Positions 1 to 64,000 of a stretch of 64,000 nucleotides of DNA are shown piece after piece. The stretch is from positions 14,811 to 78,810 of the forward strand of contig CAJTDQ010000006.1 of NCBI GenBank assembly GCA_910574895.1. The letters run 5' to 3'. The first letter of the stretch is position 1. Every line of letters starts with the position of its first letter. A program made the position numbers and the translations under genes. The DNA comes from Eubacteriaceae bacterium (GTDB lineage: Bacteria; Bacillota; Clostridia; Lachnospirales; Lachnospiraceae). The notes below the pieces were generated by a model that searched no databases, was not told the origin of the DNA, and saw only the letters and a list, made by a program, of their open reading frames with translations.

Positions 1-213
1 CAAAAAGATGACCATTCCCCTGTGACCGATAATTCTGTTATTGTCATAATATATATTCTTAATTGTATTCAAAATGATTCTCTTACATTTTCTATAGTCA
101 TTTTTTCGTTCTTTGAGATAGTTATAATAAGCATTTGTTGAAAGACTGAATTTTCTGCATAACCATCTGAGTCCATATTCATCTTTATTGTCATCAATGA
201 ACCGATATACCAC
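1..213 (-). CDS. IS3-family transposase OrfB, N-terminal part only
   Basis: This frame translates to an IS3 OrfB start (VVYRFIDDNKDEYGLRW, then LCRKFSLSTNAYYNYLKERK) and ends at the window edge near NNRIIGHRGMVIFL. OrfB is the integrase-like half with the DDE catalytic domain; that domain lies beyond the window, so the catalytic residues cannot be checked. The GTG at 213-211 is a possible independent start. The protein is more probably made as an OrfAB fusion by -1 frameshifting at 246-252, which leads into exactly this frame. Confidence 0.75.
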   Translation of the reverse strand, partial: MVYRFIDDNKDEYGLRWLCRKFSLSTNAYYNYLKERKNDYRKCKRIILNTIKNIYYDNNRIIGHRGMVIFL

Positions 214-491
214 CAATCGATTTCTTTTGCGAAGAATGCCGCGGCTTTTTTTAGGAAGGAATTTTCTTTTTCCAGCTCTTTTATTTTCAGATTCAGTTCC
301 CGTATTTCTTTTGATGCCGAACTCTCTGTGTTTCCTGTGGTATCGGGGCATTCTTCACCATATTTGCGTGACCACTCGTATATGGAGGATTTGGTTACTC
401 CATATTTTTCTACGATATCCATTGTTCTCTCTCCGCTGAGATATTTTTTGGCCACTTCTCTTTTAAAATGTTCATCATAGTATCTGCTCAT
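69..491 (-). CDS. IS3-family transposase OrfA
   Basis: OrfA is the DNA-binding half of the IS3 transposase. An N-terminal helix-turn-helix of the transposase_8 type is visible (DIVEKYGVTKSSIYEWSRKY, about residues 25-45), followed by a leucine-zipper-like coiled coil (about 62-85) ending in FLKKAAAFFAKEID, a sequence typical of these proteins. A good Shine-Dalgarno (AGGAGG, reverse strand near 500-505) fixes the start. Related OrfA proteins usually stop just after AKEID. Here the frame continues about 45 residues over orfB, possibly because a stop codon at that point was lost by one substitution (my inference from reading TGG where TAG would fit). Confidence 0.8.
   Translation of the reverse strand: MSRYYDEHFKREVAKKYLSGERTMDIVEKYGVTKSSIYEWSRKYGEECPDTTGNTESSASKEIRELNLKIKELEKENSFLKKAAAFFAKEIDWWYIGSLMTIKMNMDSDGYAENSVFQQMLIITISKNEKMTIENVRESF
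246..252 (-). other. Programmed -1 ribosomal frameshift site of the IS3 element
   Basis: On the reverse strand seven A residues followed by G (A-AAA-AAA-G) sit at the end of the OrfA coiled coil. Slipping back one base moves the ribosome from OrfA (LKKAAAFF) into the OrfB frame (SRGILRKRNR). A7G heptamers are the usual frameshift signal in IS3 elements. Confidence 0.7.
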
Positions 492-563
492 CTGCTTTTC
501 CTCCTGTTGGTTAATATTATATATTGCCGTCCCAGGTGTTGCAATTTTAATATACCACTACAA

Positions 564-929
564 CCGTACTGGAGCTGGTATGGATTTGGCAGTCGTGTGG
601 AATGGTGTGCCTGTTTCGTAAGCTGGTGCGCTAACGAGTGCGGCTATATTGATACTGGGGTTATCCCGAAATTTGCGGGCTGCGTCAACGGCGCACAATG
701 GTTTAAGGACAGAGGACAATGGCTTGACGGATCTGCCGAGCCTGTTCCCGGAATGATTATTTTCTTTGATTGGGAGAGCGATGGTGAAACCGATCATGTT
801 GGAATTGTGGAAAAAGTCGAAAACGGTATTGTTTACACCGTAGAAGGCAATTCCGGCGATAGCTGCCGAATCAATCAGTATTCAATAGGGAATTATCAGA
901 TTTACGGATACGGTGTGCCACAGTATTAG
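564..929 (+). pseudogene. CHAP-domain peptidoglycan hydrolase, N-terminus removed by IS insertion
   Basis: The surviving 121 codons encode a CHAP (cysteine, histidine-dependent amidohydrolase/peptidase) domain. The catalytic cysteine lies in VEWCACFVSW, the histidine in TDHVGIVEK, and the Asn/Glu region in YTVEGNSGD. Such proteins in Tn916-type ICEs (the orf14 role) carry an N-terminal membrane or lysozyme part and open the cell wall for conjugation. Here the reading begins abruptly at PYWSWYGF against the IS end at about 562, and the preceding in-frame codons belong to the IS. No start codon with a ribosome site is present, so this is a broken gene. Conjugation may be impaired as a result. 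Confidence 0.8.
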
Positions 930-934
930 AAAAC

Positions 935-962
935 AAGCCGTTTGCAGAAATGCAAGCGGCTT
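935..962 (+). terminator. Hairpin after the CHAP gene
   Basis: A 12-bp stem with one G-T pair (AAGCCGTTTGCA against TGCAAGCGGCTT) encloses a GAAA tetraloop six bases after the CHAP stop. A clear T-run is missing, so it may stall or protect transcripts rather than fully terminate. Confidence 0.5.
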
Positions 963-975
963 ACATAAAATCAAC

Positions 976-1030
976 TTTACAATGTTTTTACAATCGCAAG
1001 ATAACGAATTTGATGTTCGGTCGGTATAAT
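976..1030 (+). promoter_or_regulatory. PHO-box-like repeat and pstS promoter
   Basis: Two TTTACA hexamers start at 976 and 987, exactly 11 bp apart, which matches the TT(A/C/T)ACA-N5 direct repeats bound by PhoP in Bacillus. A perfect TATAAT lies at 1025-1030 with no good -35 box before it, as expected for an activator-dependent promoter. The nearby PhoP-type gene makes activation under phosphate starvation the likely mode. Confidence 0.6.
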
Positions 1031-1081
1031 AAAACCGTAATCGAAAAGATTATAGAGAAAAAACAAAAGGAGAATTTGATT

Positions 1082-1894
1082 ATGAAAACAAAGAAAATAC
1101 TTGCATTAGCACTTGGCGCAGTTTGTGTTTTCGGTATGCTTGCCGGATGTGGAAAACAGGAAACAGGTACAGTTTCAACAGATGGTTCTACCTCTATGGA
1201 AAAAGTAATCGGCTCGTTGAAAGAAACCTTTGAGGCAGAGAACGAAGGAATTACCGTTACATACAATCCCACTGGTTCTGGTACAGGCATTACAGCAGTA
1301 GCGGAAGGACGCTGTGACATCGGACTTTCCAGCCGTGATTTGAAGGATGAAGAAAAAGCAAAAGGACTTGAAGGAACAGTTATTGCTTATGATGGTATTG
1401 CAATCATTGTCAATCCCGAAAATACCGTAGATGATCTTACGATTGAGGATATTGCCAAAATCTATACTGGTGAGATTAAAAACTGGAAAGAAGTCGGCGG
1501 TAAGGACGCTGAGATTGTCTTAATTGGAAGAGAAGCAGGAAGCGGAACCCGTGACGGCTTTGAATCCATTACGGGAACAAAGGATCAATGCAAATTGAAG
1601 CAGGAACTTACCTCTACCGGAGATGTGATTACGACCGTTGCGGGGAATCCGGCAGCAATCGGATATGCGTCTCTTGCTTCCGTAAAGGACAGCGTAAAAG
1701 CATTGAAAGTCGGAGGCGTAACGCCCAGCGAAACAAAAATTAAGGACGGCAGTTATAAGGTGCAGCGTAATTTTGTGCTGGTTACGAAAACCGAGGGTAA
1801 ACTGTCTGATGCAGCACAGAAATTCTTTGACTACATTACTTCAAGCGACGCTTCGGAAGTAATCAGGAAAGCAGGAGCCGTACCGGTAAAATAA
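1082..1894 (+). CDS. pstS: Phosphate ABC transporter substrate-binding lipoprotein PstS
   Basis: PstS captures inorganic phosphate outside the membrane and hands it to PstCA. The chosen ATG gives a lipoprotein signal ending in GMLAGC and follows AAAGGAG by a normal distance; an upstream in-frame extension lacks a ribosome site. Phosphate-contact motifs typical of the family are visible: GSTSMEKVIGSL, CDIGLSSRDL and REAGSGTRDGF. Length (270 aa) is normal. It is the first gene of pstSCAB-phoU and follows a PHO-box-like repeat. A hairpin separates it from pstC, which in such operons lets pstS be made in excess. Its position in an ICE is unusual. Confidence 0.93.
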   Translation: MKTKKILALALGAVCVFGMLAGCGKQETGTVSTDGSTSMEKVIGSLKETFEAENEGITVTYNPTGSGTGITAVAEGRCDIGLSSRDLKDEEKAKGLEGTVIAYDGIAIIVNPENTVDDLTIEDIAKIYTGEIKNWKEVGGKDAEIVLIGREAGSGTRDGFESITGTKDQCKLKQELTSTGDVITTVAGNPAAIGYASLASVKDSVKALKVGGVTPSETKIKDGSYKVQRNFVLVTKTEGKLSDAAQKFFDYITSSDASEVIRKAGAVPVK

Positions 1895-1902
1895 AGGACT
1901 GT

Positions 1903-1934
1903 AAAAGCGACGGCGATAGGAAACCGCCGCTTTT
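1903..1934 (+). terminator. Intercistronic hairpin between pstS and pstC
   Basis: AAAAGCG pairs with CGCTTTT around a GC-rich apex. The hairpin sits eight bases after the pstS stop and before the pstC ribosome site. Its position suggests partial termination or protection of the pstS message rather than an operon end. Confidence 0.5.
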
Positions 1935-1957
1935 CACATTTTGAAAGGAATGTAGTG

Positions 1958-2830
1958 ATGAAGAAAAAGAGATTATTTGAAACCATCATACACGGCATAT
2001 TCCTGATATTGGGGCTTATTACAGTAGGATTTGTTTTGCTGATTACAGTGTATCTTATCATATCGGGTATTCCCGCTATTCGGGAAATTGGAGTTTTCAA
2101 ATTTCTGTTTGGGAAAGTTTGGGCTTCCACAGCAGCAAAAGCTTCCTATGGAATTCTGCCGTTTATTTTAACCAGCGTTTACGGTACAGCCGGAGCTATC
2201 GTAATCGGTGTACCGGTCGGCTTTATGACCGCTGTATATCTTGCAAAGCTTGCTCCGGAAAAAATAAAAACCATTATGGGATCGGCGGTCAGTCTGCTTG
2301 CGGGAATCCCGTCGGTGGTTTACGGTCTTGTGGGAATGCTTGTATTAGTGCCGGCAGTTCGGACGCTGTTTCATCTGCCGGACGGTGCAAGTCTGTTTGC
2401 GGCAATGATTGTTTTGGCGGTAATGATTCTCCCGTCAATTATCAAAGTTTCCATAACCGCATTGGAAGCTGTACCGAAGGAATATGAGGACGCATCTTTG
2501 GCACTTGGCGCTACTCCGGTGGAAACCTATTTCCGGGTGTCTGTTCCGGCGGCAAAAAGCGGAATTGCGGCGGCTGTTGTGTTGGGCGTAGGACGTGCCA
2601 TTGGCGAGGCGATGGCAGTAATGATGGTGGCAGGAAATGTAGCCAATATGCCATCCCTATTTGGGAGTGTGCGTTTTCTTACAACAGCAGTTGCTTCAGA
2701 AATGTCTTATTCAAGTGGGTTACAACAGCAGGCATTGTTCTCCATCGCCCTTGTACTGTTTCTCTTTATTATGCTGATAAACGCTGCACTTAATTTCTTT
2801 TTGAAGCGGGATAAGGAGGGTTCAAAGTGA
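1958..2830 (+). CDS. pstC: Phosphate ABC transporter permease PstC
   Basis: PstC is one of the two membrane subunits of the high-affinity phosphate importer. About six hydrophobic segments are visible. The permease EAA loop reads VPKEYEDASLALGATPVETYFRVSVP around residues 175-200, and GIPSVVYGLVGM is a family hallmark. ATG at 1958 is preferred over GTG at 1955 because the GAAAGGAA ribosome site then has seven bases of spacing. Its stop overlaps the pstA GTG start in GTGA, so the two are translationally coupled. Confidence 0.93.
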   Translation: MKKKRLFETIIHGIFLILGLITVGFVLLITVYLIISGIPAIREIGVFKFLFGKVWASTAAKASYGILPFILTSVYGTAGAIVIGVPVGFMTAVYLAKLAPEKIKTIMGSAVSLLAGIPSVVYGLVGMLVLVPAVRTLFHLPDGASLFAAMIVLAVMILPSIIKVSITALEAVPKEYEDASLALGATPVETYFRVSVPAAKSGIAAAVVLGVGRAIGEAMAVMMVAGNVANMPSLFGSVRFLTTAVASEMSYSSGLQQQALFSIALVLFLFIMLINAALNFFLKRDKEGSK

Positions 2831-3675
2831 ACAAAAGTCGAAAAGGATATATTTTTACTATGAAGCTGCTCATGTGGCTGTCAGTGGGAATTACGGCGGC
2901 ACTTGTATTGTTTTTGCTCGGATATATTCTTGTGAAAGGAATTCCCCATATCACTTGGGAACTGCTCTCTACAAAACCGAGCTATATTGAAGAACGCATT
3001 GGGATTCTGCCAAATATTCTGAACACCTTGTATATTATTCTTGCCACGCTTGTTTTTGTAATACCTCTTGGAGTGGGGGCGGCGATTTATTTAACGGAAT
3101 ATGCAAAGAATAAAAGAATTGTTACGGCGATTGAATATGCTGCGGAAACCCTGTCGGGAATCCCATCAATCATTTACGGGCTTGTTGGTATGTTGTTCTT
3201 CTGTCAGTTTTTAAATATGAAAACATCCCTTTTGGCTGGTGCGCTGACGCTTGTTATTATGAATCTGCCTACTGTTATGCGCACTACGCAGGAAAGCCTG
3301 AAAACCGTGCCACAGAACTACCGGGAAGGTGCGTTCGGACTTGGAGCCGGAAAATGGCGGGTAATTCGTACTGTGGTACTTCCCGGTTGTGTGGATGGGG
3401 TGGTCACAGGATGTATCCTGTCAGTCGGAAGAATTCTTGGCGAATCGGCGGCGCTTTTATTTACAGCTGGACTTGCCCACGAATTATATGGATTATTTGA
3501 GGGGCTGCAAAACTCCGGCAGTACGCTGACAGTAGCGTTATATGTTTATGCAAAGGAACAGGGTGAATTTGAAATAGCTTTTGCGATTGCCGCAATACTA
3601 ATGATTATGACGCTGCTTATCAACCTTGCCGCTGATATTGTCAGCCGTTATTTCAAGAAAAGGAGAAGCCTATGA
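2827..3675 (+). CDS. pstA: Phosphate ABC transporter permease PstA
   Basis: PstA is the second membrane subunit and pairs with PstC. It has about six membrane segments, the hallmark [12 protein letters not shown], and an EAA-like loop [26 protein letters not shown]. It starts with GTG inside the pstC stop region, behind AAGGAGGG, and its TGA overlaps the pstB ATG. These overlaps show a tight operon. Length of 282 aa is normal for the family. Confidence 0.93.
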
Positions 3676-4427
3676 GCAGTATAATGACAGTAAGAGATCT
3701 GTGCTTATGGTATGGAAAAGCACAGGCACTTAAACATATCAATATGGAAATCCCCGAAAAAAGCATAACGGCGCTTATCGGTCCGTCGGGTTGTGGAAAA
3801 TCCACATTTTTGAAAACACTTAACAGGATGAACGATTTGGTTTCCAGCGTTAAGATTACGGGCGAAGTTATGTATAACGGTGAGAATATTTATGACAATT
3901 CAGTTGATGTAAACGAACTTCGTAAAAATATCGGAATGGTGTTTCAAAAACCGAATCCATTTCCAATGAGCATTTATGACAATATTGCTTACGGACCTCG
4001 TACACACGGAATTAGAAGCAAAGCAAAACTCGATGATATTGTGGAACGCTCACTCCGGGATGCAGCTATTTGGGAGGAAGCAAAGGACAGGCTGAAAAGA
4101 AATGCTTTGGGACTATCCGGCGGTCAGCAGCAAAGGCTCTGTATTGCGAGAGCACTTGCAGTAGAGCCGCAGATTCTCCTGATGGATGAACCGACTTCGG
4201 CGCTTGATCCAATTTCCACTTCGCATATTGAGGAACTGGCAATGAAGCTGAAAGAAAAATATACGATTGTCATTGTTACACATAATATGCAGCAGGCTGT
4301 CCGTATCTCAGATCATACGGCATTCTTTCTGCTGGGGGATTTGGTTGAATTTTCAGAGACAGAAGCAATGTTTTCACAACCGGGGGATAAACGCACAGAG
4401 GATTATATTACAGGGAGGTTTGGTTAA
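3672..4427 (+). CDS. pstB: Phosphate ABC transporter ATP-binding protein PstB
   Basis: PstB is the ATPase that powers phosphate import on the cytoplasmic face. The Walker A motif is GPSGCGKST, the Q-loop lies in [16 protein letters not shown] (typical of PstB rather than other ABC ATPases), the signature is LSGGQQQR, and Walker B is [13 protein letters not shown]. The H-loop is VTHNM. The ATG overlaps the pstA stop and the TAA abuts the phoU ATG. Length of 251 aa is the family norm. Confidence 0.95.
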
Positions 4428-5069
4428 ATGCGGTCAAAATTTGATGAACAACTGGAACTGCTTCATAAAGAGCTTATTGAAATGGGCGCTCTTTGTGAAA
4501 ATGCCATAGCAATGGCGGCAAAAGCACTCTCAGAGGGCAACACGAAAATGGCGGCAAAAGTCCCCGAATTGTCAACTGAGATAGATAGAAAAGAGAGGGA
4601 TATTGAAACCATGTGTATGAAGCTGCTCCTTCAGCAGCAGCCGGTGGCAAAGGATTTGCGAACGATTTCCTCCGCACTGAAAATGGTGACGGATATGGAG
4701 CGCATTGGGGACAATTCCGGCGATATTGCAGAAATTGTGACTATGGCGAACATTTCACCCTCCGATAATACGGAGCATATTCAGGATATGGCAAGAGCGA
4801 CAATCAAAATGGTAACAGACAGTATTGACGCCTTTGTGAAGAAAGATATAGAGATTGCAAATGCAGTCATTACCTACGATGATGTGGTAGACGGTCTCTT
4901 TGACGAAGTAAAGACAGATTTGATAGAAAAGTTTGGTAATCCTGAATCAAACGGAGAAAAAGTTCTCGACCTTCTTATGATTGCAAAGTATTTTGAGCGT
5001 ATGGGTGATCATGCGGTGGAGATTGCAAAGTGGGTATTGTTTTCTATTACTGGAAGGAAAGAGAGATAA
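4428..5069 (+). CDS. phoU: Phosphate-specific transport regulator PhoU
   Basis: PhoU is a cytoplasmic helical protein that links Pst transport activity to the PhoR kinase and tunes phosphate uptake. Two PhoU repeats are visible, each built of three helices. The metal-binding E/D-x3-D-type clusters appear as MERIGDNSGDIAE (near residue 90) and FERMGDHAVEIAKW near the C-terminus. The gene begins directly after the pstB stop and ends the pst operon, the standard position. The next gene has its own promoter. Confidence 0.93.
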   Translation: MRSKFDEQLELLHKELIEMGALCENAIAMAAKALSEGNTKMAAKVPELSTEIDRKERDIETMCMKLLLQQQPVAKDLRTISSALKMVTDMERIGDNSGDIAEIVTMANISPSDNTEHIQDMARATIKMVTDSIDAFVKKDIEIANAVITYDDVVDGLFDEVKTDLIEKFGNPESNGEKVLDLLMIAKYFERMGDHAVEIAKWVLFSITGRKER

Positions 5070-5097
5070 ACGATAATTTCATTGCATATAAGCAAAG

Positions 5098-5126
5098 TTG
5101 AAAAAGAGGAGGGTTTATGCTATAAT
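5098..5126 (+). promoter_or_regulatory. Sigma-A promoter of the phoP-phoR pair
   Basis: TTGAAA at 5098-5103 and TATAAT at 5121-5126 are separated by 17 bp, with TG one base before the -10 box (extended -10). It lies between phoU and the regulator gene, so phoPR can be expressed independently of the pst operon. Confidence 0.75.
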
Positions 5127-5162
5127 ATAATATGGGTATTTTTATGCAGAAGGAGAATGACA

Positions 5163-5837
5163 ATGATTTATTGTGTAGAGGATGACAATGGAATTAGAGA
5201 TTTAATGATATATGCTTTAAATTCTGCTGGGTTTGAAGCAAAAGGCTTCACGGACGGTACAGAATTTTTTAGTGCGTTGCAAGCGGATCAGCCGAAACTT
5301 ATTATACTTGATATTATGCTGCCGGGTGATGACGGAATCACGATTCTAAAAAAGCTTCGTAACAATACTGTTACCGCAGATATTCCGGTTATTATGGCAA
5401 CAGCCAAAGGAACTGAATATGACAAGGTAATCGGTCTTGACGCAGGTGCAGACGATTATCTTGCAAAGCCATTCGGAATGATGGAAATGGTTTCCCGTGT
5501 GAAAGCTGTACTTAGGCGGACAGCTCCAAAAAACACCCCAAAAACTTTAAAGGTGGGAAATCTTGAAATAAAGGAATCTGAGCATACTGTTTATGCCTGC
5601 GGCGAGCGTATCACGCTTACATTAAAAGAATACGATCTTTTGTATTTGTTTATGGATAATCTTGGAAAAGTTTTCACCCGTGACAGATTATTACAATTAA
5701 TATGGAGTTCTGATTATATAGGCGAAACAAGAACAGTCGATGTTCATATTGGAACTCTCCGTACAAAACTCGGAGAATGTGGAAGTTATATAGAAACTGT
5801 CCGAGGCGTTGGGTATCGAATGGAGGCGAAGCTATGA
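5163..5837 (+). CDS. phoP: PhoP/PhoB-type OmpR-family response regulator
   Basis: The protein has an N-terminal receiver domain with acidic residues in CVEDDNG, the phospho-acceptor Asp in LIILDIMLPGDDG (about residue 50) and the Lys of LAKPFGM. The C-terminal winged helix is of OmpR type (LTLKEYDLLYLF, YIETVRGVGYRME). Start: ATG 5163 is chosen over ATG 5157 because AGGAG at 5151-5155 then lies seven bases upstream. It shares an ATGA overlap with the kinase gene. Assignment to phosphate control rests on its position after pstSCAB-phoU and the PHO-box-like repeat; sequence alone only gives the OmpR family. Confidence 0.8.
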   Translation: MIYCVEDDNGIRDLMIYALNSAGFEAKGFTDGTEFFSALQADQPKLIILDIMLPGDDGITILKKLRNNTVTADIPVIMATAKGTEYDKVIGLDAGADDYLAKPFGMMEMVSRVKAVLRRTAPKNTPKTLKVGNLEIKESEHTVYACGERITLTLKEYDLLYLFMDNLGKVFTRDRLLQLIWSSDYIGETRTVDVHIGTLRTKLGECGSYIETVRGVGYRMEAKL

Positions 5838-7492
5838 CAAAAAGAATTTTTCGTACTGTATTCGTTGTTGCCATCAGCATATTTATTGCTTCAGCCGTAC
5901 TTTTTATGACTGTACTGTATGACTATTTTTCTGGAATCCAACAAAATCAACTGCGTATGCAAATAGATCTTGCTTCACAGGGCGTTGAAGATGAAGGACT
6001 TGATTACCTGAAAAACCTAAATATAAAAGATTACCGTGTTACTTGGATAGGAACAGATGGTAAAGTTCTTTATGACAGCATATCAGAGGCTGATGAAATG
6101 GAAAATCATTTTGAACGGGAAGAAGTAAAAGAAGCACTTTCAGAGGGATATGGTGCAAGTTCCCGTTATTCCTCCACATTAACGCAGCGTTATCTCTATG
6201 GCGCAAAGCGACTGCCAGATGGAACTGTTATCAGGCTTTCAGTAACACAGAATTCTCTGCTCATACTTACACTCGGTATGTTGCAGCCAATTATGATTAT
6301 ATTTGTGATTGCTATTATTTTATCAGCTTTTTTAGCTTCGAGACTGTCAAAGAAAATTGTTAAGCCGTTGAATGAATTAAATTTGGATAAACCTTTAGAT
6401 AATAATGGATACGATGAACTTTCTCCTCTGTTTCGGCGTATTGATACACAGCAAAAAGAGATTAGTCGGCAAAGTGAGGAATTAAAACAAAGGCAGAATG
6501 AGCTTGAAGTGATGACCTCCGCTATGTCTGAGGGAATTATTTTGCTGAATAATAGAGGAACTGTTTTGAGTATCAACAAGGCGGCTGCGAAACTATTTGG
6601 GACAGATTGTTTTTGCATAGGTGAGGATATCGTGTCAATAAACCGCAGCTTGGAATTAGCCCAATTGCTTAATAAGGCGAAGAACGGGGAACATTCAGAA
6701 AGAGTTGTGGAACTTGGATGTGGTCAGTATCAAATGATGGCAAGTCCTGTTATTTCAAACAATATAGTATCCGGGATTGTGCTTTTAATACTTGATGTAA
6801 CGGAGAAAGAAAAGGCGGAACAATTACGTCGTGAATTCACAGCCAATGTTTCACATGAGTTAAAGACGCCATTGCATACCATATCGGGAAGCGCTGAGCT
6901 TTTGGCGAACGGTATGGTAAAGCCGGAGGACATTCCCATCTTTTTAAAGCGTATTTACTCTGAAGCACAACGCATGATTCAATTAGTGGAAGATATTATA
7001 CGGCTTTCACATTTGGACGAAGGCGCTGAAGATATGAAATGGGATATGGTGGATTTATATGCGGTAGCAGAGGAAACGATAAATTCTCTTGCCGACGAAG
7101 CAGAAAGCAATGGGATAAAATTTGAACTGTATGGAGAAACTGTTTTGATCAACGGCATCAGGCAGCTGCTTCAGGAGATTATATACAATCTCTGTGACAA
7201 TGCGATCAAATATAACTGTAGGGGCGGTTCGGTATCTGTAGGGGTAAAGAATGAAAATGAATTTGCTGTTCTGACCATCACCGACACGGGTATTGGCATT
7301 CCGGCAGAACATCAAGAGCGCATTTTTGAACGATTTTATCGAGTAGATAAAAGTCATTCAAAAGAAATAGGTGGTACAGGACTTGGACTGTCTATTGTAA
7401 AACACGCTGCAAAACTGCATAATGCGGAAATTGAGTTGCACAGCATTGTAAATAAAGGTACTGAAATTACAATCAAATTTCCTAAAAACTAA
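5834..7492 (+). CDS. phoR: PhoR-type sensor histidine kinase
   Basis: The likely partner kinase of the preceding regulator. Two membrane segments (about residues 8-30 and 152-175) flank an extracytoplasmic domain. Then come a HAMP-like linker, a PAS domain (about 225-325), the HisKA domain with the phospho-accepting His in VSHELKTPLH (about residue 340), and the ATPase domain with the N-box NLCDNAIKYN, DTGIGIP and GGTGLGLSIVK. ATG 5834 overlaps the regulator stop. The architecture and 552-residue length fit PhoR of Gram-positive bacteria. Pst and PhoU probably feed phosphate status to it. Confidence 0.8.
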   Translation: MTKRIFRTVFVVAISIFIASAVLFMTVLYDYFSGIQQNQLRMQIDLASQGVEDEGLDYLKNLNIKDYRVTWIGTDGKVLYDSISEADEMENHFEREEVKEALSEGYGASSRYSSTLTQRYLYGAKRLPDGTVIRLSVTQNSLLILTLGMLQPIMIIFVIAIILSAFLASRLSKKIVKPLNELNLDKPLDNNGYDELSPLFRRIDTQQKEISRQSEELKQRQNELEVMTSAMSEGIILLNNRGTVLSINKAAAKLFGTDCFCIGEDIVSINRSLELAQLLNKAKNGEHSERVVELGCGQYQMMASPVISNNIVSGIVLLILDVTEKEKAEQLRREFTANVSHELKTPLHTISGSAELLANGMVKPEDIPIFLKRIYSEAQRMIQLVEDIIRLSHLDEGAEDMKWDMVDLYAVAEETINSLADEAESNGIKFELYGETVLINGIRQLLQEIIYNLCDNAIKYNCRGGSVSVGVKNENEFAVLTITDTGIGIPAEHQERIFERFYRVDKSHSKEIGGTGLGLSIVKHAAKLHNAEIELHSIVNKGTEITIKFPKN

Positions 7493-7502
7493 ACATAATG
7501 AG

Positions 7503-7539
7503 AAACAGAGTCGTAGTAAAAACTGCGGCTCTGTTTTTG
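7503..7539 (+). terminator. Terminator after phoR
   Basis: AAACAGAG pairs with CTCTGTTT (with further pairing inside) and is followed by a T-run. It closes the phosphate block ten bases after the phoR stop. Confidence 0.75.
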
Positions 7540-7605
7540 CTTTACAAGGATTTTATCAGAGTGCGATAACAGATTTGATGTTATTTTGATAAACTTAATC
7601 TGATA

Positions 7606-7631
7606 GAAAAAGCAGCCTTGCGGCTACTTTT
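7606..7631 (-). terminator. Terminator of the reverse-strand repressor gene
   Basis: On the reverse strand AAAAGTAGCC and GGCTGCTTTTT form a stem with a GCAA loop, overlapping the repressor stop codon and ending in a T-run. Confidence 0.65.
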
Positions 7632-7956
7632 CGGGTGCAGTATCAATTAAGGCTTTCGCAGTTGCTTTAACGACTTCTAACGACCGTTCATCGCAAGCTG
7701 AAAGCATACGGAGGAGATTTTCTACCTCGGAATCTTTGGACGGCTTCTCAGGGTAGAAAATCGAATCCGCAGAAATGTTCAATTCCCGGACGAGCTTATG
7801 TAGGACATCGAAGCTCGGCTTCTTGCCCTCGTTCTCGATCCGATATAGGTATCGCTCGGTAATATTCGCTTTTTCAGCCAACGCTTCTATGGTGATCCAG
7901 GCGTGTTCACGAGCTGCCTTAATGATACAACCAAGCGTTTCAGGTTTATTATGCAC
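7624..7956 (-). CDS. Cro/CI-type (XRE) transcriptional repressor, Tn916 orf9 position
   Basis: The 110-residue protein has an N-terminal helix-turn-helix of the HTH_3 class (LGCIIKAAREHAWITIEALAEKANITERYLYRIENEGKKPS split over about residues 8-50), followed by a short helical tail. It starts with GTG behind GGAGGTGG on the reverse strand. In Tn916 the protein at this place (Orf9) is thought to repress transcription toward orf7, xis and int, and an inverted repeat in the divergent region fits that role. Direct control of this ICE's excision is inferred from position. Confidence 0.8.
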   Translation of the reverse strand: MHNKPETLGCIIKAAREHAWITIEALAEKANITERYLYRIENEGKKPSFDVLHKLVRELNISADSIFYPEKPSKDSEVENLLRMLSACDERSLEVVKATAKALIDTAPEK

Positions 7957-7959
7957 TTA

Positions 7960-8036
7960 CAGTCCACCTCCATATATAATTATACTGATTTATGCCATCT
8001 TTATAATGGCACAGCAATTCAATTATAAGTGGACTG
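7960..8036. promoter_or_regulatory. Possible paired operator for the XRE repressor
   Basis: CAGTCCAC at 7960-7967 is repeated inverted as GTGGACTG at 8029-8036. One arm overlaps the repressor's own leader, the other faces the rightward genes. Two inverted half-sites in a divergent region suit a repressor of this class, but binding is only inferred. Confidence 0.35.
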
Positions 8037-8126
8037 ACAGTTCGCATATAACTGAACTATAAAGAAATATGAACCCTGCCAAATAAAAAAACGAGGTTTT
8101 GACAGGGCGATTTAATATGCCTACAC

Positions 8127-8163
8127 CCTCCGATTCTGAGTTTTTTTGGATCGGAGGTTTTTT
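8127..8163 (+). promoter_or_regulatory. Hairpin that is terminator-like and hides a ribosome site
   Basis: CCTCCGAT (8127-8134) pairs with ATCGGAGG (8150-8157), followed by six T residues. The 3' arm contains GGAGG placed seven bases before the ATG at 8165. The structure could terminate transcription and also block translation of that small ORF. Confidence 0.55.
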
Positions 8164-8164
8164 A

Positions 8165-8218
8165 ATGCGCTGGATTATTCTCGGCGTTCCGCTGCTTGTG
8201 ATGAGCAGCGAATATTAA
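8165..8218 (+). CDS. Possible 17-residue leader peptide
   Basis: ATG to TAA encodes MRWIILGVPLLVMSSEY. GGAGG lies seven bases upstream within a hairpin arm. A short hydrophobic ORF before a second terminator-like hairpin (8330-8375) resembles a translational attenuator. There is no homology evidence, and the ORF may be fortuitous. Confidence 0.3.
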   Translation: MRWIILGVPLLVMSSEY

Positions 8219-8329
8219 ACTGTTACAAAGGTATTATCAGAAAGTATTTCATTGAAAAAAGCATTTACCCCACAAAAGGACAATGCGGCTCACATACTGA
8301 ACTGATATGCCATAAATACAATGAAACAA

Positions 8330-8375
8330 ACGCACTTGCACGGCGAAATTTGTCGCTATGCAGGTGCGTTTTTAT
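8330..8375 (+). terminator. Terminator-like hairpin upstream of the sigma-like gene
   Basis: ACGCACTTGCA pairs with TGCAGGTGCGT, an inner CG stem extends it, and five T residues follow. It lies 100 bases upstream of the sigma-like gene in the same direction, so it could act as an attenuator. Confidence 0.6.
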
Positions 8376-8428
8376 ATTTTGCGATATTTTGAGCTTTTAT
8401 AGCGTTGGTTGCCGTTCACCGCCTTTCG

Positions 8429-8460
8429 GTCTGAATTTTTACATTTTTGAAAATTCAGAC
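8429..8460 (+). promoter_or_regulatory. Stem adjacent to the sigma-like gene's ribosome site
   Basis: GTCTGAATTTT pairs with AAAATTCAGAC, ending directly before TGGAGGT and the ATG at 8475. It may influence translation start or stability. Confidence 0.4.
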
Positions 8461-8474
8461 TGGAGGTAAAGAAA

Positions 8475-9053
8475 ATGGCAAAAAGCCAATTAGATGTTCT
8501 GAAAGAAGAATTTCAGAACGAATGTAAGGTTATCAATTTGAAGTACGAGTATGAGGGATACATAGGCGTGGAGCAATGGGCGATCATTTCTGCGCTGACC
8601 GAAAAAGAGCTGTTTGAAAAATATCCTGAAATTGTCAAACAATATATGCCTTTCGTGCTGCTGTCTAATGAGCAGGGACAGGCTATATATGAGTTCAGAA
8701 GAAATGAAAGCAAGTTTTATAAGCGCAGCTTAAACAACGAGGACGCATTTGGATATGACGATGAGCTTATAGGCATATTCCATTCTGAGGTCGTTGTTCC
8801 CAGCTTTGTTGAGCAGAAGATAACAGAGGAATACGAAGAAAATCGTTATCAGTTGAAGATGAAGCTGTTGGACAAGGCTCTTTCAAGCCTTACCGAGAAG
8901 CAATACAAATACCTCATAGCCCGCTATGTTGCAAATAAAAGCGCAAGGGAAATTGCTGGAGCGGAGGGGGTATCTCATCAGGCAATTGAAAAGCATTTGA
9001 ACGCAGCGGTCAAGAAAGTGAAAAAAATATTTAAGGGATTTTTCCGAAAATAG
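8475..9053 (+). CDS. Sigma-70-like factor, Tn916 orf7 position
   Basis: The 192-residue protein carries a C-terminal sigma region 4-type helix-turn-helix (LTEKQYKYLIARYVANKSAR, then EIAGAEGVSHQAIEKHLNAA). The N-terminal part is acidic and not recognised. Tn916 Orf7 is a sigma-like protein that promotes its own transcription and that of downstream xis and int, and the position here is the same. A strong TGGAGG site precedes the ATG. It could alternatively be a phage-type RNA polymerase accessory factor; the region 4 call is firm, the partner promoters are unknown. Confidence 0.75.
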   Translation: MAKSQLDVLKEEFQNECKVINLKYEYEGYIGVEQWAIISALTEKELFEKYPEIVKQYMPFVLLSNEQGQAIYEFRRNESKFYKRSLNNEDAFGYDDELIGIFHSEVVVPSFVEQKITEEYEENRYQLKMKLLDKALSSLTEKQYKYLIARYVANKSAREIAGAEGVSHQAIEKHLNAAVKKVKKIFKGFFRK

Positions 9054-9154
9054 GTTGTCATTTGGCTGACTGATTCCAAATTAGTGAAGGGGTTGTTTTG
9101 AATCCGGATAAAGATTTCCCCTTCACTTAATCTTGGAAATGCGAGGTCAATGCT

Positions 9155-9724
9155 ATGCAAACAGAGAATAAAGAAAAGGTGAAGCGTGGAGAAATTTATC
9201 TGCACGATTTTGGAAACAATGCAGGCTCAATTCAGAATGGGGTAAGACCTGTTCTTGTAGTTCAATGCGATGAAGGCAATCAGGCAAGCACGACAACGGT
9301 TGTTGCAGCTCTTACATCAGTTATAAAGAAGCGTTATTTGCCGTCCCATATTATCTTGGGCGATAAATTTGGACTCAAAGAGCCTTCAATGGTTATGCTG
9401 GAACAACTGAAAACAGTCAATCAGTCCGAACTTGTGGAATATATCGGATTTGTTGACAGCGAATATCTGCTCCGTAAGGTGAATCACGGCTTAAAGAAAG
9501 CGCTTGGTTTGTGGGTGGATAAGCCGCAAAAGCACAAGGGGGATATTCGCTGCCTTTGTCCCGCCTGCTTACAGGCGTATAAGAAAACACAGAATTATAT
9601 TGTCAGGCGGCTTGATCCGCTGGCTTCCAAAAGGGAGAAATGCGATAAGTGCGACAATATGGGTTGGGATTATATCATTTATGAAAGGCGTACTTCCTCA
9701 GAGGATAAGGGGGTACAGGAATGA
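9155..9724 (+). CDS. MazF/PemK-like protein with C-terminal zinc-ribbon-like extension
   Basis: Residues about 8-115 match the PemK/MazF fold: VKRGEIYLHDFG, GVRPVLVVQCD and TTVVAALTS. Members of this family are mRNA-cleaving toxins. Residues 125-180 add a second module with CLCPACL and CDKCDNMGWDY, two cysteine pairs that look like a zinc ribbon. No antitoxin-like gene is adjacent: the upstream gene is sigma-like and the downstream gene excisionase-like. Activity as a toxin is therefore open; the protein could instead regulate ICE transcripts. GAGGT lies seven bases before the ATG, and the stop overlaps the next start. Confidence 0.65.
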   Translation: MQTENKEKVKRGEIYLHDFGNNAGSIQNGVRPVLVVQCDEGNQASTTTVVAALTSVIKKRYLPSHIILGDKFGLKEPSMVMLEQLKTVNQSELVEYIGFVDSEYLLRKVNHGLKKALGLWVDKPQKHKGDIRCLCPACLQAYKKTQNYIVRRLDPLASKREKCDKCDNMGWDYIIYERRTSSEDKGVQE

Positions 9725-9948
9725 TGAGTGATGATAAGAAGGTAAAGCAGCCTAAATATGAAGTCCCATTGTGGCATAAAACAAATCTTTCTATTGATGA
9801 AGCGGTCGCTTATACCGGGATTGGCAGAGCAAAATTATATGAGATGACAAATAGAGAAGATTGCCCATTTGTATTATGGATTGGAAATCGGAGGGTAATA
9901 AAGCGGCAGGTTTTTGATGAGTACATTGCAAATATGTATTCGATATAA
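9721..9948 (+). CDS. Excisionase-family small DNA-binding protein, copy 1
   Basis: The 75-residue protein is a MerR/HTH_17-type winged helix (NLSIDEAVAYTGIGRAKLYE, then CPFVLWIGNRRVIKR), the fold of Tn916 Xis. It overlaps the MazF-like stop (ATGATGA), so it may be coupled to it. It is nearly the same as copy 2 and more distant from copy 3. Such proteins bend DNA at att sites or serve as regulators; which copy is the true excisionase is not known. Confidence 0.7.
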   Translation: MMSDDKKVKQPKYEVPLWHKTNLSIDEAVAYTGIGRAKLYEMTNREDCPFVLWIGNRRVIKRQVFDEYIANMYSI

Positions 9949-9964
9949 CAGAGTTGTCAAGTCT

Positions 9965-10004
9965 GCGATAAGCCAGTTCGCATAATTGGCTTATCGCTTC
10001 TTTT
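9965..10004 (+). terminator. Terminator between excisionase-type copies 1 and 2
   Basis: A perfect 11-bp stem (GCGATAAGCCA with TGGCTTATCGC) is followed by TTCTTTT. It splits the small-gene cluster into two transcription segments. Confidence 0.75.
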
Positions 10005-10044
10005 CTACTATGATGTACTCACCAAAGGCGAGGAGGTACAGCAA

Positions 10045-10287
10045 ATGGAAAGAAAACGAAATCAGGCGGAAAAAATCCAAGTTCCTGTATGGTATAAAAC
10101 AAATTTATCAATCGAAGAAGCAGCAGCTTATTCAGGGATAAGTCGGGATAAGCTCTACGAGATGACAAACAAAGAGGATTGCCCATTTGTATTGTGGATT
10201 GGAAACCGCAGGCTGATAAAAAGAGAAGTTTTTGATGAGTACATAAAAAAAGGCATATTCGATTTAAGGAGGAACTACTATGGATGA
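10045..10287 (+). CDS. Excisionase-family small DNA-binding protein, copy 2
   Basis: The 80-residue protein carries the same winged-helix core as copy 1 (NLSIEEAAAYSGISRDKLYE and CPFVLWIGNRRLIKRE) with a different C-terminal tail. GAGGAGG precedes the ATG. It lies after a terminator, and its last codons overlap the start of copy 3. The close similarity to copy 1 indicates a recent duplication. Confidence 0.7.
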   Translation: MERKRNQAEKIQVPVWYKTNLSIEEAAAYSGISRDKLYEMTNKEDCPFVLWIGNRRLIKREVFDEYIKKGIFDLRRNYYG

Positions 10288-10519
10288 TGAAGTTATGACT
10301 TATAAGGCAAAGCTTGAAGCAAGGAATGCTGACAAGCCAATATGGGAGAAAAAATGTCTTTCTATTGAAGAAGCGGCGGCATATTCCGGTATCGGGATAA
10401 CGAAGCTCAGACAATTATCACGGCAAAAGAAATGCCCGTTTGTAGTGCCGCTTGGGAATCAGGTTTTTATTGTCCGGGAGAAATTAGATACCTATATCAA
10501 GGGTAAAAAGCATATTTAG
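10280..10519 (+). CDS. xis: Probable excisionase Xis, copy 3
   Basis: This 79-residue protein directly precedes the integrase gene (12 bases apart), the position of xis in Tn916. It opens its domain with KPIWEKKCLSIEEAAAYSGI, resembling Tn916 Xis (IPIWERYTLTIEEA), and continues KLRQLSRQKKCPFVVPLGNQ. Xis bends the element ends and drives Int toward excision. It overlaps copy 2 by eight bases. The position and the IPIWE-like start make it the best candidate for the real excisionase among the three. Confidence 0.75.
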   Translation: MDDEVMTYKAKLEARNADKPIWEKKCLSIEEAAAYSGIGITKLRQLSRQKKCPFVVPLGNQVFIVREKLDTYIKGKKHI

Positions 10520-10531
10520 GAGGGGTGACTT

Positions 10532-11767
10532 ATGGCTAAGGAAAAGAGAAAGGATAAATCAAGAGTAGTTCTTCGTACCGGGGAATTACAAAGAAGCAAC
10601 GGTACTTACCAATACTCGTGGATGGACGCAAACAAAAAGAGGCGTTATGTCTATGCGAGGAACTTAGATGATCTTCGTGCAAAGGAAGAACAGATTGCAA
10701 AAGATAAAAGCGATGGCATTAAGACCGAAGCCCGCTATACGACAGTAAATGAACTTTTTGATTTATGGAAAGTTCTGAAACGGGGATTGAAAAACAACAC
10801 CTTTGAAAATTATAAATATATGTATGAGACTTTCGTCCGTCCAAATATCGGAAAACAGCGTATTTCAACTCTGAAAAAATCTGATGTTAAGCGGTACTAT
10901 AATTATCTTGTCGACGAAAGAGGATTAAAGGCTTCTACGATTGACAGTATCCATACCGTGCTTCATCAGATTTTGGATATGGCGGTTGATGATGATTACA
11001 TTCGTAACAATCCGTCTGACAATGTGTTGAGAGAGCTGAAAAAATCCCATGTTTTTAAGACGGAAAAACGCAGGGCATTAACACGACCTGAGCAGGATTT
11101 GTTTCTTGACTATCTGAAGAACACGCCGAAAGCACAAAACTGGTATCCGATATTTGCGGTAATGGTCGGTACGGGATTACGAGTTGGTGAAGTGACCGGG
11201 CTGAGATGGTGCGATATTGATATGGAAGAAGGCATTATTGATGTTAATCACACTTTGGTTTACTACGATCACCGAACCGATGACAGCAAGAAAGGCTGCT
11301 ACTTCAATGTGAATACAACAAAAACCCCAGCGGGCAACAGACAAGTACCAATGCTTGATTTTGTAAAAGAAGCCTTCCTTATGGAAAAGGAAAGGCAGGA
11401 AATGTTTGATTTACATTGCGAGGTTATCATTGACGGGTACAGCGATTTCATATTTATTAACCGCTTCGGGCAGGCTCAACATCAATCAACGCTGAACAAG
11501 GCAATCCGCCGGATTATCCGGGACTGTAATGATGAGCAGTTATTGAAAGATGAAAATGCGGAGGTATTGCTGCCACACTTTAGCTGTCACTCTCTCAGAC
11601 ATACATTCACGACAAGAATGTGTGAAGCAGGAGTAAATGTGAAGGTAATTCAGGACGCGCTCGGTCACAAGGATATTTCCACCACGCTTAATATCTACAC
11701 CGATGTGACAAAGGAACTCAAGCGCTCCGAATTTGAGGGACTTGACTTATACTTCAAAAATGAGTAA
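10532..11767 (+). CDS. int: Tn916-family tyrosine integrase
   Basis: The integrase cuts and rejoins the ICE ends and target DNA. It has an N-terminal AP2-like arm-binding domain (GTYQYSWMDANKKRRYVYARNL region), a SAM-like core-binding domain (about 70-165), and a catalytic domain. The catalytic residues are visible: Arg in GTGLRVGEVTGLRW (about 216), His and Arg in HSLRHTFTTRM, His in LGHKDISTTLNIY and the nucleophilic Tyr in NIYTDV (about 388). Length of 411 aa is close to Tn916 Int (405). AGGAGGG precedes the ATG. It is intact, so mobility remains possible. Confidence 0.92.
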   Translation: MAKEKRKDKSRVVLRTGELQRSNGTYQYSWMDANKKRRYVYARNLDDLRAKEEQIAKDKSDGIKTEARYTTVNELFDLWKVLKRGLKNNTFENYKYMYETFVRPNIGKQRISTLKKSDVKRYYNYLVDERGLKASTIDSIHTVLHQILDMAVDDDYIRNNPSDNVLRELKKSHVFKTEKRRALTRPEQDLFLDYLKNTPKAQNWYPIFAVMVGTGLRVGEVTGLRWCDIDMEEGIIDVNHTLVYYDHRTDDSKKGCYFNVNTTKTPAGNRQVPMLDFVKEAFLMEKERQEMFDLHCEVIIDGYSDFIFINRFGQAQHQSTLNKAIRRIIRDCNDEQLLKDENAEVLLPHFSCHSLRHTFTTRMCEAGVNVKVIQDALGHKDISTTLNIYTDVTKELKRSEFEGLDLYFKNE

Positions 11768-11775
11768 AATAATAT

Positions 11776-11816
11776 AGTCCTGATGTTCCCGTATCGGGAA
11801 TGTCAGGACTTCTCTT
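11776..11816 (+). terminator. Terminator after int
   Basis: AGTCCTGA and TCAGGACT with an inner GTTCCCG/CGGGAAT stem form a long hairpin nine bases after the int stop, followed by TTCTCTT. It insulates the chromosome from ICE transcription. Confidence 0.7.
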
Positions 11817-11851
11817 ATAAAATCAGAAGTTAGTCATAAGAGCATACATCA

Positions 11852-11884
11852 TTTACATCAAATCGTACACATACACGATGTAAA
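11852..11884. repeat. Inverted repeat at the putative right end of the ICE
   Basis: TTTACATC (11852-11859) is repeated inverted as GATGTAAA (11877-11884). It lies about 85 bases after int, close to the place where Tn916-type ends carry integrase binding sites. The true attR core cannot be fixed without the left end. Confidence 0.35.
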
Positions 11885-11906
11885 AGTGATTCATAGTATG
11901 ACCTGA

Positions 11907-12017
11907 TTACAGATTGACAATCTGGAGAATCGAGAAAATAGGACAGTAAAACAGATTATGGAGGAACTTATCAATATGACCGATTTCGTCCCGACAATGA
12001 AACAGTTAGATAAATAA
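11907..12017 (+). pseudogene. Possible remnant of a chromosomal gene at the insertion site
   Basis: An open stretch of 36 codons without a start (LQIDNLENRENRTVKQIMEE, ending FVPTMKQLDK) runs from an in-frame TGA to a TAA and is followed by a good terminator at 12031. That pattern suggests the 3' end of a gene cut by the ICE. The family was not recognised. It could also be chance. Confidence 0.35.
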
Positions 12018-12030
12018 AAATGTATATATA

Positions 12031-12066
12031 AAGGCATTTCCAAGAGTTTTGGAAGTGTCTTTTTGT
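12031..12066 (+). terminator. Terminator after the gene remnant
   Basis: GGCATTTCCAA pairs with TTGGAAGTGTC (G-T pair included), followed by TTTTTG. The rest of the gap to 12204 is AT-rich with TATAAT-like boxes and no gene. Confidence 0.75.
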
Positions 12067-12204
12067 TTGAAAGTTTTATATTGTCGCAAATCAAAAAAGA
12101 ATACTTAATATTGCGCATAACTAAAAAGGAGATTACAATATATGTATAATTATAAACTTAAATGTTCGTATAATCGTGTATAAATGAAAAAGGGGCGAGA
12201 TATT

Positions 12205-13314
12205 ATGGCAAAAAGCAAACGAGGGATAAAGATGTTCTTCAAAATTCTAGGAATCCTACTTGCAGTACTATTAACTATTGTTATAATCTATGTAGCATAT
12301 GTATTTATGTCATACAGCAGAATAGATGATAATCAAAAGTTAACAGTCAATTCACCAAAGAAGCAATCAGCAGACTTTGATTACAGTCAAGTGACTACAG
12401 ATAAAACTTATACGATAGGAACTTATAATGTAGGATTTGGAGCATATTTACCTGATTATAGTTTTTTTATGGACGGAGGGAAGTACTCCAGATGTTATAG
12501 TGGCGAGAGTGGAGCGAATGCAATCAAAGGTGCAGCAGGATTATCATTAAAATATGAACCTGATTTTATGATGTTTCAGGAGGTGGATAGAGATGCCACA
12601 AGGAGTTATCATGTGAATCAGGAAAATCTGATAACCGATATTTTTAAAAATTATTATAAAACATTTGCAGTAAATTATGATTCGGCATATTTATTTTATC
12701 CTTTTAGTGAACCAATAGGTGCATCTTATTCAGGAATCGTATCCTACTCAAAATACGAAATAACAGATTCTCTACGAAGAAGTCTTCCTATATCCACAGG
12801 ATTTTCAAAATTTCTCGATTTGGACAGATGTTATTCTATTAATCATATAAAGGTGGAAAATGGAAAAGAATTGGTTTTGATAAATGTTCACTTATCTGCT
12901 TATGGAAATAGCGATGAAATTCGTGAGGGACAACTGAATATGCTGTTTGGAGATATGAAAAAGGAAATGAAAAAGGGAAACTACATTATCTGTGGTGGAG
13001 ACTTTAATCATGATTTAAAGGCAGATGAAAAAGATAGTGATAATTGTGAGAGTTGGGCATATCCGTTTCCTAGAAGTAAAATGCCAGAGGGTGTTAGATT
13101 TGCCATGGATGAGTTGGATGAAGAGACAATTAAAAAAATGCCAGAGTCCAATAGAAATAATGATACAGAATACATTCCAGGGAAAACTTATGTATGCACA
13201 TTGGATGGATTTATCGTTTCTGATAATGTGGAGTTGAAAGGTTACCAAATAGTAGATACAGGTTATGCTTATTCGGATCACCAGCCGGTGTTTATGAATT
13301 TTATATTAAAATAA
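12205..13314 (+). CDS. Membrane-anchored endonuclease/exonuclease/phosphatase (EEP) family protein
   Basis: The N-terminus has one membrane segment (about residues 10-35), after which the catalytic domain probably lies outside the cell. EEP motifs are TYNVGFGAY, MFQEVDRDATR, INVHLSAYG, CGGDFNHD and YSDHQPVF, giving the metal-binding Glu, Asp, Asn and His residues. EEP enzymes hydrolyse phosphodiesters in nucleic acids, lipids or phosphoinositides; the substrate is not evident. ATG 12205 is chosen because GGGGCGAG lies upstream, whereas ATG 12184 has no ribosome site. It precedes a two-component system without a visible terminator. Confidence 0.75.
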   Translation: MAKSKRGIKMFFKILGILLAVLLTIVIIYVAYVFMSYSRIDDNQKLTVNSPKKQSADFDYSQVTTDKTYTIGTYNVGFGAYLPDYSFFMDGGKYSRCYSGESGANAIKGAAGLSLKYEPDFMMFQEVDRDATRSYHVNQENLITDIFKNYYKTFAVNYDSAYLFYPFSEPIGASYSGIVSYSKYEITDSLRRSLPISTGFSKFLDLDRCYSINHIKVENGKELVLINVHLSAYGNSDEIREGQLNMLFGDMKKEMKKGNYIICGGDFNHDLKADEKDSDNCESWAYPFPRSKMPEGVRFAMDELDEETIKKMPESNRNNDTEYIPGKTYVCTLDGFIVSDNVELKGYQIVDTGYAYSDHQPVFMNFILK

Positions 13315-13379
13315 TTAAAACTAGTATTTTCCACAATGAAAGCAAAGTGAAACTATTATTTGCGGAAAAGGAGACTCAT

Positions 13380-14054
13380 ATGCGTATTTTAGTTGCTGAA
13401 GATGAAAAGGATTTAAATCGAATTTTATCGGAAAGATTGAAGGAAAAACATTATAGTGTTGATTCTTGTTTTGATGGTCAGGAAGCGTTGGAGTATATAA
13501 GTGTCGTAGAATACGATGCGATTATACTGGACATTATGATGCCGAAAGTAGATGGTATGACAGTATTAAGAACGATACGAAATCGAAGGAAAAGCGTTCC
13601 AGTACTTTTGCTTACAGCAAAGGACAGTATCAGTGACAGAGTAGAGGGACTGGATGCAGGAGCAAATGATTATCTGGTAAAACCTTTTGCATTTGAGGAA
13701 TTATTAGCCAGAATACGAGTGCTTTTAAGAAAACCCACAGAGGTACCTAAAAGTTGCTATACAATTGGAGATTTAGAAGTTCATCTGGATACACAACAGG
13801 TACTACGCGCAGGAAAAGAAATCCAGTTGTCAGGAAAAGAATTTTCCCTGCTAAGGTATATGGTGCAAAATGAAGGGATTGTGTTATCTAGAGAACGATT
13901 AGAAGAGCACTTGTGGAATTACGATTATTTAGGAGGCTCAAATGTTATTGATGTATACATTCGCTATTTGCGAAAGAAAATTGATGATGGATTTGAACAG
14001 AAATTAATTCATACGGTGCGAGGCACAGGATATGTGATGAAGGTGAGAAAATGA
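13380..14054 (+). CDS. OmpR-family response regulator
   Basis: The receiver domain has VAEDEKD, phospho-acceptor Asp in AIILDIMMPKVDG (about 51) and VKPFAFEE. The winged helix ends in HTVRGTGYVMKV. ATG 13380 follows AAAAGGAG. The stop overlaps the kinase start (ATGA). The downstream PepSY lipoprotein has a TTTAAT-N5-TTTAAT direct repeat, a typical binding pattern for this class (similar to CiaR's TTTAAG-N5-TTTAAG), so that gene is the likely target. The signal is not known. Confidence 0.88.
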   Translation: MRILVAEDEKDLNRILSERLKEKHYSVDSCFDGQEALEYISVVEYDAIILDIMMPKVDGMTVLRTIRNRRKSVPVLLLTAKDSISDRVEGLDAGANDYLVKPFAFEELLARIRVLLRKPTEVPKSCYTIGDLEVHLDTQQVLRAGKEIQLSGKEFSLLRYMVQNEGIVLSRERLEEHLWNYDYLGGSNVIDVYIRYLRKKIDDGFEQKLIHTVRGTGYVMKVRK

Positions 14055-15457
14055 GACGGCTAACGTTAAAATTTAAATTAACCATAGTATATACTTTTTT
14101 TATGGTTCTTGTGACCTGTACAGCATTACTTCTTCTATTTTCTTTAAGTAATAGAGAGATACTTAGTTCTACGAAAGATACATTAAGAGATCATGTTGAA
14201 AATGGATTGGATGATGTAGAACTAGAGGGGGAAGAGTTAGAGATTGACTCTGATTTTTATTCTGTGGAGGATAATGTGTATCTTTCTGTTTATGATGAAA
14301 ACAATTATTTTTTGTATGGAAAAGTTCCATATGGTTTTGATGAACAGCCGGAATTTTCAGATGGAGAATTAAGAAAAATTCGGGAACAATATACAGACTG
14401 GTATGTATTTGATTTATCAGTTCCACAAGAAGAACTCTATATAAGGGGCATAACATCAATAACAGATGCTGAAAAAAGTTTTCGAATTACATTACGTTTT
14501 GCAGGAATTATTCTTCCTTTATTAGTTGTATTGATGGCGGTTCTTGGATATTGTTTTACAAGAAGGACACTGCAGCCTGTTCGACAGATTACGGATACTG
14601 TAAGAAGAATACAGGAAGATACAGATATGTCCCGCCGTATTGGATTACAAGGGGATGCAGTAGGAAATCATAAAAAAAAGAAAACGAGTAGGGATGAGAT
14701 ATATGATTTAGCAGAAACTTTTGATGAAATGCTTGAAAAGCTGGAGACTGCTTTTCAGAGAGAAAAGCAATTTACATCTGATGTTTCCCATGAATTGAGA
14801 ACACCCATTAGTGTGATTATGGCGCAGTGTGATGCCTGCCTTGCAGATGAAAGTCTGTCTGAAAAACAAAGAGAACAGATTTCACTCATTTATAAAAAAA
14901 CAAAAGGTATGTCAGAAATGATCTCGCAATTACTTTTGCTATCGCGGGCAGATCAAGGGCGGCAACCTTTAAATAGAGAACGTATCAATGTTAGCGAAAT
15001 AACGGAAATGATTATAGAAGACCAACAAATGTTGGTAACTTTATTGAAAAATAAAATACAAATTGTAGGAAATATTGAACCGGATATCTTTGCATGGGTC
15101 GATGAAACATTTTATATTCGTATGATAGTGAACCTTATTTCAAATGCTATCGCATATAGTAAAAGGAATGGAAAGGTAGAGGTTCATCTGTCAAAGACAG
15201 AACATGAGGTGGTAGGTTCAATTAGGGATAATGGAATTGGAATTTCAGAAGAAAAACTTTCACATATATGGGAACGATTCTATCAGGCGTCTCCATTTCG
15301 AAATGGCAATCATTCGGGCCTTGGTCTTTCCATGGTGCAATGGATTGTAAAAGCCCATGGTGGTTGGATAAAGGTAGAAAGTGTTCTGGGGGAAGGAAGC
15401 AATTTTACGTTCGGTCTTCCCTTAAAATATGAAAAAATAAAAAATAAAAAAATATAA
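14051..15457 (+). CDS. Sensor histidine kinase
   Basis: This is the partner of the preceding regulator. Two membrane segments (about residues 8-31 and 148-170) enclose an acidic extracytoplasmic domain rich in Asp/Glu. A HAMP domain follows, then HisKA with the His in VSHELRTPIS (about 248), and the ATPase domain with NLISNAIAYS, DNGIGIS and HSGLGLSMVQWI. The acidic sensor might bind cations or cationic peptides, but that is a guess from composition. Translation is coupled to the regulator gene. Confidence 0.88.
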   Translation: MRRLTLKFKLTIVYTFFMVLVTCTALLLLFSLSNREILSSTKDTLRDHVENGLDDVELEGEELEIDSDFYSVEDNVYLSVYDENNYFLYGKVPYGFDEQPEFSDGELRKIREQYTDWYVFDLSVPQEELYIRGITSITDAEKSFRITLRFAGIILPLLVVLMAVLGYCFTRRTLQPVRQITDTVRRIQEDTDMSRRIGLQGDAVGNHKKKKTSRDEIYDLAETFDEMLEKLETAFQREKQFTSDVSHELRTPISVIMAQCDACLADESLSEKQREQISLIYKKTKGMSEMISQLLLLSRADQGRQPLNRERINVSEITEMIIEDQQMLVTLLKNKIQIVGNIEPDIFAWVDETFYIRMIVNLISNAIAYSKRNGKVEVHLSKTEHEVVGSIRDNGIGISEEKLSHIWERFYQASPFRNGNHSGLGLSMVQWIVKAHGGWIKVESVLGEGSNFTFGLPLKYEKIKNKKI

Positions 15458-15460
15458 TCG

Positions 15461-15481
15461 TTTAATCTTTTTTTAATCTTT
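15461..15481 (+). promoter_or_regulatory. Direct repeat, likely response-regulator site
   Basis: TTTAATCTTT occurs at 15461 and again at 15472, an 11-bp period (TTTAAT-N5-TTTAAT). It lies between the kinase stop and the PepSY gene, just upstream of a -10-like TACTAT at 15490-15495. OmpR-family regulators bind such tandem half-sites. Confidence 0.5.
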
Positions 15482-15538
15482 GTGAGGCATACTATATACA
15501 ACAAAACAAAAAAGTGGAAAATGGAAGGAGAAAAGCTT

Positions 15539-16138
15539 ATGATAAAAAAATTTTTTCAAGTGAGCCTTTTAATTAGCACAATTATGTTGTTGGTTGGATG
15601 TGGAACAACAGATGCCAAAGATATCGGAACAAACAAAGCGAAAGAAATTGCCTTTACCGATGCAAATGTTATAGAAACGGATATTTCCAAATTACACATT
15701 TCCCGTGAAAACGAAGACGGAAAAGCAGTTTATGAGATAAAATTCGTTGATATGAAGTCTGGTATTCAATATGAGTACGATATCCTTGCTGCTGATGGAA
15801 CCATTCTAAAGGAAGATAAAGACAGTGAAATATTTCAAACACAAGAGACACAACAGACGGAATTGAAAAGTGAAAATAGTGGTCAGGATGATTCCAAAGA
15901 TCAGAATAAAATGCAGAGCAATACTCAAGGAAATGTATCAGTAAGTCTAGAAAAGGCGAAAAAAATGGTACTTGATAGAGTTAAGGGAGCAACAGAAAAT
16001 GACTTGAAAATTGAACTGGATTATGATGATGGACATTATGTTTATGAAGGTGAGATTTGGTATGAGCAACATGAGTATGAATTTGAAATTGATGCGAATA
16101 CAGGAAACTTTTTGGAGTGGAGTCAAGAAAGAAGATAG
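15539..16138 (+). CDS. PepSY-domain lipoprotein
   Basis: The start at 15539 follows AAGGAG by eight bases and gives a lipoprotein signal with the lipobox LLVGCG. Two PepSY-like domains follow: residues about 30-90 (KAKEIAFTDANV, then YEIKFVDMKSGIQYEYDI) and about 135-197 (SLEKAKKMVLDRVKGATEND, then YEFEIDANTGNFLEW), joined by a Gln/Ser/Lys linker. PepSY domains are thought to modulate proteases or sense at the cell surface. Genes of this kind often sit next to two-component systems, as here. Confidence 0.8.
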   Translation: MIKKFFQVSLLISTIMLLVGCGTTDAKDIGTNKAKEIAFTDANVIETDISKLHISRENEDGKAVYEIKFVDMKSGIQYEYDILAADGTILKEDKDSEIFQTQETQQTELKSENSGQDDSKDQNKMQSNTQGNVSVSLEKAKKMVLDRVKGATENDLKIELDYDDGHYVYEGEIWYEQHEYEFEIDANTGNFLEWSQERR

Positions 16139-16155
16139 AAAGAGAGGATTAAAAG

Positions 16156-16836
16156 ATGAGAAAGAAGAATTATTTGTCAATTTTTTTAGCAATGGTTTTC
16201 GCATTGACTATGGCGATACCTACTATGGCAACAACCGATGCAAAAAGTATTTTGATTACAGGAAGAAAGACGGTTTATGTGGGAAAAACAATTGAGCTAG
16301 AATCAAGAATTTTTCCGGGTTATGTAAAAGTGAGTGACTATAATATTGAGTGGAGTAGCAGTAACTCAAAAATAGCCAAGGTTTTACAATACAGAGATGA
16401 TGATACAAAAATTAAAGGAGTGAAGGCAGGTAAAGCAAAGATTACAGTAAAAATCCGTGGCACAAATATTAAAGCTACATATAAAATTACTGTTAAGAAA
16501 GTAAAGAAGTCAAAATCTTCACTAACTACAGCAAAGAAAACATTAAAATCCTATAAGAAAAAGGCAAAATCTATTAAGACAGCCATTAAGAAAATTAAAT
16601 TAGACCAAACGGTAACAGGAAGAAGACAACAGTATTATTCATATGAAAGAAAAATTAATGCCGTTGAAAATAAATTAGATAGGATGGATGATAAGTGGGA
16701 AAGTAAATATGAGTTGGGAAAAGTAAGTTATAAATCATATCGAACAATCGCAAGAAAGATAGAGTCCGTAGAGGATTATTTGGAGATAGTAGAGGATTAT
16801 TTGGACAGGAAATTCTTGTATGAATTTAATGACTAA
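16156..16836 (+). CDS. Secreted Ig-like (BIG2-type) protein with Lys-rich helical tail
   Basis: A signal peptide (residues 1-28, ending ATTDA) precedes one bacterial Ig-like domain of BIG2 type (about 30-115), with the marks WSSSNSKIAKV and VKAGKAKITVKIRG. The remaining 110 residues are rich in Lys and predicted helical, ending acidic. It follows the PepSY gene by 17 bases and probably shares its transcript, so it may belong to the same regulon. The role of the tail is unknown; it might bind anionic wall polymers or lie as a coiled coil. Confidence 0.65.
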   Translation: MRKKNYLSIFLAMVFALTMAIPTMATTDAKSILITGRKTVYVGKTIELESRIFPGYVKVSDYNIEWSSSNSKIAKVLQYRDDDTKIKGVKAGKAKITVKIRGTNIKATYKITVKKVKKSKSSLTTAKKTLKSYKKKAKSIKTAIKKIKLDQTVTGRRQQYYSYERKINAVENKLDRMDDKWESKYELGKVSYKSYRTIARKIESVEDYLEIVEDYLDRKFLYEFND

Positions 16837-16879
16837 CTATAGATGGTTTTGTTTGCTAGAAATATGAAGGGAGAAAACA

Positions 16880-17644
16880 ATGGAAGAAAGAGTGACAGAA
16901 AATGTAGCGGAGAAAGCGGTAGAAATTGAAACCGAAAACATGGAAAATTTAGGACAGGCACTAGAAGAATCATATGCTTATATGGGCAATGGCGAGTACG
17001 ACACAGACACATTGCTTGCCTGGGAAAAAATTTATAAGTACAAAGAATCAGGTGAGATTTTACCGGTTATTGTATCAGGAATTGTAAACAAAGGCGTGAT
17101 TGCCCTGGTTGAGGGAGTACGCGGATTTATCCCTGTGAGCAGACTGGATATCAATCATGTAGAAGATACCAATGTCTGGCTTGGAAGAGATATCAGAGTA
17201 CGTGTTATTGAGGCTGATATGGAAAAAAGTAAACTGGTACTGTCAGCAAGAGAAATTTTGAGGGAAGAATCAGCAGCGGTCAGAAAGGCACAGAAGGAAA
17301 TGGCTGTTTCTAAGATAGAAGTTGGTTCTGTTGTGGAAGGTAAAGTTGAATCTCTTCAAACTTATGGGGCGTTTGTAGATTTAGGAAATGATGTAACCGG
17401 TTTGGTACATATTTCTCAGATTTCAACCAATCATATAAAGTCACCAAAAGAGGTTTTAGAAGTGGGGCAGGTGGTTCAGGCTAAGGTCATTAAAAATGAA
17501 AATGGAAAAATAAGTCTGAGTATCAGGGACTTACTTGAAGAGCAGCGTGTACAAGAGGAAGAAGAAATAAAGAACAACATTCCTAAAGTTGAGAATATTG
17601 GAACATCTTTAGAAAGTTTATTAAAAGGATTAAAATTGGACTAA
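16880..17644 (+). CDS. S1-domain RNA-binding protein
   Basis: Two S1 domains are visible: residues about 58-125 (degenerate, GIVNKGVIALVEGVRGFIPV, then KLVLSAREIL) and about 148-215 (canonical, VEGKVESLQTYGAFVDLG, VTGLVHISQIS, GKISLSIRDL). S1 domains bind single-stranded RNA. Short two-domain proteins of this kind in Firmicutes resemble the RpsA-like and YugI/CvfD-type general stress RNA binders. The N-terminus is acidic and helical. A normal AGGGAG site precedes the ATG. A specific function is not assigned. Confidence 0.75.
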   Translation: MEERVTENVAEKAVEIETENMENLGQALEESYAYMGNGEYDTDTLLAWEKIYKYKESGEILPVIVSGIVNKGVIALVEGVRGFIPVSRLDINHVEDTNVWLGRDIRVRVIEADMEKSKLVLSAREILREESAAVRKAQKEMAVSKIEVGSVVEGKVESLQTYGAFVDLGNDVTGLVHISQISTNHIKSPKEVLEVGQVVQAKVIKNENGKISLSIRDLLEEQRVQEEEEIKNNIPKVENIGTSLESLLKGLKLD

Positions 17645-17782
17645 AAAACGGGAAAAATGTAATAAAAATTGTTCAAAAAAAACGTTTCATAAATATAAGT
17701 ACCTAAAATAAAAAATGGCTCCTTAGGTAATAAATGGCTAAATGGTATCATTTGCATATTAATTATTGAAAGGGGAAATTAT

Positions 17783-20700
17783 ATGCAAATTACAAAAAGA
17801 ATCAGTGGTTTCTTGATGGCGCTTATTATGGTAATTAATTTATTTACCGGATATACAGCTCCGGTAGAGGCCAGTGACGCAAAACAAGACACAAAAGAGG
17901 TACCATATCGAAATGTTATGTACTATGGAGAGTGGTCAATTTATGCGGGACAGAAAAATTTTACACCTGACAAAATTGACGGTAGTTTAATTACACATTT
18001 GAATTTTGCGTTTATGGATGTGGATGCAGAAGGAAATTTGAATGTTTGTGATTCATGGGCAGATTACGAAAATCCAAATGTAGGATATTCAGTAGGGTAC
18101 GACAGTTTATATAGTGGAGTATTGGGAGCAATGCTTTTATTAAGAAACAAGTATCCGAATATGAAAATTGGTATTTCTGTTGGAGGATGGACCAGATCCG
18201 GTGATTTTCCAAAGCTTGCAGCTAAGGCGGAGTCAAGAGAGAATTTTGCGAAGAATATTGCAAAATTTATTCACTATTACGGATATGATTTCGTAGATAT
18301 CGACTGGGAGTATCCAACAGCAGACAGAAATCCGGATCCGGATGGAAATGGTGTTACAATAGATAAGGGATGTAAGGGTTCTGAAGCCGATACAAGAAAC
18401 TTCACACTTCTTATGCAGGCCATTAGAGATCAATTGGATTATTATGGTAGTGTAGATGGAAAGTATTATGAATTATCATGTGCAATGTCAGCATCACCGG
18501 CAATGATGTCAAAGATAGAATATGATAAAGTTTTAGAAATTGTTGATTTTGCAAATATGATGACATACGACTTGAATGGTGCATGGAATGGTTATACAGG
18601 GCATCAGACAGCACTTTATACCAATGAGTCATATGATCATGAAACGCAGAAAGACGGACAGTTTTCGGTTGATACATGTATAAAGTATCTGGAAGATACA
18701 TATGGCAATGACATTGATTATTCAAAAATTGTAGTAGGTGTTGCACCATATACAAGAGGCTGGGCAGGCGTTAAAACGGATGGTAAAGATCCTAAAAATC
18801 CGGGTCTGTATGCTACTGCAGAGCCAAACAGTGTGAAAGCACCGGATGGTACGACATCGGGAACATTTGCTTATGGAGATATTGATTCGCTGATAAGTAA
18901 ATATAACTTAAAGGAATACTATGATGAAACAGCACAGGCTGCATATTATTACAGTGCAGATACAGGTTACTTTTTTACCTGTGATAATGAGAGATCTGTT
19001 GCAGCGAAAGGTCAGTATGTCAGAGAAAAACATCTTGGTGGGCTGATTTCGTGGATGGCATCACTGGACAGCACAAGTTCTGTCACAAGAACAATGAAGA
19101 AGGCTTTATATGGTGATTCTTCAATTCCAGCACAAAAGATTGTTGTACCTGAAAAAGAAAACGTTTCAATCGACGTTAGTGTTTCTGGTAACACATATAC
19201 ATTCACAGTAAAAAATAATAATAGTCTTGTGGAATCAAGTGTGGCAACGCTTCCGGGAAGCGGAGACAAGCCGGCGTTGCCACAGGCTGAAAAGTTTGGA
19301 AAATCTGTAGTTTATCCTAAATTTTATTTTAAAACAAAAAGTGGTGAATTACTTACAGGAGATTGGAGCTCCGGCGGTACGGTTACATCAGGCGATGGTT
19401 ATACAATTATAACTCCTCCTGAATGGTCAGGAAAAACATTAGAACCCGGTGCAACAATGACATTTACATTGAAATCTTCTACGACAGCAGATAAAGCGAA
19501 TATTGCACAGATTTTAATGACAACCAGAGCTGTTACATCAGGCGAGGAATTAGGAACTACTGTTTTATATAGTGATTCCAGCGAAATTACTACAACGAAG
19601 ACTCCGGCAGTCACAACGAAGAAAGAGGAAACTACAACGAAGGCTCCGGTAGTTACAACAAAGGATGAGACAACAATGACTCCGGTAACAACAACAAAAG
19701 AGCCGGACACAACAAAAACACAAACAACGACAGGTTCCACAGTAGGAACAGGAAGTTATCCTGCGTGGTCACCAAATAATGTAGCTTATGCTTTAGGAGC
19801 AATTGTTTCTTATAATGGCAAGGTGTATGAATGTACATATGCGCATAATTCTAATGCGGCATGGACACCTACCGAGGCTTTTACGCTTTGGAAAGAAAGA
19901 GCTGATTTAATTCATATTGAGACAACAGGAAGTTCAACGGATCCGGGTCATGAAGAAACTACAACAGTAAATAACTATACTGTTAATACAACTTTACCAG
20001 AGCATATGGTAACGGGTTATTGGCATAATTTCTTAAATGGTTCGACTGCATTGAAATTATCAGATGTACCTTCATATTATGATATGATATGCGTATCATT
20101 TGCGAATTCATCAACGGTACCGGGTAAAGTTACATTTGAACTGGATAAAGATTTGTCTAATGCACTTGGTGGTTATACGAAAGCGCAGTTTATTCAGGAA
20201 ATTAAAGAGCTGAAAGCAAAAGGGCAGCATGTAATTATTTCAGTTGGTGGTGCGGAAGGTACTACATACATCAATGATGCAGCTTCATCAGAACAGTTTG
20301 CTTCAAGTCTGATATCAATGATTGAGGAATATGGATTTGAAGGTGTTGATATTGATTTTGAGGGAGCAGCAGTATCAGGAACAAATTATATTGCCAGTGC
20401 GTTGAGAAAAGTCCACAATCATTTTGGTGATAACTTTATTATAACAATGGCACCTGAGACATATTATATTCAGACGGACAGATTATCAGCGAACGATATT
20501 ACAACAGCGTATTATCGGTTGGCACTGGAAATTAAAGACATTTTAACAATTTGTTATCCACAGTTTTATAACTCAGGTGGAATGATTGGATATGGTGGAG
20601 CAAACGTAAATCCGGGAAATGCAGATTTCCTCACATCGTTATCTACACTTTTATTAGAAGGCGGCTTAAGACCGGATCAGGTTGCAATTGGTGTTCCTTC

Positions 20701-23506
20701 TACATCAAAGGCGGCTGGCAGTGGATATGTTGAGCCGGGTATCGTATCAACAGCAGTAAATTCATTAGTTTATAAGAGAAGTTCAGGTTCATTTACTCCT
20801 CCAAATGCGTATCCGACGTTGCGTGGTGTTATGACATGGTCAATTAACTGGGATGCGACGAATGGTTATGCATGGGCAAAAGCGATGGATTCATTGATGG
20901 ATTCTCTGCCAAAGTCAGGCATTACAACTACAACAAAAGAACCGACAACAACAAAAACACAGATAACTACAACAAAGCAGCAGCCAACAACAATAGAAAA
21001 TGATACAACAAAGAATATTGTTCAGAGACCATCTGCCCCAACCGGTTTGACATATGCAGGGAATGCAGATTTACCATATTATTTTGCATGGACTGCAGCA
21101 GCAAACGCAGAATCCTATAAGGTATACGTGAATGGAAATTATGCTGCAACAGTAATCAGTGAAAGTGTAAGTCTGGATTCAAAATTCTTTCCATCAGAGG
21201 GTACTTATACGATTGGTGTGAGTGCTGTAAACGAAGGTGGAGAGTCAGGGCAGACAACAATATCTTATATTGTAAAAAGCAGTGAAGTTACGACTTCACC
21301 AGTTGTAACTACAGAGGAAGTTACAACAAAAGATGTAAAGCCGGAAAATAAAAAGGCACCGGTATTGATTGGTTATTACCATACATGGCATAATTCAGGA
21401 AATCCATTTATTAAATTAAGGGATGTTGACAGTAATTGGGATATTATCAATATATCTTTTGCAGAGCCGGTTTCAGCAGGCAGTACAGATGGCAAAATGC
21501 AGTTTAATATCTCAGGATTGACATCAGATTATACAAAGAATGATTTTAAGGCAGATATAAAAGCACTGCAGGCTAAGGGAAAGAAGATTGTATTATCCAT
21601 TGGCGGTTATGAGGGATATTTCTCTCTGAATTCAGAAGGAGCAATCAATCAGTTTGTTAATGACATTAAGTCCTTTGTTAATGAGTATGGCTTTGATGGA
21701 ATTGATATTGATTTAGAGCAGTCTTCAGTTAATTTCAGTCAGGGAAATGATAAAGATATCAGACAGATTACTTCACCGCAGTTAAAGAATATGACAACTG
21801 CCATAAGAAGGATTGTCAGCAGTTATGGTAAAGATTTTATTTTATCCTGGGCACCGGAAACATTTTACATGCAGATGGGATACACATATTATGCAGGTAT
21901 CAACCAGTGGTGTGATCCTAGAGCAGGTTCATATCTTCCAATGATTAATACGTTGAGAGATATTACAACATTTGTTCATGTTCAGTTATATAATTCTATT
22001 GCAATTACAGCGCCGGATGGCAAATCATACAGTATGGGAAACAAAGATGCAGTCGTTGCAATGTGCAAAATGTTATTAGATGGTTTCCATGTTGGAGAAG
22101 GAGTTGGAGTGGCACCAACAGATGCCACATGGTTTGCGCCGCTTAGAGCAGATCAGGTTGTTATTGGTGTTCCGTCATCAGCGAATGCAGCGGGAAGCGG
22201 ACAAATTTCCAATGCTGAGTTACAGGCAGCTTTTACAGAGCTTAACAATGCTTATCCGGGAATGGGTGGAATTATGACATGGTCTATTAATTGGGATAAT
22301 GCACAGAATAATAATAGTTTTGCAAGAGAGAATAAAGCGTTTTTATCAAAGTTCGGAAGCGGCGAAGTTCCGACGATAGAGACAACGACGCAGCAGGTAA
22401 CAACAGAGAAAAAGACAGAGATGCCTACTACAGAGAAGCCGACAGAAGTTCCAACCACTGAAAAACCGACAGCTGCACCGACAGAAAAGCCGACTGAAGA
22501 CAAACCAACAGAGGCTCCAACCAGCGGAAATATAGAGTGGAAAGCTGTTTCGGGAAGCAGTACAATATTCTATAATGCAAATCACACATTAACAGGAATC
22601 GTAAATGTTCAGAAACCTGGCTTTGCAGCAGAAGAAGGAATTTATGTAACGGTACCGGCGGCGATTAGTAAGGTGATGGTAAATGGAATAGAAACATCAG
22701 GTTCAGCAATTCAGGGAGCCGGAGCAGTTATTTATTTGTCAGCGTTAAATAAGCAAATAAATGTAATTGAAATTGAATATGCAGGTGGAAAAGGTGAAAT
22801 TCTATTTAGGAATGCAGCAATAGGTGGGGCAGACATGACAACAAAACCTATAGAGACTGTGACTCAGGAACAGATTACAGAAAAGCCGACACCAGCACCG
22901 GTTCAGACTACAATAGAGATGCCAACACATGATATTGGTGTAAAAGTACCCGAAGCAGTTACCGGACTGACACATGCACCTGCAGGAGACGGTTCTCTTC
23001 CATATTACTTTGCATGGGCGGGAGTGAGCGAAGCAACACAATATAATTTTTATATTAATGGACGATATGTAGGAAGTAGTACATATGCTGCATACAATGC
23101 TGATAAATTCTTTAAGGATGCAGAGGATGGTAATTACACCATTGGAGTAACAGCGGTAAATGACGGTGGAGAGTCGAAAATAACAACCATTCAATTTAAG
23201 AAAGCAACACCGAAAATGATGGCAGGAAGAAGTATATTGGAGACTTCTCAGGTTTTAACAGCGGGAAAAAAGAACTCTGCAAAAAAAATAAATATTACTT
23301 TTAAAAGTGTTAAAGGAGCAGAAAAATATCAGATTCAAATTGCAAAAAATAAAAAGTTTAATAAACTTATTGTTAAAAAGATTGTTAAAAAGTGTAAATT
23401 GAGCATTAAAAATAAAAAATTTGCATTTAAGAAAAAACTGTATGTTAGAGTACGGGTGAAAGGAGCAAAAGTCTGGTCCCAGACAAAAAGAGTAAAAATA
23501 AAGTAA
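17783..23506 (+). CDS. Giant secreted chitinase with three GH18 domains
   Basis: A signal peptide (1-31) leads to three glycoside hydrolase 18 domains, each with the DxxDxDxE catalytic signature: DFVDIDWEYP (near residue 170), FEGVDIDFEG (near 850) and FDGIDIDLEQ (near 1305). A CBM5/12-type chitin-binding module is at about 655-710 (YPAWSPNNVAYALGAIVSY). Fibronectin-III-like modules, a beta-sandwich module and several Thr-Pro linkers separate the parts. The last 80 residues are a Lys-rich module shared with two other proteins here. GH18 enzymes cleave beta-1,4-GlcNAc linkages. Three catalytic domains in one chain suggest processive or complementary attack on chitin or similar glycans. Endo-N-acetylglucosaminidase activity is an alternative. 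Confidence 0.9.
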   Translation: MQITKRISGFLMALIMVINLFTGYTAPVEASDAKQDTKEVPYRNVMYYGEWSIYAGQKNFTPDKIDGSLITHLNFAFMDVDAEGNLNVCDSWADYENPNVGYSVGYDSLYSGVLGAMLLLRNKYPNMKIGISVGGWTRSGDFPKLAAKAESRENFAKNIAKFIHYYGYDFVDIDWEYPTADRNPDPDGNGVTIDKGCKGSEADTRNFTLLMQAIRDQLDYYGSVDGKYYELSCAMSASPAMMSKIEYDKVLEIVDFANMMTYDLNGAWNGYTGHQTALYTNESYDHETQKDGQFSVDTCIKYLEDTYGNDIDYSKIVVGVAPYTRGWAGVKTDGKDPKNPGLYATAEPNSVKAPDGTTSGTFAYGDIDSLISKYNLKEYYDETAQAAYYYSADTGYFFTCDNERSVAAKGQYVREKHLGGLISWMASLDSTSSVTRTMKKALYGDSSIPAQKIVVPEKENVSIDVSVSGNTYTFTVKNNNSLVESSVATLPGSGDKPALPQAEKFGKSVVYPKFYFKTKSGELLTGDWSSGGTVTSGDGYTIITPPEWSGKTLEPGATMTFTLKSSTTADKANIAQILMTTRAVTSGEELGTTVLYSDSSEITTTKTPAVTTKKEETTTKAPVVTTKDETTMTPVTTTKEPDTTKTQTTTGSTVGTGSYPAWSPNNVAYALGAIVSYNGKVYECTYAHNSNAAWTPTEAFTLWKERADLIHIETTGSSTDPGHEETTTVNNYTVNTTLPEHMVTGYWHNFLNGSTALKLSDVPSYYDMICVSFANSSTVPGKVTFELDKDLSNALGGYTKAQFIQEIKELKAKGQHVIISVGGAEGTTYINDAASSEQFASSLISMIEEYGFEGVDIDFEGAAVSGTNYIASALRKVHNHFGDNFIITMAPETYYIQTDRLSANDITTAYYRLALEIKDILTICYPQFYNSGGMIGYGGANVNPGNADFLTSLSTLLLEGGLRPDQVAIGVPSTSKAAGSGYVEPGIVSTAVNSLVYKRSSGSFTPPNAYPTLRGVMTWSINWDATNGYAWAKAMDSLMDSLPKSGITTTTKEPTTTKTQITTTKQQPTTIENDTTKNIVQRPSAPTGLTYAGNADLPYYFAWTAAANAESYKVYVNGNYAATVISESVSLDSKFFPSEGTYTIGVSAVNEGGESGQTTISYIVKSSEVTTSPVVTTEEVTTKDVKPENKKAPVLIGYYHTWHNSGNPFIKLRDVDSNWDIINISFAEPVSAGSTDGKMQFNISGLTSDYTKNDFKADIKALQAKGKKIVLSIGGYEGYFSLNSEGAINQFVNDIKSFVNEYGFDGIDIDLEQSSVNFSQGNDKDIRQITSPQLKNMTTAIRRIVSSYGKDFILSWAPETFYMQMGYTYYAGINQWCDPRAGSYLPMINTLRDITTFVHVQLYNSIAITAPDGKSYSMGNKDAVVAMCKMLLDGFHVGEGVGVAPTDATWFAPLRADQVVIGVPSSANAAGSGQISNAELQAAFTELNNAYPGMGGIMTWSINWDNAQNNNSFARENKAFLSKFGSGEVPTIETTTQQVTTEKKTEMPTTEKPTEVPTTEKPTAAPTEKPTEDKPTEAPTSGNIEWKAVSGSSTIFYNANHTLTGIVNVQKPGFAAEEGIYVTVPAAISKVMVNGIETSGSAIQGAGAVIYLSALNKQINVIEIEYAGGKGEILFRNAAIGGADMTTKPIETVTQEQITEKPTPAPVQTTIEMPTHDIGVKVPEAVTGLTHAPAGDGSLPYYFAWAGVSEATQYNFYINGRYVGSSTYAAYNADKFFKDAEDGNYTIGVTAVNDGGESKITTIQFKKATPKMMAGRSILETSQVLTAGKKNSAKKINITFKSVKGAEKYQIQIAKNKKFNKLIVKKIVKKCKLSIKNKKFAFKKKLYVRVRVKGAKVWSQTKRVKIK

Positions 23507-23517
23507 GTTTTTAAATG

Positions 23518-23559
23518 ATGCTGTACAGATTAAAGTTGTAATCTGTGCAGCATTTTTTA
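23518..23559 (+). terminator. Terminator after the chitinase gene
   Basis: ATGCTGTACAGATT pairs with AATCTGTGCAGCAT with one mismatch and is followed by TTTTTT. Confidence 0.85.
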
Positions 23560-23595
23560 TAAAAATATAAAACAGAAAAACATTTTTATTCGGCA

Positions 23596-23620
23596 TCGAC
23601 TTTTATCGACTCATTTCGCT
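23596..23620 (+). promoter_or_regulatory. Triple TCG(AC) direct repeat upstream of S8 protease copy 1
   Basis: TCG occurs at 23596, 23606 and 23616, exactly 10 bp apart; the first two continue as TCGAC. The same array stands upstream of the paralogous gene at 49220. The core matches reversed Spo0A boxes (TTCGACA), and tandem Spo0A boxes at 10 bp are known in Bacillus. Spo0A control is an inference. Confidence 0.5.
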
Positions 23621-23735
23621 AAAAATTCCTATAAATAATGAGAAAAATGTAGATAAAAATATTTTTATATATTGCAAAAAAATGGTTTAACTGCTACGTT
23701 TTAATTGTTAATTATAAATAGAAAAGGAGAAAATT

Positions 23736-26700
23736 ATGAGGAAACAATTTAAAAAATTAACAAGTGTAACTTTAGCAGTGACAATGCTGGTATCATTATG
23801 TAGTGCCAATATTGTTAAAAGCACAACAACAAAAGCTGAGAATAAAGCAGTAACAGTTTTTGACCAGATCGAAGAAGTTAATATCTCAGAGAATAAACTA
23901 GATGATATTGCGGAAGCAGCTTTGGAAGATGGGGCAAGAGCTGCAGAAGAAGTAAATAAGTATAAAGATGAAGCAGATTATAATGCAGCATTAAATTCTG
24001 CACTGACATCTTATTATGAGACAGAAGAATTTGAGCAGTTAAAAGAATTTCAGCAAACTGTGGACAGCCGCAGCGATGAAGTTGTAGAGGCATATGAAGA
24101 AGCGGCAGAAGAAAGAAACAAGGGAGATAAAAATGGTTTCGAAGCAGGAAAAGTTTTAGCCATATTTGATGGAGATGCAACAGAAGAGGAAATTCATGCA
24201 GTCTGTGAAGCACAGAATGGAGATATAGAATCTATTTATAAGGATTTCACAGGAGATTATGTTGCGGAAATCTCTATATCATTAGGACAGACTGTAGACA
24301 TGGCATCAGAAGCATATAGTCAGTATAGTATTACAGAGTCAGTGGACAGCAATGATTATTATGGCGTAGAAGAAAGCGTACTAGGCTCAACAAATGATCC
24401 GGATATCAAGAATCAGTATTATTTAGATAATATATATGTGAAAACGGCTTGGGATTATGTTTCCAGTCATACTCATGATAAAGTATTGGTAGGAGTTATT
24501 GATACAGGAGTACAGGTTGATCATCCTGATCTTAAAAATGTGCTTTCACCGTATTCAGCAGATGTGACAGGTAATACACCTGTTCTACTGAAAGATTGTG
24601 CTGAACCGGCAAAAGATGACCATGGAACAGGAGTGGCAAGTATTATTGCAGCGGAAGCAAATAATAGCAGACAGATGGCAGGAGTGGCTAGTTGTTATAA
24701 TAATGATGTTGTGGAAATACTCGGAATTCAGGCATCTACTTATAGTGAGCGGTATAAGGAGTATCGCTTCGCAACATGGGATATTGCAAAGGCTTTAAAT
24801 TACTGTGCAGAAAAGGGGACAAAAGTTATAAATATGAGTCTTGGTGGATATGTATATAATAAATCAGAAGAGAATCTGATAAATAAACTGACTGCTGCAG
24901 GGATTATTGTAGTATGTGCAGCTGGGAATGATACTACAAGCGAAGATCATTTTCCTTCGGATTATGAAACAGTAATTGGGGTAGCATCAACAACTTCAGA
25001 GAATATACTTTCATCATTTTCTAATTATGGAAGTCAGAAGAATATATGTGCACCAGGCAGCGATATGTATATGTTAAATCACCAGTCGGTTACACGATAT
25101 AATAGTGGAACTTCGTTTGCATCTCCGGTAGCTGCAGCTGTTGCAGCGATGATGTGTTCATTAAATGATGATTTAAATTACTTTGATGTTAAGAGAATTA
25201 TGGTAAATACTGCAACAGACTTAGCTGATGGAACATCAAGGAACAAAGTACCATATGGAATTGTTAATGCAGCGAAGTGTGTAGAGTATGCAGTTGATTA
25301 TACACCAGAGACATTATTTAAGTTTGAACCTAAAGAATATCAAAATCTGGCATATAGAAAAAAAGTAACAGCATCAAGTGCTTATAATGCAGACACATTT
25401 CCACTAAGTAATCTGGTAGATGAAGATGATAAAACAAAGTGCATTACAGGGAATGAGAGTGGACAATGGGTAGAAGTAGATTTAGGTAATATATATGATA
25501 TTGATAAAATAAATCTTGGTTATGATAGATTTAGCACTACAGGATATCGGATAGAAGTTTCGGAAGATAACGAAAATTGGACAGAAATAGCACGAGGAGA
25601 TAAAGAAGCACAGGTTAGTAAGGTTTTTGAGTTCGAAAAACAAAAAGCCAGATATGTAAAGGCAGAATTTATTAATAATGATACATATGTAGTATTAACA
25701 GAGTTACAAGTTTATGGATATAATTATGATGCAATACAATATAAAGATATTTTAAATGAAAAAGAAAAACCGTCTGAAGTATTGAACATGACAGCAAAGT
25801 GGTCTTTCCCTGGCGGTGCTGTCGTTACATGGAAAGATAATGCAAATAGATTATCAAAGGGCTATACCTATAATCTTTATGTGGATGGCAAGTTTAACAG
25901 ATCGGCTTCATCAGCAACAATATGTATAATTACAGGATTATCTGCAGGAACACATACATTTAAAATTACTTCATGTCTCAATGGATACGAATCAGAAGGA
26001 GTAGAAATTCGTACATACGTTGGAAGTACAGTGCCGACAGCCACAACTGAGGCACCAACGACAACACCGATTCCGACTACCACACCAATACCAACTACAG
26101 AGGTATCGACAACACCGGTTCCAACTACTACAGGTGCAGATGAAGAGTTATTGGAAGTAATAGGAATGGTTGCATCCTGCCCGTCAGATAATACAATAGG
26201 AGTTGTATGGGGGCAGGATGATGAGAGAATTAACAGTGGGTATAAGTACAATGTGTATATTAACGGTATTAAAGTATTAAATAATGTAATTTGTAATTAT
26301 TATGTAATTGATAACGTTCAAGCAGGAAATGTTAACGTAAAAGTAACAGCAACCCTCAATGGAAGAGAAACAGCGGGAGTTACACAGATGGTAAATGTGA
26401 CGGGAGATGGGCAAGTGCCAACAACACCAGTAAAAACAACAGAAACACCGACCATCACACTAGTACCTACAACAACACAGATGCCGACTATCACTGAGAC
26501 ACCTTCAACTACTACAGCGGGACCTGCAACAACTGTAGTTTCAGGAAAAGTACCATTGGAAGTTATAGGAATGGTTGCATCCAATCCGGCGGACAATACT
26601 GTAGGAGTTGTATGGGGGCAGGATGAGGATCGAATGAATAGTGGATGTAAATATAATGTATATATTAATGGAGAGAAGAAATTAAATGAGGTAATATGTG

Positions 26701-26825
26701 CATATTATACAATTGAGAATATCAGTGCCGGACCGGTAACTGTAAAGGTAACATCAGTGCTGAATGGTATTGAGTCACCGGGAGTCGTACAAAATATTAA
26801 TGTTTCAGGAACAGTTCTGAGATAG
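23736..26825 (+). CDS. Large secreted S8 (subtilisin-like) protease with discoidin and C-terminal repeats, copy 1
   Basis: A signal peptide (1-34) and an acidic helical propeptide-like region (about 35-215) precede the S8 catalytic domain. The triad is visible: Asp in GVIDTGVQVDHPDL (near 255), His in DHGTGVASII (near 295) and Ser in SGTSFASPVAAA (near 458). Then come an F5/8-type C (discoidin) domain (about 545-665, WVEVDLGNIYDIDKI), and three C-terminal beta-sandwich repeats with VVWGQD and YNVYING marks, joined by Thr/Pro linkers. It is about 1029 residues and closely related to the gene at 49360. The substrate is unknown; discoidin and repeat domains suggest binding to glycans. Confidence 0.88.
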   Translation: MRKQFKKLTSVTLAVTMLVSLCSANIVKSTTTKAENKAVTVFDQIEEVNISENKLDDIAEAALEDGARAAEEVNKYKDEADYNAALNSALTSYYETEEFEQLKEFQQTVDSRSDEVVEAYEEAAEERNKGDKNGFEAGKVLAIFDGDATEEEIHAVCEAQNGDIESIYKDFTGDYVAEISISLGQTVDMASEAYSQYSITESVDSNDYYGVEESVLGSTNDPDIKNQYYLDNIYVKTAWDYVSSHTHDKVLVGVIDTGVQVDHPDLKNVLSPYSADVTGNTPVLLKDCAEPAKDDHGTGVASIIAAEANNSRQMAGVASCYNNDVVEILGIQASTYSERYKEYRFATWDIAKALNYCAEKGTKVINMSLGGYVYNKSEENLINKLTAAGIIVVCAAGNDTTSEDHFPSDYETVIGVASTTSENILSSFSNYGSQKNICAPGSDMYMLNHQSVTRYNSGTSFASPVAAAVAAMMCSLNDDLNYFDVKRIMVNTATDLADGTSRNKVPYGIVNAAKCVEYAVDYTPETLFKFEPKEYQNLAYRKKVTASSAYNADTFPLSNLVDEDDKTKCITGNESGQWVEVDLGNIYDIDKINLGYDRFSTTGYRIEVSEDNENWTEIARGDKEAQVSKVFEFEKQKARYVKAEFINNDTYVVLTELQVYGYNYDAIQYKDILNEKEKPSEVLNMTAKWSFPGGAVVTWKDNANRLSKGYTYNLYVDGKFNRSASSATICIITGLSAGTHTFKITSCLNGYESEGVEIRTYVGSTVPTATTEAPTTTPIPTTTPIPTTEVSTTPVPTTTGADEELLEVIGMVASCPSDNTIGVVWGQDDERINSGYKYNVYINGIKVLNNVICNYYVIDNVQAGNVNVKVTATLNGRETAGVTQMVNVTGDGQVPTTPVKTTETPTITLVPTTTQMPTITETPSTTTAGPATTVVSGKVPLEVIGMVASNPADNTVGVVWGQDEDRMNSGCKYNVYINGEKKLNEVICAYYTIENISAGPVTVKVTSVLNGIESPGVVQNINVSGTVLR

Positions 26826-26832
26826 AACATAT

Positions 26833-26873
26833 GCAACCGTTTCACATTTTAAAATGTGGAACGGTTGTTTTTT
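26833..26873 (+). terminator. Terminator after S8 protease copy 1
   Basis: CAACCGTTtCACATTTT pairs with AAAATGTGgAACGGTTG and ends in six T residues. Confidence 0.85.
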
Positions 26874-26945
26874 GAATTACGTGTAATACTGTGGTAATAT
26901 ATATAGAAGGAAAATTTATATAATTGTAAAAAATAGGAGAATTGT

Positions 26946-27542
26946 ATGGATATATATATTGTTCGTCATGGTGAAACAGTGTGGAATAAATCAAGATTAT
27001 TACAGGGAAGCAGAGATATTGAATTGAGCAAAGAGGGAAGAGAAGCAGCAATATATCGGGGAGAACAGTTACAGGATATCGACTTTGATGTTATGTATAG
27101 TTCTCCATTATCCAGAGCTTATGAGACTGCATGTTTGATTCGTGGCAGTAAAGATATAGAAATTATAAAAGATGACAGACTACGAGAGGTTAGCTTTGGA
27201 GTAAACGAGGGAGAGTGTGCAATTGAACTCCAGAAAGATACGAGCAATCCTTTTTGTAAGTTTTTTGATGACCCTGAAAATTATATTGCACCGGAAGATG
27301 GAGAGTCTTTAAAGGAAGTATGTATTCGGACAAAAGAATTTATGGAAGAAGTTATTGAGCCACAGAAAGACAAATTAAATAAAGTATTGATTGCAGGGCA
27401 TGGTGCAATGAATAAAGGTATTATGTGTCATGTGCTAAATCATGGTCTGGATAAGTATTGGTCTGGAGGATTACAGAAAAATTGTGGAATTTTGATTGTC
27501 AGATTAGATGATAAAGGTTATGAACAGATTGGAGAGTTATAG
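26946..27542 (+). CDS. Histidine phosphatase family protein (phosphoglycerate mutase-like)
   Basis: The family signature is at the N-terminus: IVRHGETVWNKSRLLQG with the catalytic His at about residue 8. The second His lies in LIAGHGAMNKG. Length of 198 aa fits the cofactor-dependent mutase/phosphatase branch such as CobC or PhoE. These enzymes remove phosphate from small metabolites; the substrate cannot be told here. It is 17 bases before tcdA and likely co-transcribed. Confidence 0.82.
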   Translation: MDIYIVRHGETVWNKSRLLQGSRDIELSKEGREAAIYRGEQLQDIDFDVMYSSPLSRAYETACLIRGSKDIEIIKDDRLREVSFGVNEGECAIELQKDTSNPFCKFFDDPENYIAPEDGESLKEVCIRTKEFMEEVIEPQKDKLNKVLIAGHGAMNKGIMCHVLNHGLDKYWSGGLQKNCGILIVRLDDKGYEQIGEL

Positions 27543-27559
27543 TAAAAAAGGATAGAAAG

Positions 27560-28279
27560 ATGGAAAATAGATTTTCAAGAACAGAAATTTTAATTGGAAA
27601 AGAAAAAATGGATAAATTAAAGAACGCCAGAGTGGCAGTTTTTGGGGTCGGTGGTGTTGGTGGATATGTTGTAGAGGCTTTGGCAAGAAGCGGTATTGGG
27701 ACTTTAGATTTAATTGATGATGATAAGGTTAGTCTGACAAATATTAACAGACAGATTATAGCAACCACGAGCACTGTTGGAAAATATAAAGTAGATGTAG
27801 CAAAGGACAGAGTATTGGACATTAATCCGGAAGCAACAGTAAACATATATAGGACATTCTATCTTCCGGAAACAGCAGAACAGTTTGATTTCTCTAAGTA
27901 TGACTATATTGTAGATGCAATAGATACAGTTACAGGGAAATTACAGTTAGTTGAGCAGGCAAAAGAAAGTGGAACAGATATTATCAGTTCTATGGGAGCG
28001 GGAAATAAAATGAATCCGGCCGCATTTGAAGTGGATGACATTTCCAGAACTTCGGTCTGCCCTTTGGCAAAAGTTATGAGGCGCGAATTAAAAAAGAGAG
28101 GGATTCAGAATCTAAAAGTAGTTTATTCAAAAGAAAAGGCTCTCATACCTCAGGAAATTGCTGAGGAAAATGGAAAACATATAAAAAGACAGATACCCGG
28201 AAGTAATGCATTTGTGCCATCGGTAGCAGGATTAATAATAGCTGGAGAAGTTGTAAAGGATATAACTAAAAAGTTATAG
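27560..28279 (+). CDS. tcdA: tRNA threonylcarbamoyladenosine dehydratase TcdA
   Basis: This E1-like (ThiF/MoeB family) enzyme cyclises the t6A37 modification of ANN-decoding tRNAs to ct6A using ATP. The nucleotide-binding loop GVGGVGGYVVEALARSGIG is at about residues 30-48, followed by DDKVSLTNINRQI, the family hallmark. The 239-residue length and the lack of an extra sulfurtransferase domain fit TcdA (formerly CsdL/YgdL). It follows the histidine phosphatase gene. Confidence 0.85.
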   Translation: MENRFSRTEILIGKEKMDKLKNARVAVFGVGGVGGYVVEALARSGIGTLDLIDDDKVSLTNINRQIIATTSTVGKYKVDVAKDRVLDINPEATVNIYRTFYLPETAEQFDFSKYDYIVDAIDTVTGKLQLVEQAKESGTDIISSMGAGNKMNPAAFEVDDISRTSVCPLAKVMRRELKKRGIQNLKVVYSKEKALIPQEIAEENGKHIKRQIPGSNAFVPSVAGLIIAGEVVKDITKKL

Positions 28280-28361
28280 AAATATAAAAAATACACTCAC
28301 TAAAAAATGAGGGTGTTGAATTGAGTGAATAGCAATTTTATAATAAATAGCGAATGAAAAA

Positions 28362-28390
28362 ATATAGGAGGTGCGGTTGCCCTCCTATAT
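28362..28390 (+). promoter_or_regulatory. Perfect hairpin in the 5' leader of the GH16 gene
   Basis: ATATAGGAGG pairs with CCTCCTATAT over ten bases around the loop TGCGGTTGC. The left arm contains an AGGAGG ribosome-site sequence that would be masked, but the real ribosome site of the gene is further on (GAAAGGAAAAAGG). No T-run follows, so it is not a terminator. A leader regulatory or stabilising role is possible. Confidence 0.5.
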
Positions 28391-28416
28391 CAATGTAAAG
28401 AGAAAGGAAAAAGGTT

Positions 28417-31038
28417 ATGAAAAGATTATTTTCAAAAATCACAGCTGTTATTGTAGCAGTTGCAGTTGTACTGAGTACAATGGGGATGATTGATTGGTTA
28501 TCAATAAGCAGTGAGGTAAATGTTTCCGCAGCTGCAACAACAATCACATCAATGGAATGCTATGACAATGCGAATGGACCAGTTATAAAAAGAGAAGGTG
28601 TTGACGAAGCCAGTTTTGGATTTGTTATGCCAAAGTTTAATGGAAAAACAAGTAAAGAGCTTTCTATCGCAGATGTCGAGAAGGATTTACAGGTTTATGT
28701 AAAACAGGCAAACGGAACAGGCGGAGAATGGAAAAAGATTGAAGACGTTAGTTATTTTAAATGGAATGAAACCTGGGCTTGGGAATATCAGGACTGGGGT
28801 GGCGGCAACGGAGGTTGGATTTGCTGGATGAAGCTGACAGAAACAACAGAATTCCGTTTCCATGGTAAGACAAATAATATTGATTTAGATTATACAATGG
28901 ACTTCACAAATCTGCCAAAGTATGAGTTGAAGAGTATATCTACTACAGAGACAAACATTGCAGCAGATACTACTGGTAAATCAGCTACACATTGGGGTGC
29001 TTGGACATTTAATGGAGATAGCAGCATTAAATATAAGCAGGTGGAAAATGATATTACAATTTTAGTAGATAACAATGACGGAAAAGGATTTGTAAAATTC
29101 TTAGGAAATGCTGCTTCAGGATTCCTTTGGGATCAGAATTTTGGTTACTATACAGATGGAGATGGTGGATACTGGTTTACAAATATTAACTGGTCATTTA
29201 CACTTAGATTCCAGAAAAAAACTGACAGCAGTATTTATCAGGACGTTAAGGTTACATATACAGAACCGACTAGAAACAGTTTTAAAATATCAGCATATGA
29301 TACAACATCTTATGATGCAAGTTCTTCTGCAACAGCATCTGTAGGTATTCCGCTTCCAAAGATTGATGGAACAAATGCAACAAAAAAAGATTTGGATTTA
29401 TTCAAATATGAAGTGAATGTAGATGGAAAGTGGATATCATTGACTGATACAGGAGCCAGCGGCTGGGTTTATGAAGGAAATGGATATAACGAAAACTCTC
29501 TCAGCCAGCAGTGGGGATATTTTGCGGATTATGTATTTGGATTGTGGTTCCAGCCAGTAAAGAAAGATACACAGATTCGTATCAGTTATCCGATTGATGG
29601 AAAAAAAGGCGGCGATACAAGCAGCAATTATGTTGACTATACAATCAAAGGATACACATCATATCAGCCACAGTTACCACCGGATATGACAGATATTAAA
29701 GTAGAAGACAGTTCGAACCCATATACACCGGATGGTTGGAAAATGATTTGGAATGATGAGTTTGAAGGAAACACTCTTGATCCTAAAAAATGGGGTTATG
29801 AGGAAGGTTTCTTATTAGATGAAAATGATATTAACACAGCTGGTTGGGGAAATCAGGAGTTAGAGTGGTATACAAGAAATAATGTATCTGTAAAAGACGG
29901 TTCTTTAAACATTTTAATGAAAAAAGAGTCAAAAGAATTTTCTCAGAAGAACGATCCTTCTAAGAAAGCTACAGCACAGTATTCATCAGGAAAAATTACA
30001 ACACAGCACAAATTCTCAGTAAAATATGGACGTGTTGATTTTAGAGCAAAGATGCCTACAGGTGTAGGTGTATGGCCTGCTATGTGGATGCTTCCAAATG
30101 ATTCAAGATATGGATCATGGCCTTTATCTGGTGAAATTGATGTATTTGAAGGACGTGGACGTACACCGGATATGGTATTTGGTACATTACATTATGGTGC
30201 ACAGTGGCCTAATAATATTAATACATCAGATGTATTAGATATGGCACAGGATGGTAATAAGAAAACAGGTATTGATGACTGGCATGTATATAGTGTTGTT
30301 TGGGAAGCCGAGACGATTAAGATCTATTGTGATGGTAAATGCTATTTTAAATGTTCATACTCTGACTGGTATTCAGGTTCTGACAGAGGAAATGCTTATG
30401 CACCATTCGATCAGAGATTTTATTTGATTTTGAATCTTGCAGCAGGCGGAACATTCGATAGCGGATATGTTCCGGACAGCAGTTTCTCTTCAGCAACAAT
30501 GCAGGTAGATTACGTTCGTGTATATCAAAAGATGGTAAGTGCAACAGCTGATGAAAAACCGGATAAGAATCCGGATGTAAAAACAGATGGTGCAGATGAT
30601 AATTTGTATGGTGATTATAAATTAGGAACAGGTTCTACTCCTATCGTGCCAGGTGGCAACGAGACAACAGCACCAGGTGGTAATGATACAACAACAGTAC
30701 CTGGAGGAGACAAACCAGGAACGAATAAGCCGAGTGTTACAACAAAAGCAACAGTGGCAAAAGTACTTAAGAGAACAAAAGTAAAGACAGCAGTGAAGAA
30801 GAAAGCTTCAAAGAAGCTTAAGATTACTTTTAAGAAAGTAACTGGTGCAAAGAAATATGTAATTCAGGTTTCAAAAACGAAGAAATTCAAAAAAGTTCTT
30901 GTAAAGAAGACTGTTAAGAAAGTAAAAGTTACAATTAGCAGTAAGAAATTTAGAGACAAGAAAAAACTTTATGTTCGTGTCAGAGCAGTAGGTGCGAAAA
31001 AATGGTCAAAGCCTAAAAAAGTTAAAATTAAAAAATAA
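28417..31038 (+). CDS. Secreted GH16 beta-glucanase (laminarinase/lichenase type)
   Basis: A signal peptide (1-40) is followed by three related modules of about 115 residues (45-410), rich in Trp and ending in a W-F/Y-rich strand, that look like carbohydrate-binding domains but match no family I recognise. The GH16 domain spans about 430-705, with the catalytic motif GEIDVFEG near residue 572 and the substrate groove WPAMWMLPN. A Gly/Thr/Pro linker and the Lys-rich C-terminal module (about 780-873) follow. GH16 members of this type cut beta-1,3 or mixed-linkage glucans. It would act at the cell surface on fungal or cereal glucan. Confidence 0.88.
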   Translation: MKRLFSKITAVIVAVAVVLSTMGMIDWLSISSEVNVSAAATTITSMECYDNANGPVIKREGVDEASFGFVMPKFNGKTSKELSIADVEKDLQVYVKQANGTGGEWKKIEDVSYFKWNETWAWEYQDWGGGNGGWICWMKLTETTEFRFHGKTNNIDLDYTMDFTNLPKYELKSISTTETNIAADTTGKSATHWGAWTFNGDSSIKYKQVENDITILVDNNDGKGFVKFLGNAASGFLWDQNFGYYTDGDGGYWFTNINWSFTLRFQKKTDSSIYQDVKVTYTEPTRNSFKISAYDTTSYDASSSATASVGIPLPKIDGTNATKKDLDLFKYEVNVDGKWISLTDTGASGWVYEGNGYNENSLSQQWGYFADYVFGLWFQPVKKDTQIRISYPIDGKKGGDTSSNYVDYTIKGYTSYQPQLPPDMTDIKVEDSSNPYTPDGWKMIWNDEFEGNTLDPKKWGYEEGFLLDENDINTAGWGNQELEWYTRNNVSVKDGSLNILMKKESKEFSQKNDPSKKATAQYSSGKITTQHKFSVKYGRVDFRAKMPTGVGVWPAMWMLPNDSRYGSWPLSGEIDVFEGRGRTPDMVFGTLHYGAQWPNNINTSDVLDMAQDGNKKTGIDDWHVYSVVWEAETIKIYCDGKCYFKCSYSDWYSGSDRGNAYAPFDQRFYLILNLAAGGTFDSGYVPDSSFSSATMQVDYVRVYQKMVSATADEKPDKNPDVKTDGADDNLYGDYKLGTGSTPIVPGGNETTAPGGNDTTTVPGGDKPGTNKPSVTTKATVAKVLKRTKVKTAVKKKASKKLKITFKKVTGAKKYVIQVSKTKKFKKVLVKKTVKKVKVTISSKKFRDKKKLYVRVRAVGAKKWSKPKKVKIKK

Positions 31039-31053
31039 TACAAAATAAAAAAT

Positions 31054-31106
31054 AAGCGGTTTAATGAAAAGAAAAATAATATGTTTCATTGACCGCTTGT
31101 TTTATT
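31054..31106 (+). terminator. Terminator after the GH16 gene
   Basis: AAGCGGTTTAATGAAA pairs with TTTCATTGACCGCTT and is followed by a T-rich run. The A-rich 5' flank would let it work in both directions. Confidence 0.8.
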
Positions 31107-31243
31107 ATATAATTAAAAATAAAAGCAAAAAAATTTAACTTAAAAAAACTTGTCTGTGGATATCAAGGTATTCATAAAAGGTTATTTGACTTTTGGAGAG
31201 TTGTTTAATATGATATTTTTCAAAAGTCAGATAGGAGGTATTT

Positions 31244-32185
31244 ATGAAATACAAGGTTTTAATTCCGCAGGAAGTTTCAGTAAAAGCTATCAATTATTTA
31301 GAAGCAAATGATTGTGAATGTATCTGTTTAGATGATTGTTCTGTTGAGAATATGTGTAAATATGTGGGAGATTGCGATGCAATTCTTGCAAGAACTGCAG
31401 ATTTTAATCAAGTAGTTCTAGAAAAGGGAATAAAGTTAAAGATAGTAGCCAGACATGGTGCAGGACTGGATAATATAGATTTGGATTATGCAAGGGAAAA
31501 AGGTATAGTAATAACAAATACTCCTGGTGCAAATTCGAATTCTGTGGCAGAGCATACCATAGCCCTGATGCTGGCATGTGCTAAAAATATTCCGTATTTT
31601 GATAAAATTACCCGTGAAGGTGATTGGGTAAAAAGAGATACAGAGAAGACTATTGATGTGTCAGGAAAAACTTTAGGATTGATAGGGTTTGGACGTATAT
31701 CCGGTCTGGTGGCAAAAAAGGCGGCGCTGGGGTTTGATATGAACGTGTTGGTTTACCGGACGCATAGAGATACGCCATTGCCTGAGTATATACAGGAAGC
31801 AGAAAATATGGAGGAGGTGCTTAGCCAGAGTGACTTTGTATCATTTCATATGCCGCTAAGACCTGATACAGAAAATATTATTAATAAAGAAACATTAGGT
31901 TTAATGAAAGAAAGTGCATATTTTATTAATATGGCAAGAGGTGGGAATGTCGATGAAGATGCGTTATATGATATTTTAAAAAGTCATAAGATTGCAGGGG
32001 CAGCCATAGATGTATTTAAGATGGAGCCTCCGGGAGCAGACAATAAGTTATTTGAGTTAGATAATCTGATTGTTTCACCTCATAATGCGGCACATTCTTA
32101 TGATTCAATGGACCGTATGGCGTACAATGCAGCAACAGAGATTATAAAAGTCTTGAATGGTAAAAAGCCACAATGGCAGGTGTAA
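31244..32185 (+). CDS. D-isomer specific 2-hydroxyacid dehydrogenase
   Basis: The protein has the NAD-binding loop GLIGFGRISGLVAKKAA (about residues 145-160), the signature NMARGGNVDEDALYDIL with the catalytic Arg, the Glu in DVFKMEPP and the His in SPHNAAHS. It resembles phosphoglycerate dehydrogenase-like enzymes without the ACT domain (313 aa). The reaction is the reversible reduction of a 2-keto acid; the substrate is open. It has its own AGGAGGT site, and a strong terminator separates it from the transporter genes. Confidence 0.85.
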   Translation: MKYKVLIPQEVSVKAINYLEANDCECICLDDCSVENMCKYVGDCDAILARTADFNQVVLEKGIKLKIVARHGAGLDNIDLDYAREKGIVITNTPGANSNSVAEHTIALMLACAKNIPYFDKITREGDWVKRDTEKTIDVSGKTLGLIGFGRISGLVAKKAALGFDMNVLVYRTHRDTPLPEYIQEAENMEEVLSQSDFVSFHMPLRPDTENIINKETLGLMKESAYFINMARGGNVDEDALYDILKSHKIAGAAIDVFKMEPPGADNKLFELDNLIVSPHNAAHSYDSMDRMAYNAATEIIKVLNGKKPQWQV

Positions 32186-32201
32186 AAAGTTTTATTAGTA
32201 T

Positions 32202-32251
32202 AAAAAGATAATGTTAAACGAATTGATTTTGTATAACATTATCTTTTTTTT
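32202..32251 (+). terminator. Terminator after the dehydrogenase gene
   Basis: AAAAGATAATGTTA pairs with TAACATTATCTTTT and ends in eight T residues. Confidence 0.85.
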
Positions 32252-32320
32252 ATATAATATTTTATTATTTAATACATTTATTTTTAGTGATAAATCTATA
32301 AAACGAATAAACATAATATA

Positions 32321-32377
32321 ATAATTATACGTATTATAATAATATTTATTGACAAAAGATAACTGAATAATTATAAT
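32321..32377 (+). promoter_or_regulatory. Consensus promoter and possible operator of the sulfonate-type importer
   Basis: TTGACA at 32349-32354 and TATAAT at 32372-32377 are separated by 17 bp, a perfect sigma-A promoter. Just upstream, 32321-32340 is an imperfect palindrome centred on ATACGTAT, suited for a LysR-type regulator such as the one at 35082. Operator use is inferred. Confidence 0.65.
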
Positions 32378-32433
32378 ATTTTTGTAAACTATATACATTA
32401 TAAGAAAAAAGTTATGTAAAAGGAGGAAGTTGC

Positions 32434-33468
32434 ATGAAAAAAAGAATGTTATTATTAATGGCAACAGTAGTTATTGGGGCTGTTATGATGGCAGGATGTT
32501 CTGGAAAAGACAGCAAAGACGAAACAAAAGAGGTTACGATAGGTGTACAGGATACAGATATCTCTGCAATTGTAGCAGACAACAAAGGGTATTTTGATAA
32601 GGTATTTAAAGAGGAAAATATCAATGCAAAAGTAAAATTAGTTATGTTTGATGCGGGTCCGGCGATTATGGAGGCTTTTAGTGCCAACAGTTTGGATTTT
32701 GGATGTTTGGGAGATCAGCCTTGCATTTCAGCAATTGCTACAGGATGTCCGGCAGAAATTATTGGAACATACAGAACACAAAAAACAGGAACAGCAGTAA
32801 TTGCAAACAGAAATTCTAAAATCGAAAAGGTTGAAGATTTAAAAGGAAAGAAAATAGGGTTGACTTTAGGAAGTAATGCAGAGCATTTGTTAAATATTGT
32901 TTTAGAAGATGCAGGATTAACTCAGAAAGATGTTGAGATTGTTGCATTAGAACAGGCAGATATGCTTTCAGTACTACAGACAGGAGATATCGATGCAGCG
33001 GCTGTATGGGAGCCGAGAATATCCCAGTCAAAAGATTATGCGTTTAGATTAGCTGACGGTAAAGGAATATATGATAAAAATGGAAAACAAACAAAACAGG
33101 TTGAGTATAAATACTTCTGCAATCCATTTGCAGCAAATACAGCATTTACAAGTGAAAACAAAGAAATTACAACAGCAGTATTAAAAGCTTTAGAAATGGG
33201 AGCAAAATATACTGATGAAAATACAGAAGATGCAATTAATATTATGGCAGATTATACAGGAGTAGATGCTAATGTGGCATCAGCATCTGTAAACTGTGAA
33301 GACAGAGATGTAAAAATAACAGATGATAAAATAGCTGCTTTTAAAGCTACGGTAGAATTCTTGATTTCTTCAAATCAGTTTGACACATCCAGTGATGATT
33401 GTGTAATCAAATCCGCAGATGACATTACAAAATATATTAATACATCTTACTATGATGCAATTAAATAG
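32434..33468 (+). CDS. ABC transporter substrate-binding lipoprotein, SsuA/TauA-like
   Basis: A lipoprotein signal with lipobox MMAGCSG precedes a periplasmic-binding domain of the NMT1/SsuA class. Family features are the early TIGVQDTDISAIVADNKGYF, the ligand site DFGCLGDQPCISAI and KKIGLTLGSNAEHLL. Related proteins bind aliphatic sulfonates, taurine, nitrate or pyrimidine precursors; sulfonate or a similar small anion is the best guess. AGGAGG precedes the ATG. Permease and ATPase genes follow. Confidence 0.82.
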   Translation: MKKRMLLLMATVVIGAVMMAGCSGKDSKDETKEVTIGVQDTDISAIVADNKGYFDKVFKEENINAKVKLVMFDAGPAIMEAFSANSLDFGCLGDQPCISAIATGCPAEIIGTYRTQKTGTAVIANRNSKIEKVEDLKGKKIGLTLGSNAEHLLNIVLEDAGLTQKDVEIVALEQADMLSVLQTGDIDAAAVWEPRISQSKDYAFRLADGKGIYDKNGKQTKQVEYKYFCNPFAANTAFTSENKEITTAVLKALEMGAKYTDENTEDAINIMADYTGVDANVASASVNCEDRDVKITDDKIAAFKATVEFLISSNQFDTSSDDCVIKSADDITKYINTSYYDAIK

Positions 33469-33480
33469 AGGTAAACAACT

Positions 33481-34266
33481 GTGAATAAAAAATACATTAT
33501 TAAAAAAATATTCCTAAATATTATTACACCTGCTTTGATTCCGGTAATAGGAATTATCATATGGCAGTTGTGTAGTGATGCAGGGATGATTAATTTGCGA
33601 TTGTATCCTTCTCCGGATAAAATCTGGGATACATTTGTACAGTCCATCAGCAACGGAAGTTTGGGTGAAAACCTTTCCGTCAGTGTAAGAAGAGTTTTAA
33701 TTGGATTTGTAATTGGAGGAAGCTGCGGACTTATTTTAGGTATTATAACAGGATTATTTTCCTGGATTAATAAAGCACTCAGTGCTATTGTAGGTGCTTT
33801 GAGACCGATTCCTATGGTAGCATGGATTCCATTGTTTATTTTGTGGCTTGGAATCGATGAGGCTCCCAAGATTGCAGTTATTACGGTTGGAAGTTTCTGG
33901 CCTATTTTGATAAATACTTCTCAGGGAATTAAAAATGTTGACAATAAATATTTAGAAGTAGGGCAGATACTTGAAAAAAACAAAGTTCAAATATTGACAA
34001 AAATAATCTGGCCGGCATCATTGCCGTCGGTATTTACCGGTATAAGGCTTGGAATCAGTTCTGCGTGGAACTGTGTGGTTACAGCAGAAATGATAGCTGC
34101 ATCTGCAGGTATCGGACATATGATTATGCAGGGAAGACAGTATCATAATGTTGCACAGGTATTAGTTGGTGTTGCTGTGATAGGAGTAATTGGTCTGGTA
34201 TTGGATTTATTTCTTATATGGCTGGAAGATGTTATTTTGAAATGGAATGTGCAAGAAGGGAAATAA
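33481..34266 (+). CDS. ABC transporter permease, SsuC-like
   Basis: This is a membrane subunit with about six segments and the EAA loop YLEVGQILEKNKVQILTKII. It starts with GTG at 33481 behind AGAGGT, thirteen bases after the binding-protein gene. The length of 261 aa is typical of the SsuC/TauC family. It would form a homodimeric channel with the ATPase encoded next. Confidence 0.85.
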   Translation: MNKKYIIKKIFLNIITPALIPVIGIIIWQLCSDAGMINLRLYPSPDKIWDTFVQSISNGSLGENLSVSVRRVLIGFVIGGSCGLILGIITGLFSWINKALSAIVGALRPIPMVAWIPLFILWLGIDEAPKIAVITVGSFWPILINTSQGIKNVDNKYLEVGQILEKNKVQILTKIIWPASLPSVFTGIRLGISSAWNCVVTAEMIAASAGIGHMIMQGRQYHNVAQVLVGVAVIGVIGLVLDLFLIWLEDVILKWNVQEGK

Positions 34267-34271
34267 GACTG

Positions 34272-35054
34272 ATGAGTGAGATGGTAAATCAGGGGATTGG
34301 AGTTAAGATTAATAATGTAAGTAAAGATTTTCTTGTAGATAATGAAAAAATAAATGTATTAGATAATATTGACATGGATATTAAACCGGGTGAGTTTGTC
34401 AGCATTGTAGGTTCCAGCGGATGTGGAAAAAGTACGTTGTTAAAAATGCTGGGTGGATTACAGACACCGAGTAAAGGAGAAATATACGTTGGCGACAGGC
34501 TGGTAGAAAGACCAAATGTTGAGGTCGGAATGATTTTTCAGGAGTCCCGGTTATTTCCATGGCTGACGCTAGAAGAAAATATTGCATTTGGTATACATGA
34601 AAAACTACCTAAGGATGTGAAAGAACAGATGGTTCATGAACATATACACATGGTTGGATTGGAAGGCTTTGAAAAAGCTCTGCCAAAACAATTGTCTGGC
34701 GGAATGCAGCAGAGGGCAAGTATTGCAAGAACACTGATTAACAGACCAAAGGTATTGCTGTTAGATGAACCTTTCGGAGCATTAGACGCATTGACCAGAA
34801 TAACAATGCAGAATGAAATACTTAAAATATGGGAAATGGAGAAGACAACAATGATTCTGGTAACCCATGATATAGACGAATCTATTTATCTGGGAGATAG
34901 AGTAATGGTGTTCTCCAGCAGGCCTGGAAGGATTAAGAGAATGATAGATGTGGATATCGAAAGACCTAGAAAAAGGAACAGTCAGAACTTTATGGAACTC
35001 CGCGAAGAAATTTATAGTGAATTTTTTGGAGAAATAAGTTATAATAAAGCATAA
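34272..35054 (+). CDS. ABC transporter ATP-binding protein, SsuB-like
   Basis: The ATPase has Walker A GSSGCGKST, Q-loop MIFQESRLFPW (the form typical of nitrate/sulfonate/taurine importers), the signature LSGGMQQR and Walker B VLLLDEPFGALDA. ATG 34272 is preferred because it starts just after the permease stop behind AAGGGAA; a longer in-frame start at 34218 lies inside the permease gene. It completes an SsuABC-type importer. Confidence 0.88.
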   Translation: MSEMVNQGIGVKINNVSKDFLVDNEKINVLDNIDMDIKPGEFVSIVGSSGCGKSTLLKMLGGLQTPSKGEIYVGDRLVERPNVEVGMIFQESRLFPWLTLEENIAFGIHEKLPKDVKEQMVHEHIHMVGLEGFEKALPKQLSGGMQQRASIARTLINRPKVLLLDEPFGALDALTRITMQNEILKIWEMEKTTMILVTHDIDESIYLGDRVMVFSSRPGRIKRMIDVDIERPRKRNSQNFMELREEIYSEFFGEISYNKA

Positions 35055-35081
35055 TATCAAAAAAAGGATTGTGAGGTTATT

Positions 35082-36032
35082 GTGAAACAGAACGAATTTT
35101 ATTATATCAAAGAAGTTGCGAAGCATCATAGTTTTTCGAAAGCATCAAAGGCATTAGGAATATCACAGCCGGCATTGAGTAATTATATTAAAAAGGTAGA
35201 GGAATCTTTGGGAGTATTACTTTTTGACAGAAGTATTTCGCCGATAGAGATTACAGAATTTGGAAAAATATATTTACAATATGCAGATGAGGTTATTTAT
35301 GCAGGCGATAAACTCAATAGTATTATGTCGGATTTACTGAATTTAAAGAAAGGTGAACTGATTATTGGAAGTACTGCGAGTTTTTCTACAGGTTATCTTC
35401 CTACACCAATCTCAACATTTCATAAGAATTATCCAGGAATAAATCTTAAGATTATTGAGGGGAAGGTTCCTGAGGTTAGGGAAAGGTGTTTAATTGGAGA
35501 GGTAGATATGTTCTTGTCAGATGCAGACATTGACGATGAATTATTTGACAAAGAAATATTGTTCGATGAACGTATTATTATGGTAGTTCCGAAGGATCTG
35601 GAAATTAATGAACAGATAAAAGATTATAGAGTTCCTTTAGAAGAGATTGTAAAGGGTAACCTGTCTGATAAAAAATACAGATCACTTAATCTGAAGGTTA
35701 TGAAGGAACAGAATTTTATTTTGTTAAATGAACAGCAGCATATCAGGCATATGGTTGACAGGATGTTTGAGAATGCCGGATTTAAGCCAAGTGTAGTGAT
35801 GCAGGTTCCACAGACGATTACGGGTCTGGCTATGAGTATGGCAGGAGTTGGAATTTCTTTTGTTGCCGAAAGTACAATTAAGTATAATAATTTGGAAGAA
35901 CACCCATATTATTATAAAGTAGGCGGTGATAAAGAAGCTATCCGGACAATGTGTATTGCGTATAAGAAAGGGAAATATATACCAAACGCAGGACAGAAAT
36001 TTATTGAAATTCTAAAAGAACAATTAGGATAA
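35082..36032 (+). CDS. LysR-family transcriptional regulator
   Basis: The N-terminal helix-turn-helix is clear (FSKASKALGISQPALSNYIKKVEESLG, about residues 19-45), and an effector-binding domain follows (IIGSTASFSTGYLPTPI). LysR proteins with this neighbourhood (CysL/CbsL-like) commonly control sulfur or sulfonate uptake. It starts with GTG behind a GAGG site and follows the ATPase gene by 27 bases, so it is likely co-transcribed and may regulate the promoter at 32349. Confidence 0.85.
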   Translation: MKQNEFYYIKEVAKHHSFSKASKALGISQPALSNYIKKVEESLGVLLFDRSISPIEITEFGKIYLQYADEVIYAGDKLNSIMSDLLNLKKGELIIGSTASFSTGYLPTPISTFHKNYPGINLKIIEGKVPEVRERCLIGEVDMFLSDADIDDELFDKEILFDERIIMVVPKDLEINEQIKDYRVPLEEIVKGNLSDKKYRSLNLKVMKEQNFILLNEQQHIRHMVDRMFENAGFKPSVVMQVPQTITGLAMSMAGVGISFVAESTIKYNNLEEHPYYYKVGGDKEAIRTMCIAYKKGKYIPNAGQKFIEILKEQLG

Positions 36033-36056
36033 AGCGCACCAGCGGTGCGCTTTTTC
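36031..36056 (+). terminator. Terminator after the LysR gene
   Basis: AAAGCGCACC and GGTGCGCTTT form a ten-base stem with an AGC loop, ending in a T-run. Its first bases overlap the stop codon. Confidence 0.9.
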
Positions 36057-36149
36057 TGCGTTTGTTTTATTGCACTAATACGGTGCTTATGTTAAAATAA
36101 AAAAGACTATGGGAATTTGTGCCCATCTACTTAAAGCAGTGTTGAGGTA

Positions 36150-36593
36150 ATGAAAATGCTAAACAATGAAAAAATCATATTAATGACTAAATTATCATTA
36201 TACGAGCAGAAAAATGAAAAGTCAGAAATAAAATCCAGCAGATACTTTAAAAGTGATTACATGTTGATGAAAATGCTGGGTTCTTTTATAAGTGTTACGG
36301 TAGGATATATTTTATGTCTGGTATTATGGATTATATTCAGTGCAGATAAAATGATTGGGAGCATGACTACTACAGGAAAGTTTGTTGGTCTGCTCGTTAT
36401 ACTTGTTATTATATATGTTGCACTGACTGTTACATATATGATTTTCAGTTATGCATTTTATTCACATAGGTTTCGAAAAATCAGAAGAAATTTAAAAGAG
36501 TATAATGGAGATTTGAAAACATTACATCGGATTCAGGAGCAGGAATATGATGCAATTATTGATGAGTTAGAAGAGGGAGGCGAGGAAGCGTAA
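36150..36593 (+). CDS. Small membrane protein of unknown function
   Basis: The 147-residue protein has a Lys/Glu-rich cytoplasmic start, two membrane segments (about 48-70 and 80-105), and a charged helical C-terminus ending EELEEGGEEA-like acidic residues. The family was not recognised. ATG 36150 follows TTGAGGT; ATG 36156 is an alternative. Its stop overlaps the start of the next gene (TAATG), so the two membrane proteins are coupled. They stand directly before cdaA and may act with it. Confidence 0.65.
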   Translation: MKMLNNEKIILMTKLSLYEQKNEKSEIKSSRYFKSDYMLMKMLGSFISVTVGYILCLVLWIIFSADKMIGSMTTTGKFVGLLVILVIIYVALTVTYMIFSYAFYSHRFRKIRRNLKEYNGDLKTLHRIQEQEYDAIIDELEEGGEEA

Positions 36594-37555
36594 TGACAAC
36601 TTTATTCGAATTAAGAGAAAAAATTAAAAATTTTTATGGGGCTCATGAAATGATGTTGAGACCAATCATTAAATTCCTTGCAGTGTTTGTATCATTGTTA
36701 TTGATTAAATCTAATATTGGATTTATGGGACTTTTAAATTCATGGATTATTATTCTTTCGCTATCTGTAATCAGTGCTTTTCTTCCATGGAATGTAGTGG
36801 CAGTGATTCTGGCAGCGGACATTTTGGCAAATATATTTTCTGTATCTGTTGAATTAGGCGGACTTATTTTACTTATTGTATTAATTTTGTTTTTGCTGTT
36901 CTTTAGATTTTCTCCAAAACAGGGTGCACTTTTGGTTCTTATACCGTTGGCGTTTTTTTTGAAAATACCATATGCAATACCTGTTGTTGTTGGTTTGTTA
37001 TGGGCACCGTATGCCATCATTCCGGCTATATTTGGAACAATTATTTATTTTATGATTTTCGTAATAGGAGAGAACACAGAACTTTTAACACGTATGTCTA
37101 ATGGCAATATTAGTTCTGCCAGTGTTAATTCAATTATTAATATGCTGAGTAATAATAATGAGATGATTTTGATTATTATTGCGTTTGTAATAACGATTCT
37201 TGTTGTATATTTTATAAAGAGAATGTCCGTAGATAATGCCTGGACCATTGCTATTTTTGCCGGAGGAATTTTAGAGTTTGTTATTGTTCTTGTAGGTAAT
37301 CTTATGCTTAAAACAGAAAGTTCCCTGCTAGAAATAATAATCGGCAATATTTTTTCTATTATTGTGTCATTTGTGATACATTTTTTCGTGTTTTCTGTGG
37401 ATTATTCGAGAACAGAGCATACACAGTTTGAGGATGACGAATATTATTATTATGTGAAGGCTGTACCTAAAATTAATGTAACAGCACCGGAAATGAATGT
37501 GAAGAGAATTAATGCTCAGAGAAGAAAGAAAAATCAGAATAGAAAGATAAAGTAA
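36593..37555 (+). CDS. Polytopic membrane protein of unknown function
   Basis: The 320-residue protein has about eight hydrophobic segments and a basic C-terminal tail (RRKKNQNRK). An acidic loop FEDDEYYYY precedes the tail. I cannot place it in a known family. It overlaps the preceding small membrane gene by one base and stands 37 bases before cdaA, which suggests a shared transcript. Confidence 0.7.
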   Translation: MTTLFELREKIKNFYGAHEMMLRPIIKFLAVFVSLLLIKSNIGFMGLLNSWIIILSLSVISAFLPWNVVAVILAADILANIFSVSVELGGLILLIVLILFLLFFRFSPKQGALLVLIPLAFFLKIPYAIPVVVGLLWAPYAIIPAIFGTIIYFMIFVIGENTELLTRMSNGNISSASVNSIINMLSNNNEMILIIIAFVITILVVYFIKRMSVDNAWTIAIFAGGILEFVIVLVGNLMLKTESSLLEIIIGNIFSIIVSFVIHFFVFSVDYSRTEHTQFEDDEYYYYVKAVPKINVTAPEMNVKRINAQRRKKNQNRKIK

Positions 37556-37592
37556 TCGTATATAGAGAAAGGATTTAGAAAGGAGTGCAGGA

Positions 37593-38477
37593 TTGAGCGC
37601 AATATTTAGTTATGTTCAAGACTTTTTTGAAAAGTATTTAACAATACCGGACTTTTATATCAGCGATATTGTAGAAATTATTGTTATTGCCGTGTTAATT
37701 TATTATGTTATCTTATGGTTTAGAAAAAGCAGGGCATGGGCATTGCTGAAAGGCATATTAGTAATTGTTGTATTTATGGTTATCGCATCTCTTTTTCACC
37801 TGACCACTCTTTTATGGATTATCAATAAGACATTAAGCGCAGGAATCATAGCAATTGTGATTATTTTTCAGCCGGAACTGAGAAGGGCGCTGGAGGAACT
37901 TGGAAAGAAAAATGTGGTCTTTAAGTTACTAAAAGTTGGAAATAATATAGAAGATGAGAGGCTTAGTGATAAATCGATTGAAGAAATTATCAGGGCATGT
38001 CTGGAGATGGCAAAAGTTAAAACCGGAGCATTAATCGTAATAGCAAGGGACCATGATTTAAGCCAGTATAGTGAGACGGGAATTAGAATTGGAGCGAAAA
38101 TCTCTAGTCAGTTATTAATTAATATATTTGAGAAAAATACACCACTTCATGACGGAGCGGTTATCGTTGAAAATGATATGGTAGTTTCTGCTACCTGTTA
38201 TCTACCTCTGTCTGACAGTGTTTCACTTAGCAAAGATTTGGGAACAAGGCATCGGGCAGGTCTTGGTATCAGTGAAGTGACAGATAGTATTGTTATTATT
38301 GTTTCAGAAGAAACAGGAAGTATTTCTATTGCCAGAGACGCACATTTGATCAGGTATGCAGATGCCGCAGTATTAAAAAGTGAATTATTAAAAGCTCAGG
38401 CTAAGGTGGAAGTAAAACCTAAGAAACGATTTTGGAAAGGAAGGGAGCGCAATGAAAAAAGCGATAGCGAAGATTAA
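37593..38477 (+). CDS. cdaA: Diadenylate cyclase CdaA
   Basis: CdaA makes the second messenger c-di-AMP from two ATP. Three membrane segments (about residues 20-95) precede the DAC (DisA_N) domain, with the catalytic DGA (HDGAVIVEND) and RHR (GTRHRAGLGISE) motifs. The start is TTG behind AAAGGAG at a normal distance; no better ATG exists. Length of 294 aa fits. It overlaps cdaR. c-di-AMP controls potassium, osmotic balance and cell-wall growth. Confidence 0.93.
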   Translation: MSAIFSYVQDFFEKYLTIPDFYISDIVEIIVIAVLIYYVILWFRKSRAWALLKGILVIVVFMVIASLFHLTTLLWIINKTLSAGIIAIVIIFQPELRRALEELGKKNVVFKLLKVGNNIEDERLSDKSIEEIIRACLEMAKVKTGALIVIARDHDLSQYSETGIRIGAKISSQLLINIFEKNTPLHDGAVIVENDMVVSATCYLPLSDSVSLSKDLGTRHRAGLGISEVTDSIVIIVSEETGSISIARDAHLIRYADAAVLKSELLKAQAKVEVKPKKRFWKGRERNEKSDSED

Positions 38478-39687
38478 AGCTTCATTAACACATAATGTAG
38501 GCATTAAAATAGTTGCGTTAGTCGTTGCAGCTTTAATCTGGCTGACAGTTATCAATATGACGGACCCTGAGAAAACAGTGATGATATATAGTATTCCTGT
38601 GGAGATAACACATGAAGATGCTATAAGTGATATGGAGATGGTATATGAAGTCAGGTCTGATAAATATGTGAATATTACCATATCAGGAAAAAGGTCTGTA
38701 GTGAGTGGATTATCTGCAGATGATTTTAAAGCTACTGCTTCCTTAAAGGAACTTTCTAAAGTGAATTCTGTTCCAATAGAAGTTGTTGCAAAGCAGGGGT
38801 CGAAAGCAAGGAAAGTTACAATTGAAAAGCAGTCTGTACAGACATTGATGGTTGAAGTGGAACAGATAAAGAAGGAAAATTTTGATATACAGGTGGAGTA
38901 TAGTGGAAAGGCGGCAACAGGGTTTGTACCGAGTAAGTATACATTATCGAAGAACAATGTTTCTATTACAGCACCAAACTCTATATTAAATAGCATTGAC
39001 AGAGTTGTGGCAGAGTGTGAACTAGAAGGCAATAGTACTGATTTTACCAATAGATGCAGATTGCTTCTTTATGATTCGAAAGGAAATATTATCAGAACTA
39101 AACATGTAAAAATGTCCAGCCGGCAGGTATATGTTACAGTTCAGATTGATGAAGAGAAAGAAGTACCGATTGAGATTGGTAATATTGGAAAGCCCGCAAA
39201 AGGATACGAAATTAAAAGTACGATTTTATCTTTAGATAAAGTAAAATTAGTCGGAGATAATGGGGTATTAAACAGTATTGACAGGATTTTATTGGAGAAA
39301 GATATAGACATTTCAAAATCGAAAGATAAGTATACGAAGACATTCGATTTGAAGAAATATATCCCTGCCGGAGTTACTATCAATGGGGAAACAGCAGTAA
39401 AAATTGAAATTGAAATAGGGAAAATGGCTACAAAGACTTTTGATATTAAAAATTCAGATATTGAAATAAAAAATCAGGGAGAAAATAAAATTAGGATAAT
39501 GGATGATGTAAAAGTTACATTACAGGGAGAGAATGAAGTGATATCCAATATTTCTTCTAAAGATATAAAAGCTAGTATTAATGTGGACAAGCTGGATAAA
39601 GGAGAACATTCTATTCCGTTGAATCTAAAAGTTCCGGAAGGTACTATGGTTATGGAAGACGTGAATGTAAAAATAAAGATAAAATAA
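38452..39687 (+). CDS. cdaR: CdaA regulator CdaR (YbbR-domain protein)
   Basis: CdaR is a membrane-anchored extracytoplasmic protein that binds and modulates CdaA. An N-terminal membrane segment (about 18-38) is followed by four YbbR-like repeats, seen by recurring patterns such as [17 protein letters not shown] and [17 protein letters not shown]. It overlaps the end of cdaA by 26 bases. The usual third gene, glmM, does not follow; galE does. Confidence 0.9.
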
Positions 39688-39709
39688 TTTAAATATAGGA
39701 GGAATAAAT

Positions 39710-40726
39710 ATGCATACTATTTTAGTGACAGGAGGAGCCGGCTATATTGGAAGTCATACTTGTGTAGAGTTATTGGAAGCAGGTTATGAAGTTGTTGTGG
39801 TTGATAATCTTTGTAATTCTTCAGAGGAGTCTTTGAGAAGAGTAGAGAAAATTACAGGGAAACAGGTAAAATTTTATGAGGCTGATATTGCTGATAGGAC
39901 AAAAATGAGAAAAATTTTTGAAGAAAATGATATCTTTGGAGTAATTCATTTTGCAGGTTTAAAAGCGGTAGGCGAGTCTGTGCAGAAACCTTTAGAATAC
40001 TATCAGAACAATATATCAGGAACATTGAATATGTGTGAAGTGATGAGAGAGCAGGGAGTGAAAAATATTATTTTTAGTTCTTCTGCTACAGTATATGGTG
40101 ATCCTGAAACAGTGCCGATTACGGAAGCATGTCCTAAGGGGCAATGTACAAACCCTTACGGATGGACAAAGTCTATGTTAGAACAGATGCTCACAGATAT
40201 TCAGAAGGCAGATGATGAATGGAATGTAATACTTCTCCGTTATTTTAATCCAATTGGTGCTCATAAAAGCGGACTGATGGGTGAAGACCCAAATGGTATT
40301 CCAAATAATCTGATGCCGTATGTTATGAAAGTTGCTATTGGGGAACTTCCACATGTGAATGTTTTCGGTGATGATTATGCAACTCCTGATGGTACAGGAG
40401 TGAGAGATTATATTCATGTAGTCGATTTGGCAGTAGGGCATGTAAAAGCGGTTCAGAAAATAGAAGAGAATCCGGGTGTAAAAGTATATAACTTAGGAAC
40501 AGGAAATGGATATAGTGTTTTAGATGTTATTGAAAATGTAAGCAAGGCTGTGGGAAAAGAAATTCCATATGTAATTGCTGAGAGAAGAGCTGGTGATATT
40601 GCAGAGTGTTATGCAGATGCAGCTTTGGCAAAAGAAGAATTGGGATGGGAATCCGAGAACGGAATCAAGGAAATGTGTGAGGATTCCTGGAATTGGCAGA
40701 AGAATAATCCAAAGGGTTATAGATAA
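39710..40726 (+). CDS. galE: UDP-glucose 4-epimerase GalE
   Basis: GalE interconverts UDP-glucose and UDP-galactose (or the GlcNAc forms). The NAD site [15 protein letters not shown] is at the N-terminus, and the catalytic Ser and Tyr-x3-Lys are visible in FSSSATVYG and [21 protein letters not shown] and [14 protein letters not shown] are also family marks. Length 338 aa is standard. It lies 22 bases after cdaR and may share its transcript. Confidence 0.95.
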
Positions 40727-40752
40727 ACTAAAACGTATGATAGGAGAGAGCC

Positions 40753-42078
40753 GTGAGTTCAAAGAAGAAAACGAAGGAGCCTGGAAAACAGCTAAAGACA
40801 ATTAGAAGATTAAAGAAAGTAACTACAACAGTTGAAGTAATCGTTGGTGTTTTATTTATAATAGCAGCAGTTGTGTTGTTTGTTCCGGGAGTTAAAACAG
40901 AATTAATCAAAGGGATGGCAGGTACTGCTGTAGGACAGAAAATTATTTCGTGGTTTGGCAGTAAAGCTTATGCAGACAGCGTATTTGACAAAGAGTTTGA
41001 TAATAAAAAACTGAAAACAAATCAGTTAAAATACAATTATGCAGAAGAATATACGAACTTTGTTATGTTTGGGGTGGATTCCAGAGAAGGACAGGTAAAT
41101 ACATCCAACAGCGATTCCATCTTAATTGTCAGCATCCATAATACCAATGGCGAAGTTAAGATGGTATCAGTATATAGAGATACAATGCTTGGAATATGTG
41201 ATAGTGCAGGAACGATAAACCAGTATTTTAAGGTTAATTCTGCATATTCTTATGGTGGTCCTGAAGGTGCCATAAATACATTAAATTTAAATTTAGATTT
41301 GGATTTAAAGGACTATGTCACTGTAAACTTTGGAGGAGTGGCAGAGATTATAAATAAACTGGGTGGAATTACTGTAAATCTTACAGATGATGAGTTGCAG
41401 CAGTTAAATCATCATTTGAAGAGTACAATTAGTTCTACAGGGGAATATGCACCTCCGGTCAAATATAGTGGAAAGAATATTAAGTTAAATGGTATTCAGG
41501 CAACAACTTACTGTCGAATCCGTAAAGCTACATTTTATGATCCTGTAACAGGTGATGCAATCAGCAATGACTTTGGCAGGGCAGCACGTCAGCGTTCTGT
41601 GATTATGAAACTGGTAGAGAAAGCGAAAAAGGCTAGCATTAGTGAACTTCAGGGAATGGTTGAGACAGTATTAAATGGCAAAAACAAAAAAGGTAACATT
41701 ATTTTAACCAGTTTTACTTTTGATGAGATTATCAACCTTCTGCCTATTATATTTGACTTTCAGTTAAGTGGCAGTGAAGGATTTCCATCAAAGTTAGAAA
41801 CAGGAACATTTGATGGAGTAAGTTATGTTGTTGCAAGTGGATTAAGTGCTAACGTAACAGAACTTCATGAATATTTGTATGGTGAAAAAGATTATCTGCC
41901 AACCGATAATGTACGTGCTGTAGATAATACAATTACAGCAAAAACAGGAATTAGCGAAAATTCTGCAGGATATAATCCTACAGAAATCGGAAAGAATAAT
42001 GAAGAACCTACAGAAGAAGTCACTACACAGGATATAAATTTTGATTATGATGACAAAGGAAAAAGTGATTTCTATTAA
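40753..42078 (+). CDS. LytR-CpsA-Psr (LCP) family cell-wall glycopolymer ligase
   Basis: LCP proteins attach teichoic acid or capsule polymers to peptidoglycan outside the membrane. One membrane segment (about 24-46) precedes the LCP domain, with FGVDSREGQ, SDSILIVSI, MVSVYRDTML, GGITVNLTDDE and the conserved Arg/Asp set near the DFGRAARQR motif. The C-terminus is a disordered Thr/Glu tail. It starts with GTG behind GGAGAG. Length 441 aa is normal. The specific polymer is not known. Confidence 0.87.
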   Translation: MSSKKKTKEPGKQLKTIRRLKKVTTTVEVIVGVLFIIAAVVLFVPGVKTELIKGMAGTAVGQKIISWFGSKAYADSVFDKEFDNKKLKTNQLKYNYAEEYTNFVMFGVDSREGQVNTSNSDSILIVSIHNTNGEVKMVSVYRDTMLGICDSAGTINQYFKVNSAYSYGGPEGAINTLNLNLDLDLKDYVTVNFGGVAEIINKLGGITVNLTDDELQQLNHHLKSTISSTGEYAPPVKYSGKNIKLNGIQATTYCRIRKATFYDPVTGDAISNDFGRAARQRSVIMKLVEKAKKASISELQGMVETVLNGKNKKGNIILTSFTFDEIINLLPIIFDFQLSGSEGFPSKLETGTFDGVSYVVASGLSANVTELHEYLYGEKDYLPTDNVRAVDNTITAKTGISENSAGYNPTEIGKNNEEPTEEVTTQDINFDYDDKGKSDFY

Positions 42079-42179
42079 TATAAATCGTTTTATTTTAACA
42101 GATAGAACACAAAATAATCACATATGAACTTTAAACTCTTTTTAGAAGTTAAATAATTTATGTGAAAGGAGACTTTAAA

Positions 42180-43556
42180 ATGTCAGAAGAGAATATGAAC
42201 GGATATTATCAAAGCCAGGATAATAATCAGTTTAACAATCCAAAAAATAATAAAAATAATAAGGGGATGATTGCAATTATTGTTGCAGCCATTTCTGTTG
42301 TTGTAATAGTTGGCTGTGCCATAGCAATTGTGGCTTTACTAAAGAAAGATACCGGAAAACTTGGACAGAACCCAGTGGGTACAGAGAAACAATCAAACGA
42401 ACATTATGAAGACATTGGTTCTACAAATGCCACACAGAATACAAATACGGGCGGTTCTGTTGTTGTGACAGATGTATCCGGAGTAGTAGAGAATACGATG
42501 CCATCAATTGTGGCAATTACAAGTAAAACAGTTATGGAACAGTCTAATCAGTATGGTTCTATCTATGATTATTTTTTCAATGGAAGAGGTGGAGGAACTG
42601 AGCAATATGAAGTTGAGGGTGCAGGTTCCGGCATTATTGTAGATCAGACAGATACAGAATTGTTAATTGTAACAAATAACCATGTTGTGGAAGGAGCAAA
42701 TAGTCTGAAAATACAGTTTAATGGTATGGAATCCAAGGATGCTGTAGATGGTTCTATTAAGGGAACAAATGCAAATGTGGATGTTGCTGTTGTAGCTGTG
42801 AAATTAAAGGATATTCCACAAAATACATTAAAAAATATTAAAAAGGCTACATTAGGTGATTCTGACCAATTGAAAGTTGGAGAAGGCGTAATTGCCATTG
42901 GTAATGCCTTAGGATATGGTCAGTCAGTAACAACCGGAGTTATCAGTGCAAAGGACAGAGAAGCTACAATAGAAAATAAAACAATGAAACTTTTGCAGAC
43001 AGATGCAGCAATCAATGGTGGTAATAGTGGTGGAGCATTATTAAATGCCAAGGGTGAGGTTATTGGAATAAACGTAGCAAAATATTCATCTAACGGTTCA
43101 ACAAGTGCCAGTGTGGAAGGAATGGGCTTTGCTATTCCTATTACATCAGTAAAAAATATTATTAGTAATCTTGAGACAAGACAGACAAGAGAGAAGTTAG
43201 ATGCAGACAAGCAGGGGTATCTTGGAATTACAAGCAAATATGATGTGACAGCAGACATTTCAGAGGCATATTCTATGCCGACCGGAATCTATATTTATGA
43301 GACAACAAAGGGTGGTCCGGCAGATAAGGCTGGTATTCAGTCAGGAGATATCATCAGAGAGTTTGACGGACAGCAGGTAGATTCTATGGATGCATTACAG
43401 AATATTGTTCAATATTATAAACCGGGTGAAAAAATTAAAGTCAAAATAGCTTATGCTTCCGGAAGAGAATATAAAGAAAAGGATGTTACGGTTACTCTAG
43501 CGGATAAGAGTACAATAGAAAATTTACAAAAGTCTGATACTCATGTAAATCAATAG
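42180..43556 (+). CDS. HtrA/DegP-type trypsin-like serine protease with PDZ domain
   Basis: An Asn/Gln-rich cytoplasmic start and a membrane segment (about 30-53) precede the S1C protease domain. The triad residues are His in VTNNHVVEG, Asp in NANVDVAVV and Ser in INGGNSGGALL. One PDZ domain (about 345-440, GGPADKAGIQSGDII) follows. HtrA proteins handle misfolded exported proteins. ATG 42180 follows AAAGGAG; an in-frame start at 42162 lacks a ribosome site. Confidence 0.9.
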   Translation: MSEENMNGYYQSQDNNQFNNPKNNKNNKGMIAIIVAAISVVVIVGCAIAIVALLKKDTGKLGQNPVGTEKQSNEHYEDIGSTNATQNTNTGGSVVVTDVSGVVENTMPSIVAITSKTVMEQSNQYGSIYDYFFNGRGGGTEQYEVEGAGSGIIVDQTDTELLIVTNNHVVEGANSLKIQFNGMESKDAVDGSIKGTNANVDVAVVAVKLKDIPQNTLKNIKKATLGDSDQLKVGEGVIAIGNALGYGQSVTTGVISAKDREATIENKTMKLLQTDAAINGGNSGGALLNAKGEVIGINVAKYSSNGSTSASVEGMGFAIPITSVKNIISNLETRQTREKLDADKQGYLGITSKYDVTADISEAYSMPTGIYIYETTKGGPADKAGIQSGDIIREFDGQQVDSMDALQNIVQYYKPGEKIKVKIAYASGREYKEKDVTVTLADKSTIENLQKSDTHVNQ

Positions 43557-43926
43557 AAATGATAAATGTATATCAAATAAGCAATGCACAATGACATCTC
43601 TTCGAGATATCATTGTCGTGCTAAACGCAAAAATGATAAATGTACAATAAATAAGCAATGCACAATGACATCCTTTCAGGATATCATTGTCGTGCTAAAC
43701 GCACTATATAATAAAAGAAATACAGATATAAAATCAAACAAATTCGATTTTATATCTGTACTTCTTTTATTATGCATTGCTTATTAGATGTCGAATGTTA
43801 TATTTTGTGTGTTTTATTTTGGGGCAAGATGTGATAAACTACGTTAAGATGTCAATTTAGCCTTGACACATATGATTATAAATTGGGAAATATATCAAGT
43901 AGTATATTTTGATTAAGAGGTACAGT
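43557..43926. other. Gene-free region with a palindromic repeat element
   Basis: The 370 bases between htrA and clpX hold the repeat element at 43576-43785 and then an AT-rich stretch with TTGACA near 43863, likely part of the clpX promoter region. A 67-codon open frame inside the repeats is a by-product of them. Confidence 0.6.
43576..43785. repeat. Palindromic element: two tandem hairpin units plus a long stem, bounded by inverted repeats
   Basis: AATAAGCAATGCA occurs at 43576 and 43650, and inverted at 43773-43785. The first two copies start hairpin units 74 bases apart that are nearly identical; their apical stems differ but stay paired (ATCTC/GAGAT in unit 1, ATCCT/AGGAT in unit 2). A third structure is a 27-bp stem with one mismatch (43709-43735 with 43746-43772). 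The layout suggests a MITE-like element or a structured RNA. Confidence 0.7.
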
Positions 43927-45423
43927 ATGAGTGATAAAGAATTTGAGAATGAAGACTTCGTAAAAGAAACAGAGGAAATAAACTTTACAGAGAGTGAACA
44001 AAAAGATAGTGATGATATAGACAGAAATGACATGCAAGATTATAGTGATGAGAGCAATGAAGATGAATATGAAAAAATTTGCTATGTCTGTAGAAGACCG
44101 GAAAGTAAAGTAGGTACGATGATAGATATGCCGGGTGGGATATGTGTGTGTGCTGACTGTCTTCAGAAAAGTTTTAACAGCTTCCAGAATATTGGTATGA
44201 ATGTAAATATCAGTGAGGAAGAATTAAAGAGTCTGTTAAATATGCCGGGTATACATATGATGTCTCCGGAGGATTTTAGAAAAGATATTCCAAATAAACA
44301 GAAGTTAAAGAAAAAGAAAAATGAGGAAAAGAAAGAAGAGCCGGTAATTGATATAAAAAAAATTCCGGCACCACATTTGATTAAGGAAAAATTAGATGAT
44401 TATGTTATCGGGCAGGATTATGCAAAAAAAGTAATGTCTGTTGCTGTATATAATCATTATAAGAGAGTTGCAACCAATACAATGGATGAAATTGAAATTG
44501 AAAAGTCGAATATGTTAATGATTGGACCAACTGGTTGTGGAAAAACTTATATGGTAAAAACACTGGCAAAACTTTTGGATGTACCTTTGGCAATAACAGA
44601 TGCTACATCTTTAACAGAAGCAGGATATATTGGTGATGATATTGAAAGCGTTTTATCTAAACTACTGGCTGCGGCGGATAATGATGTAGAGCGGGCAGAG
44701 ACAGGTATTGTATTTATTGATGAGATAGATAAAATTGCAAAAAAGGATTCCAGCAGAAGCAGAGATGTTAGTGGCGAATCTGTTCAGCAGGGATTGCTGA
44801 AATTGTTAGAAGGCAGTGAGGTTGAAGTTCCGGTAGGTGCTACAAGCAAAAATGCAATGGTTCCGCTTGCTACAGTAAATACAAAAAATATATTGTTTAT
44901 TTGTGGCGGGGCATTTCCGGACTTGGAAGATATTATTAAAGAGAGATTAAATAAGCAGGCTGCAATTGGATTTTTAGGAGATTTGACTGATAAATATGAT
45001 AAAGACAAAAATGTTATGAGTAAAGTTACAGGTGAGGATTTAAGAAAGTTTGGAATGATTCCGGAATTTCTTGGAAGACTGCCGATAGTGTTTACGTTGG
45101 AAGGCTTGGGCGAAGAAATGTTAGTAAGAATATTGACGAAGCCAAAGAATGCAATTATTAAACAGTATCAGAAACTGTTGGAATTGGATGAAGTGAAACT
45201 TGACTTTACAGAGGAGGCATTGAGGACCATTGCTAAAAGAGCCATGGACAAAAAAACAGGGGCCAGAGCACTTCGTTCCATTATTGAGGAGTTTATGCTT
45301 GATATTATGTTTGAAATTCCTAAAGATGAACATATAGGAACGGTAACAATTACAGAAGAATATATACAGGGGACAGGTGGTCCGTTAATTGGAATGCGTG
45401 GACAGGAGATGATAGAGGGATAG
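43927..45423 (+). CDS. clpX: ATP-dependent Clp protease ATP-binding subunit ClpX
   Basis: ClpX unfolds proteins and feeds them to ClpP. A zinc-binding domain (about residues 50-80, CYVCRRPES and CVCADCL) precedes the AAA+ module with Walker A GPTGCGKT, pore loop AGYIGDD, Walker B GIVFIDEIDK and the ClpP-contact loop AIGFLGD. About 45 acidic residues precede the zinc domain, longer than in most ClpX proteins. ATG 43927 follows AAGAGGT. clpP and tig are not adjacent, which is less usual. The terminator overlaps its stop codon. Confidence 0.93.
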   Translation: MSDKEFENEDFVKETEEINFTESEQKDSDDIDRNDMQDYSDESNEDEYEKICYVCRRPESKVGTMIDMPGGICVCADCLQKSFNSFQNIGMNVNISEEELKSLLNMPGIHMMSPEDFRKDIPNKQKLKKKKNEEKKEEPVIDIKKIPAPHLIKEKLDDYVIGQDYAKKVMSVAVYNHYKRVATNTMDEIEIEKSNMLMIGPTGCGKTYMVKTLAKLLDVPLAITDATSLTEAGYIGDDIESVLSKLLAAADNDVERAETGIVFIDEIDKIAKKDSSRSRDVSGESVQQGLLKLLEGSEVEVPVGATSKNAMVPLATVNTKNILFICGGAFPDLEDIIKERLNKQAAIGFLGDLTDKYDKDKNVMSKVTGEDLRKFGMIPEFLGRLPIVFTLEGLGEEMLVRILTKPKNAIIKQYQKLLELDEVKLDFTEEALRTIAKRAMDKKTGARALRSIIEEFMLDIMFEIPKDEHIGTVTITEEYIQGTGGPLIGMRGQEMIEG

Positions 45424-45442
45424 TAATATCCCTCTTTTTTTT
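45413..45442 (+). terminator. Terminator of clpX
   Basis: AGAGGGATA pairs with ATATCCCTCT across the stop codon and is followed by eight T residues. Confidence 0.85.
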
Positions 45443-45562
45443 ATATGGTAGGCCATAGTAGCGAGAACAAACGAAGTGGAATCGAACTGAAGGCTGAACT
45501 CTTACCTATTTTTTTCATCATTTTCTATATGAAACATAGATTAATTACAAGGGGGTAAGAAT

Positions 45563-47275
45563 ATGCCGGATTGTAGAGAGATTATAATGTCAGAAGAATA
45601 TGGGGATTTTATTGCGGAATATGGAGCAGGAAGAGAGTTGGCATTGGAACAGTATGAAGGGTTATGTGTTCAGATTGTAAGTGACAGATATCTTTGTATT
45701 TATGAAAAACTAGAAAATTTACCTAACTTAGGAGTAGCAGTAAATACTTATAATGCTATTCCTAAGTTATATGGATTGATGGATTCTACTGCGGTAGCAG
45801 CTACCGGTTCTGTGAGATTACAGAACCAGACAGGCTTTGAACTAAAAGGAAAAGGTGTAATTATAGGTTTTATAGATACAGGAATAGATTATACAAAGAA
45901 TATATTTAACAATGCTACAGGACAGACAAGAATTATCAATATCTGGGATCAGACGGATAATGCAGGAACTCCCCCAGAGGGCTTTAGTTATGGGAGTGAG
46001 TATACAATGGATGATATTAACAGGGCTTTGCAAAGTGAGAATCCTCTGGATATCGTACCACAGACAGATGAGATTGGACATGGGACATTTATGGCAGGAG
46101 TTGCCTGTGGAAAAAATGAAGAGCAGCAGGACTTCGTTGGAAGTGCGCCGGAAAGTTTCATCGCTATGGTAAAATTAAAACAGGCAAAACAGTATTTAAA
46201 AGATTATTTTTTAATAGACAACAATGAGCCGGCCTATCAGGAAAATGATATTATGCTGGCTGCAAGTTACTTAAGGCAACTACGTGTAAGATATAATATG
46301 CCTATTGTGATTGTATTGGGGCTGGGCAGCGGCAGTGGAGACAGATCCGGTGGTCTGCCATTGGCACAATATGTAGATGAACTGGCACAGTATATTGGGC
46401 AGAGTGTAGTTGTTTGTTCTGGAAATGAGGGCAATGAAAGACTTCATTATAGTGGAAAGGTAACAGAGACAGATGTGGATGAAGTGGAAATTAGAGTAGG
46501 AGAAAATGAAAGCGGATTTGTGCTGGAATTGTGGGGAAATACGCCGGATTTATTTTCTGTTTCTTTTATATCACCATTGGGAGAAAGTGTTCCACGTATT
46601 TCGGCAAGAAAAGGGGTAAGCCAGCAGGTTAACTTTTTATTGGAGGGAACAACCATTAATGTAGATTATAGTCTGGTAGAGGCAGGAAATGGTGAAGAGT
46701 TAGTGTTGATGAGATTTGTCAATCCCTCTCCTGGAATTTGGACAATTAGAGTTTATGGGAGTAATATTTTAAATGGTAATTTTAATATATGGGGAAATCT
46801 CAGACAGTTTGTTAATAGTGAGACATTTTTTTTGAAGCCAAATCCGGAAATTACATTGACTGCCCCAGCCAGTGCCGAGAGAGTAATAACAGTAGGTGGA
46901 TATGACAGCAATTCAGGTGCATTTTTCCCAAGGTCAGGAAGGGGATTTACAAATGATAATAATGTTAAGCCCGATTTTGTTGCACCGGCGGTAAATGTTT
47001 TTGGTCCGGAAGTAGGGAGAAGCGCTGTATTGTCAGGTGGTTTTACAAGAAGAACCGGAACATCTGTTGCAGCTGCACTTACTGCAGGGTGTTGTGCACA
47101 GATGTTTGAGTGGGGGCTGGTGAAGAGAAATGATATCTATATGAGGGGAACTTATATTAAAAGTTATCTTATCAGAGGGGCAGACCGGGATAGAGAGATT
47201 ACTTATCCAAGCAGACAATGGGGATATGGAAAATTAGATGTATTCAGTAGTTTTCTGATTTTGACAAGGTCATAG
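45563..47275 (+). CDS. S8 family peptidase, Csp-like (germination protease type)
   Basis: The 570-residue protein lacks a signal peptide and has the S8 catalytic residues: Asp in GFIDTGIDYTKNIF, His in IGHGTFMAGVACG and Ser in GTSVAAALTAG. An inserted beta-rich jellyroll segment (about 295-430) lies before the serine region. Both features are typical of CspA/B/C-like clostridial proteases, which in Clostridium act on spore cortex-lytic enzymes. All three catalytic residues are kept, so this one is likely active. It stands alone with GGGGGT before the ATG. A vegetative role is possible. Confidence 0.75.
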   Translation: MPDCREIIMSEEYGDFIAEYGAGRELALEQYEGLCVQIVSDRYLCIYEKLENLPNLGVAVNTYNAIPKLYGLMDSTAVAATGSVRLQNQTGFELKGKGVIIGFIDTGIDYTKNIFNNATGQTRIINIWDQTDNAGTPPEGFSYGSEYTMDDINRALQSENPLDIVPQTDEIGHGTFMAGVACGKNEEQQDFVGSAPESFIAMVKLKQAKQYLKDYFLIDNNEPAYQENDIMLAASYLRQLRVRYNMPIVIVLGLGSGSGDRSGGLPLAQYVDELAQYIGQSVVVCSGNEGNERLHYSGKVTETDVDEVEIRVGENESGFVLELWGNTPDLFSVSFISPLGESVPRISARKGVSQQVNFLLEGTTINVDYSLVEAGNGEELVLMRFVNPSPGIWTIRVYGSNILNGNFNIWGNLRQFVNSETFFLKPNPEITLTAPASAERVITVGGYDSNSGAFFPRSGRGFTNDNNVKPDFVAPAVNVFGPEVGRSAVLSGGFTRRTGTSVAAALTAGCCAQMFEWGLVKRNDIYMRGTYIKSYLIRGADRDREITYPSRQWGYGKLDVFSSFLILTRS

Positions 47276-47412
47276 AAGTCTGTTATTGTCAATGAATGAG
47301 GGGATATATTGCGGATATAAAACAAAAGTTGATTTTTAATATAAAGTATATTAAAATTAATTGGTTGGTGTAGTTATACACGGGACAATATAAATATACA
47401 AGGAGAGTAAAG

Positions 47413-49149
47413 ATGAAATTATCAAAATTAGTGGGAGACAGATTTAAGGAAAGACCGGCAAACTGTCTGATTGACAGTCATGCACTGATGGTAAGAGGAG
47501 GATATATCAAAAATGTAGCAAATGGTATTTATTCTCAGTTCCCGCCGATGAAAAGAATTTCACAAAAAATAGAAAACATCATTAGAGATGAGATGGATAA
47601 AATTGACGGACAGGAAGTATTGTTTCCGGTGACTCTGCCGGGAAGTCTTTGGGAAGAGTCAGGAAGATATGAGAGTGTCGGTTCAGAACTTCTCAGATTT
47701 CAGGACAGAATAGGAAGTAAGATGGTGCTTGGCATGACACATGAGGAGGCATCTGTACAGCTTGTCAGAGAATATGCCAACAGTTATGCAAAATATCCGT
47801 TTATGATTTATCAGATACAGACAAAATTCCGTGATGAGGCAAGACCACGTGCAGGGCTTATCCGTGTACGTGAATTTACAATGAAGGATGCGTATTCATT
47901 CCATACATCACAAGAAGATTTGGAGCAGTATTATCAGAAATGCTATGATGCATATAATCGTATTTTTGCCCGCTGCGGTATACCGGAAGTTGCAGTAGTT
48001 GCATCTGATTCCGGTATGATGGGAGGAAGCATTTCTCATGAGTATATGCTTTTAACACCGGCAGGAGAGGATTCGATTGCTGTATGTCCGGAGTGCGGAT
48101 ATAGTGCAAATGTAGAGGCAGCGCCTAGTATTATAGAAAACGAGAACAAAATTCCTATGGAAGACTTGAAAGAGGTGGCAACACCGGGAACAGGCACAAT
48201 TGAAGAACTGTGTGAGTTTTTAAATATACCGGCTGAAAATACAGCAAAGGCAGTCGTATATCAGAAGAATGAAGATGACAGCTTTGTTGTTGCATTTATT
48301 CGTGGTGATTTAGATATTCATGAGACAAAACTGACAAATGCATTAGGTTTTGAGATTCATCCGGCTGTGATTGAGGATGATACAGTTCTTACTGCAGGAT
48401 TTATCGGGCCGGTAGGAATCAATGAAAATGTGACAGTATTGTTTGACAATTCGTTAAAGGGAATTGATTATTTAGTAACCGGTGCGAATAAGGTCGATGC
48501 CCATTATACCGGATTTAATGTGGAAAGAGACTGTCCTGATGCAGTGTATGCAGATCTTGCTAAGATTGTGGAAGGTGGTATATGTCCGGAATGTGGTAAA
48601 CATACGATTACTGTTTCAAGAGGTATTGAGGTAGGAAATATATTCCAGCTCGGCACAAAATATTCTGAGTCTATGGGATTTAAGTATACAGATGAAAATG
48701 GTGAAGAGCAGCATCCGATTATGGGATGCTATGGTATTGGTGTAGGCAGAATGGCTGCTTCTATCTGTGAAGTAAGACATGACGATTATGGTCCAATCTG
48801 GCCGATAACTATTGCACCATGGCAGGTACATTTGTGTTGTTTACGTTCAGATGATGCAGCATGTAGGGAATATGCAGACAGTTTATATGAAGCATTACAG
48901 AATAGAGGAATAGAAGTTATTTATGATGACAGAAAGGTTAGACCTGGAGCAATGTTTGCAGATGCAGATTTGCTTGGTGTGCCGGTAAGAGTAGTTGTCA
49001 GTCCTAGAAACTTGGATGAAAATGTCGTTGAGATTTCTACAAGAGATAAGCAGATTGATAAGCAGAAAGCACCAATGGATGATGCAGTAGCTGAGGTTGA
49101 AAGAATTATAAAGAAATTAACAGATGATATTTTTGAATGTGTTAAATAA
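47413..49149 (+). CDS. proS: Prolyl-tRNA synthetase ProS
   Basis: ProS charges tRNA-Pro. Class II motifs are visible: motif 2 in FRDEARPRAGLIRVREFTMK and motif 3 in GCYGIGVGRM. The editing (INS) domain lies between them (about residues 225-395), which marks the bacterial ProS form. A C-terminal anticodon-binding domain follows (APWQVHLCCL, GIEVIYDDRKVRPG). Length 578 aa is typical. I saw no T-box upstream. Confidence 0.95.
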   Translation: MKLSKLVGDRFKERPANCLIDSHALMVRGGYIKNVANGIYSQFPPMKRISQKIENIIRDEMDKIDGQEVLFPVTLPGSLWEESGRYESVGSELLRFQDRIGSKMVLGMTHEEASVQLVREYANSYAKYPFMIYQIQTKFRDEARPRAGLIRVREFTMKDAYSFHTSQEDLEQYYQKCYDAYNRIFARCGIPEVAVVASDSGMMGGSISHEYMLLTPAGEDSIAVCPECGYSANVEAAPSIIENENKIPMEDLKEVATPGTGTIEELCEFLNIPAENTAKAVVYQKNEDDSFVVAFIRGDLDIHETKLTNALGFEIHPAVIEDDTVLTAGFIGPVGINENVTVLFDNSLKGIDYLVTGANKVDAHYTGFNVERDCPDAVYADLAKIVEGGICPECGKHTITVSRGIEVGNIFQLGTKYSESMGFKYTDENGEEQHPIMGCYGIGVGRMAASICEVRHDDYGPIWPITIAPWQVHLCCLRSDDAACREYADSLYEALQNRGIEVIYDDRKVRPGAMFADADLLGVPVRVVVSPRNLDENVVEISTRDKQIDKQKAPMDDAVAEVERIIKKLTDDIFECVK

Positions 49150-49169
49150 ATACATATTTTAGAAAATGA

Positions 49170-49195
49170 AAGGGAGCGTGATGCTCCCTTTTTTG
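49170..49195 (+). terminator. Terminator after proS
   Basis: AAGGGAGC and GCTCCCTT form a stem with a GTGAT loop and run into TTTT. Confidence 0.85.
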
Positions 49196-49219
49196 GGAGA
49201 AAACCATTTTTATTTTGCC

Positions 49220-49245
49220 TCGACTATTATCGACTTATTTCGACC
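49220..49245 (+). promoter_or_regulatory. Triple TCGAC direct repeat upstream of S8 protease copy 2
   Basis: TCGAC starts at 49220, 49230 and 49240 with exact 10-bp spacing; the third reads TTCGACC, one base from a reversed Spo0A box. A CCTATAAAT box follows, as it does upstream of copy 1. The flanking sequence is also similar, so a common regulator is likely. Confidence 0.55.
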
Positions 49246-49359
49246 AAAACCCCTATAAATACTGAGAAAAATGTAAATAAAAGTATTTTTATTTATTGAA
49301 AAAATAGGTACAAAATGGTACGGTTAAATTGTCGAAAATCAGATTGGAGGGAAAGAATT

Positions 49360-52300
49360 ATGAAGAGACAAATTAAGAAACTAACAAGTGTAACTTTAGC
49401 AGTGACAATGATGGTATCATTATGCAGTGCCAATATTGTCAGAAGTACAACAGCAAAAGCGGATGTCAAGACAGTTTATGATGAAATTGCAGAGGTCAGC
49501 ATCTCAGAAAAGAAATTAGATGAGATTGCAGAAGTGGCTCTGGAAGATGGAGAGAAAGCTGCAAAGGCAGTAAATGATTGCAAAAATGAATCAGACTATA
49601 ATGCAGCATTAAATTCAGCACTGACATCTTATTATGACACAGAAGACTTTGAACAGTTAGACGAATTTCAGAATGCAGTTGACAGCCGAAGCGACGAAGT
49701 TGTGGAAGCGTATGAGGAAGCAGCTGAAGAAAGAGACAAGGGAGATAAAAATGGTTTTGAGGCAGGAAAAGTTTTAGCCATATTTGATGGAGAGGCGACA
49801 GAAGAGGAAATTCATGCAGTCTGTGAAGCACAGAATGGTGAGATAAAATCCATGTATAAGGATTTTACCGGAGACTATGTTGCAGAAATTTCGATATCAT
49901 TAGGTCAGACTGTAGACATGGCATCAGAAGCATATAGCCAGTATAGTATTACAGAGGCAGTGGATGGCAATGATTATTATGATGTAGAAGAAACAGCGCT
50001 GGAAGCAACAAATGATCCAGATATTAAGAAACAGTATTACTTAGACAATATAAATGTAAAGAAGGCATGGGATTATGTTTCCAGTCATTCTCATGAAAAG
50101 GTGTTGGTAGGAGTCATTGATACAGGAGTTCAGATCGACCATCCTGATATAAAAAATGTGATTTCACCATATTCAGTAGACATAACAGGAGATACCCCGG
50201 TATTGTTAAAAGATTGTGATGAGCCGGCAAAAACTGATCATGGAACAGGAGTGGCAAGTATTATAGCGGCGGAAGCAAACAACAACAGACAGATGGCAGG
50301 AGTAGCAAGCTGTTATAATAATGACGTTGTTGAAATACTTGCAGTACAGGCATCTTCATATTTTGAAGAATATAAAGATTATAGATTTGGCATTGAAGAT
50401 GAAGCAAAAGCTTTAAATTACTGCTTTGAGCAAGGTGTGAAAGTAGTTAATATGAGTTTAGGTGGATATTATGATAATGATTTTATAGAGTATACGATTA
50501 ACAAAATGACAGATGCAGGAATTATTATTGTATGTGCAGCCGGTAATGATACGAAACCAGATAATCATTATCCTTCAGATTATGAAAAATGTATTTCTGT
50601 AATATCTACAGATTCTAGAAATTATATTTCTGCATTTTCAAACTTTGGTCCACAGAAAGATATTTGTGCACCTGGGTCTTCGGTATTTATGTTGAAAACG
50701 GGTTCAGATGCATGGTATGGAAATGGAACATCTATGGCGACTCCTGTAGTGGCAGCTGTAGCGGCTATGATGTGCTCTATCAATGCTGATTTAAATTATT
50801 TTGATGTAAAACGAATTATGGCAAATACGGCGACAGATTTAGCAGATGGTTCACCAAAAAACAAAGTGCCATACGGAATTGTTAATGCAGCTAGATGTAT
50901 AGAGTATGCGGTTGAATATACTCCAGATACATTATTTGAATTTGTGCCAGAAACATATCAGAATGTAGCTTATAAGAAAGAAGCAACTGCATCAAGTGCT
51001 TATAATGAAAAGGATATGCCTATTACTAATTTAGTAGATGGCAAAACAAATACAAAGTTTGTTACGGAAAGTACCAATGGACAGTTTGTAAAAGTCGATT
51101 TAGGCAAGTTATATGATATTGATAAGATAAATATTTTTTATGATAGATTTTGTATAACAGGTTATAGCGTGAAAGTGTCAGAAGATAATCAAAATTGGAC
51201 AGAGGTTGCAGGTGGACAGAGAGAAGCTCAATATAATAATAGTTTTGAAATCGACAAACAAAAAGCCAGATATGTAAAAGTGGATTTTACAGACAATGCA
51301 TCTTATGTACAAATAACAGAATTGGAAGTATATGGGTATGTGGATGAAGAAACAGAATATAAGGATATTTTGAATGAAAAAGAAAAACCTTCTGAGGTGC
51401 TGAACATGACAGCAAATTGGGTATTTCCTACGGGTGTTCTTGTGGTATGGAAAGAAGATGCAAACAGAATATCAAAGGGTTATACATATAATCTTTATGT
51501 AGATGGTAAATTAGATAGAACTACTACATCAGCGACAGGATGTGTGGTTTCAGGATTATATACGGGAACGCATACATTTAAGGTCACTTCTTGTCTGAAT
51601 GGATATGAGTCAGAAGGAGTTGTAATACGTACATATGTTGCTGATTCATTGCCTAATAAACCGACACCAACTACAACGCCGACTCCAACCACCACACCAG
51701 TTCCAACCACAGAAGCACCGACAACACCAGTCCCAACAACTACAACTGTGGAGAAAGAGTTATTAGAAGTAATCGGAATGGTAGCATCATGCCCGGCAGA
51801 TAATACAATAGGAGTAGTATGGGGTCAGGATGCAGACAGAATTAACAGTGGTTGTAAGTACAATGTATATGTTAATGATGTAAAAGTATTAAGTGAAGTA
51901 ATCTGCAATTACTATGTTATTGATAACGTTGATGCAGGAAATGTTAACGTAAAAGTAACAGCAACTCTGAATGGAAAGGAAACAGCCGGAGTGACACAGA
52001 TGGTAAATGTGACAGGTAATGAGGACGTGTCTACTACCCCAGTCCTAACTACGGAAGTACCTACAACAACAGAAATGCAGACGACTACAGAAGTTCCAAC
52101 ATCTGTAGTACCGGGAAAAGAATCATTCGAAGTAATCGGAATGGTAACATCCTGCCCGGCAGACAATACAGTAGGAGTAGTGTGGGGACAGGATGAAGAA
52201 AGAATGAATAGTGGATGCAAATATAATGTATATATTAATGGCGAAAAGATATTAAATGAAGTAATATGTGCATATTACACGATTGAAAATATCAGTGCCG

Positions 52301-52395
52301 GACAGGTAACTGTAAAGGTAACATCAGTGCTGAATGGTATTGAGTCACCAGGAGTTGTACAAAATGTAAACGTTCTAGGCACAGCATTAAGATAA
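49360..52395 (+). CDS. Large secreted S8 (subtilisin-like) protease with discoidin and C-terminal repeats, copy 2
   Basis: This is a paralogue of the protein at 23736 with the same plan: signal peptide, acidic prodomain, S8 domain, F5/8-type C domain and three C-terminal repeats. The triad is intact: Asp in GVIDTGVQIDHPDI, His in DHGTGVASII and Ser in GNGTSMATPVVAA. ATG 49360 is chosen because GGAGG lies nine bases upstream and the result matches copy 1's start; an upstream in-frame start at 49315 adds 15 unrelated residues. The catalytic domain around the substrate pocket differs more than the prodomain, suggesting diverged specificity. Confidence 0.88.
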   Translation: MKRQIKKLTSVTLAVTMMVSLCSANIVRSTTAKADVKTVYDEIAEVSISEKKLDEIAEVALEDGEKAAKAVNDCKNESDYNAALNSALTSYYDTEDFEQLDEFQNAVDSRSDEVVEAYEEAAEERDKGDKNGFEAGKVLAIFDGEATEEEIHAVCEAQNGEIKSMYKDFTGDYVAEISISLGQTVDMASEAYSQYSITEAVDGNDYYDVEETALEATNDPDIKKQYYLDNINVKKAWDYVSSHSHEKVLVGVIDTGVQIDHPDIKNVISPYSVDITGDTPVLLKDCDEPAKTDHGTGVASIIAAEANNNRQMAGVASCYNNDVVEILAVQASSYFEEYKDYRFGIEDEAKALNYCFEQGVKVVNMSLGGYYDNDFIEYTINKMTDAGIIIVCAAGNDTKPDNHYPSDYEKCISVISTDSRNYISAFSNFGPQKDICAPGSSVFMLKTGSDAWYGNGTSMATPVVAAVAAMMCSINADLNYFDVKRIMANTATDLADGSPKNKVPYGIVNAARCIEYAVEYTPDTLFEFVPETYQNVAYKKEATASSAYNEKDMPITNLVDGKTNTKFVTESTNGQFVKVDLGKLYDIDKINIFYDRFCITGYSVKVSEDNQNWTEVAGGQREAQYNNSFEIDKQKARYVKVDFTDNASYVQITELEVYGYVDEETEYKDILNEKEKPSEVLNMTANWVFPTGVLVVWKEDANRISKGYTYNLYVDGKLDRTTTSATGCVVSGLYTGTHTFKVTSCLNGYESEGVVIRTYVADSLPNKPTPTTTPTPTTTPVPTTEAPTTPVPTTTTVEKELLEVIGMVASCPADNTIGVVWGQDADRINSGCKYNVYVNDVKVLSEVICNYYVIDNVDAGNVNVKVTATLNGKETAGVTQMVNVTGNEDVSTTPVLTTEVPTTTEMQTTTEVPTSVVPGKESFEVIGMVTSCPADNTVGVVWGQDEERMNSGCKYNVYINGEKILNEVICAYYTIENISAGQVTVKVTSVLNGIESPGVVQNVNVLGTALR

Positions 52396-52440
52396 AAAAA
52401 TACCGTTTCATTTCAAGATGGAGTGAAACGGTATTTTTTT
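52396..52440 (+). terminator. Terminator after S8 protease copy 2
   Basis: AAATACCGTTTCA pairs with TGAAACGGTATTT and runs into a T-run. Confidence 0.9.
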
Positions 52441-52450
52441 GCATATTTAA

Positions 52451-52469
52451 TTTGAAAAAGATTTTCAAA
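52451..52469. promoter_or_regulatory. Zur-type operator 1
   Basis: TTTGAAAAAGATTTTCAAA is a perfect palindrome with 8-base arms around AGA. It lies four bases before the -35 box of the zur promoter. A Fur-family repressor with this operon content would use such a site. Confidence 0.6.
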
Positions 52470-52473
52470 TTGA

Positions 52474-52502
52474 TTGACAATAAAAATGTATAATAGTAGA
52501 AT
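52474..52502 (+). promoter_or_regulatory. Promoter of the zur-znuACB operon
   Basis: TTGACA at 52474-52479 and TAGAAT at 52497-52502 have a 17-bp spacer. The promoter lies between two palindromes. A TATAAT at 52489 is only 9 bp from TTGACA and was not used for the call. Confidence 0.65.
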
Positions 52503-52514
52503 AAGATGGCAAAA

Positions 52515-52531
52515 ATGAAAAAGATTTTCAT
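52515..52531. promoter_or_regulatory. Zur-type operator 2
   Basis: ATGAAAAAGATTTTCAT is a perfect palindrome with 7-base arms around AGA and shares the core TGAAAAAGATTTTCA with operator 1. It lies 12 bases after the -10 box, over the probable transcription start. Confidence 0.6.
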
Positions 52532-52568
52532 ATTAGAAAGATATTTTACATGCTGAAGGAGAAAGACT

Positions 52569-52970
52569 ATGGCAGGAAAATATAAAACAAAACAGCAGAT
52601 AGCAATTATAGATTGTCTGAAAGATCATGGTAAAAATTATGTTACAGTTGTGGATATTGAAAAGTATTTAAAAGAAAAAAACTGTTCTGTAGGTATTACT
52701 ACTATATATAGGCATTTGGACAGATTGGAGCAGGATGGTGTTGTGGCACGTATTAATGTAGAAAAACAGCAGGGAGCCTGTTATCAGTATGTTATGGAAG
52801 ATGAAAGTGATAACTGTTTTTATATTGAGTGTGAAAAATGCGGACAGGTTTCTAAGATGGAGTGTCATCATCTGTCAGAATTATATAGTCATGTAAATGC
52901 CGATCATCATTTTAGCATTAATCCCAAAAAGACAGTATTCTATGGAAAATGTGACAGATGTGCTAAGTAG
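52569..52970 (+). CDS. zur: Fur-family regulator, probably Zur
   Basis: The 133-residue protein has the Fur winged helix (VGITTIYRHLDRLEQDGVVARI) and a dimer domain with structural zinc pairs CEKCGQ and CDRCAK, plus the regulatory His cluster near CHHLSELYSHV and DHHF. Fur, PerR and Zur share this plan; the downstream zinc importer makes Zur the best reading. It would repress its own operon through the two palindromes at 52451 and 52515 when zinc is ample. Confidence 0.82.
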   Translation: MAGKYKTKQQIAIIDCLKDHGKNYVTVVDIEKYLKEKNCSVGITTIYRHLDRLEQDGVVARINVEKQQGACYQYVMEDESDNCFYIECEKCGQVSKMECHHLSELYSHVNADHHFSINPKKTVFYGKCDRCAK

Positions 52971-53005
52971 AAATATTATTTAATTTATAGTAAAGGAAAG
53001 TAAAA

Positions 53006-54034
53006 GTGAAAGTATTAAAAAGATGTATTATTTTATTTGTCAGTCTGGCGGTGTGTTTTGTGTTGTGGGGTTGTAAAGATAGTACAGAACAAGAAAAATA
53101 TAAAAATGAATATAAGTTAACAATTATGACAACACTGTTTCCCTATTATGATTTTACACGGGCAGTTGTAGGTAAGAACAGTGACATTGATGTGGAGTTA
53201 TTGGTATCTCCCGGTCAGGATAATCATTCTTTTGAACCTACACCGGCAGATGTTATTCAGATAAATAATGCAGATTTATTCATATATAATGGAGGGTCTA
53301 TAGAAAACTGGGTAGAGGAAGTAGTACATTCTCTGGATAATCAATCACAAGTACGAATGAAGATGATGGATTATATTGATTTAGAAAACCAGTCAGATAT
53401 CATGACAAATGTTGACGATGAACATAGCCATGATGAGAATGTGTATGCTGAGAGTGAACACCGCCATGAAGAGGAAGGGCATAGTCACGCTGGCTATGAA
53501 CATGACGAAGTGGATGAGCATATATGGACATCACCGGTGTATGCAATGACTTTAGTGCAGGAAATATGTGATAGACTGTGTGAAATTTTCCCGGAGAAAT
53601 CAGAAGAATTTCAGAGGAATACCTACAGATATATAAAACGAATAAAAGGGTTGGATGAACAAATTCAGACGATTGTTGATGGTGCAGAGCATAAAGACAT
53701 TATTTTTGCGGATAAGTTTCCTTTAATATATTTCGCACAAAGATATGGACTGAAGTATTATGCAGCATTTCCGGGATGCAGTGGTGATACAGAGCCAAGT
53801 GCAAAGACGGTTGCATTTTTGATAGATAAAGTCAAATCTCATGATGTTAATGGAGTGTTTTACCTTGAGTTAAGCAGTCAGGCAATGGCTGATGTTATTT
53901 GTGATGATACAAAGGTAAAAAAGTACCAGTTTAATTCCTGTCACAATATAACACAGAAACAGTTTGATAATGGGGTAACGTATATTGATTTGATGAGGGA
54001 GAATGTACAGGCTTTGAAAGCAGTACTGAAATAA
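53006..54034 (+). CDS. znuA: Zinc ABC transporter substrate-binding lipoprotein ZnuA/AdcA-like
   Basis: A lipoprotein signal (VLWGCKD) precedes a cluster A-I metal-binding domain. Metal ligands are likely the His in DNHSFEPTPADV, a His near DEHIWTSP and later residues. A His-rich loop (about residues 140-165, with HSH, HRHEE, HSHAGYEH) is typical of zinc rather than manganese binders. It begins with GTG behind AAAGGAAAG. It captures Zn2+ for the ZnuCB importer. Confidence 0.88.
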   Translation: MKVLKRCIILFVSLAVCFVLWGCKDSTEQEKYKNEYKLTIMTTLFPYYDFTRAVVGKNSDIDVELLVSPGQDNHSFEPTPADVIQINNADLFIYNGGSIENWVEEVVHSLDNQSQVRMKMMDYIDLENQSDIMTNVDDEHSHDENVYAESEHRHEEEGHSHAGYEHDEVDEHIWTSPVYAMTLVQEICDRLCEIFPEKSEEFQRNTYRYIKRIKGLDEQIQTIVDGAEHKDIIFADKFPLIYFAQRYGLKYYAAFPGCSGDTEPSAKTVAFLIDKVKSHDVNGVFYLELSSQAMADVICDDTKVKKYQFNSCHNITQKQFDNGVTYIDLMRENVQALKAVLK

Positions 54035-54053
54035 TAAAGTTTGGAGAAAAGAT

Positions 54054-54761
54054 ATGGTTTTTGAATGTGATAACGTAACGCTTGGATATGAAAACAGAAT
54101 CGTGGCAGACAATCTAAAGTTTTGTCTGAACGAAGGACAGTATTTGTGTATTGTGGGTGAAAATGGTACAGGGAAGAGTACGTTGATTAAGACTTTATTG
54201 GGATTAATAAGACCGATACAAGGAAAAGTGAATGTAAATACAGGTGGGAAAACCAATAAAGGAATAGGATATCTTCCACAGCAGACAGAGGCACAGAAAG
54301 ACTTCCCTGCCAGTGTGTGGGAGGTTGTTTTGTCAGGGGTATTGAATAGCGGTCATAAAAGTCCTTTTTATTCAACACAGGACAAAAAAGAGGCGAAAAG
54401 AAATTTAGAAAAACTTGGTATATTGGATTTGAGAAAACAATGTTATAGAGAATTGTCAGGAGGACAGCAGCAGAGAGTACTTCTTGCAAGAGCATTATGT
54501 GCCGCGGATAATGTTTTAATCTTAGATGAGCCGGTAACGGGACTGGATCCTGCAGCTGCAAAAGATTTGTATGATGAAATAAAAAAATTAAATCGTGAGG
54601 GTGTGACAATTGTGATGGTAACTCATGATATAAAAAATGCACTAGAGTATGCGACACATATATTACATTTGGAACAAGAGCGGAATTTTTTTGGAACAGT
54701 AGCCGAATATAGAAAATCAAATATTTCTGATATGTTTTTAGGAGGTGGTGCTGATGATTAG
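54054..54761 (+). CDS. znuC: Zinc ABC transporter ATP-binding protein ZnuC
   Basis: The ATPase has Walker A GENGTGKST, Q-loop LPQQTEAQKDFPASV, signature LSGGQQQR and Walker B VLILDEPVTGLDP. The Q-loop fits the metal (ZnuC/MntB) subfamily. The gene starts 19 bases after znuA and its end overlaps znuB by eight bases. It powers ZnuB. Confidence 0.9.
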   Translation: MVFECDNVTLGYENRIVADNLKFCLNEGQYLCIVGENGTGKSTLIKTLLGLIRPIQGKVNVNTGGKTNKGIGYLPQQTEAQKDFPASVWEVVLSGVLNSGHKSPFYSTQDKKEAKRNLEKLGILDLRKQCYRELSGGQQQRVLLARALCAADNVLILDEPVTGLDPAAAKDLYDEIKKLNREGVTIVMVTHDIKNALEYATHILHLEQERNFFGTVAEYRKSNISDMFLGGGADD

Positions 54762-55563
54762 TGAGATGTTATCATATGGGTTCATTCAGAGAGCCTTTTT
54801 AGGAGGAATGTTAGTTTCATTGTGTGCCGCACTTCTAGGGGTGAGTTTAGTTCTGAAAAGATATTCTATGATAGGGGATGGTCTGTCACATGTGTCTTTT
54901 GGTGCATTGTCAATTGCAATTGCATGTGGAATTGCACCTTTGAAGTTTGCAATTCCTGTAGTTATCATTGCGGCCTTTTTATTGCTAAGGCTGGCAGAGG
55001 ATGGAAAGATGCGTAGTGATGCTGCGATTGCTATGGTTTCAGCGTCGGCATTAGCGATTGGTGTAATTGTTACATCTCTTACTACAGGGCTTAGTACAGA
55101 TATTTATAGTTATATGTTTGGAAGCATTCTTGCAATGACAAAGGATGATGTGATTGTTTGTGTCGGTCTGTCGGTGATTGTTATTATAATGTTTATATTC
55201 TGTTATCATAGAGTTTTTGCAGTTACATTTGACGAGAATTTTTCTAAAGCTACCGGAGTTCAGGTAGGAATGTACAATACATTAATATCTGTTTTAACTG
55301 CAGTGACAGTAGTAATCGGTATAAAAATGATGGGAGCAATGTTGATTTCCAGTTTAATTATTTTTCCGGCATTGACCTCTATGAGAGTTTTTAAGAGTTT
55401 TTTGTCAGTTACTATTTGTTCGGCAGTATTATCAGTCATTAATTTTTCGATTGGATTAATCGGTTCTTATGCTTTTTCTATACCGGCAGGTGCAAGTGTA
55501 GTAGTAGCGAATCTGGTAATATTTTTAGTATTTACAGTGATTTCTATAATAAAAAAACATTAG
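54754..55563 (+). CDS. znuB: Zinc ABC transporter permease ZnuB
   Basis: This membrane subunit of the ABC-3 family has about eight segments; family signatures are IGDGLSHVSFGALSIA and KMMGAMLISSLIIFPALT. ATG 54754 is chosen because AGGAGG lies about eight bases upstream; GTG codons at 54745 and 54748 overlap that site. It is the last gene of the zinc operon. Manganese use cannot be excluded from sequence. Confidence 0.9.
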   Translation: MISEMLSYGFIQRAFLGGMLVSLCAALLGVSLVLKRYSMIGDGLSHVSFGALSIAIACGIAPLKFAIPVVIIAAFLLLRLAEDGKMRSDAAIAMVSASALAIGVIVTSLTTGLSTDIYSYMFGSILAMTKDDVIVCVGLSVIVIIMFIFCYHRVFAVTFDENFSKATGVQVGMYNTLISVLTAVTVVIGIKMMGAMLISSLIIFPALTSMRVFKSFLSVTICSAVLSVINFSIGLIGSYAFSIPAGASVVVANLVIFLVFTVISIIKKH

Positions 55564-55634
55564 TTTTTGATATGGATAGTTGCTAAGTGTGAGCTATAGT
55601 TCACAAAAATTAGTACAATAGTGGAGTGGTGAAT

Positions 55635-58016
55635 ATGGACATGAAAGAATTTTTAGATTATTTAGATATATTATTTGAAGAAAAAAAATTGGACGAAGTA
55701 GAGCCTTTTCTTGATAAAAGTCTGACTCAGGCGGTAAGGGAGAATGATTTTTCTGCACAGTTTACAATATTAAATGAGATGATGGGATTTTTTAGAGATA
55801 CCAGTCAGTATGATAAGTCGATTAAGGCTTGTGAGCATTGCATTGAAGTTATGAAAGAGATGGGAATCGAAGGGACAGTAGATTATGCTACATCGCTGCA
55901 AAATATAGCAAATGCCTATAGGGCGGCAGGATTATTAGAAAAATCATTGGGTTATTACATAGAAACATTTCATATATATGAAAACAATATTGAGGCAGGG
56001 GATTATAGGTTTGCCAGCCTGAATAATAATATTGCATTATTATATCAGGAGATGGGGGATTTTCATATGTCAGTAAAGCATCTTAGGGAAGCGCTTAATA
56101 TTATTGAGAAAATAGATGGAGAGGAAATAGCCGTAGCGGTTACTCAGTCTAATTTAGGGGCTTCACTATTAGAATTGGGAGAAGTAGATGAGGCGATAAG
56201 ATATTTGGAGAAATCATTGGATACATATCGAAAAGATGAGGTAAAAAATTTTCATTATAGTGCTGCTTTGTCCGCTATGGCCGCAGCAAAATGTAAACAG
56301 GAGAAATACAGCGAGGCAGTGAAGTTATATGAGGAGGCATTACCGGAAATCGAGATAAATATGGGAAAAGGAACTGCATATGAAATAACGCAGCAGAATT
56401 TGGAAAGTGCCAGAAAAAAATGTGATATGAGAGAAGTTAAGGAAGAAAGCAATAGATGTATTCAGAAAGGAATTTCGGGAATAAATCTGGCACGAAAATT
56501 TTATGAAGAAGTTGGTGCACCAATGATTCATGAAAAGTTCTCTGAGTATGAAGACAAGATTGCAGTTGGTTTTGTGGGAGAAGGCTCAGAGCGTTTTGGT
56601 TTTGATGATGAGTTTTCCAAAGACCATGATTTTGGACCAGGATTTTGCATGTGGGTAACAAAGAGTACCTACGATATAATTGGAGAGAGATTACAAAAGG
56701 AATATGATAAACTTCCGAAATCTTATATGGGAATTTCCCGGTTGGACACTGAGATGGCGCAGGGAAGATGTGGAGTACAGTTGATTGGAGACTTCTATGA
56801 GAAATATACTGCACATAGGAAAGGCCCGGGAAAAGTATCAGATTGGATAGAAATTGATGATTATAAATTGGCAACGGTAACGAATGGAGAAGTTTTTAGA
56901 GATGATGAACAGATATTTACAAACATAAGAAATGATTTTATGAAGCAGCCAAAGCAGGCAAGGCTTGTAAAACTTGCAAGAGAACTTTCGAGTATGGCAC
57001 AGATGGGGCAGGTGAATTATGGCCGTTCCATGGGCAGGAAGGATTATGTTACGGCAAGTATGTGTATGGCTAAGTTTATGGAGCATGCAATGAAATGTAT
57101 TTATATATTAAATAATAAGTATGCGCCTTATTATAAATGGCTTTTAAGGGGAACAGAGGCATTGGAGATTTTACCTGAAATAGGGGATATCATGCGTGCC
57201 CTTTCTGATATGCCTGATCAAAGAGCAGCATGGGATGATTATCAATATGATAATATGTCTGTTAATGAGAAAGACCAGAAAGCATTGACAGTAGAAATTG
57301 TTGCAACATTAGTTATATATGAATTAAAGAATCAGGGATTGGCGGATGATATATCCTCGAATTTTTTGGATGATTATGTAGGAGTGATTATGGAAAAGGC
57401 AGAATATAATAGAGAAGATGTGATTAATGAGATAGTCAGATTGGAATTTGAGGCATTTGATAAAGTTGAAAATGAGGGGGGAAGAGCAGATTGCCAGAAC
57501 AACTGGCCGTTCTTTTATGTAATGAGAAGAAGTCAATATCTTACATGGACAGATGACATGTTGGTGTGTATTAGAGATTTGTGGCTTGAGAATAAATCGA
57601 AGGGGTGGAATATGATAACTGAGAAGTATGGACGCATGATGGAAAGTACAGCACCGGATGAATATAAAGAATTAGAAAAATATTTTTCGCAGAAAACAGA
57701 TAAGACAAGAGCTATTGTAAAACAGGTGGCACAGATTCAGGTAGAGTGGATGAAAGATTTTGCAGAAAAGTATCCCAAACTTGCATCACAGGCACGTGAT
57801 ATTACAAGTGATGCAGACGGGATAGATAATGCAAGTTATGAGACATATCTGAAAGGAGAACTGTTAACTTATTCTGACAAACTATTGAAAATGTATGCCC
57901 GATTCATTGTAGACTTATATAGAAATGGAAAAAATCTTGCACAGATGACGATAGAAAATACAGTTAATCTGCAGGGATATGATTCTTTAGAAGAGGCAGA
58001 GAATAGTATTAAATAA
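55635..58016 (+). CDS. TPR - DUF4037 nucleotidyltransferase-like - DUF4125 fusion protein
   Basis: Residues 1-270 are tetratricopeptide repeats (for example [20 protein letters not shown]). Residues about 290-560 fit DUF4037, with the polymerase-beta-type nucleotidyltransferase pattern [20 protein letters not shown] near residue 312. Residues about 580-790 fit DUF4125 ([20 protein letters not shown]). It has no signal peptide and should be cytoplasmic. The reaction and target are unknown; nucleotide transfer to a protein or small molecule is inferred from the GS-x-D-x-D motif. ATG 55635 has a GGAG site; GTG 55626 is an alternative. It stands alone between the zinc operon and ygiQ. Confidence 0.75.
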
Positions 58017-58054
58017 GCAGAACAGAAAGGAATAAAAAACGTAAGGAGAAAGAC

Positions 58055-59959
58055 ATGTCATTTTTACCAATTTTCCGTCAAGATATGAAAGAGCAGGGAA
58101 TAGAACAACTAGATTTTGTATATATAATAGGGGATGCCTATGTAGATCATCCTTCTTTTGGTCATGCTATTATCAGCCGTGTTTTACAGGCACATGGATA
58201 CAGTGTAGGGATAATTGCTCAGCCGGATTGGAAAGATGATAATAGTATTAATATACTGGGGGAGCCGCGTCTGGGATTTCTTGTTATGGGCGGAAATATG
58301 GATTCTATGGTAAACCACTATTATGTTTCTAAGAAAAGACGTGACAGCGATGCATATACTCCGGGAGGTGTTATCGGAAAGCGTCCGGATCACGCAGTGG
58401 TGACTTATTGTAATCTGATTCGTCATACATATAAGAATAAACCGATTATAGTAGGCGGGATTGAGGCAAGTCTTCGCAGAATGGCACATTATGATTATTG
58501 GAGTAATAGTTTTAAGCGTTCGATATTGTTGGATGGACAGGCAAACCTGATATCTTATGGTATGGGAGAGAAGTCCATTGTGCAGATTGCAGATGCCTTA
58601 GACAGTGGTATGGATGTAAAGGATATTACATATATACCGGGAACTGTATTTAAAACAAAAGATTTGTCATTGGCATATGAGCCCATCATCTTACCATCAT
58701 ATGATGAGATGAAACAGGACAAGTTAAAGTATGCAGAGAGTTTTCGGATTCAAAGTGAGAATACAGATCCTTTTAATGGACAGACATTGGTAGAGCCTTA
58801 CCCGAATGGTGTATATGTAGTACAAAACCCTCCTCAAGAGCCGCTGAGCAGACAGGAGATGGATGATGTTTATGATTTACCATATGAGAGAACTTATCAT
58901 CCTGTTTATGAGAAGGATGGAGGAATACCGGCAATACAGGAAATACAGTTTTCATTAATCAGTTGTCGTGGGTGTTTTGGAGCATGTAGTTTTTGTGCAC
59001 TCACATTTCATCAGGGAAGAATTATTCAGACCAGAAGCCATGAGTCAATTATTAACGAAGCTAGAAAGATAACAGAAATGCCTGATTTTAAAGGATATAT
59101 TCATGATGTAGGAGGACCTACAGCAAACTTTTATCATCCGGCATGTAAGAAGCAGTTAAAGAATGGAGTGTGTAAACATAAGCAGTGTTTGTGGCCAAAA
59201 CCATGTAAGAATCTGGACACAGATCACAGTGAATATTTAAAACTGCTTCGTAAGCTCAGGGAACTGCCAAAGGTAAAAAAGGTATTTGTACGTTCGGGAA
59301 TCCGTTTTGATTATATTATGGAAGACAGGAATGATACATTTTTTAAAGAGTTGGTAGAACATCATATCAGTGGACAGTTAAAGGTTGCACCGGAGCATAT
59401 TTCTGATAAGGTCCTTTCTTATATGGGGAAACCACAGAATTGTGTTTATGAGAAGTTTATAGATAAATATTATAAGTTCAATGACAGAGCAGGAAAAAAA
59501 CAGTTTGTTGTTCCGTATTTGATGAGTTCCCATCCGGGTTCTGATATGAAAGAGGCTGTAAAACTGGCAGAATACTTAAGGGACATTGGATATAATCCAC
59601 AGCAGGTGCAGGATTTTTATCCTACACCATCAACTATGTCAACAGTTATGTATTATACCGGAGTTGACCCTAGGACAATGGAACCGGTATATACACCGAA
59701 GAATCCTCATGAAAAAGCAATGCAGAGAGCATTGATGCAGTATAGGAACCCTGCCAATTATGAATTGGTAAAAGAAGCACTTCATATTGCAGGAAGAGAG
59801 GACTTGATAGGGTTTGGAAGGGAGTGCCTGATTAAACCGAGACAGTTTAAAAAAGAGAAAGACAGATATCAAAGGGTAAGAAGTAAAGCATCAAAGTCTC
59901 AAGGAAAAACTAATAAAAATAAGAAATCCGGCAGGAAAGGTAATAGACATACTTTGTAA
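58055..59959 (+). CDS. YgiQ family radical SAM protein (UPF0313)
   Basis: The radical SAM cluster motif is [16 protein letters not shown] (Cys-x3-Cys-x2-Cys) near residue 308. The protein has the long YgiQ-type N-terminal domain ([13 protein letters not shown], and [17 protein letters not shown]), and a Lys/Arg-rich C-terminal tail. The 634-residue length is normal for the family. Its exact reaction is not established; members bind a 4Fe-4S cluster and SAM. AAGGAG precedes the ATG. Confidence 0.88.
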
Positions 59960-60013
59960 ACTATACTATACTTATATAAGACATATAGAAAGTGGTAAGG
60001 AGGATGAAACAAA

Positions 60014-60451
60014 ATGGATGTTAAAGTATTACAAAAGGATATGATTGCTGCTATGAAAGCGAGAGATAAGGCGAGAAAGGAATCTATTTCAGCACTGATA
60101 CAGGCAGTAAAAAAAGCGGGAATTGATGCAGGATGCAGAGAAGATATTCCTGAAGAAATGGTAAATAAAGTTATCTTAAAAGAATTAAAGACAGTAAAAG
60201 AACAGATTGACAGCTGTCCGGCAGATAGAACAGATTTGAGGGAAGAATATCAGGCAAGATATGATGTGTTCAATGAATATGCACCAAAACTCATGAGTGC
60301 AGATGAGGTAGAGGCTGAGTTGAAAGAGAAGTTTGCAGATGTGCTTGCAACAGGAAATAAAGGGCAGATTATGAAAACAGTTATGCCGGCTTTTAAAGGA
60401 CGTGCAGATGGAAAGATTATTAATCAGCTTGTAGCAAAATTATGTCAGTAA
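60014..60451 (+). CDS. GatB/YqeY domain protein
   Basis: The 145-residue protein matches YqeY: DVKVLQKDMIAAMKARDK at the start, then a helical body and GQIMKTVMPAFKGRADGKII at the end, resembling the tRNA-binding tail of GatB. The biochemical role is not settled, though a tRNA link is likely. AGGAGG lies upstream of the ATG with about ten bases of spacing. Confidence 0.85.
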   Translation: MDVKVLQKDMIAAMKARDKARKESISALIQAVKKAGIDAGCREDIPEEMVNKVILKELKTVKEQIDSCPADRTDLREEYQARYDVFNEYAPKLMSADEVEAELKEKFADVLATGNKGQIMKTVMPAFKGRADGKIINQLVAKLCQ

Positions 60452-60477
60452 GCGGCATAGAAAGGTTAGTGAAAAAC

Positions 60478-62169
60478 ATGAAAAGCAGATTTGTAAAAAA
60501 TATTATTTCAGGCATATGTGCATTGACATTGGCGGTTAGCATACTGCCCGGCTGCAATAAGGTAACAGCAGGTGTGGTGGAAAATAAGATTGAATATCAT
60601 TTTGCCAGTCAGAATCCGGGACTTGCATATGGGGAGATAACAGTCAGCACAGAAAAGCCGGGAGATTATCAGTTGTATTGGGGAGATGAAAGTGGTAATA
60701 AGTTAAAATATAATGGAGTTTCTTTTACGGAATTAGCAGATGTAGAAACAACAGAAAGTAAACTTACCACAACTTATAAAATTCCGTCTGAATATACGGT
60801 GATACCACAGGGTGCAGAGAAGTTAATGTTAGTTGACAGCAAATCAACCACCGTTTATACATATGATATTCCAAAAGAAAAACAGTTGAATGAAGGAAAC
60901 GTTATATATCAGTTCGGGCTTATGAGTGATGTACATTATAATAGATATCATGACTTTTCAGAGGATGATTCTGTAGTTGCATTTAATAATGCATTAAAGT
61001 TCGTAAATGCCCAGGGTATTGATTTTTTAGGAATGACGGGAGATTTAAGCAGCCACGGTGAAAAAGAAGCCTTTACAAAATTTAAAACTGCAATTGATAA
61101 ATATCCTAAAATGACGGTGTATACATGTATGGGAAATCATGATGTAGGTGGAATTAAGGATTTTAATAAATATGTAAATACAAAGAAAACAACAGACAAA
61201 AATATTAAAAACATTAACAGTAATGGTGTCGATTTTGTATATGAAAAGCAGGGAGATATTTTTATTTTCTTTAGTCAGACAAAATGGTCTTATAATGGCA
61301 AATTCAGCCGATTGCTGGAAGACCAGCAGTTGAACTGGCTGGAAAAAAATCTAAATACCTTTGCGAATAAACATGTGTATTTGTTCTTTCACTCATATTT
61401 TGCGTTGGAAAATGGTGATGTTACAAATGCCGTAGGAAATTTGAAAAATCCGGGTGGGTATACTTATGATTTAACATATACATTTGGAAATGATGATGAA
61501 AAAAGATTTCGAAAATTGTTAAATAAATATGCAAATGTGACTATGTTTAATGGGCATTCGCATTGGGCATATGATCAGCAGAAGTATAATTCCGATTTGA
61601 ATATAGGGAATATTAACTCTAAAAAAACAGGAGCTTCTATTGTACATCTGGCTAGTGTCAGTGCACCACGAACAATTGAAACAAATTCGACAGAGAGAGA
61701 TGAGAATAACGGTAAACTTTCCCAAGGAACAGTAGCATTAAGATACAAAAACAGTACAGTGTATCTTTCTACAGATTTTATAGAGGGAAAATATATGGCA
61801 GATGCATCTTATATCTGCTATGATGGCAAGAAGGGAACACCGATTCCGGAGGTAAAGACAGGTGGTTCAAAGATTAAATCTGTTGGAAAGATTAAGAAGG
61901 TTTCAAGAAAGTCAAACAAATACAAAGTTTTAGTAAAATACAAAAAAGTCAAAAATGCCTTTAAGTATGAGATTCAATATGCAACTCATAAAAAGTTTAA
62001 GGCAGGAAAGACAAAAACAAAACGTACAAATAAAACGAAGTATACAATTACAAAGTTAAAAAACAGAACAACTTATTATATCAGAGTTAGAGCATATAGA
62101 TATCAATTTGGTGAGAGAGTTTATGGAAAATGGTCTAAAGTAAAAAGACTTAAGATAAAGAAGAAGTAG
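60478..62169 (+). CDS. Metallophosphatase-family lipoprotein with Lys-rich C-terminal module
   Basis: The ATG at 60478 gives a lipoprotein-type signal ending SILPGCN; a longer frame begins at 60442 inside yqeY without a ribosome site. The calcineurin-like phosphoesterase motifs are MSDVHYNRYHD, MTGDLSSHGE, MGNHDVGG, LFFHSYF and FNGHSHWAYD, giving the two-metal site. The substrate may be a nucleotide or surface phosphodiester. The last 100 residues form the Lys-rich fibronectin-III-like module shared with the GH18 and GH16 enzymes (TYYIRVRAYRY, WSKVKRLKIKKK), probably a surface attachment part. Confidence 0.8.
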   Translation: MKSRFVKNIISGICALTLAVSILPGCNKVTAGVVENKIEYHFASQNPGLAYGEITVSTEKPGDYQLYWGDESGNKLKYNGVSFTELADVETTESKLTTTYKIPSEYTVIPQGAEKLMLVDSKSTTVYTYDIPKEKQLNEGNVIYQFGLMSDVHYNRYHDFSEDDSVVAFNNALKFVNAQGIDFLGMTGDLSSHGEKEAFTKFKTAIDKYPKMTVYTCMGNHDVGGIKDFNKYVNTKKTTDKNIKNINSNGVDFVYEKQGDIFIFFSQTKWSYNGKFSRLLEDQQLNWLEKNLNTFANKHVYLFFHSYFALENGDVTNAVGNLKNPGGYTYDLTYTFGNDDEKRFRKLLNKYANVTMFNGHSHWAYDQQKYNSDLNIGNINSKKTGASIVHLASVSAPRTIETNSTERDENNGKLSQGTVALRYKNSTVYLSTDFIEGKYMADASYICYDGKKGTPIPEVKTGGSKIKSVGKIKKVSRKSNKYKVLVKYKKVKNAFKYEIQYATHKKFKAGKTKTKRTNKTKYTITKLKNRTTYYIRVRAYRYQFGERVYGKWSKVKRLKIKKK

Positions 62170-62173
62170 TGAT

Positions 62174-63109
62174 ATGAAAAGCAGAAAAATAAAGTTAAAA
62201 AAAGTATTAATTATTGATGGAATAATCCTTGTACTCATATTATCAATGTTTATATTTGTGAGATGCAGACATAGAGATGCTTTTACGGACAAAGGGTATT
62301 ATAAGAATATATCGTTAAAGGGAACTTGGTATAAGGTAGATTTGGATGAAATGTATCAGGTAAAATTCAGCGGGAAAGATTATGAGGAAAAGGATGTTTA
62401 CGGAGAACATTCTAAAAAAGGTAAGTATGAGGTTGGTAATCATGCTTTGGAGTTGGGGAGTAAGCAATATTCTATGAAGTATGTCAATGAAAGAAAAGAA
62501 CTGGAAGATATTATTGATGATGATATTGGACAGTATGAATTAAAAGAATACTTTTATATCATTGATGACGATGGGAATAAAATTTATTATTTTAAACAGG
62601 AAGAAGATGCAGCTGATCAACTAGATTATAACTGCCAGACAAATGCTTATTATGAAAAATCGGGAATGTTTGATGAAAATGGATTTGCTATAGATGAAGA
62701 AGGAATGTTGTTAGCTTATAATGGAGATAAACAGCAGGTAACGATTCCAGAATCTGTATCAGGTATTGCAGAAAATGCCTTTTCGGCAGATTATAACAGA
62801 GCATTAAATACAGAAAAGGTTATAATACCTGGAAGTGTTAAAAAAATAGAAAGTGGTGCCTTTTTATTTTCAAATGTAGATATTGTTATAATTAACGAAG
62901 GTGTAGAGGAGATCCAGGACTGGGCATTTGGAGACAGCCATATAAAAGAGATATATCTTCCAAAACAAATTTTACACATGAGTACTAAAATGTTTGAAAC
63001 AGAGGAAGGTGTGGACGGATTAAAAATTCATTGTCCTTCCGGATCACAGACAGAATTGATTATAAAAAATAATCCGCCGGCAGGCGATTATGAACTGATT
63101 AAAGAATAA
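62174..63109 (+). CDS. Membrane-anchored leucine-rich-repeat (BspA-like) protein
   Basis: One membrane segment (about residues 13-35) is followed by an extracytoplasmic acidic region of unknown fold (about 40-175). The C-terminus has LRR_5 (BspA-like) repeats: SVSGIAENAFSADYN, PGSVKKIESGAFLFS and EGVEEIQDWAFGDS. LRR_5 proteins take part in surface contacts. It begins five bases after the metallophosphatase stop, so the two form an operon. Confidence 0.75.
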   Translation: MKSRKIKLKKVLIIDGIILVLILSMFIFVRCRHRDAFTDKGYYKNISLKGTWYKVDLDEMYQVKFSGKDYEEKDVYGEHSKKGKYEVGNHALELGSKQYSMKYVNERKELEDIIDDDIGQYELKEYFYIIDDDGNKIYYFKQEEDAADQLDYNCQTNAYYEKSGMFDENGFAIDEEGMLLAYNGDKQQVTIPESVSGIAENAFSADYNRALNTEKVIIPGSVKKIESGAFLFSNVDIVIINEGVEEIQDWAFGDSHIKEIYLPKQILHMSTKMFETEEGVDGLKIHCPSGSQTELIIKNNPPAGDYELIKE

Positions 63110-63196
63110 AATTTTTTGCAAAAAGTTGTGTATATTATTTTCTGTGTTTTGGGTAAAATACAAAAAACTGATTAGACTAAACATCAGACGTGGTAT

Positions 63197-63223
63197 TTTA
63201 CTAAAAATTTACGAAAGATTTAC
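63197..63223 (+). promoter_or_regulatory. PHO-box-like triple repeat upstream of the Na/Pi cotransporter gene
   Basis: TTTAC occurs at 63197, 63208 and 63219, exactly 11 bp apart. This matches the PhoP direct-repeat pattern TT(A/C/T)A(C/T)-N5-6 and resembles the repeat in front of pstS at 976-992. Confidence 0.65.
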
Positions 63224-63282
63224 TTAGTAATAACCTCAATATTACATTGAAACATTAATGTGGTTTTATGGAGGTACAGAAA

Positions 63283-64000
63283 ATGGATATATTCAATATT
63301 TTATCTTTAGTTGGAGGACTTGCATTATTTTTATTTGGAATGCAGGTTATGGGAGAAGCTTTAGAAAAAAGGGCAGGAAATCAATTAAAAAATATTTTAG
63401 AAAAACTGACATCGAGCAGGTTTAAAGGCTTTTTATTAGGAGCGGGAGTAACAGCGATTATTCAGAGTTCCTCAGCGACAACGGTTATGGTCGTTGGATT
63501 TGTAAATTCGGGTATTATGAATTTAAAACAGGCTATCGGTATTATTATGGGAGCAAATGTAGGTACAACAATAACTTCCTGGATATTGAGTTTGTCAGGA
63601 ATAGAAAGTTCAAATGTTCTTGTAAGTCTGTTAAAGCCGACATCTTTTACGCCGGTATTAGCACTGATAGGAATTATCTTGTTAATGAGGAAGAAGAACA
63701 GTAAAAGTGCTGATACAGGAATGATTTTGCTTGGCTTTGCAGTACTTATGTTTGGAATGGATGCGATGTCAGCAGCAGTAAGCCCATTAAGGGATGTACC
63801 GGAATTTCAGCAGATACTGACAATGTTCAGTAATCCTATTCTTGGGGTTTTGGCAGGTGCATTTCTTACTGCGGTAATTCAAAGTTCTTCTGCATCGGTT
63901 GGAATACTTCAGGCGCTGGCGTCTACAGGAGCAGTTAGTTATGGAAGTGCCATACCAATTATTATGGGACAGAATATTGGAACTTGCGTGACTGCTATGA
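63283..64000 (+). CDS. Na/Pi cotransporter family protein (NptA/YjbB-like), N-terminal part
   Basis: The open frame from ATG 63283 (after GGAGGT) runs off the window end. The 239 visible residues hold the two inverted-repeat signatures of the family, IIQSSSATTVMVVGF and VIQSSSASVGILQALA, each followed by a GAN(V)GT or GQNIGT element. Such transporters move phosphate with sodium and often end in a PhoU-like domain, which would be beyond the window. The PHO-box-like array upstream suggests control by phosphate. Confidence 0.88.
   Translation, partial: MDIFNILSLVGGLALFLFGMQVMGEALEKRAGNQLKNILEKLTSSRFKGFLLGAGVTAIIQSSSATTVMVVGFVNSGIMNLKQAIGIIMGANVGTTITSWILSLSGIESSNVLVSLLKPTSFTPVLALIGIILLMRKKNSKSADTGMILLGFAVLMFGMDAMSAAVSPLRDVPEFQQILTMFSNPILGVLAGAFLTAVIQSSSASVGILQALASTGAVSYGSAIPIIMGQNIGTCVTAM

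Follow-up and report, generated by a model that had tools for sequence, protein, structure and literature searches.

A pstSCAB-phoU-phoPR operon carried by a probably ICE-derived, lysS-specific element is the sole Pst system found in a Lachnospiraceae genome assembly

The accessory gene of Tn916 lies between a lysin gene and a group of regulators, and discussions of what such elements carry centre mostly on drug resistance. Some integrative and conjugative elements (ICEs) of streptococci integrate at the 3' end of lysS, and for certain of these a 13-bp repeat within lysS is reported (PMC4701971, available part). Decayed ICE derivatives without transfer genes, known as CIMEs, can be moved by a tandem partner (PMC5704250, available part). 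An IME family with tet genes is described in PMC12904643, and the words 'pst', 'lysS' and 'phosphate' are all absent from the part of that paper available to us; the main text of PMC6907783 likewise contains neither 'phosphate' nor 'pst'. In the literature searched, which took in few subscription journals, no pst-carrying relative or equivalent was found, in agreement with the original prediction, whose author knew of no described Tn916 relative with such a cargo.

The window analysed here is a stretch of 64,000 nucleotides from a Eubacteriaceae bacterium (Lachnospiraceae). Its block at 560-12001 is probably the part of an ICE derivative that comprises cargo and recombination genes, with a Tn916-type integrase that targets the lysS 3' end. 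The cargo slot between lysin and XRE repressor accommodates an entire Pho operon of the Clostridia type, including a dedicated sensor pair. The features are as follows.

1..559, minus strand: right part of an insertion sequence (IS) of about 1.3 kb, transposase ORF 69-491 (PF01527/PF13518)
560..929, plus strand: 3' fragment of a conjugation-module lysin, CHAP domain (PF05257)
976..992, plus strand: candidate PhoP box TTTACA-N5-TTTACA, 109 nt 5' of pstS
1085..1894, plus strand: pstS (TIGR02136, above cut-off)
1955..2830, plus strand: pstC (TIGR02138, above cut-off)
2827..3675, plus strand: pstA (TIGR00974, above cut-off)
3672..4427, plus strand: pstB (TIGR00972, above cut-off)
4428..5069, plus strand: phoU (TIGR02135, above cut-off)
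5160..5837, plus strand: phoP/phoB-type response regulator (TIGR02154, 1.5e-69, below cut-off)
5834..7492, plus strand: phoR/pnpS-type sensor kinase (NF046044, 4.5e-93, below cut-off)
7624..7956, minus strand: XRE repressor (PF01381)
8475..9053, plus strand: sigma-70 region 4 type regulator (PF08281)
9155..9724, plus strand: PemK/MazF-like gene (PF02452), common to many related integrase modules
9721..9948, plus strand: xis paralogue 1 (PF09035)
10045..10287, plus strand: xis paralogue 2 (PF09035)
10280..10519, plus strand: xis paralogue 3 (PF09035)
10532..11767, plus strand: tyrosine integrase (PF00589, PF02920)
11989..12001, plus strand: lysS-type 13-bp core, attR, right end of the element, single copy in the window
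12002..12080, plus strand: lysS 3'-tail codons (PTMKQLDK stop) and hairpin, 3' of the core
59960..63267, plus strand: slot of the native pst operon in sister species, by synteny with genomes G022 and G020

The block thus runs from the lysin fragment through the phosphate operon, XRE, sigma-like and PemK-like genes to three xis genes and the integrase. All the genes named in the original prediction were recovered in the order claimed (ORFs, Pfam, NCBIfam), its list having left out the PemK/MazF-like gene. The integrase carries the Tn916 integrase DNA-binding domain and the three small tandem genes match Tn916 Xis in Pfam. A tRNA search found none and an Rfam search gave zero matches.

The same layout of lysin, cargo slot, regulators, xis and int is found in an ICE of Pseudoflavonifractor sp. 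Marseille-P3106 (G026), the integrases being 83% identical. In that ICE, a tet-type gene occupies the position at which the window holds the phosphate genes, and therefore the reading of pstSCAB-phoU plus phoP-phoR as cargo at the place of tet holds. It also carries genes for a MobA/VirD2 relaxase, VirD4, PrgI, VirB4 and a sortase, whereas the element in the window has none of them. This module (MobA/VirD2, VirD4, PrgI, VirB4) is presumably of the Tn1549 kind and not that of Tn916 orf13-orf24; of the Tn1549-type traits, the window has a CHAP lysin gene beside the cargo, as a fragment, but not the relaxase-VirD4-PrgI-VirB4 module. The integrase arm-binding domain and the Xis families are shared with Tn916, and to this extent the proposed Tn916-family ICE is borne out; the label fails on the missing transfer genes, with no orf13-orf24-type module seen, on the lysS-specific end and on the non-Tn916 module of the relative, and the three xis genes and the pst-phoPR cargo are further differences from Tn916. 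Of the traits of an IME, the integrase is present and no relaxase occurs among the ORFs of 560-12001. The lysS 3' target and the 13-bp repeat are like those of the streptococcal lysS ICEs, which carry ConjICESt3 modules, unlike the present element, which has no module and resides in Clostridia (PMC4701971, available part). A CIME is similarly decayed and without transfer genes; however, it keeps attL and attR and has lost its integration genes, whereas here int and xis are intact and the left att is missing (PMC5704250, available part).

At the right, four aligned right ends agree up to the core and then diverge, and the identical 13 bases are found inside the host's own lysS. The element ends at 12001 and not, as originally placed, at 11767, and the core, together with a related copy at lysS in Emergencia (see below), indicates integration at the lysS 3' end and not low-specificity integration. 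The host lysS is on the contig of the element (C6:162494-164047), at a distance of about 136 kb. A simple inversion parting the element from lysS was rejected as the explanation of this position: one inversion is insufficient because agr-like genes still follow the host lysS, as in G022, and because neither G012 nor G022 has the element's right-hand neighbour gene (12184) next to lysS.

At the left, the predicted CHAP lysin is present, but only as a fragment that directly abuts the IS; it aligns with the C-terminal part (residues 444-569) of the G026 lysin, a protein of 569 residues, at 76% identity over 126 residues, and the CHAP comparison with G026 gave 78%. The IS, which we take to be of the IS3 type, is bounded on either side by terminal inverted repeats (TAGTGGT...), and its two flanks showed no short matching repeat. 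Left of the lysin, the IS is followed by unrelated genes as far as the contig start, 14.8 kb away. No left att was found in the window, and since the IS occupies the expected left end, the element would be unable to exit via its own att sites and its cargo would be stranded. An IS border of this kind is also a usual spot for assembly errors.

All five PstSCAB-PhoU proteins pass the curated NCBIfam cut-offs; the names PhoP and PhoR also lean on the operon context because their strong matches fall below the curated cut-offs. The gene order is that of chromosomal pstSCAB-phoU-phoPR operons of Clostridia such as that of G359, in which PstC, PstA, PstB and PhoU are together 75.6% identical to those of the window and, unlike in the window, no int or xis lies nearby in the stretches read. 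The G+C content is 42.0% in the operon versus 35.8% in the right flank. Judged by its sequence, the cargo lacks no component and is foreign to the host genus.

In the sister species G022 and G020, a divergent native pst-phoU-phoP operon lies between a radical-SAM gene and a Na/Pi transporter gene. The same two genes flank the slot in the window, which instead holds genes for a phosphoesterase (60442-62169) and an LRR protein (62174-63109; Pfam). A PstS match was obtained in five of the 22 other genomes of the genus, with segments only 36-43% identical, and the window's operon is absent from every other genome of the 23. A search of the assembly, a draft in 27 contigs, gave a single PstS and a single PstB; a second chromosomal pst operon, which the original prediction had asked about, was not found in it, and a further one is unlikely because the assembly is 98.9% complete. 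Thus, the element's operon is the sole Pst system of this assembly, and the native operon is missing from its usual place. A Na/Pi cotransporter is present in 22 of the 23 genomes. It is likely that the native Pst was lost and replaced by the mobile copy, which the IS would since have stranded. This provides a concrete case of a mobile element taking over a regulon natively encoded in sister species, in a recipient without another copy; the cargo is a core physiological system, complete and accompanied by its regulators. The case also makes it possible to test whether gut Clostridia gain and lose the ability to scavenge phosphate through the traffic of such elements.

The gene arrangement is more than chance because Emergencia sp. 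1XD21-10 carries the block as well, with 98.6% DNA identity over window positions 564-9905 and 98.9% over 10025-11740. These values imply recent movement between orders, in one direction or the other. The Emergencia copy, of about 12 kb, lies beside lysS, with lysS directly at its left end, and a search with the G026 module proteins found no transfer genes in Emergencia C17:14001-64147. No pst other than this operon was found in that genome, which has a single strong PstS and a single strong PstB. In the tree, the window operon groups with that of G421, of the Emergencia genus, apart from the native operon of the host genus (100/99). Viral contigs with PstS encoded no relative and a plasmid search gave no match. 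In the seven cargo genes, 25 of 2083 codons differ between window and Emergencia, and as 14 of the 25 differences are non-synonymous, this comparison shows no purifying selection.

An intact Tn916-family ICE with its transfer genes further left is suggested by the gene order and the Int and Xis domains; it was rejected, and we consider it very improbable. The original prediction looked for transfer genes to the left, and the contig start is reached in 14.8 kb without any: by tblastn, none of five transfer proteins of the G026 ICE was found there or in the window, the six queries being transfer-module proteins of this related non-Tn916 ICE, while the same search recovered all of them in another contig of the genome, C12, as a positive control. 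None was seen left of the lysin on reading all listed ORFs, with Pfam run on ten and on a transketolase fragment, and in Emergencia lysS stands directly at the left end. Equally hard to credit is a native pst operon beside which an int module merely landed, for which the ordinary chromosomal order, as in G359, might speak; it was rejected on the genus-wide PstS search and the G022/G020 synteny, as operon and int module travel together into another order at 98.6-98.9% identity, and the pst operon of relatives, sought at the same place without int and xis, differs and sits elsewhere. The draft state of the assembly and the repeat element at the left junction could point to an Emergencia-like piece put into the contig by misassembly or contamination. 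This is improbable: the right junction contains no N and leads into genes that have relatives elsewhere in the genus (74% in G012, 56% in G022), the contig also holds the genus's lysS and radical-SAM/Na-Pi neighbourhood, and the copy is distinguished from Emergencia's by a stretch of 125 bases and by a patch of 84-94% identity.

The manner in which the transfer genes were lost bears on the history of the element. A complete pst-bearing ICE may have moved, each known copy shedding its transfer genes after arrival, to which we give slightly less than an even chance. Fragments of the lysin, a gene of the transfer module, remain in the window, Emergencia and G025 with differing cut points (residue 444, residue 405, and 70 with 234, respectively), the cut in the window being the IS. 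Over the initial ~35 bases of their common lysin segment, window and Emergencia do not match, as if the left neighbours had differed. However, no complete pst-bearing ICE was seen: among 40 related int loci for which 7.5 kb or more of left-hand sequence was available, one has pst, namely the reduced Emergencia copy, and both elements traced back to lysS (Emergencia and G025) are reduced, with left ends shared at 84-91%. A bolder and doubtful proposal is that a lineage of lysS-specific elements of about 12-14 kb permanently shed a Tn1549-like conjugation module but retained Int/Xis, the cargo slot and the two ends, and still spreads via partner ICEs sharing the lysS site; such elements would trade core physiological operons (Pho here, a radical-SAM/nitroreductase/macro-sirtuin set in G025) and re-supply nutrient systems to lineages without their own. 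If so, high-affinity phosphate uptake would be a portable trait that can be lost and regained.

In the working model, low phosphate would free PhoR from PstSCAB-PhoU control, PhoP would then bind the repeat 5' of pstS, and high-affinity uptake would be restored to a bacterium otherwise dependent on Na/Pi cotransporters. The element's Pho operon probably has its own PhoP-controlled promoter. The PhoP-box pattern gave one match versus 0.5 expected by chance and is alone not rarer than chance; a literature search on the box returned no paper. The pattern was not found 5' of pstS in G302, G423, G012 or G022, and a similar repeat is present 100-110 nt 5' of pstS in G421, G424 and G359.

Open reading frames and family matches in the host genome, a draft of 2.48 Mb in 27 contigs that is 98.87% complete and in which the window spans C6:14811-78810, place a CHAP lysin fragment, pstS, pstC, pstA, pstB, phoU, a response regulator and a sensor kinase first, followed by a reverse XRE gene, a sigma-like gene, a PemK/MazF-like gene, three xis paralogues and an integrase. 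This confirms the order from lysin and phosphate cargo through reverse XRE, sigma-like gene and xis to int, as proposed in the original prediction. Residues 85-404 of the integrase match solved chains labelled 'Int protein' (6emy, E 1.5e-34), which we take to be the Tn1549 Int. PMC5871717 is in line with this identity of the chains. The right sides of the window and of loci L029, L030 and L031 are alike up to a lysS-like stretch and diverge directly past the core TCCCGACAATGAA, present as a single copy in the window and absent from all of 100 shuffles; the codons past it read PTMKQLDK-stop, matching the lysS end of G022, a genome of the host genus. The left border is formed by an IS of ~1319 bases with inverted ends, whose flanks share no matching short repeat, and to its left lie a transketolase fragment and then biosynthetic-type genes as far as the contig start.

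Features of the window at the right end of the element and at the place of the native operon
11989-12001: lysS-type core TCCCGACAATGAA; the four right ends part directly after it
60442-63109: calcineurin-like phosphoesterase gene and BspA-type LRR gene (Pfam), in the native pst operon's place

The operon is foreign cargo, differing in G+C from the right flank (42.0% versus 35.8%), and is apparently the only one of its kind in the host. A check for another chromosomal pst operon, as raised with the original prediction, gave single high-identity matches for PstS and PstB, the next PstB-like protein being 37% identical; Emergencia sp. 1XD21-10 likewise has one strong PstS (99%), a weak 29% match and one strong PstB. 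PstS was matched in 5 of the 22 other genomes of the genus, several of them incomplete, with segments 36-43% identical. Native-operon neighbourhoods were read in four (G022, G020, G012 and G018) of the five genomes with a PstS match, the fifth being G014. In G022 and G020 a divergent native operon is flanked by a radical-SAM gene and a Na/Pi cotransporter gene; its Na/Pi side is seen in G012, and G018 has the operon without those neighbours. The host keeps both flanking genes, with the phosphoesterase and LRR-protein genes between them. Na/Pi cotransporter domains are found in 22 of 23 genomes. The native operons of G022 and G012 (L196, L197) include phoP, and no phoR was matched in them before the Na/Pi gene at E 1e-10. 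In the Pst tree, the window and Emergencia form a group (100/99) with G421, a member of the Emergencia genus, the four native operons standing apart. The lysS tree pairs the host with G019 (90/84), a 99% complete genome in which PstS was not matched, within a group including G012 and G022, both carriers of the native operon.

An integrase scan of genome contigs yielded 78 loci, of which one, that of Emergencia, has the whole block (98.6% and 98.9%); among the 40 loci whose sequence extends 7.5 kb or more to the left of int, pst is present in 1. The Emergencia copy directly adjoins the 3' end of lysS on its left side: past the lysS core at C17:52170 come a 149-residue ORF that matches no Pfam family, a piece of the lysin interrupted by an in-frame stop, and then the pst block, and the contig runs out within int, 11,977 bases past the core. 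Emergencia seems to belong to a different order of the same class as the host: the same match recurs at one and the same position in G425, a genome sampled from the Emergencia genus, and in G125, which is classed as 'same class' and not as 'same order'. The lysin-pstS-pstC stretch was matched in 38 of 391 genomes drawn from the class, where, the host apart, pst parts reach at most 71% identity and lysin parts up to 78%. The seven cargo genes differ from those of Emergencia at 25 of 2083 codons, 14 of the 25 changes being non-synonymous, and therefore no claim of selection is possible from this pair. The sigma-like gene diverges far more (39 of 192 codons), and window 8311-9060 around it shows 84-94% identity within a match of ~99%, a sign of mosaic exchange. 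The three xis paralogues stand in tandem (9721-10519), and 125 bases between the first two are missing in Emergencia, as though two copies had recombined. The PemK/MazF-like gene (9155-9724), with no obvious antitoxin adjoining, occurs in the recombination module of many related loci.

The slot between lysin and XRE accepts differing cargo, because its contents differ between the window and two related elements. In the ICE of Pseudoflavonifractor sp. Marseille-P3106 (G026/L038) the gene after the lysin is in reverse orientation and encodes elongation-factor-G-like domains, presumably of the tet-type ribosomal protection kind; relatives of the sigma, PemK, xis and int genes come next. A 13.7-kb element adjoining lysS in G025 begins with a shortened lysin and carries radical-SAM, nitroreductase, macro-domain, Sir2-like and DUF5131 genes ahead of XRE to int; the macro-domain and Sir2-like genes are adjacent (L030 155-6821). 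ICE-derived elements with swapped cargo are already known; what sets this one apart is its pst-pho cargo, its reduction and the lack of a second copy in the host, and no pst-carrying relative was described in the literature searched.

The native pst operon would have been lost perhaps as early as the ancestor common to the host and G019, after which a lysS-specific element with the Pho operon may have arrived, an IS later taking the place of its left end. The element is not at the host lysS, which lies ~136 kb distant on the same contig and is still followed by agr-like genes, as in G022. Conjugation genes, sought left of the block following the original prediction, are absent up to the contig start: in a tblastn search with six proteins of the Pseudoflavonifractor ICE (relaxase, VirD4, PrgI, VirB4, sortase and lysin), the left flank, the window and Emergencia C17:14001-64147 gave lysin fragments alone (0 of the 5 other queries). 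Besides lysin, the vicinity of the G025 element holds a 42-residue PrgI fragment, right of the element. A complete ICE may have moved and decayed after arrival in each host, or a partner element at the common lysS site could have moved the element by accretion, a route for reduced elements according to PMC5704250; the element may also have arrived in another way, for instance through uptake of free DNA. The full set of searched transfer genes (6 of 6 queries) and a serine recombinase are found in another host ICE on contig C12. This ICE (L176 7418-20000 and L177 1-14783) encodes a MobA/VirD2 relaxase, VirD4, PrgI and VirB4, together with a lysozyme-CHAP lysin, the serine recombinase and ParA.

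A TTTACA-N5-TTTACA repeat, a candidate PhoP box of the kind known from Bacillus, lies 109 nt upstream of pstS in the window, the pattern by itself being expected 0.5 times in the window. Similar repeats precede pstS by 100-110 nt in G421, G424 and G359 and lie close to it in G344; none was found before pstS in G302, G423, G012 and G022. The lysS 3' ends differ among species of the genus (PTMKSLPNDK, PTMKQLDK and PTMKKLD; L121-L142), as would be expected of an insertion hot spot. The region left of the element (L009 238-13500) is a biosynthetic cluster with genes for an AMP-ligase, a ketoreductase, a BtrH-N protein, two radical SAM proteins, an ATP-grasp-like protein, an aminotransferase and a kinase, and a second cluster, of AMP-ligase/ABC-exporter type, is located at L120 2346-9225.
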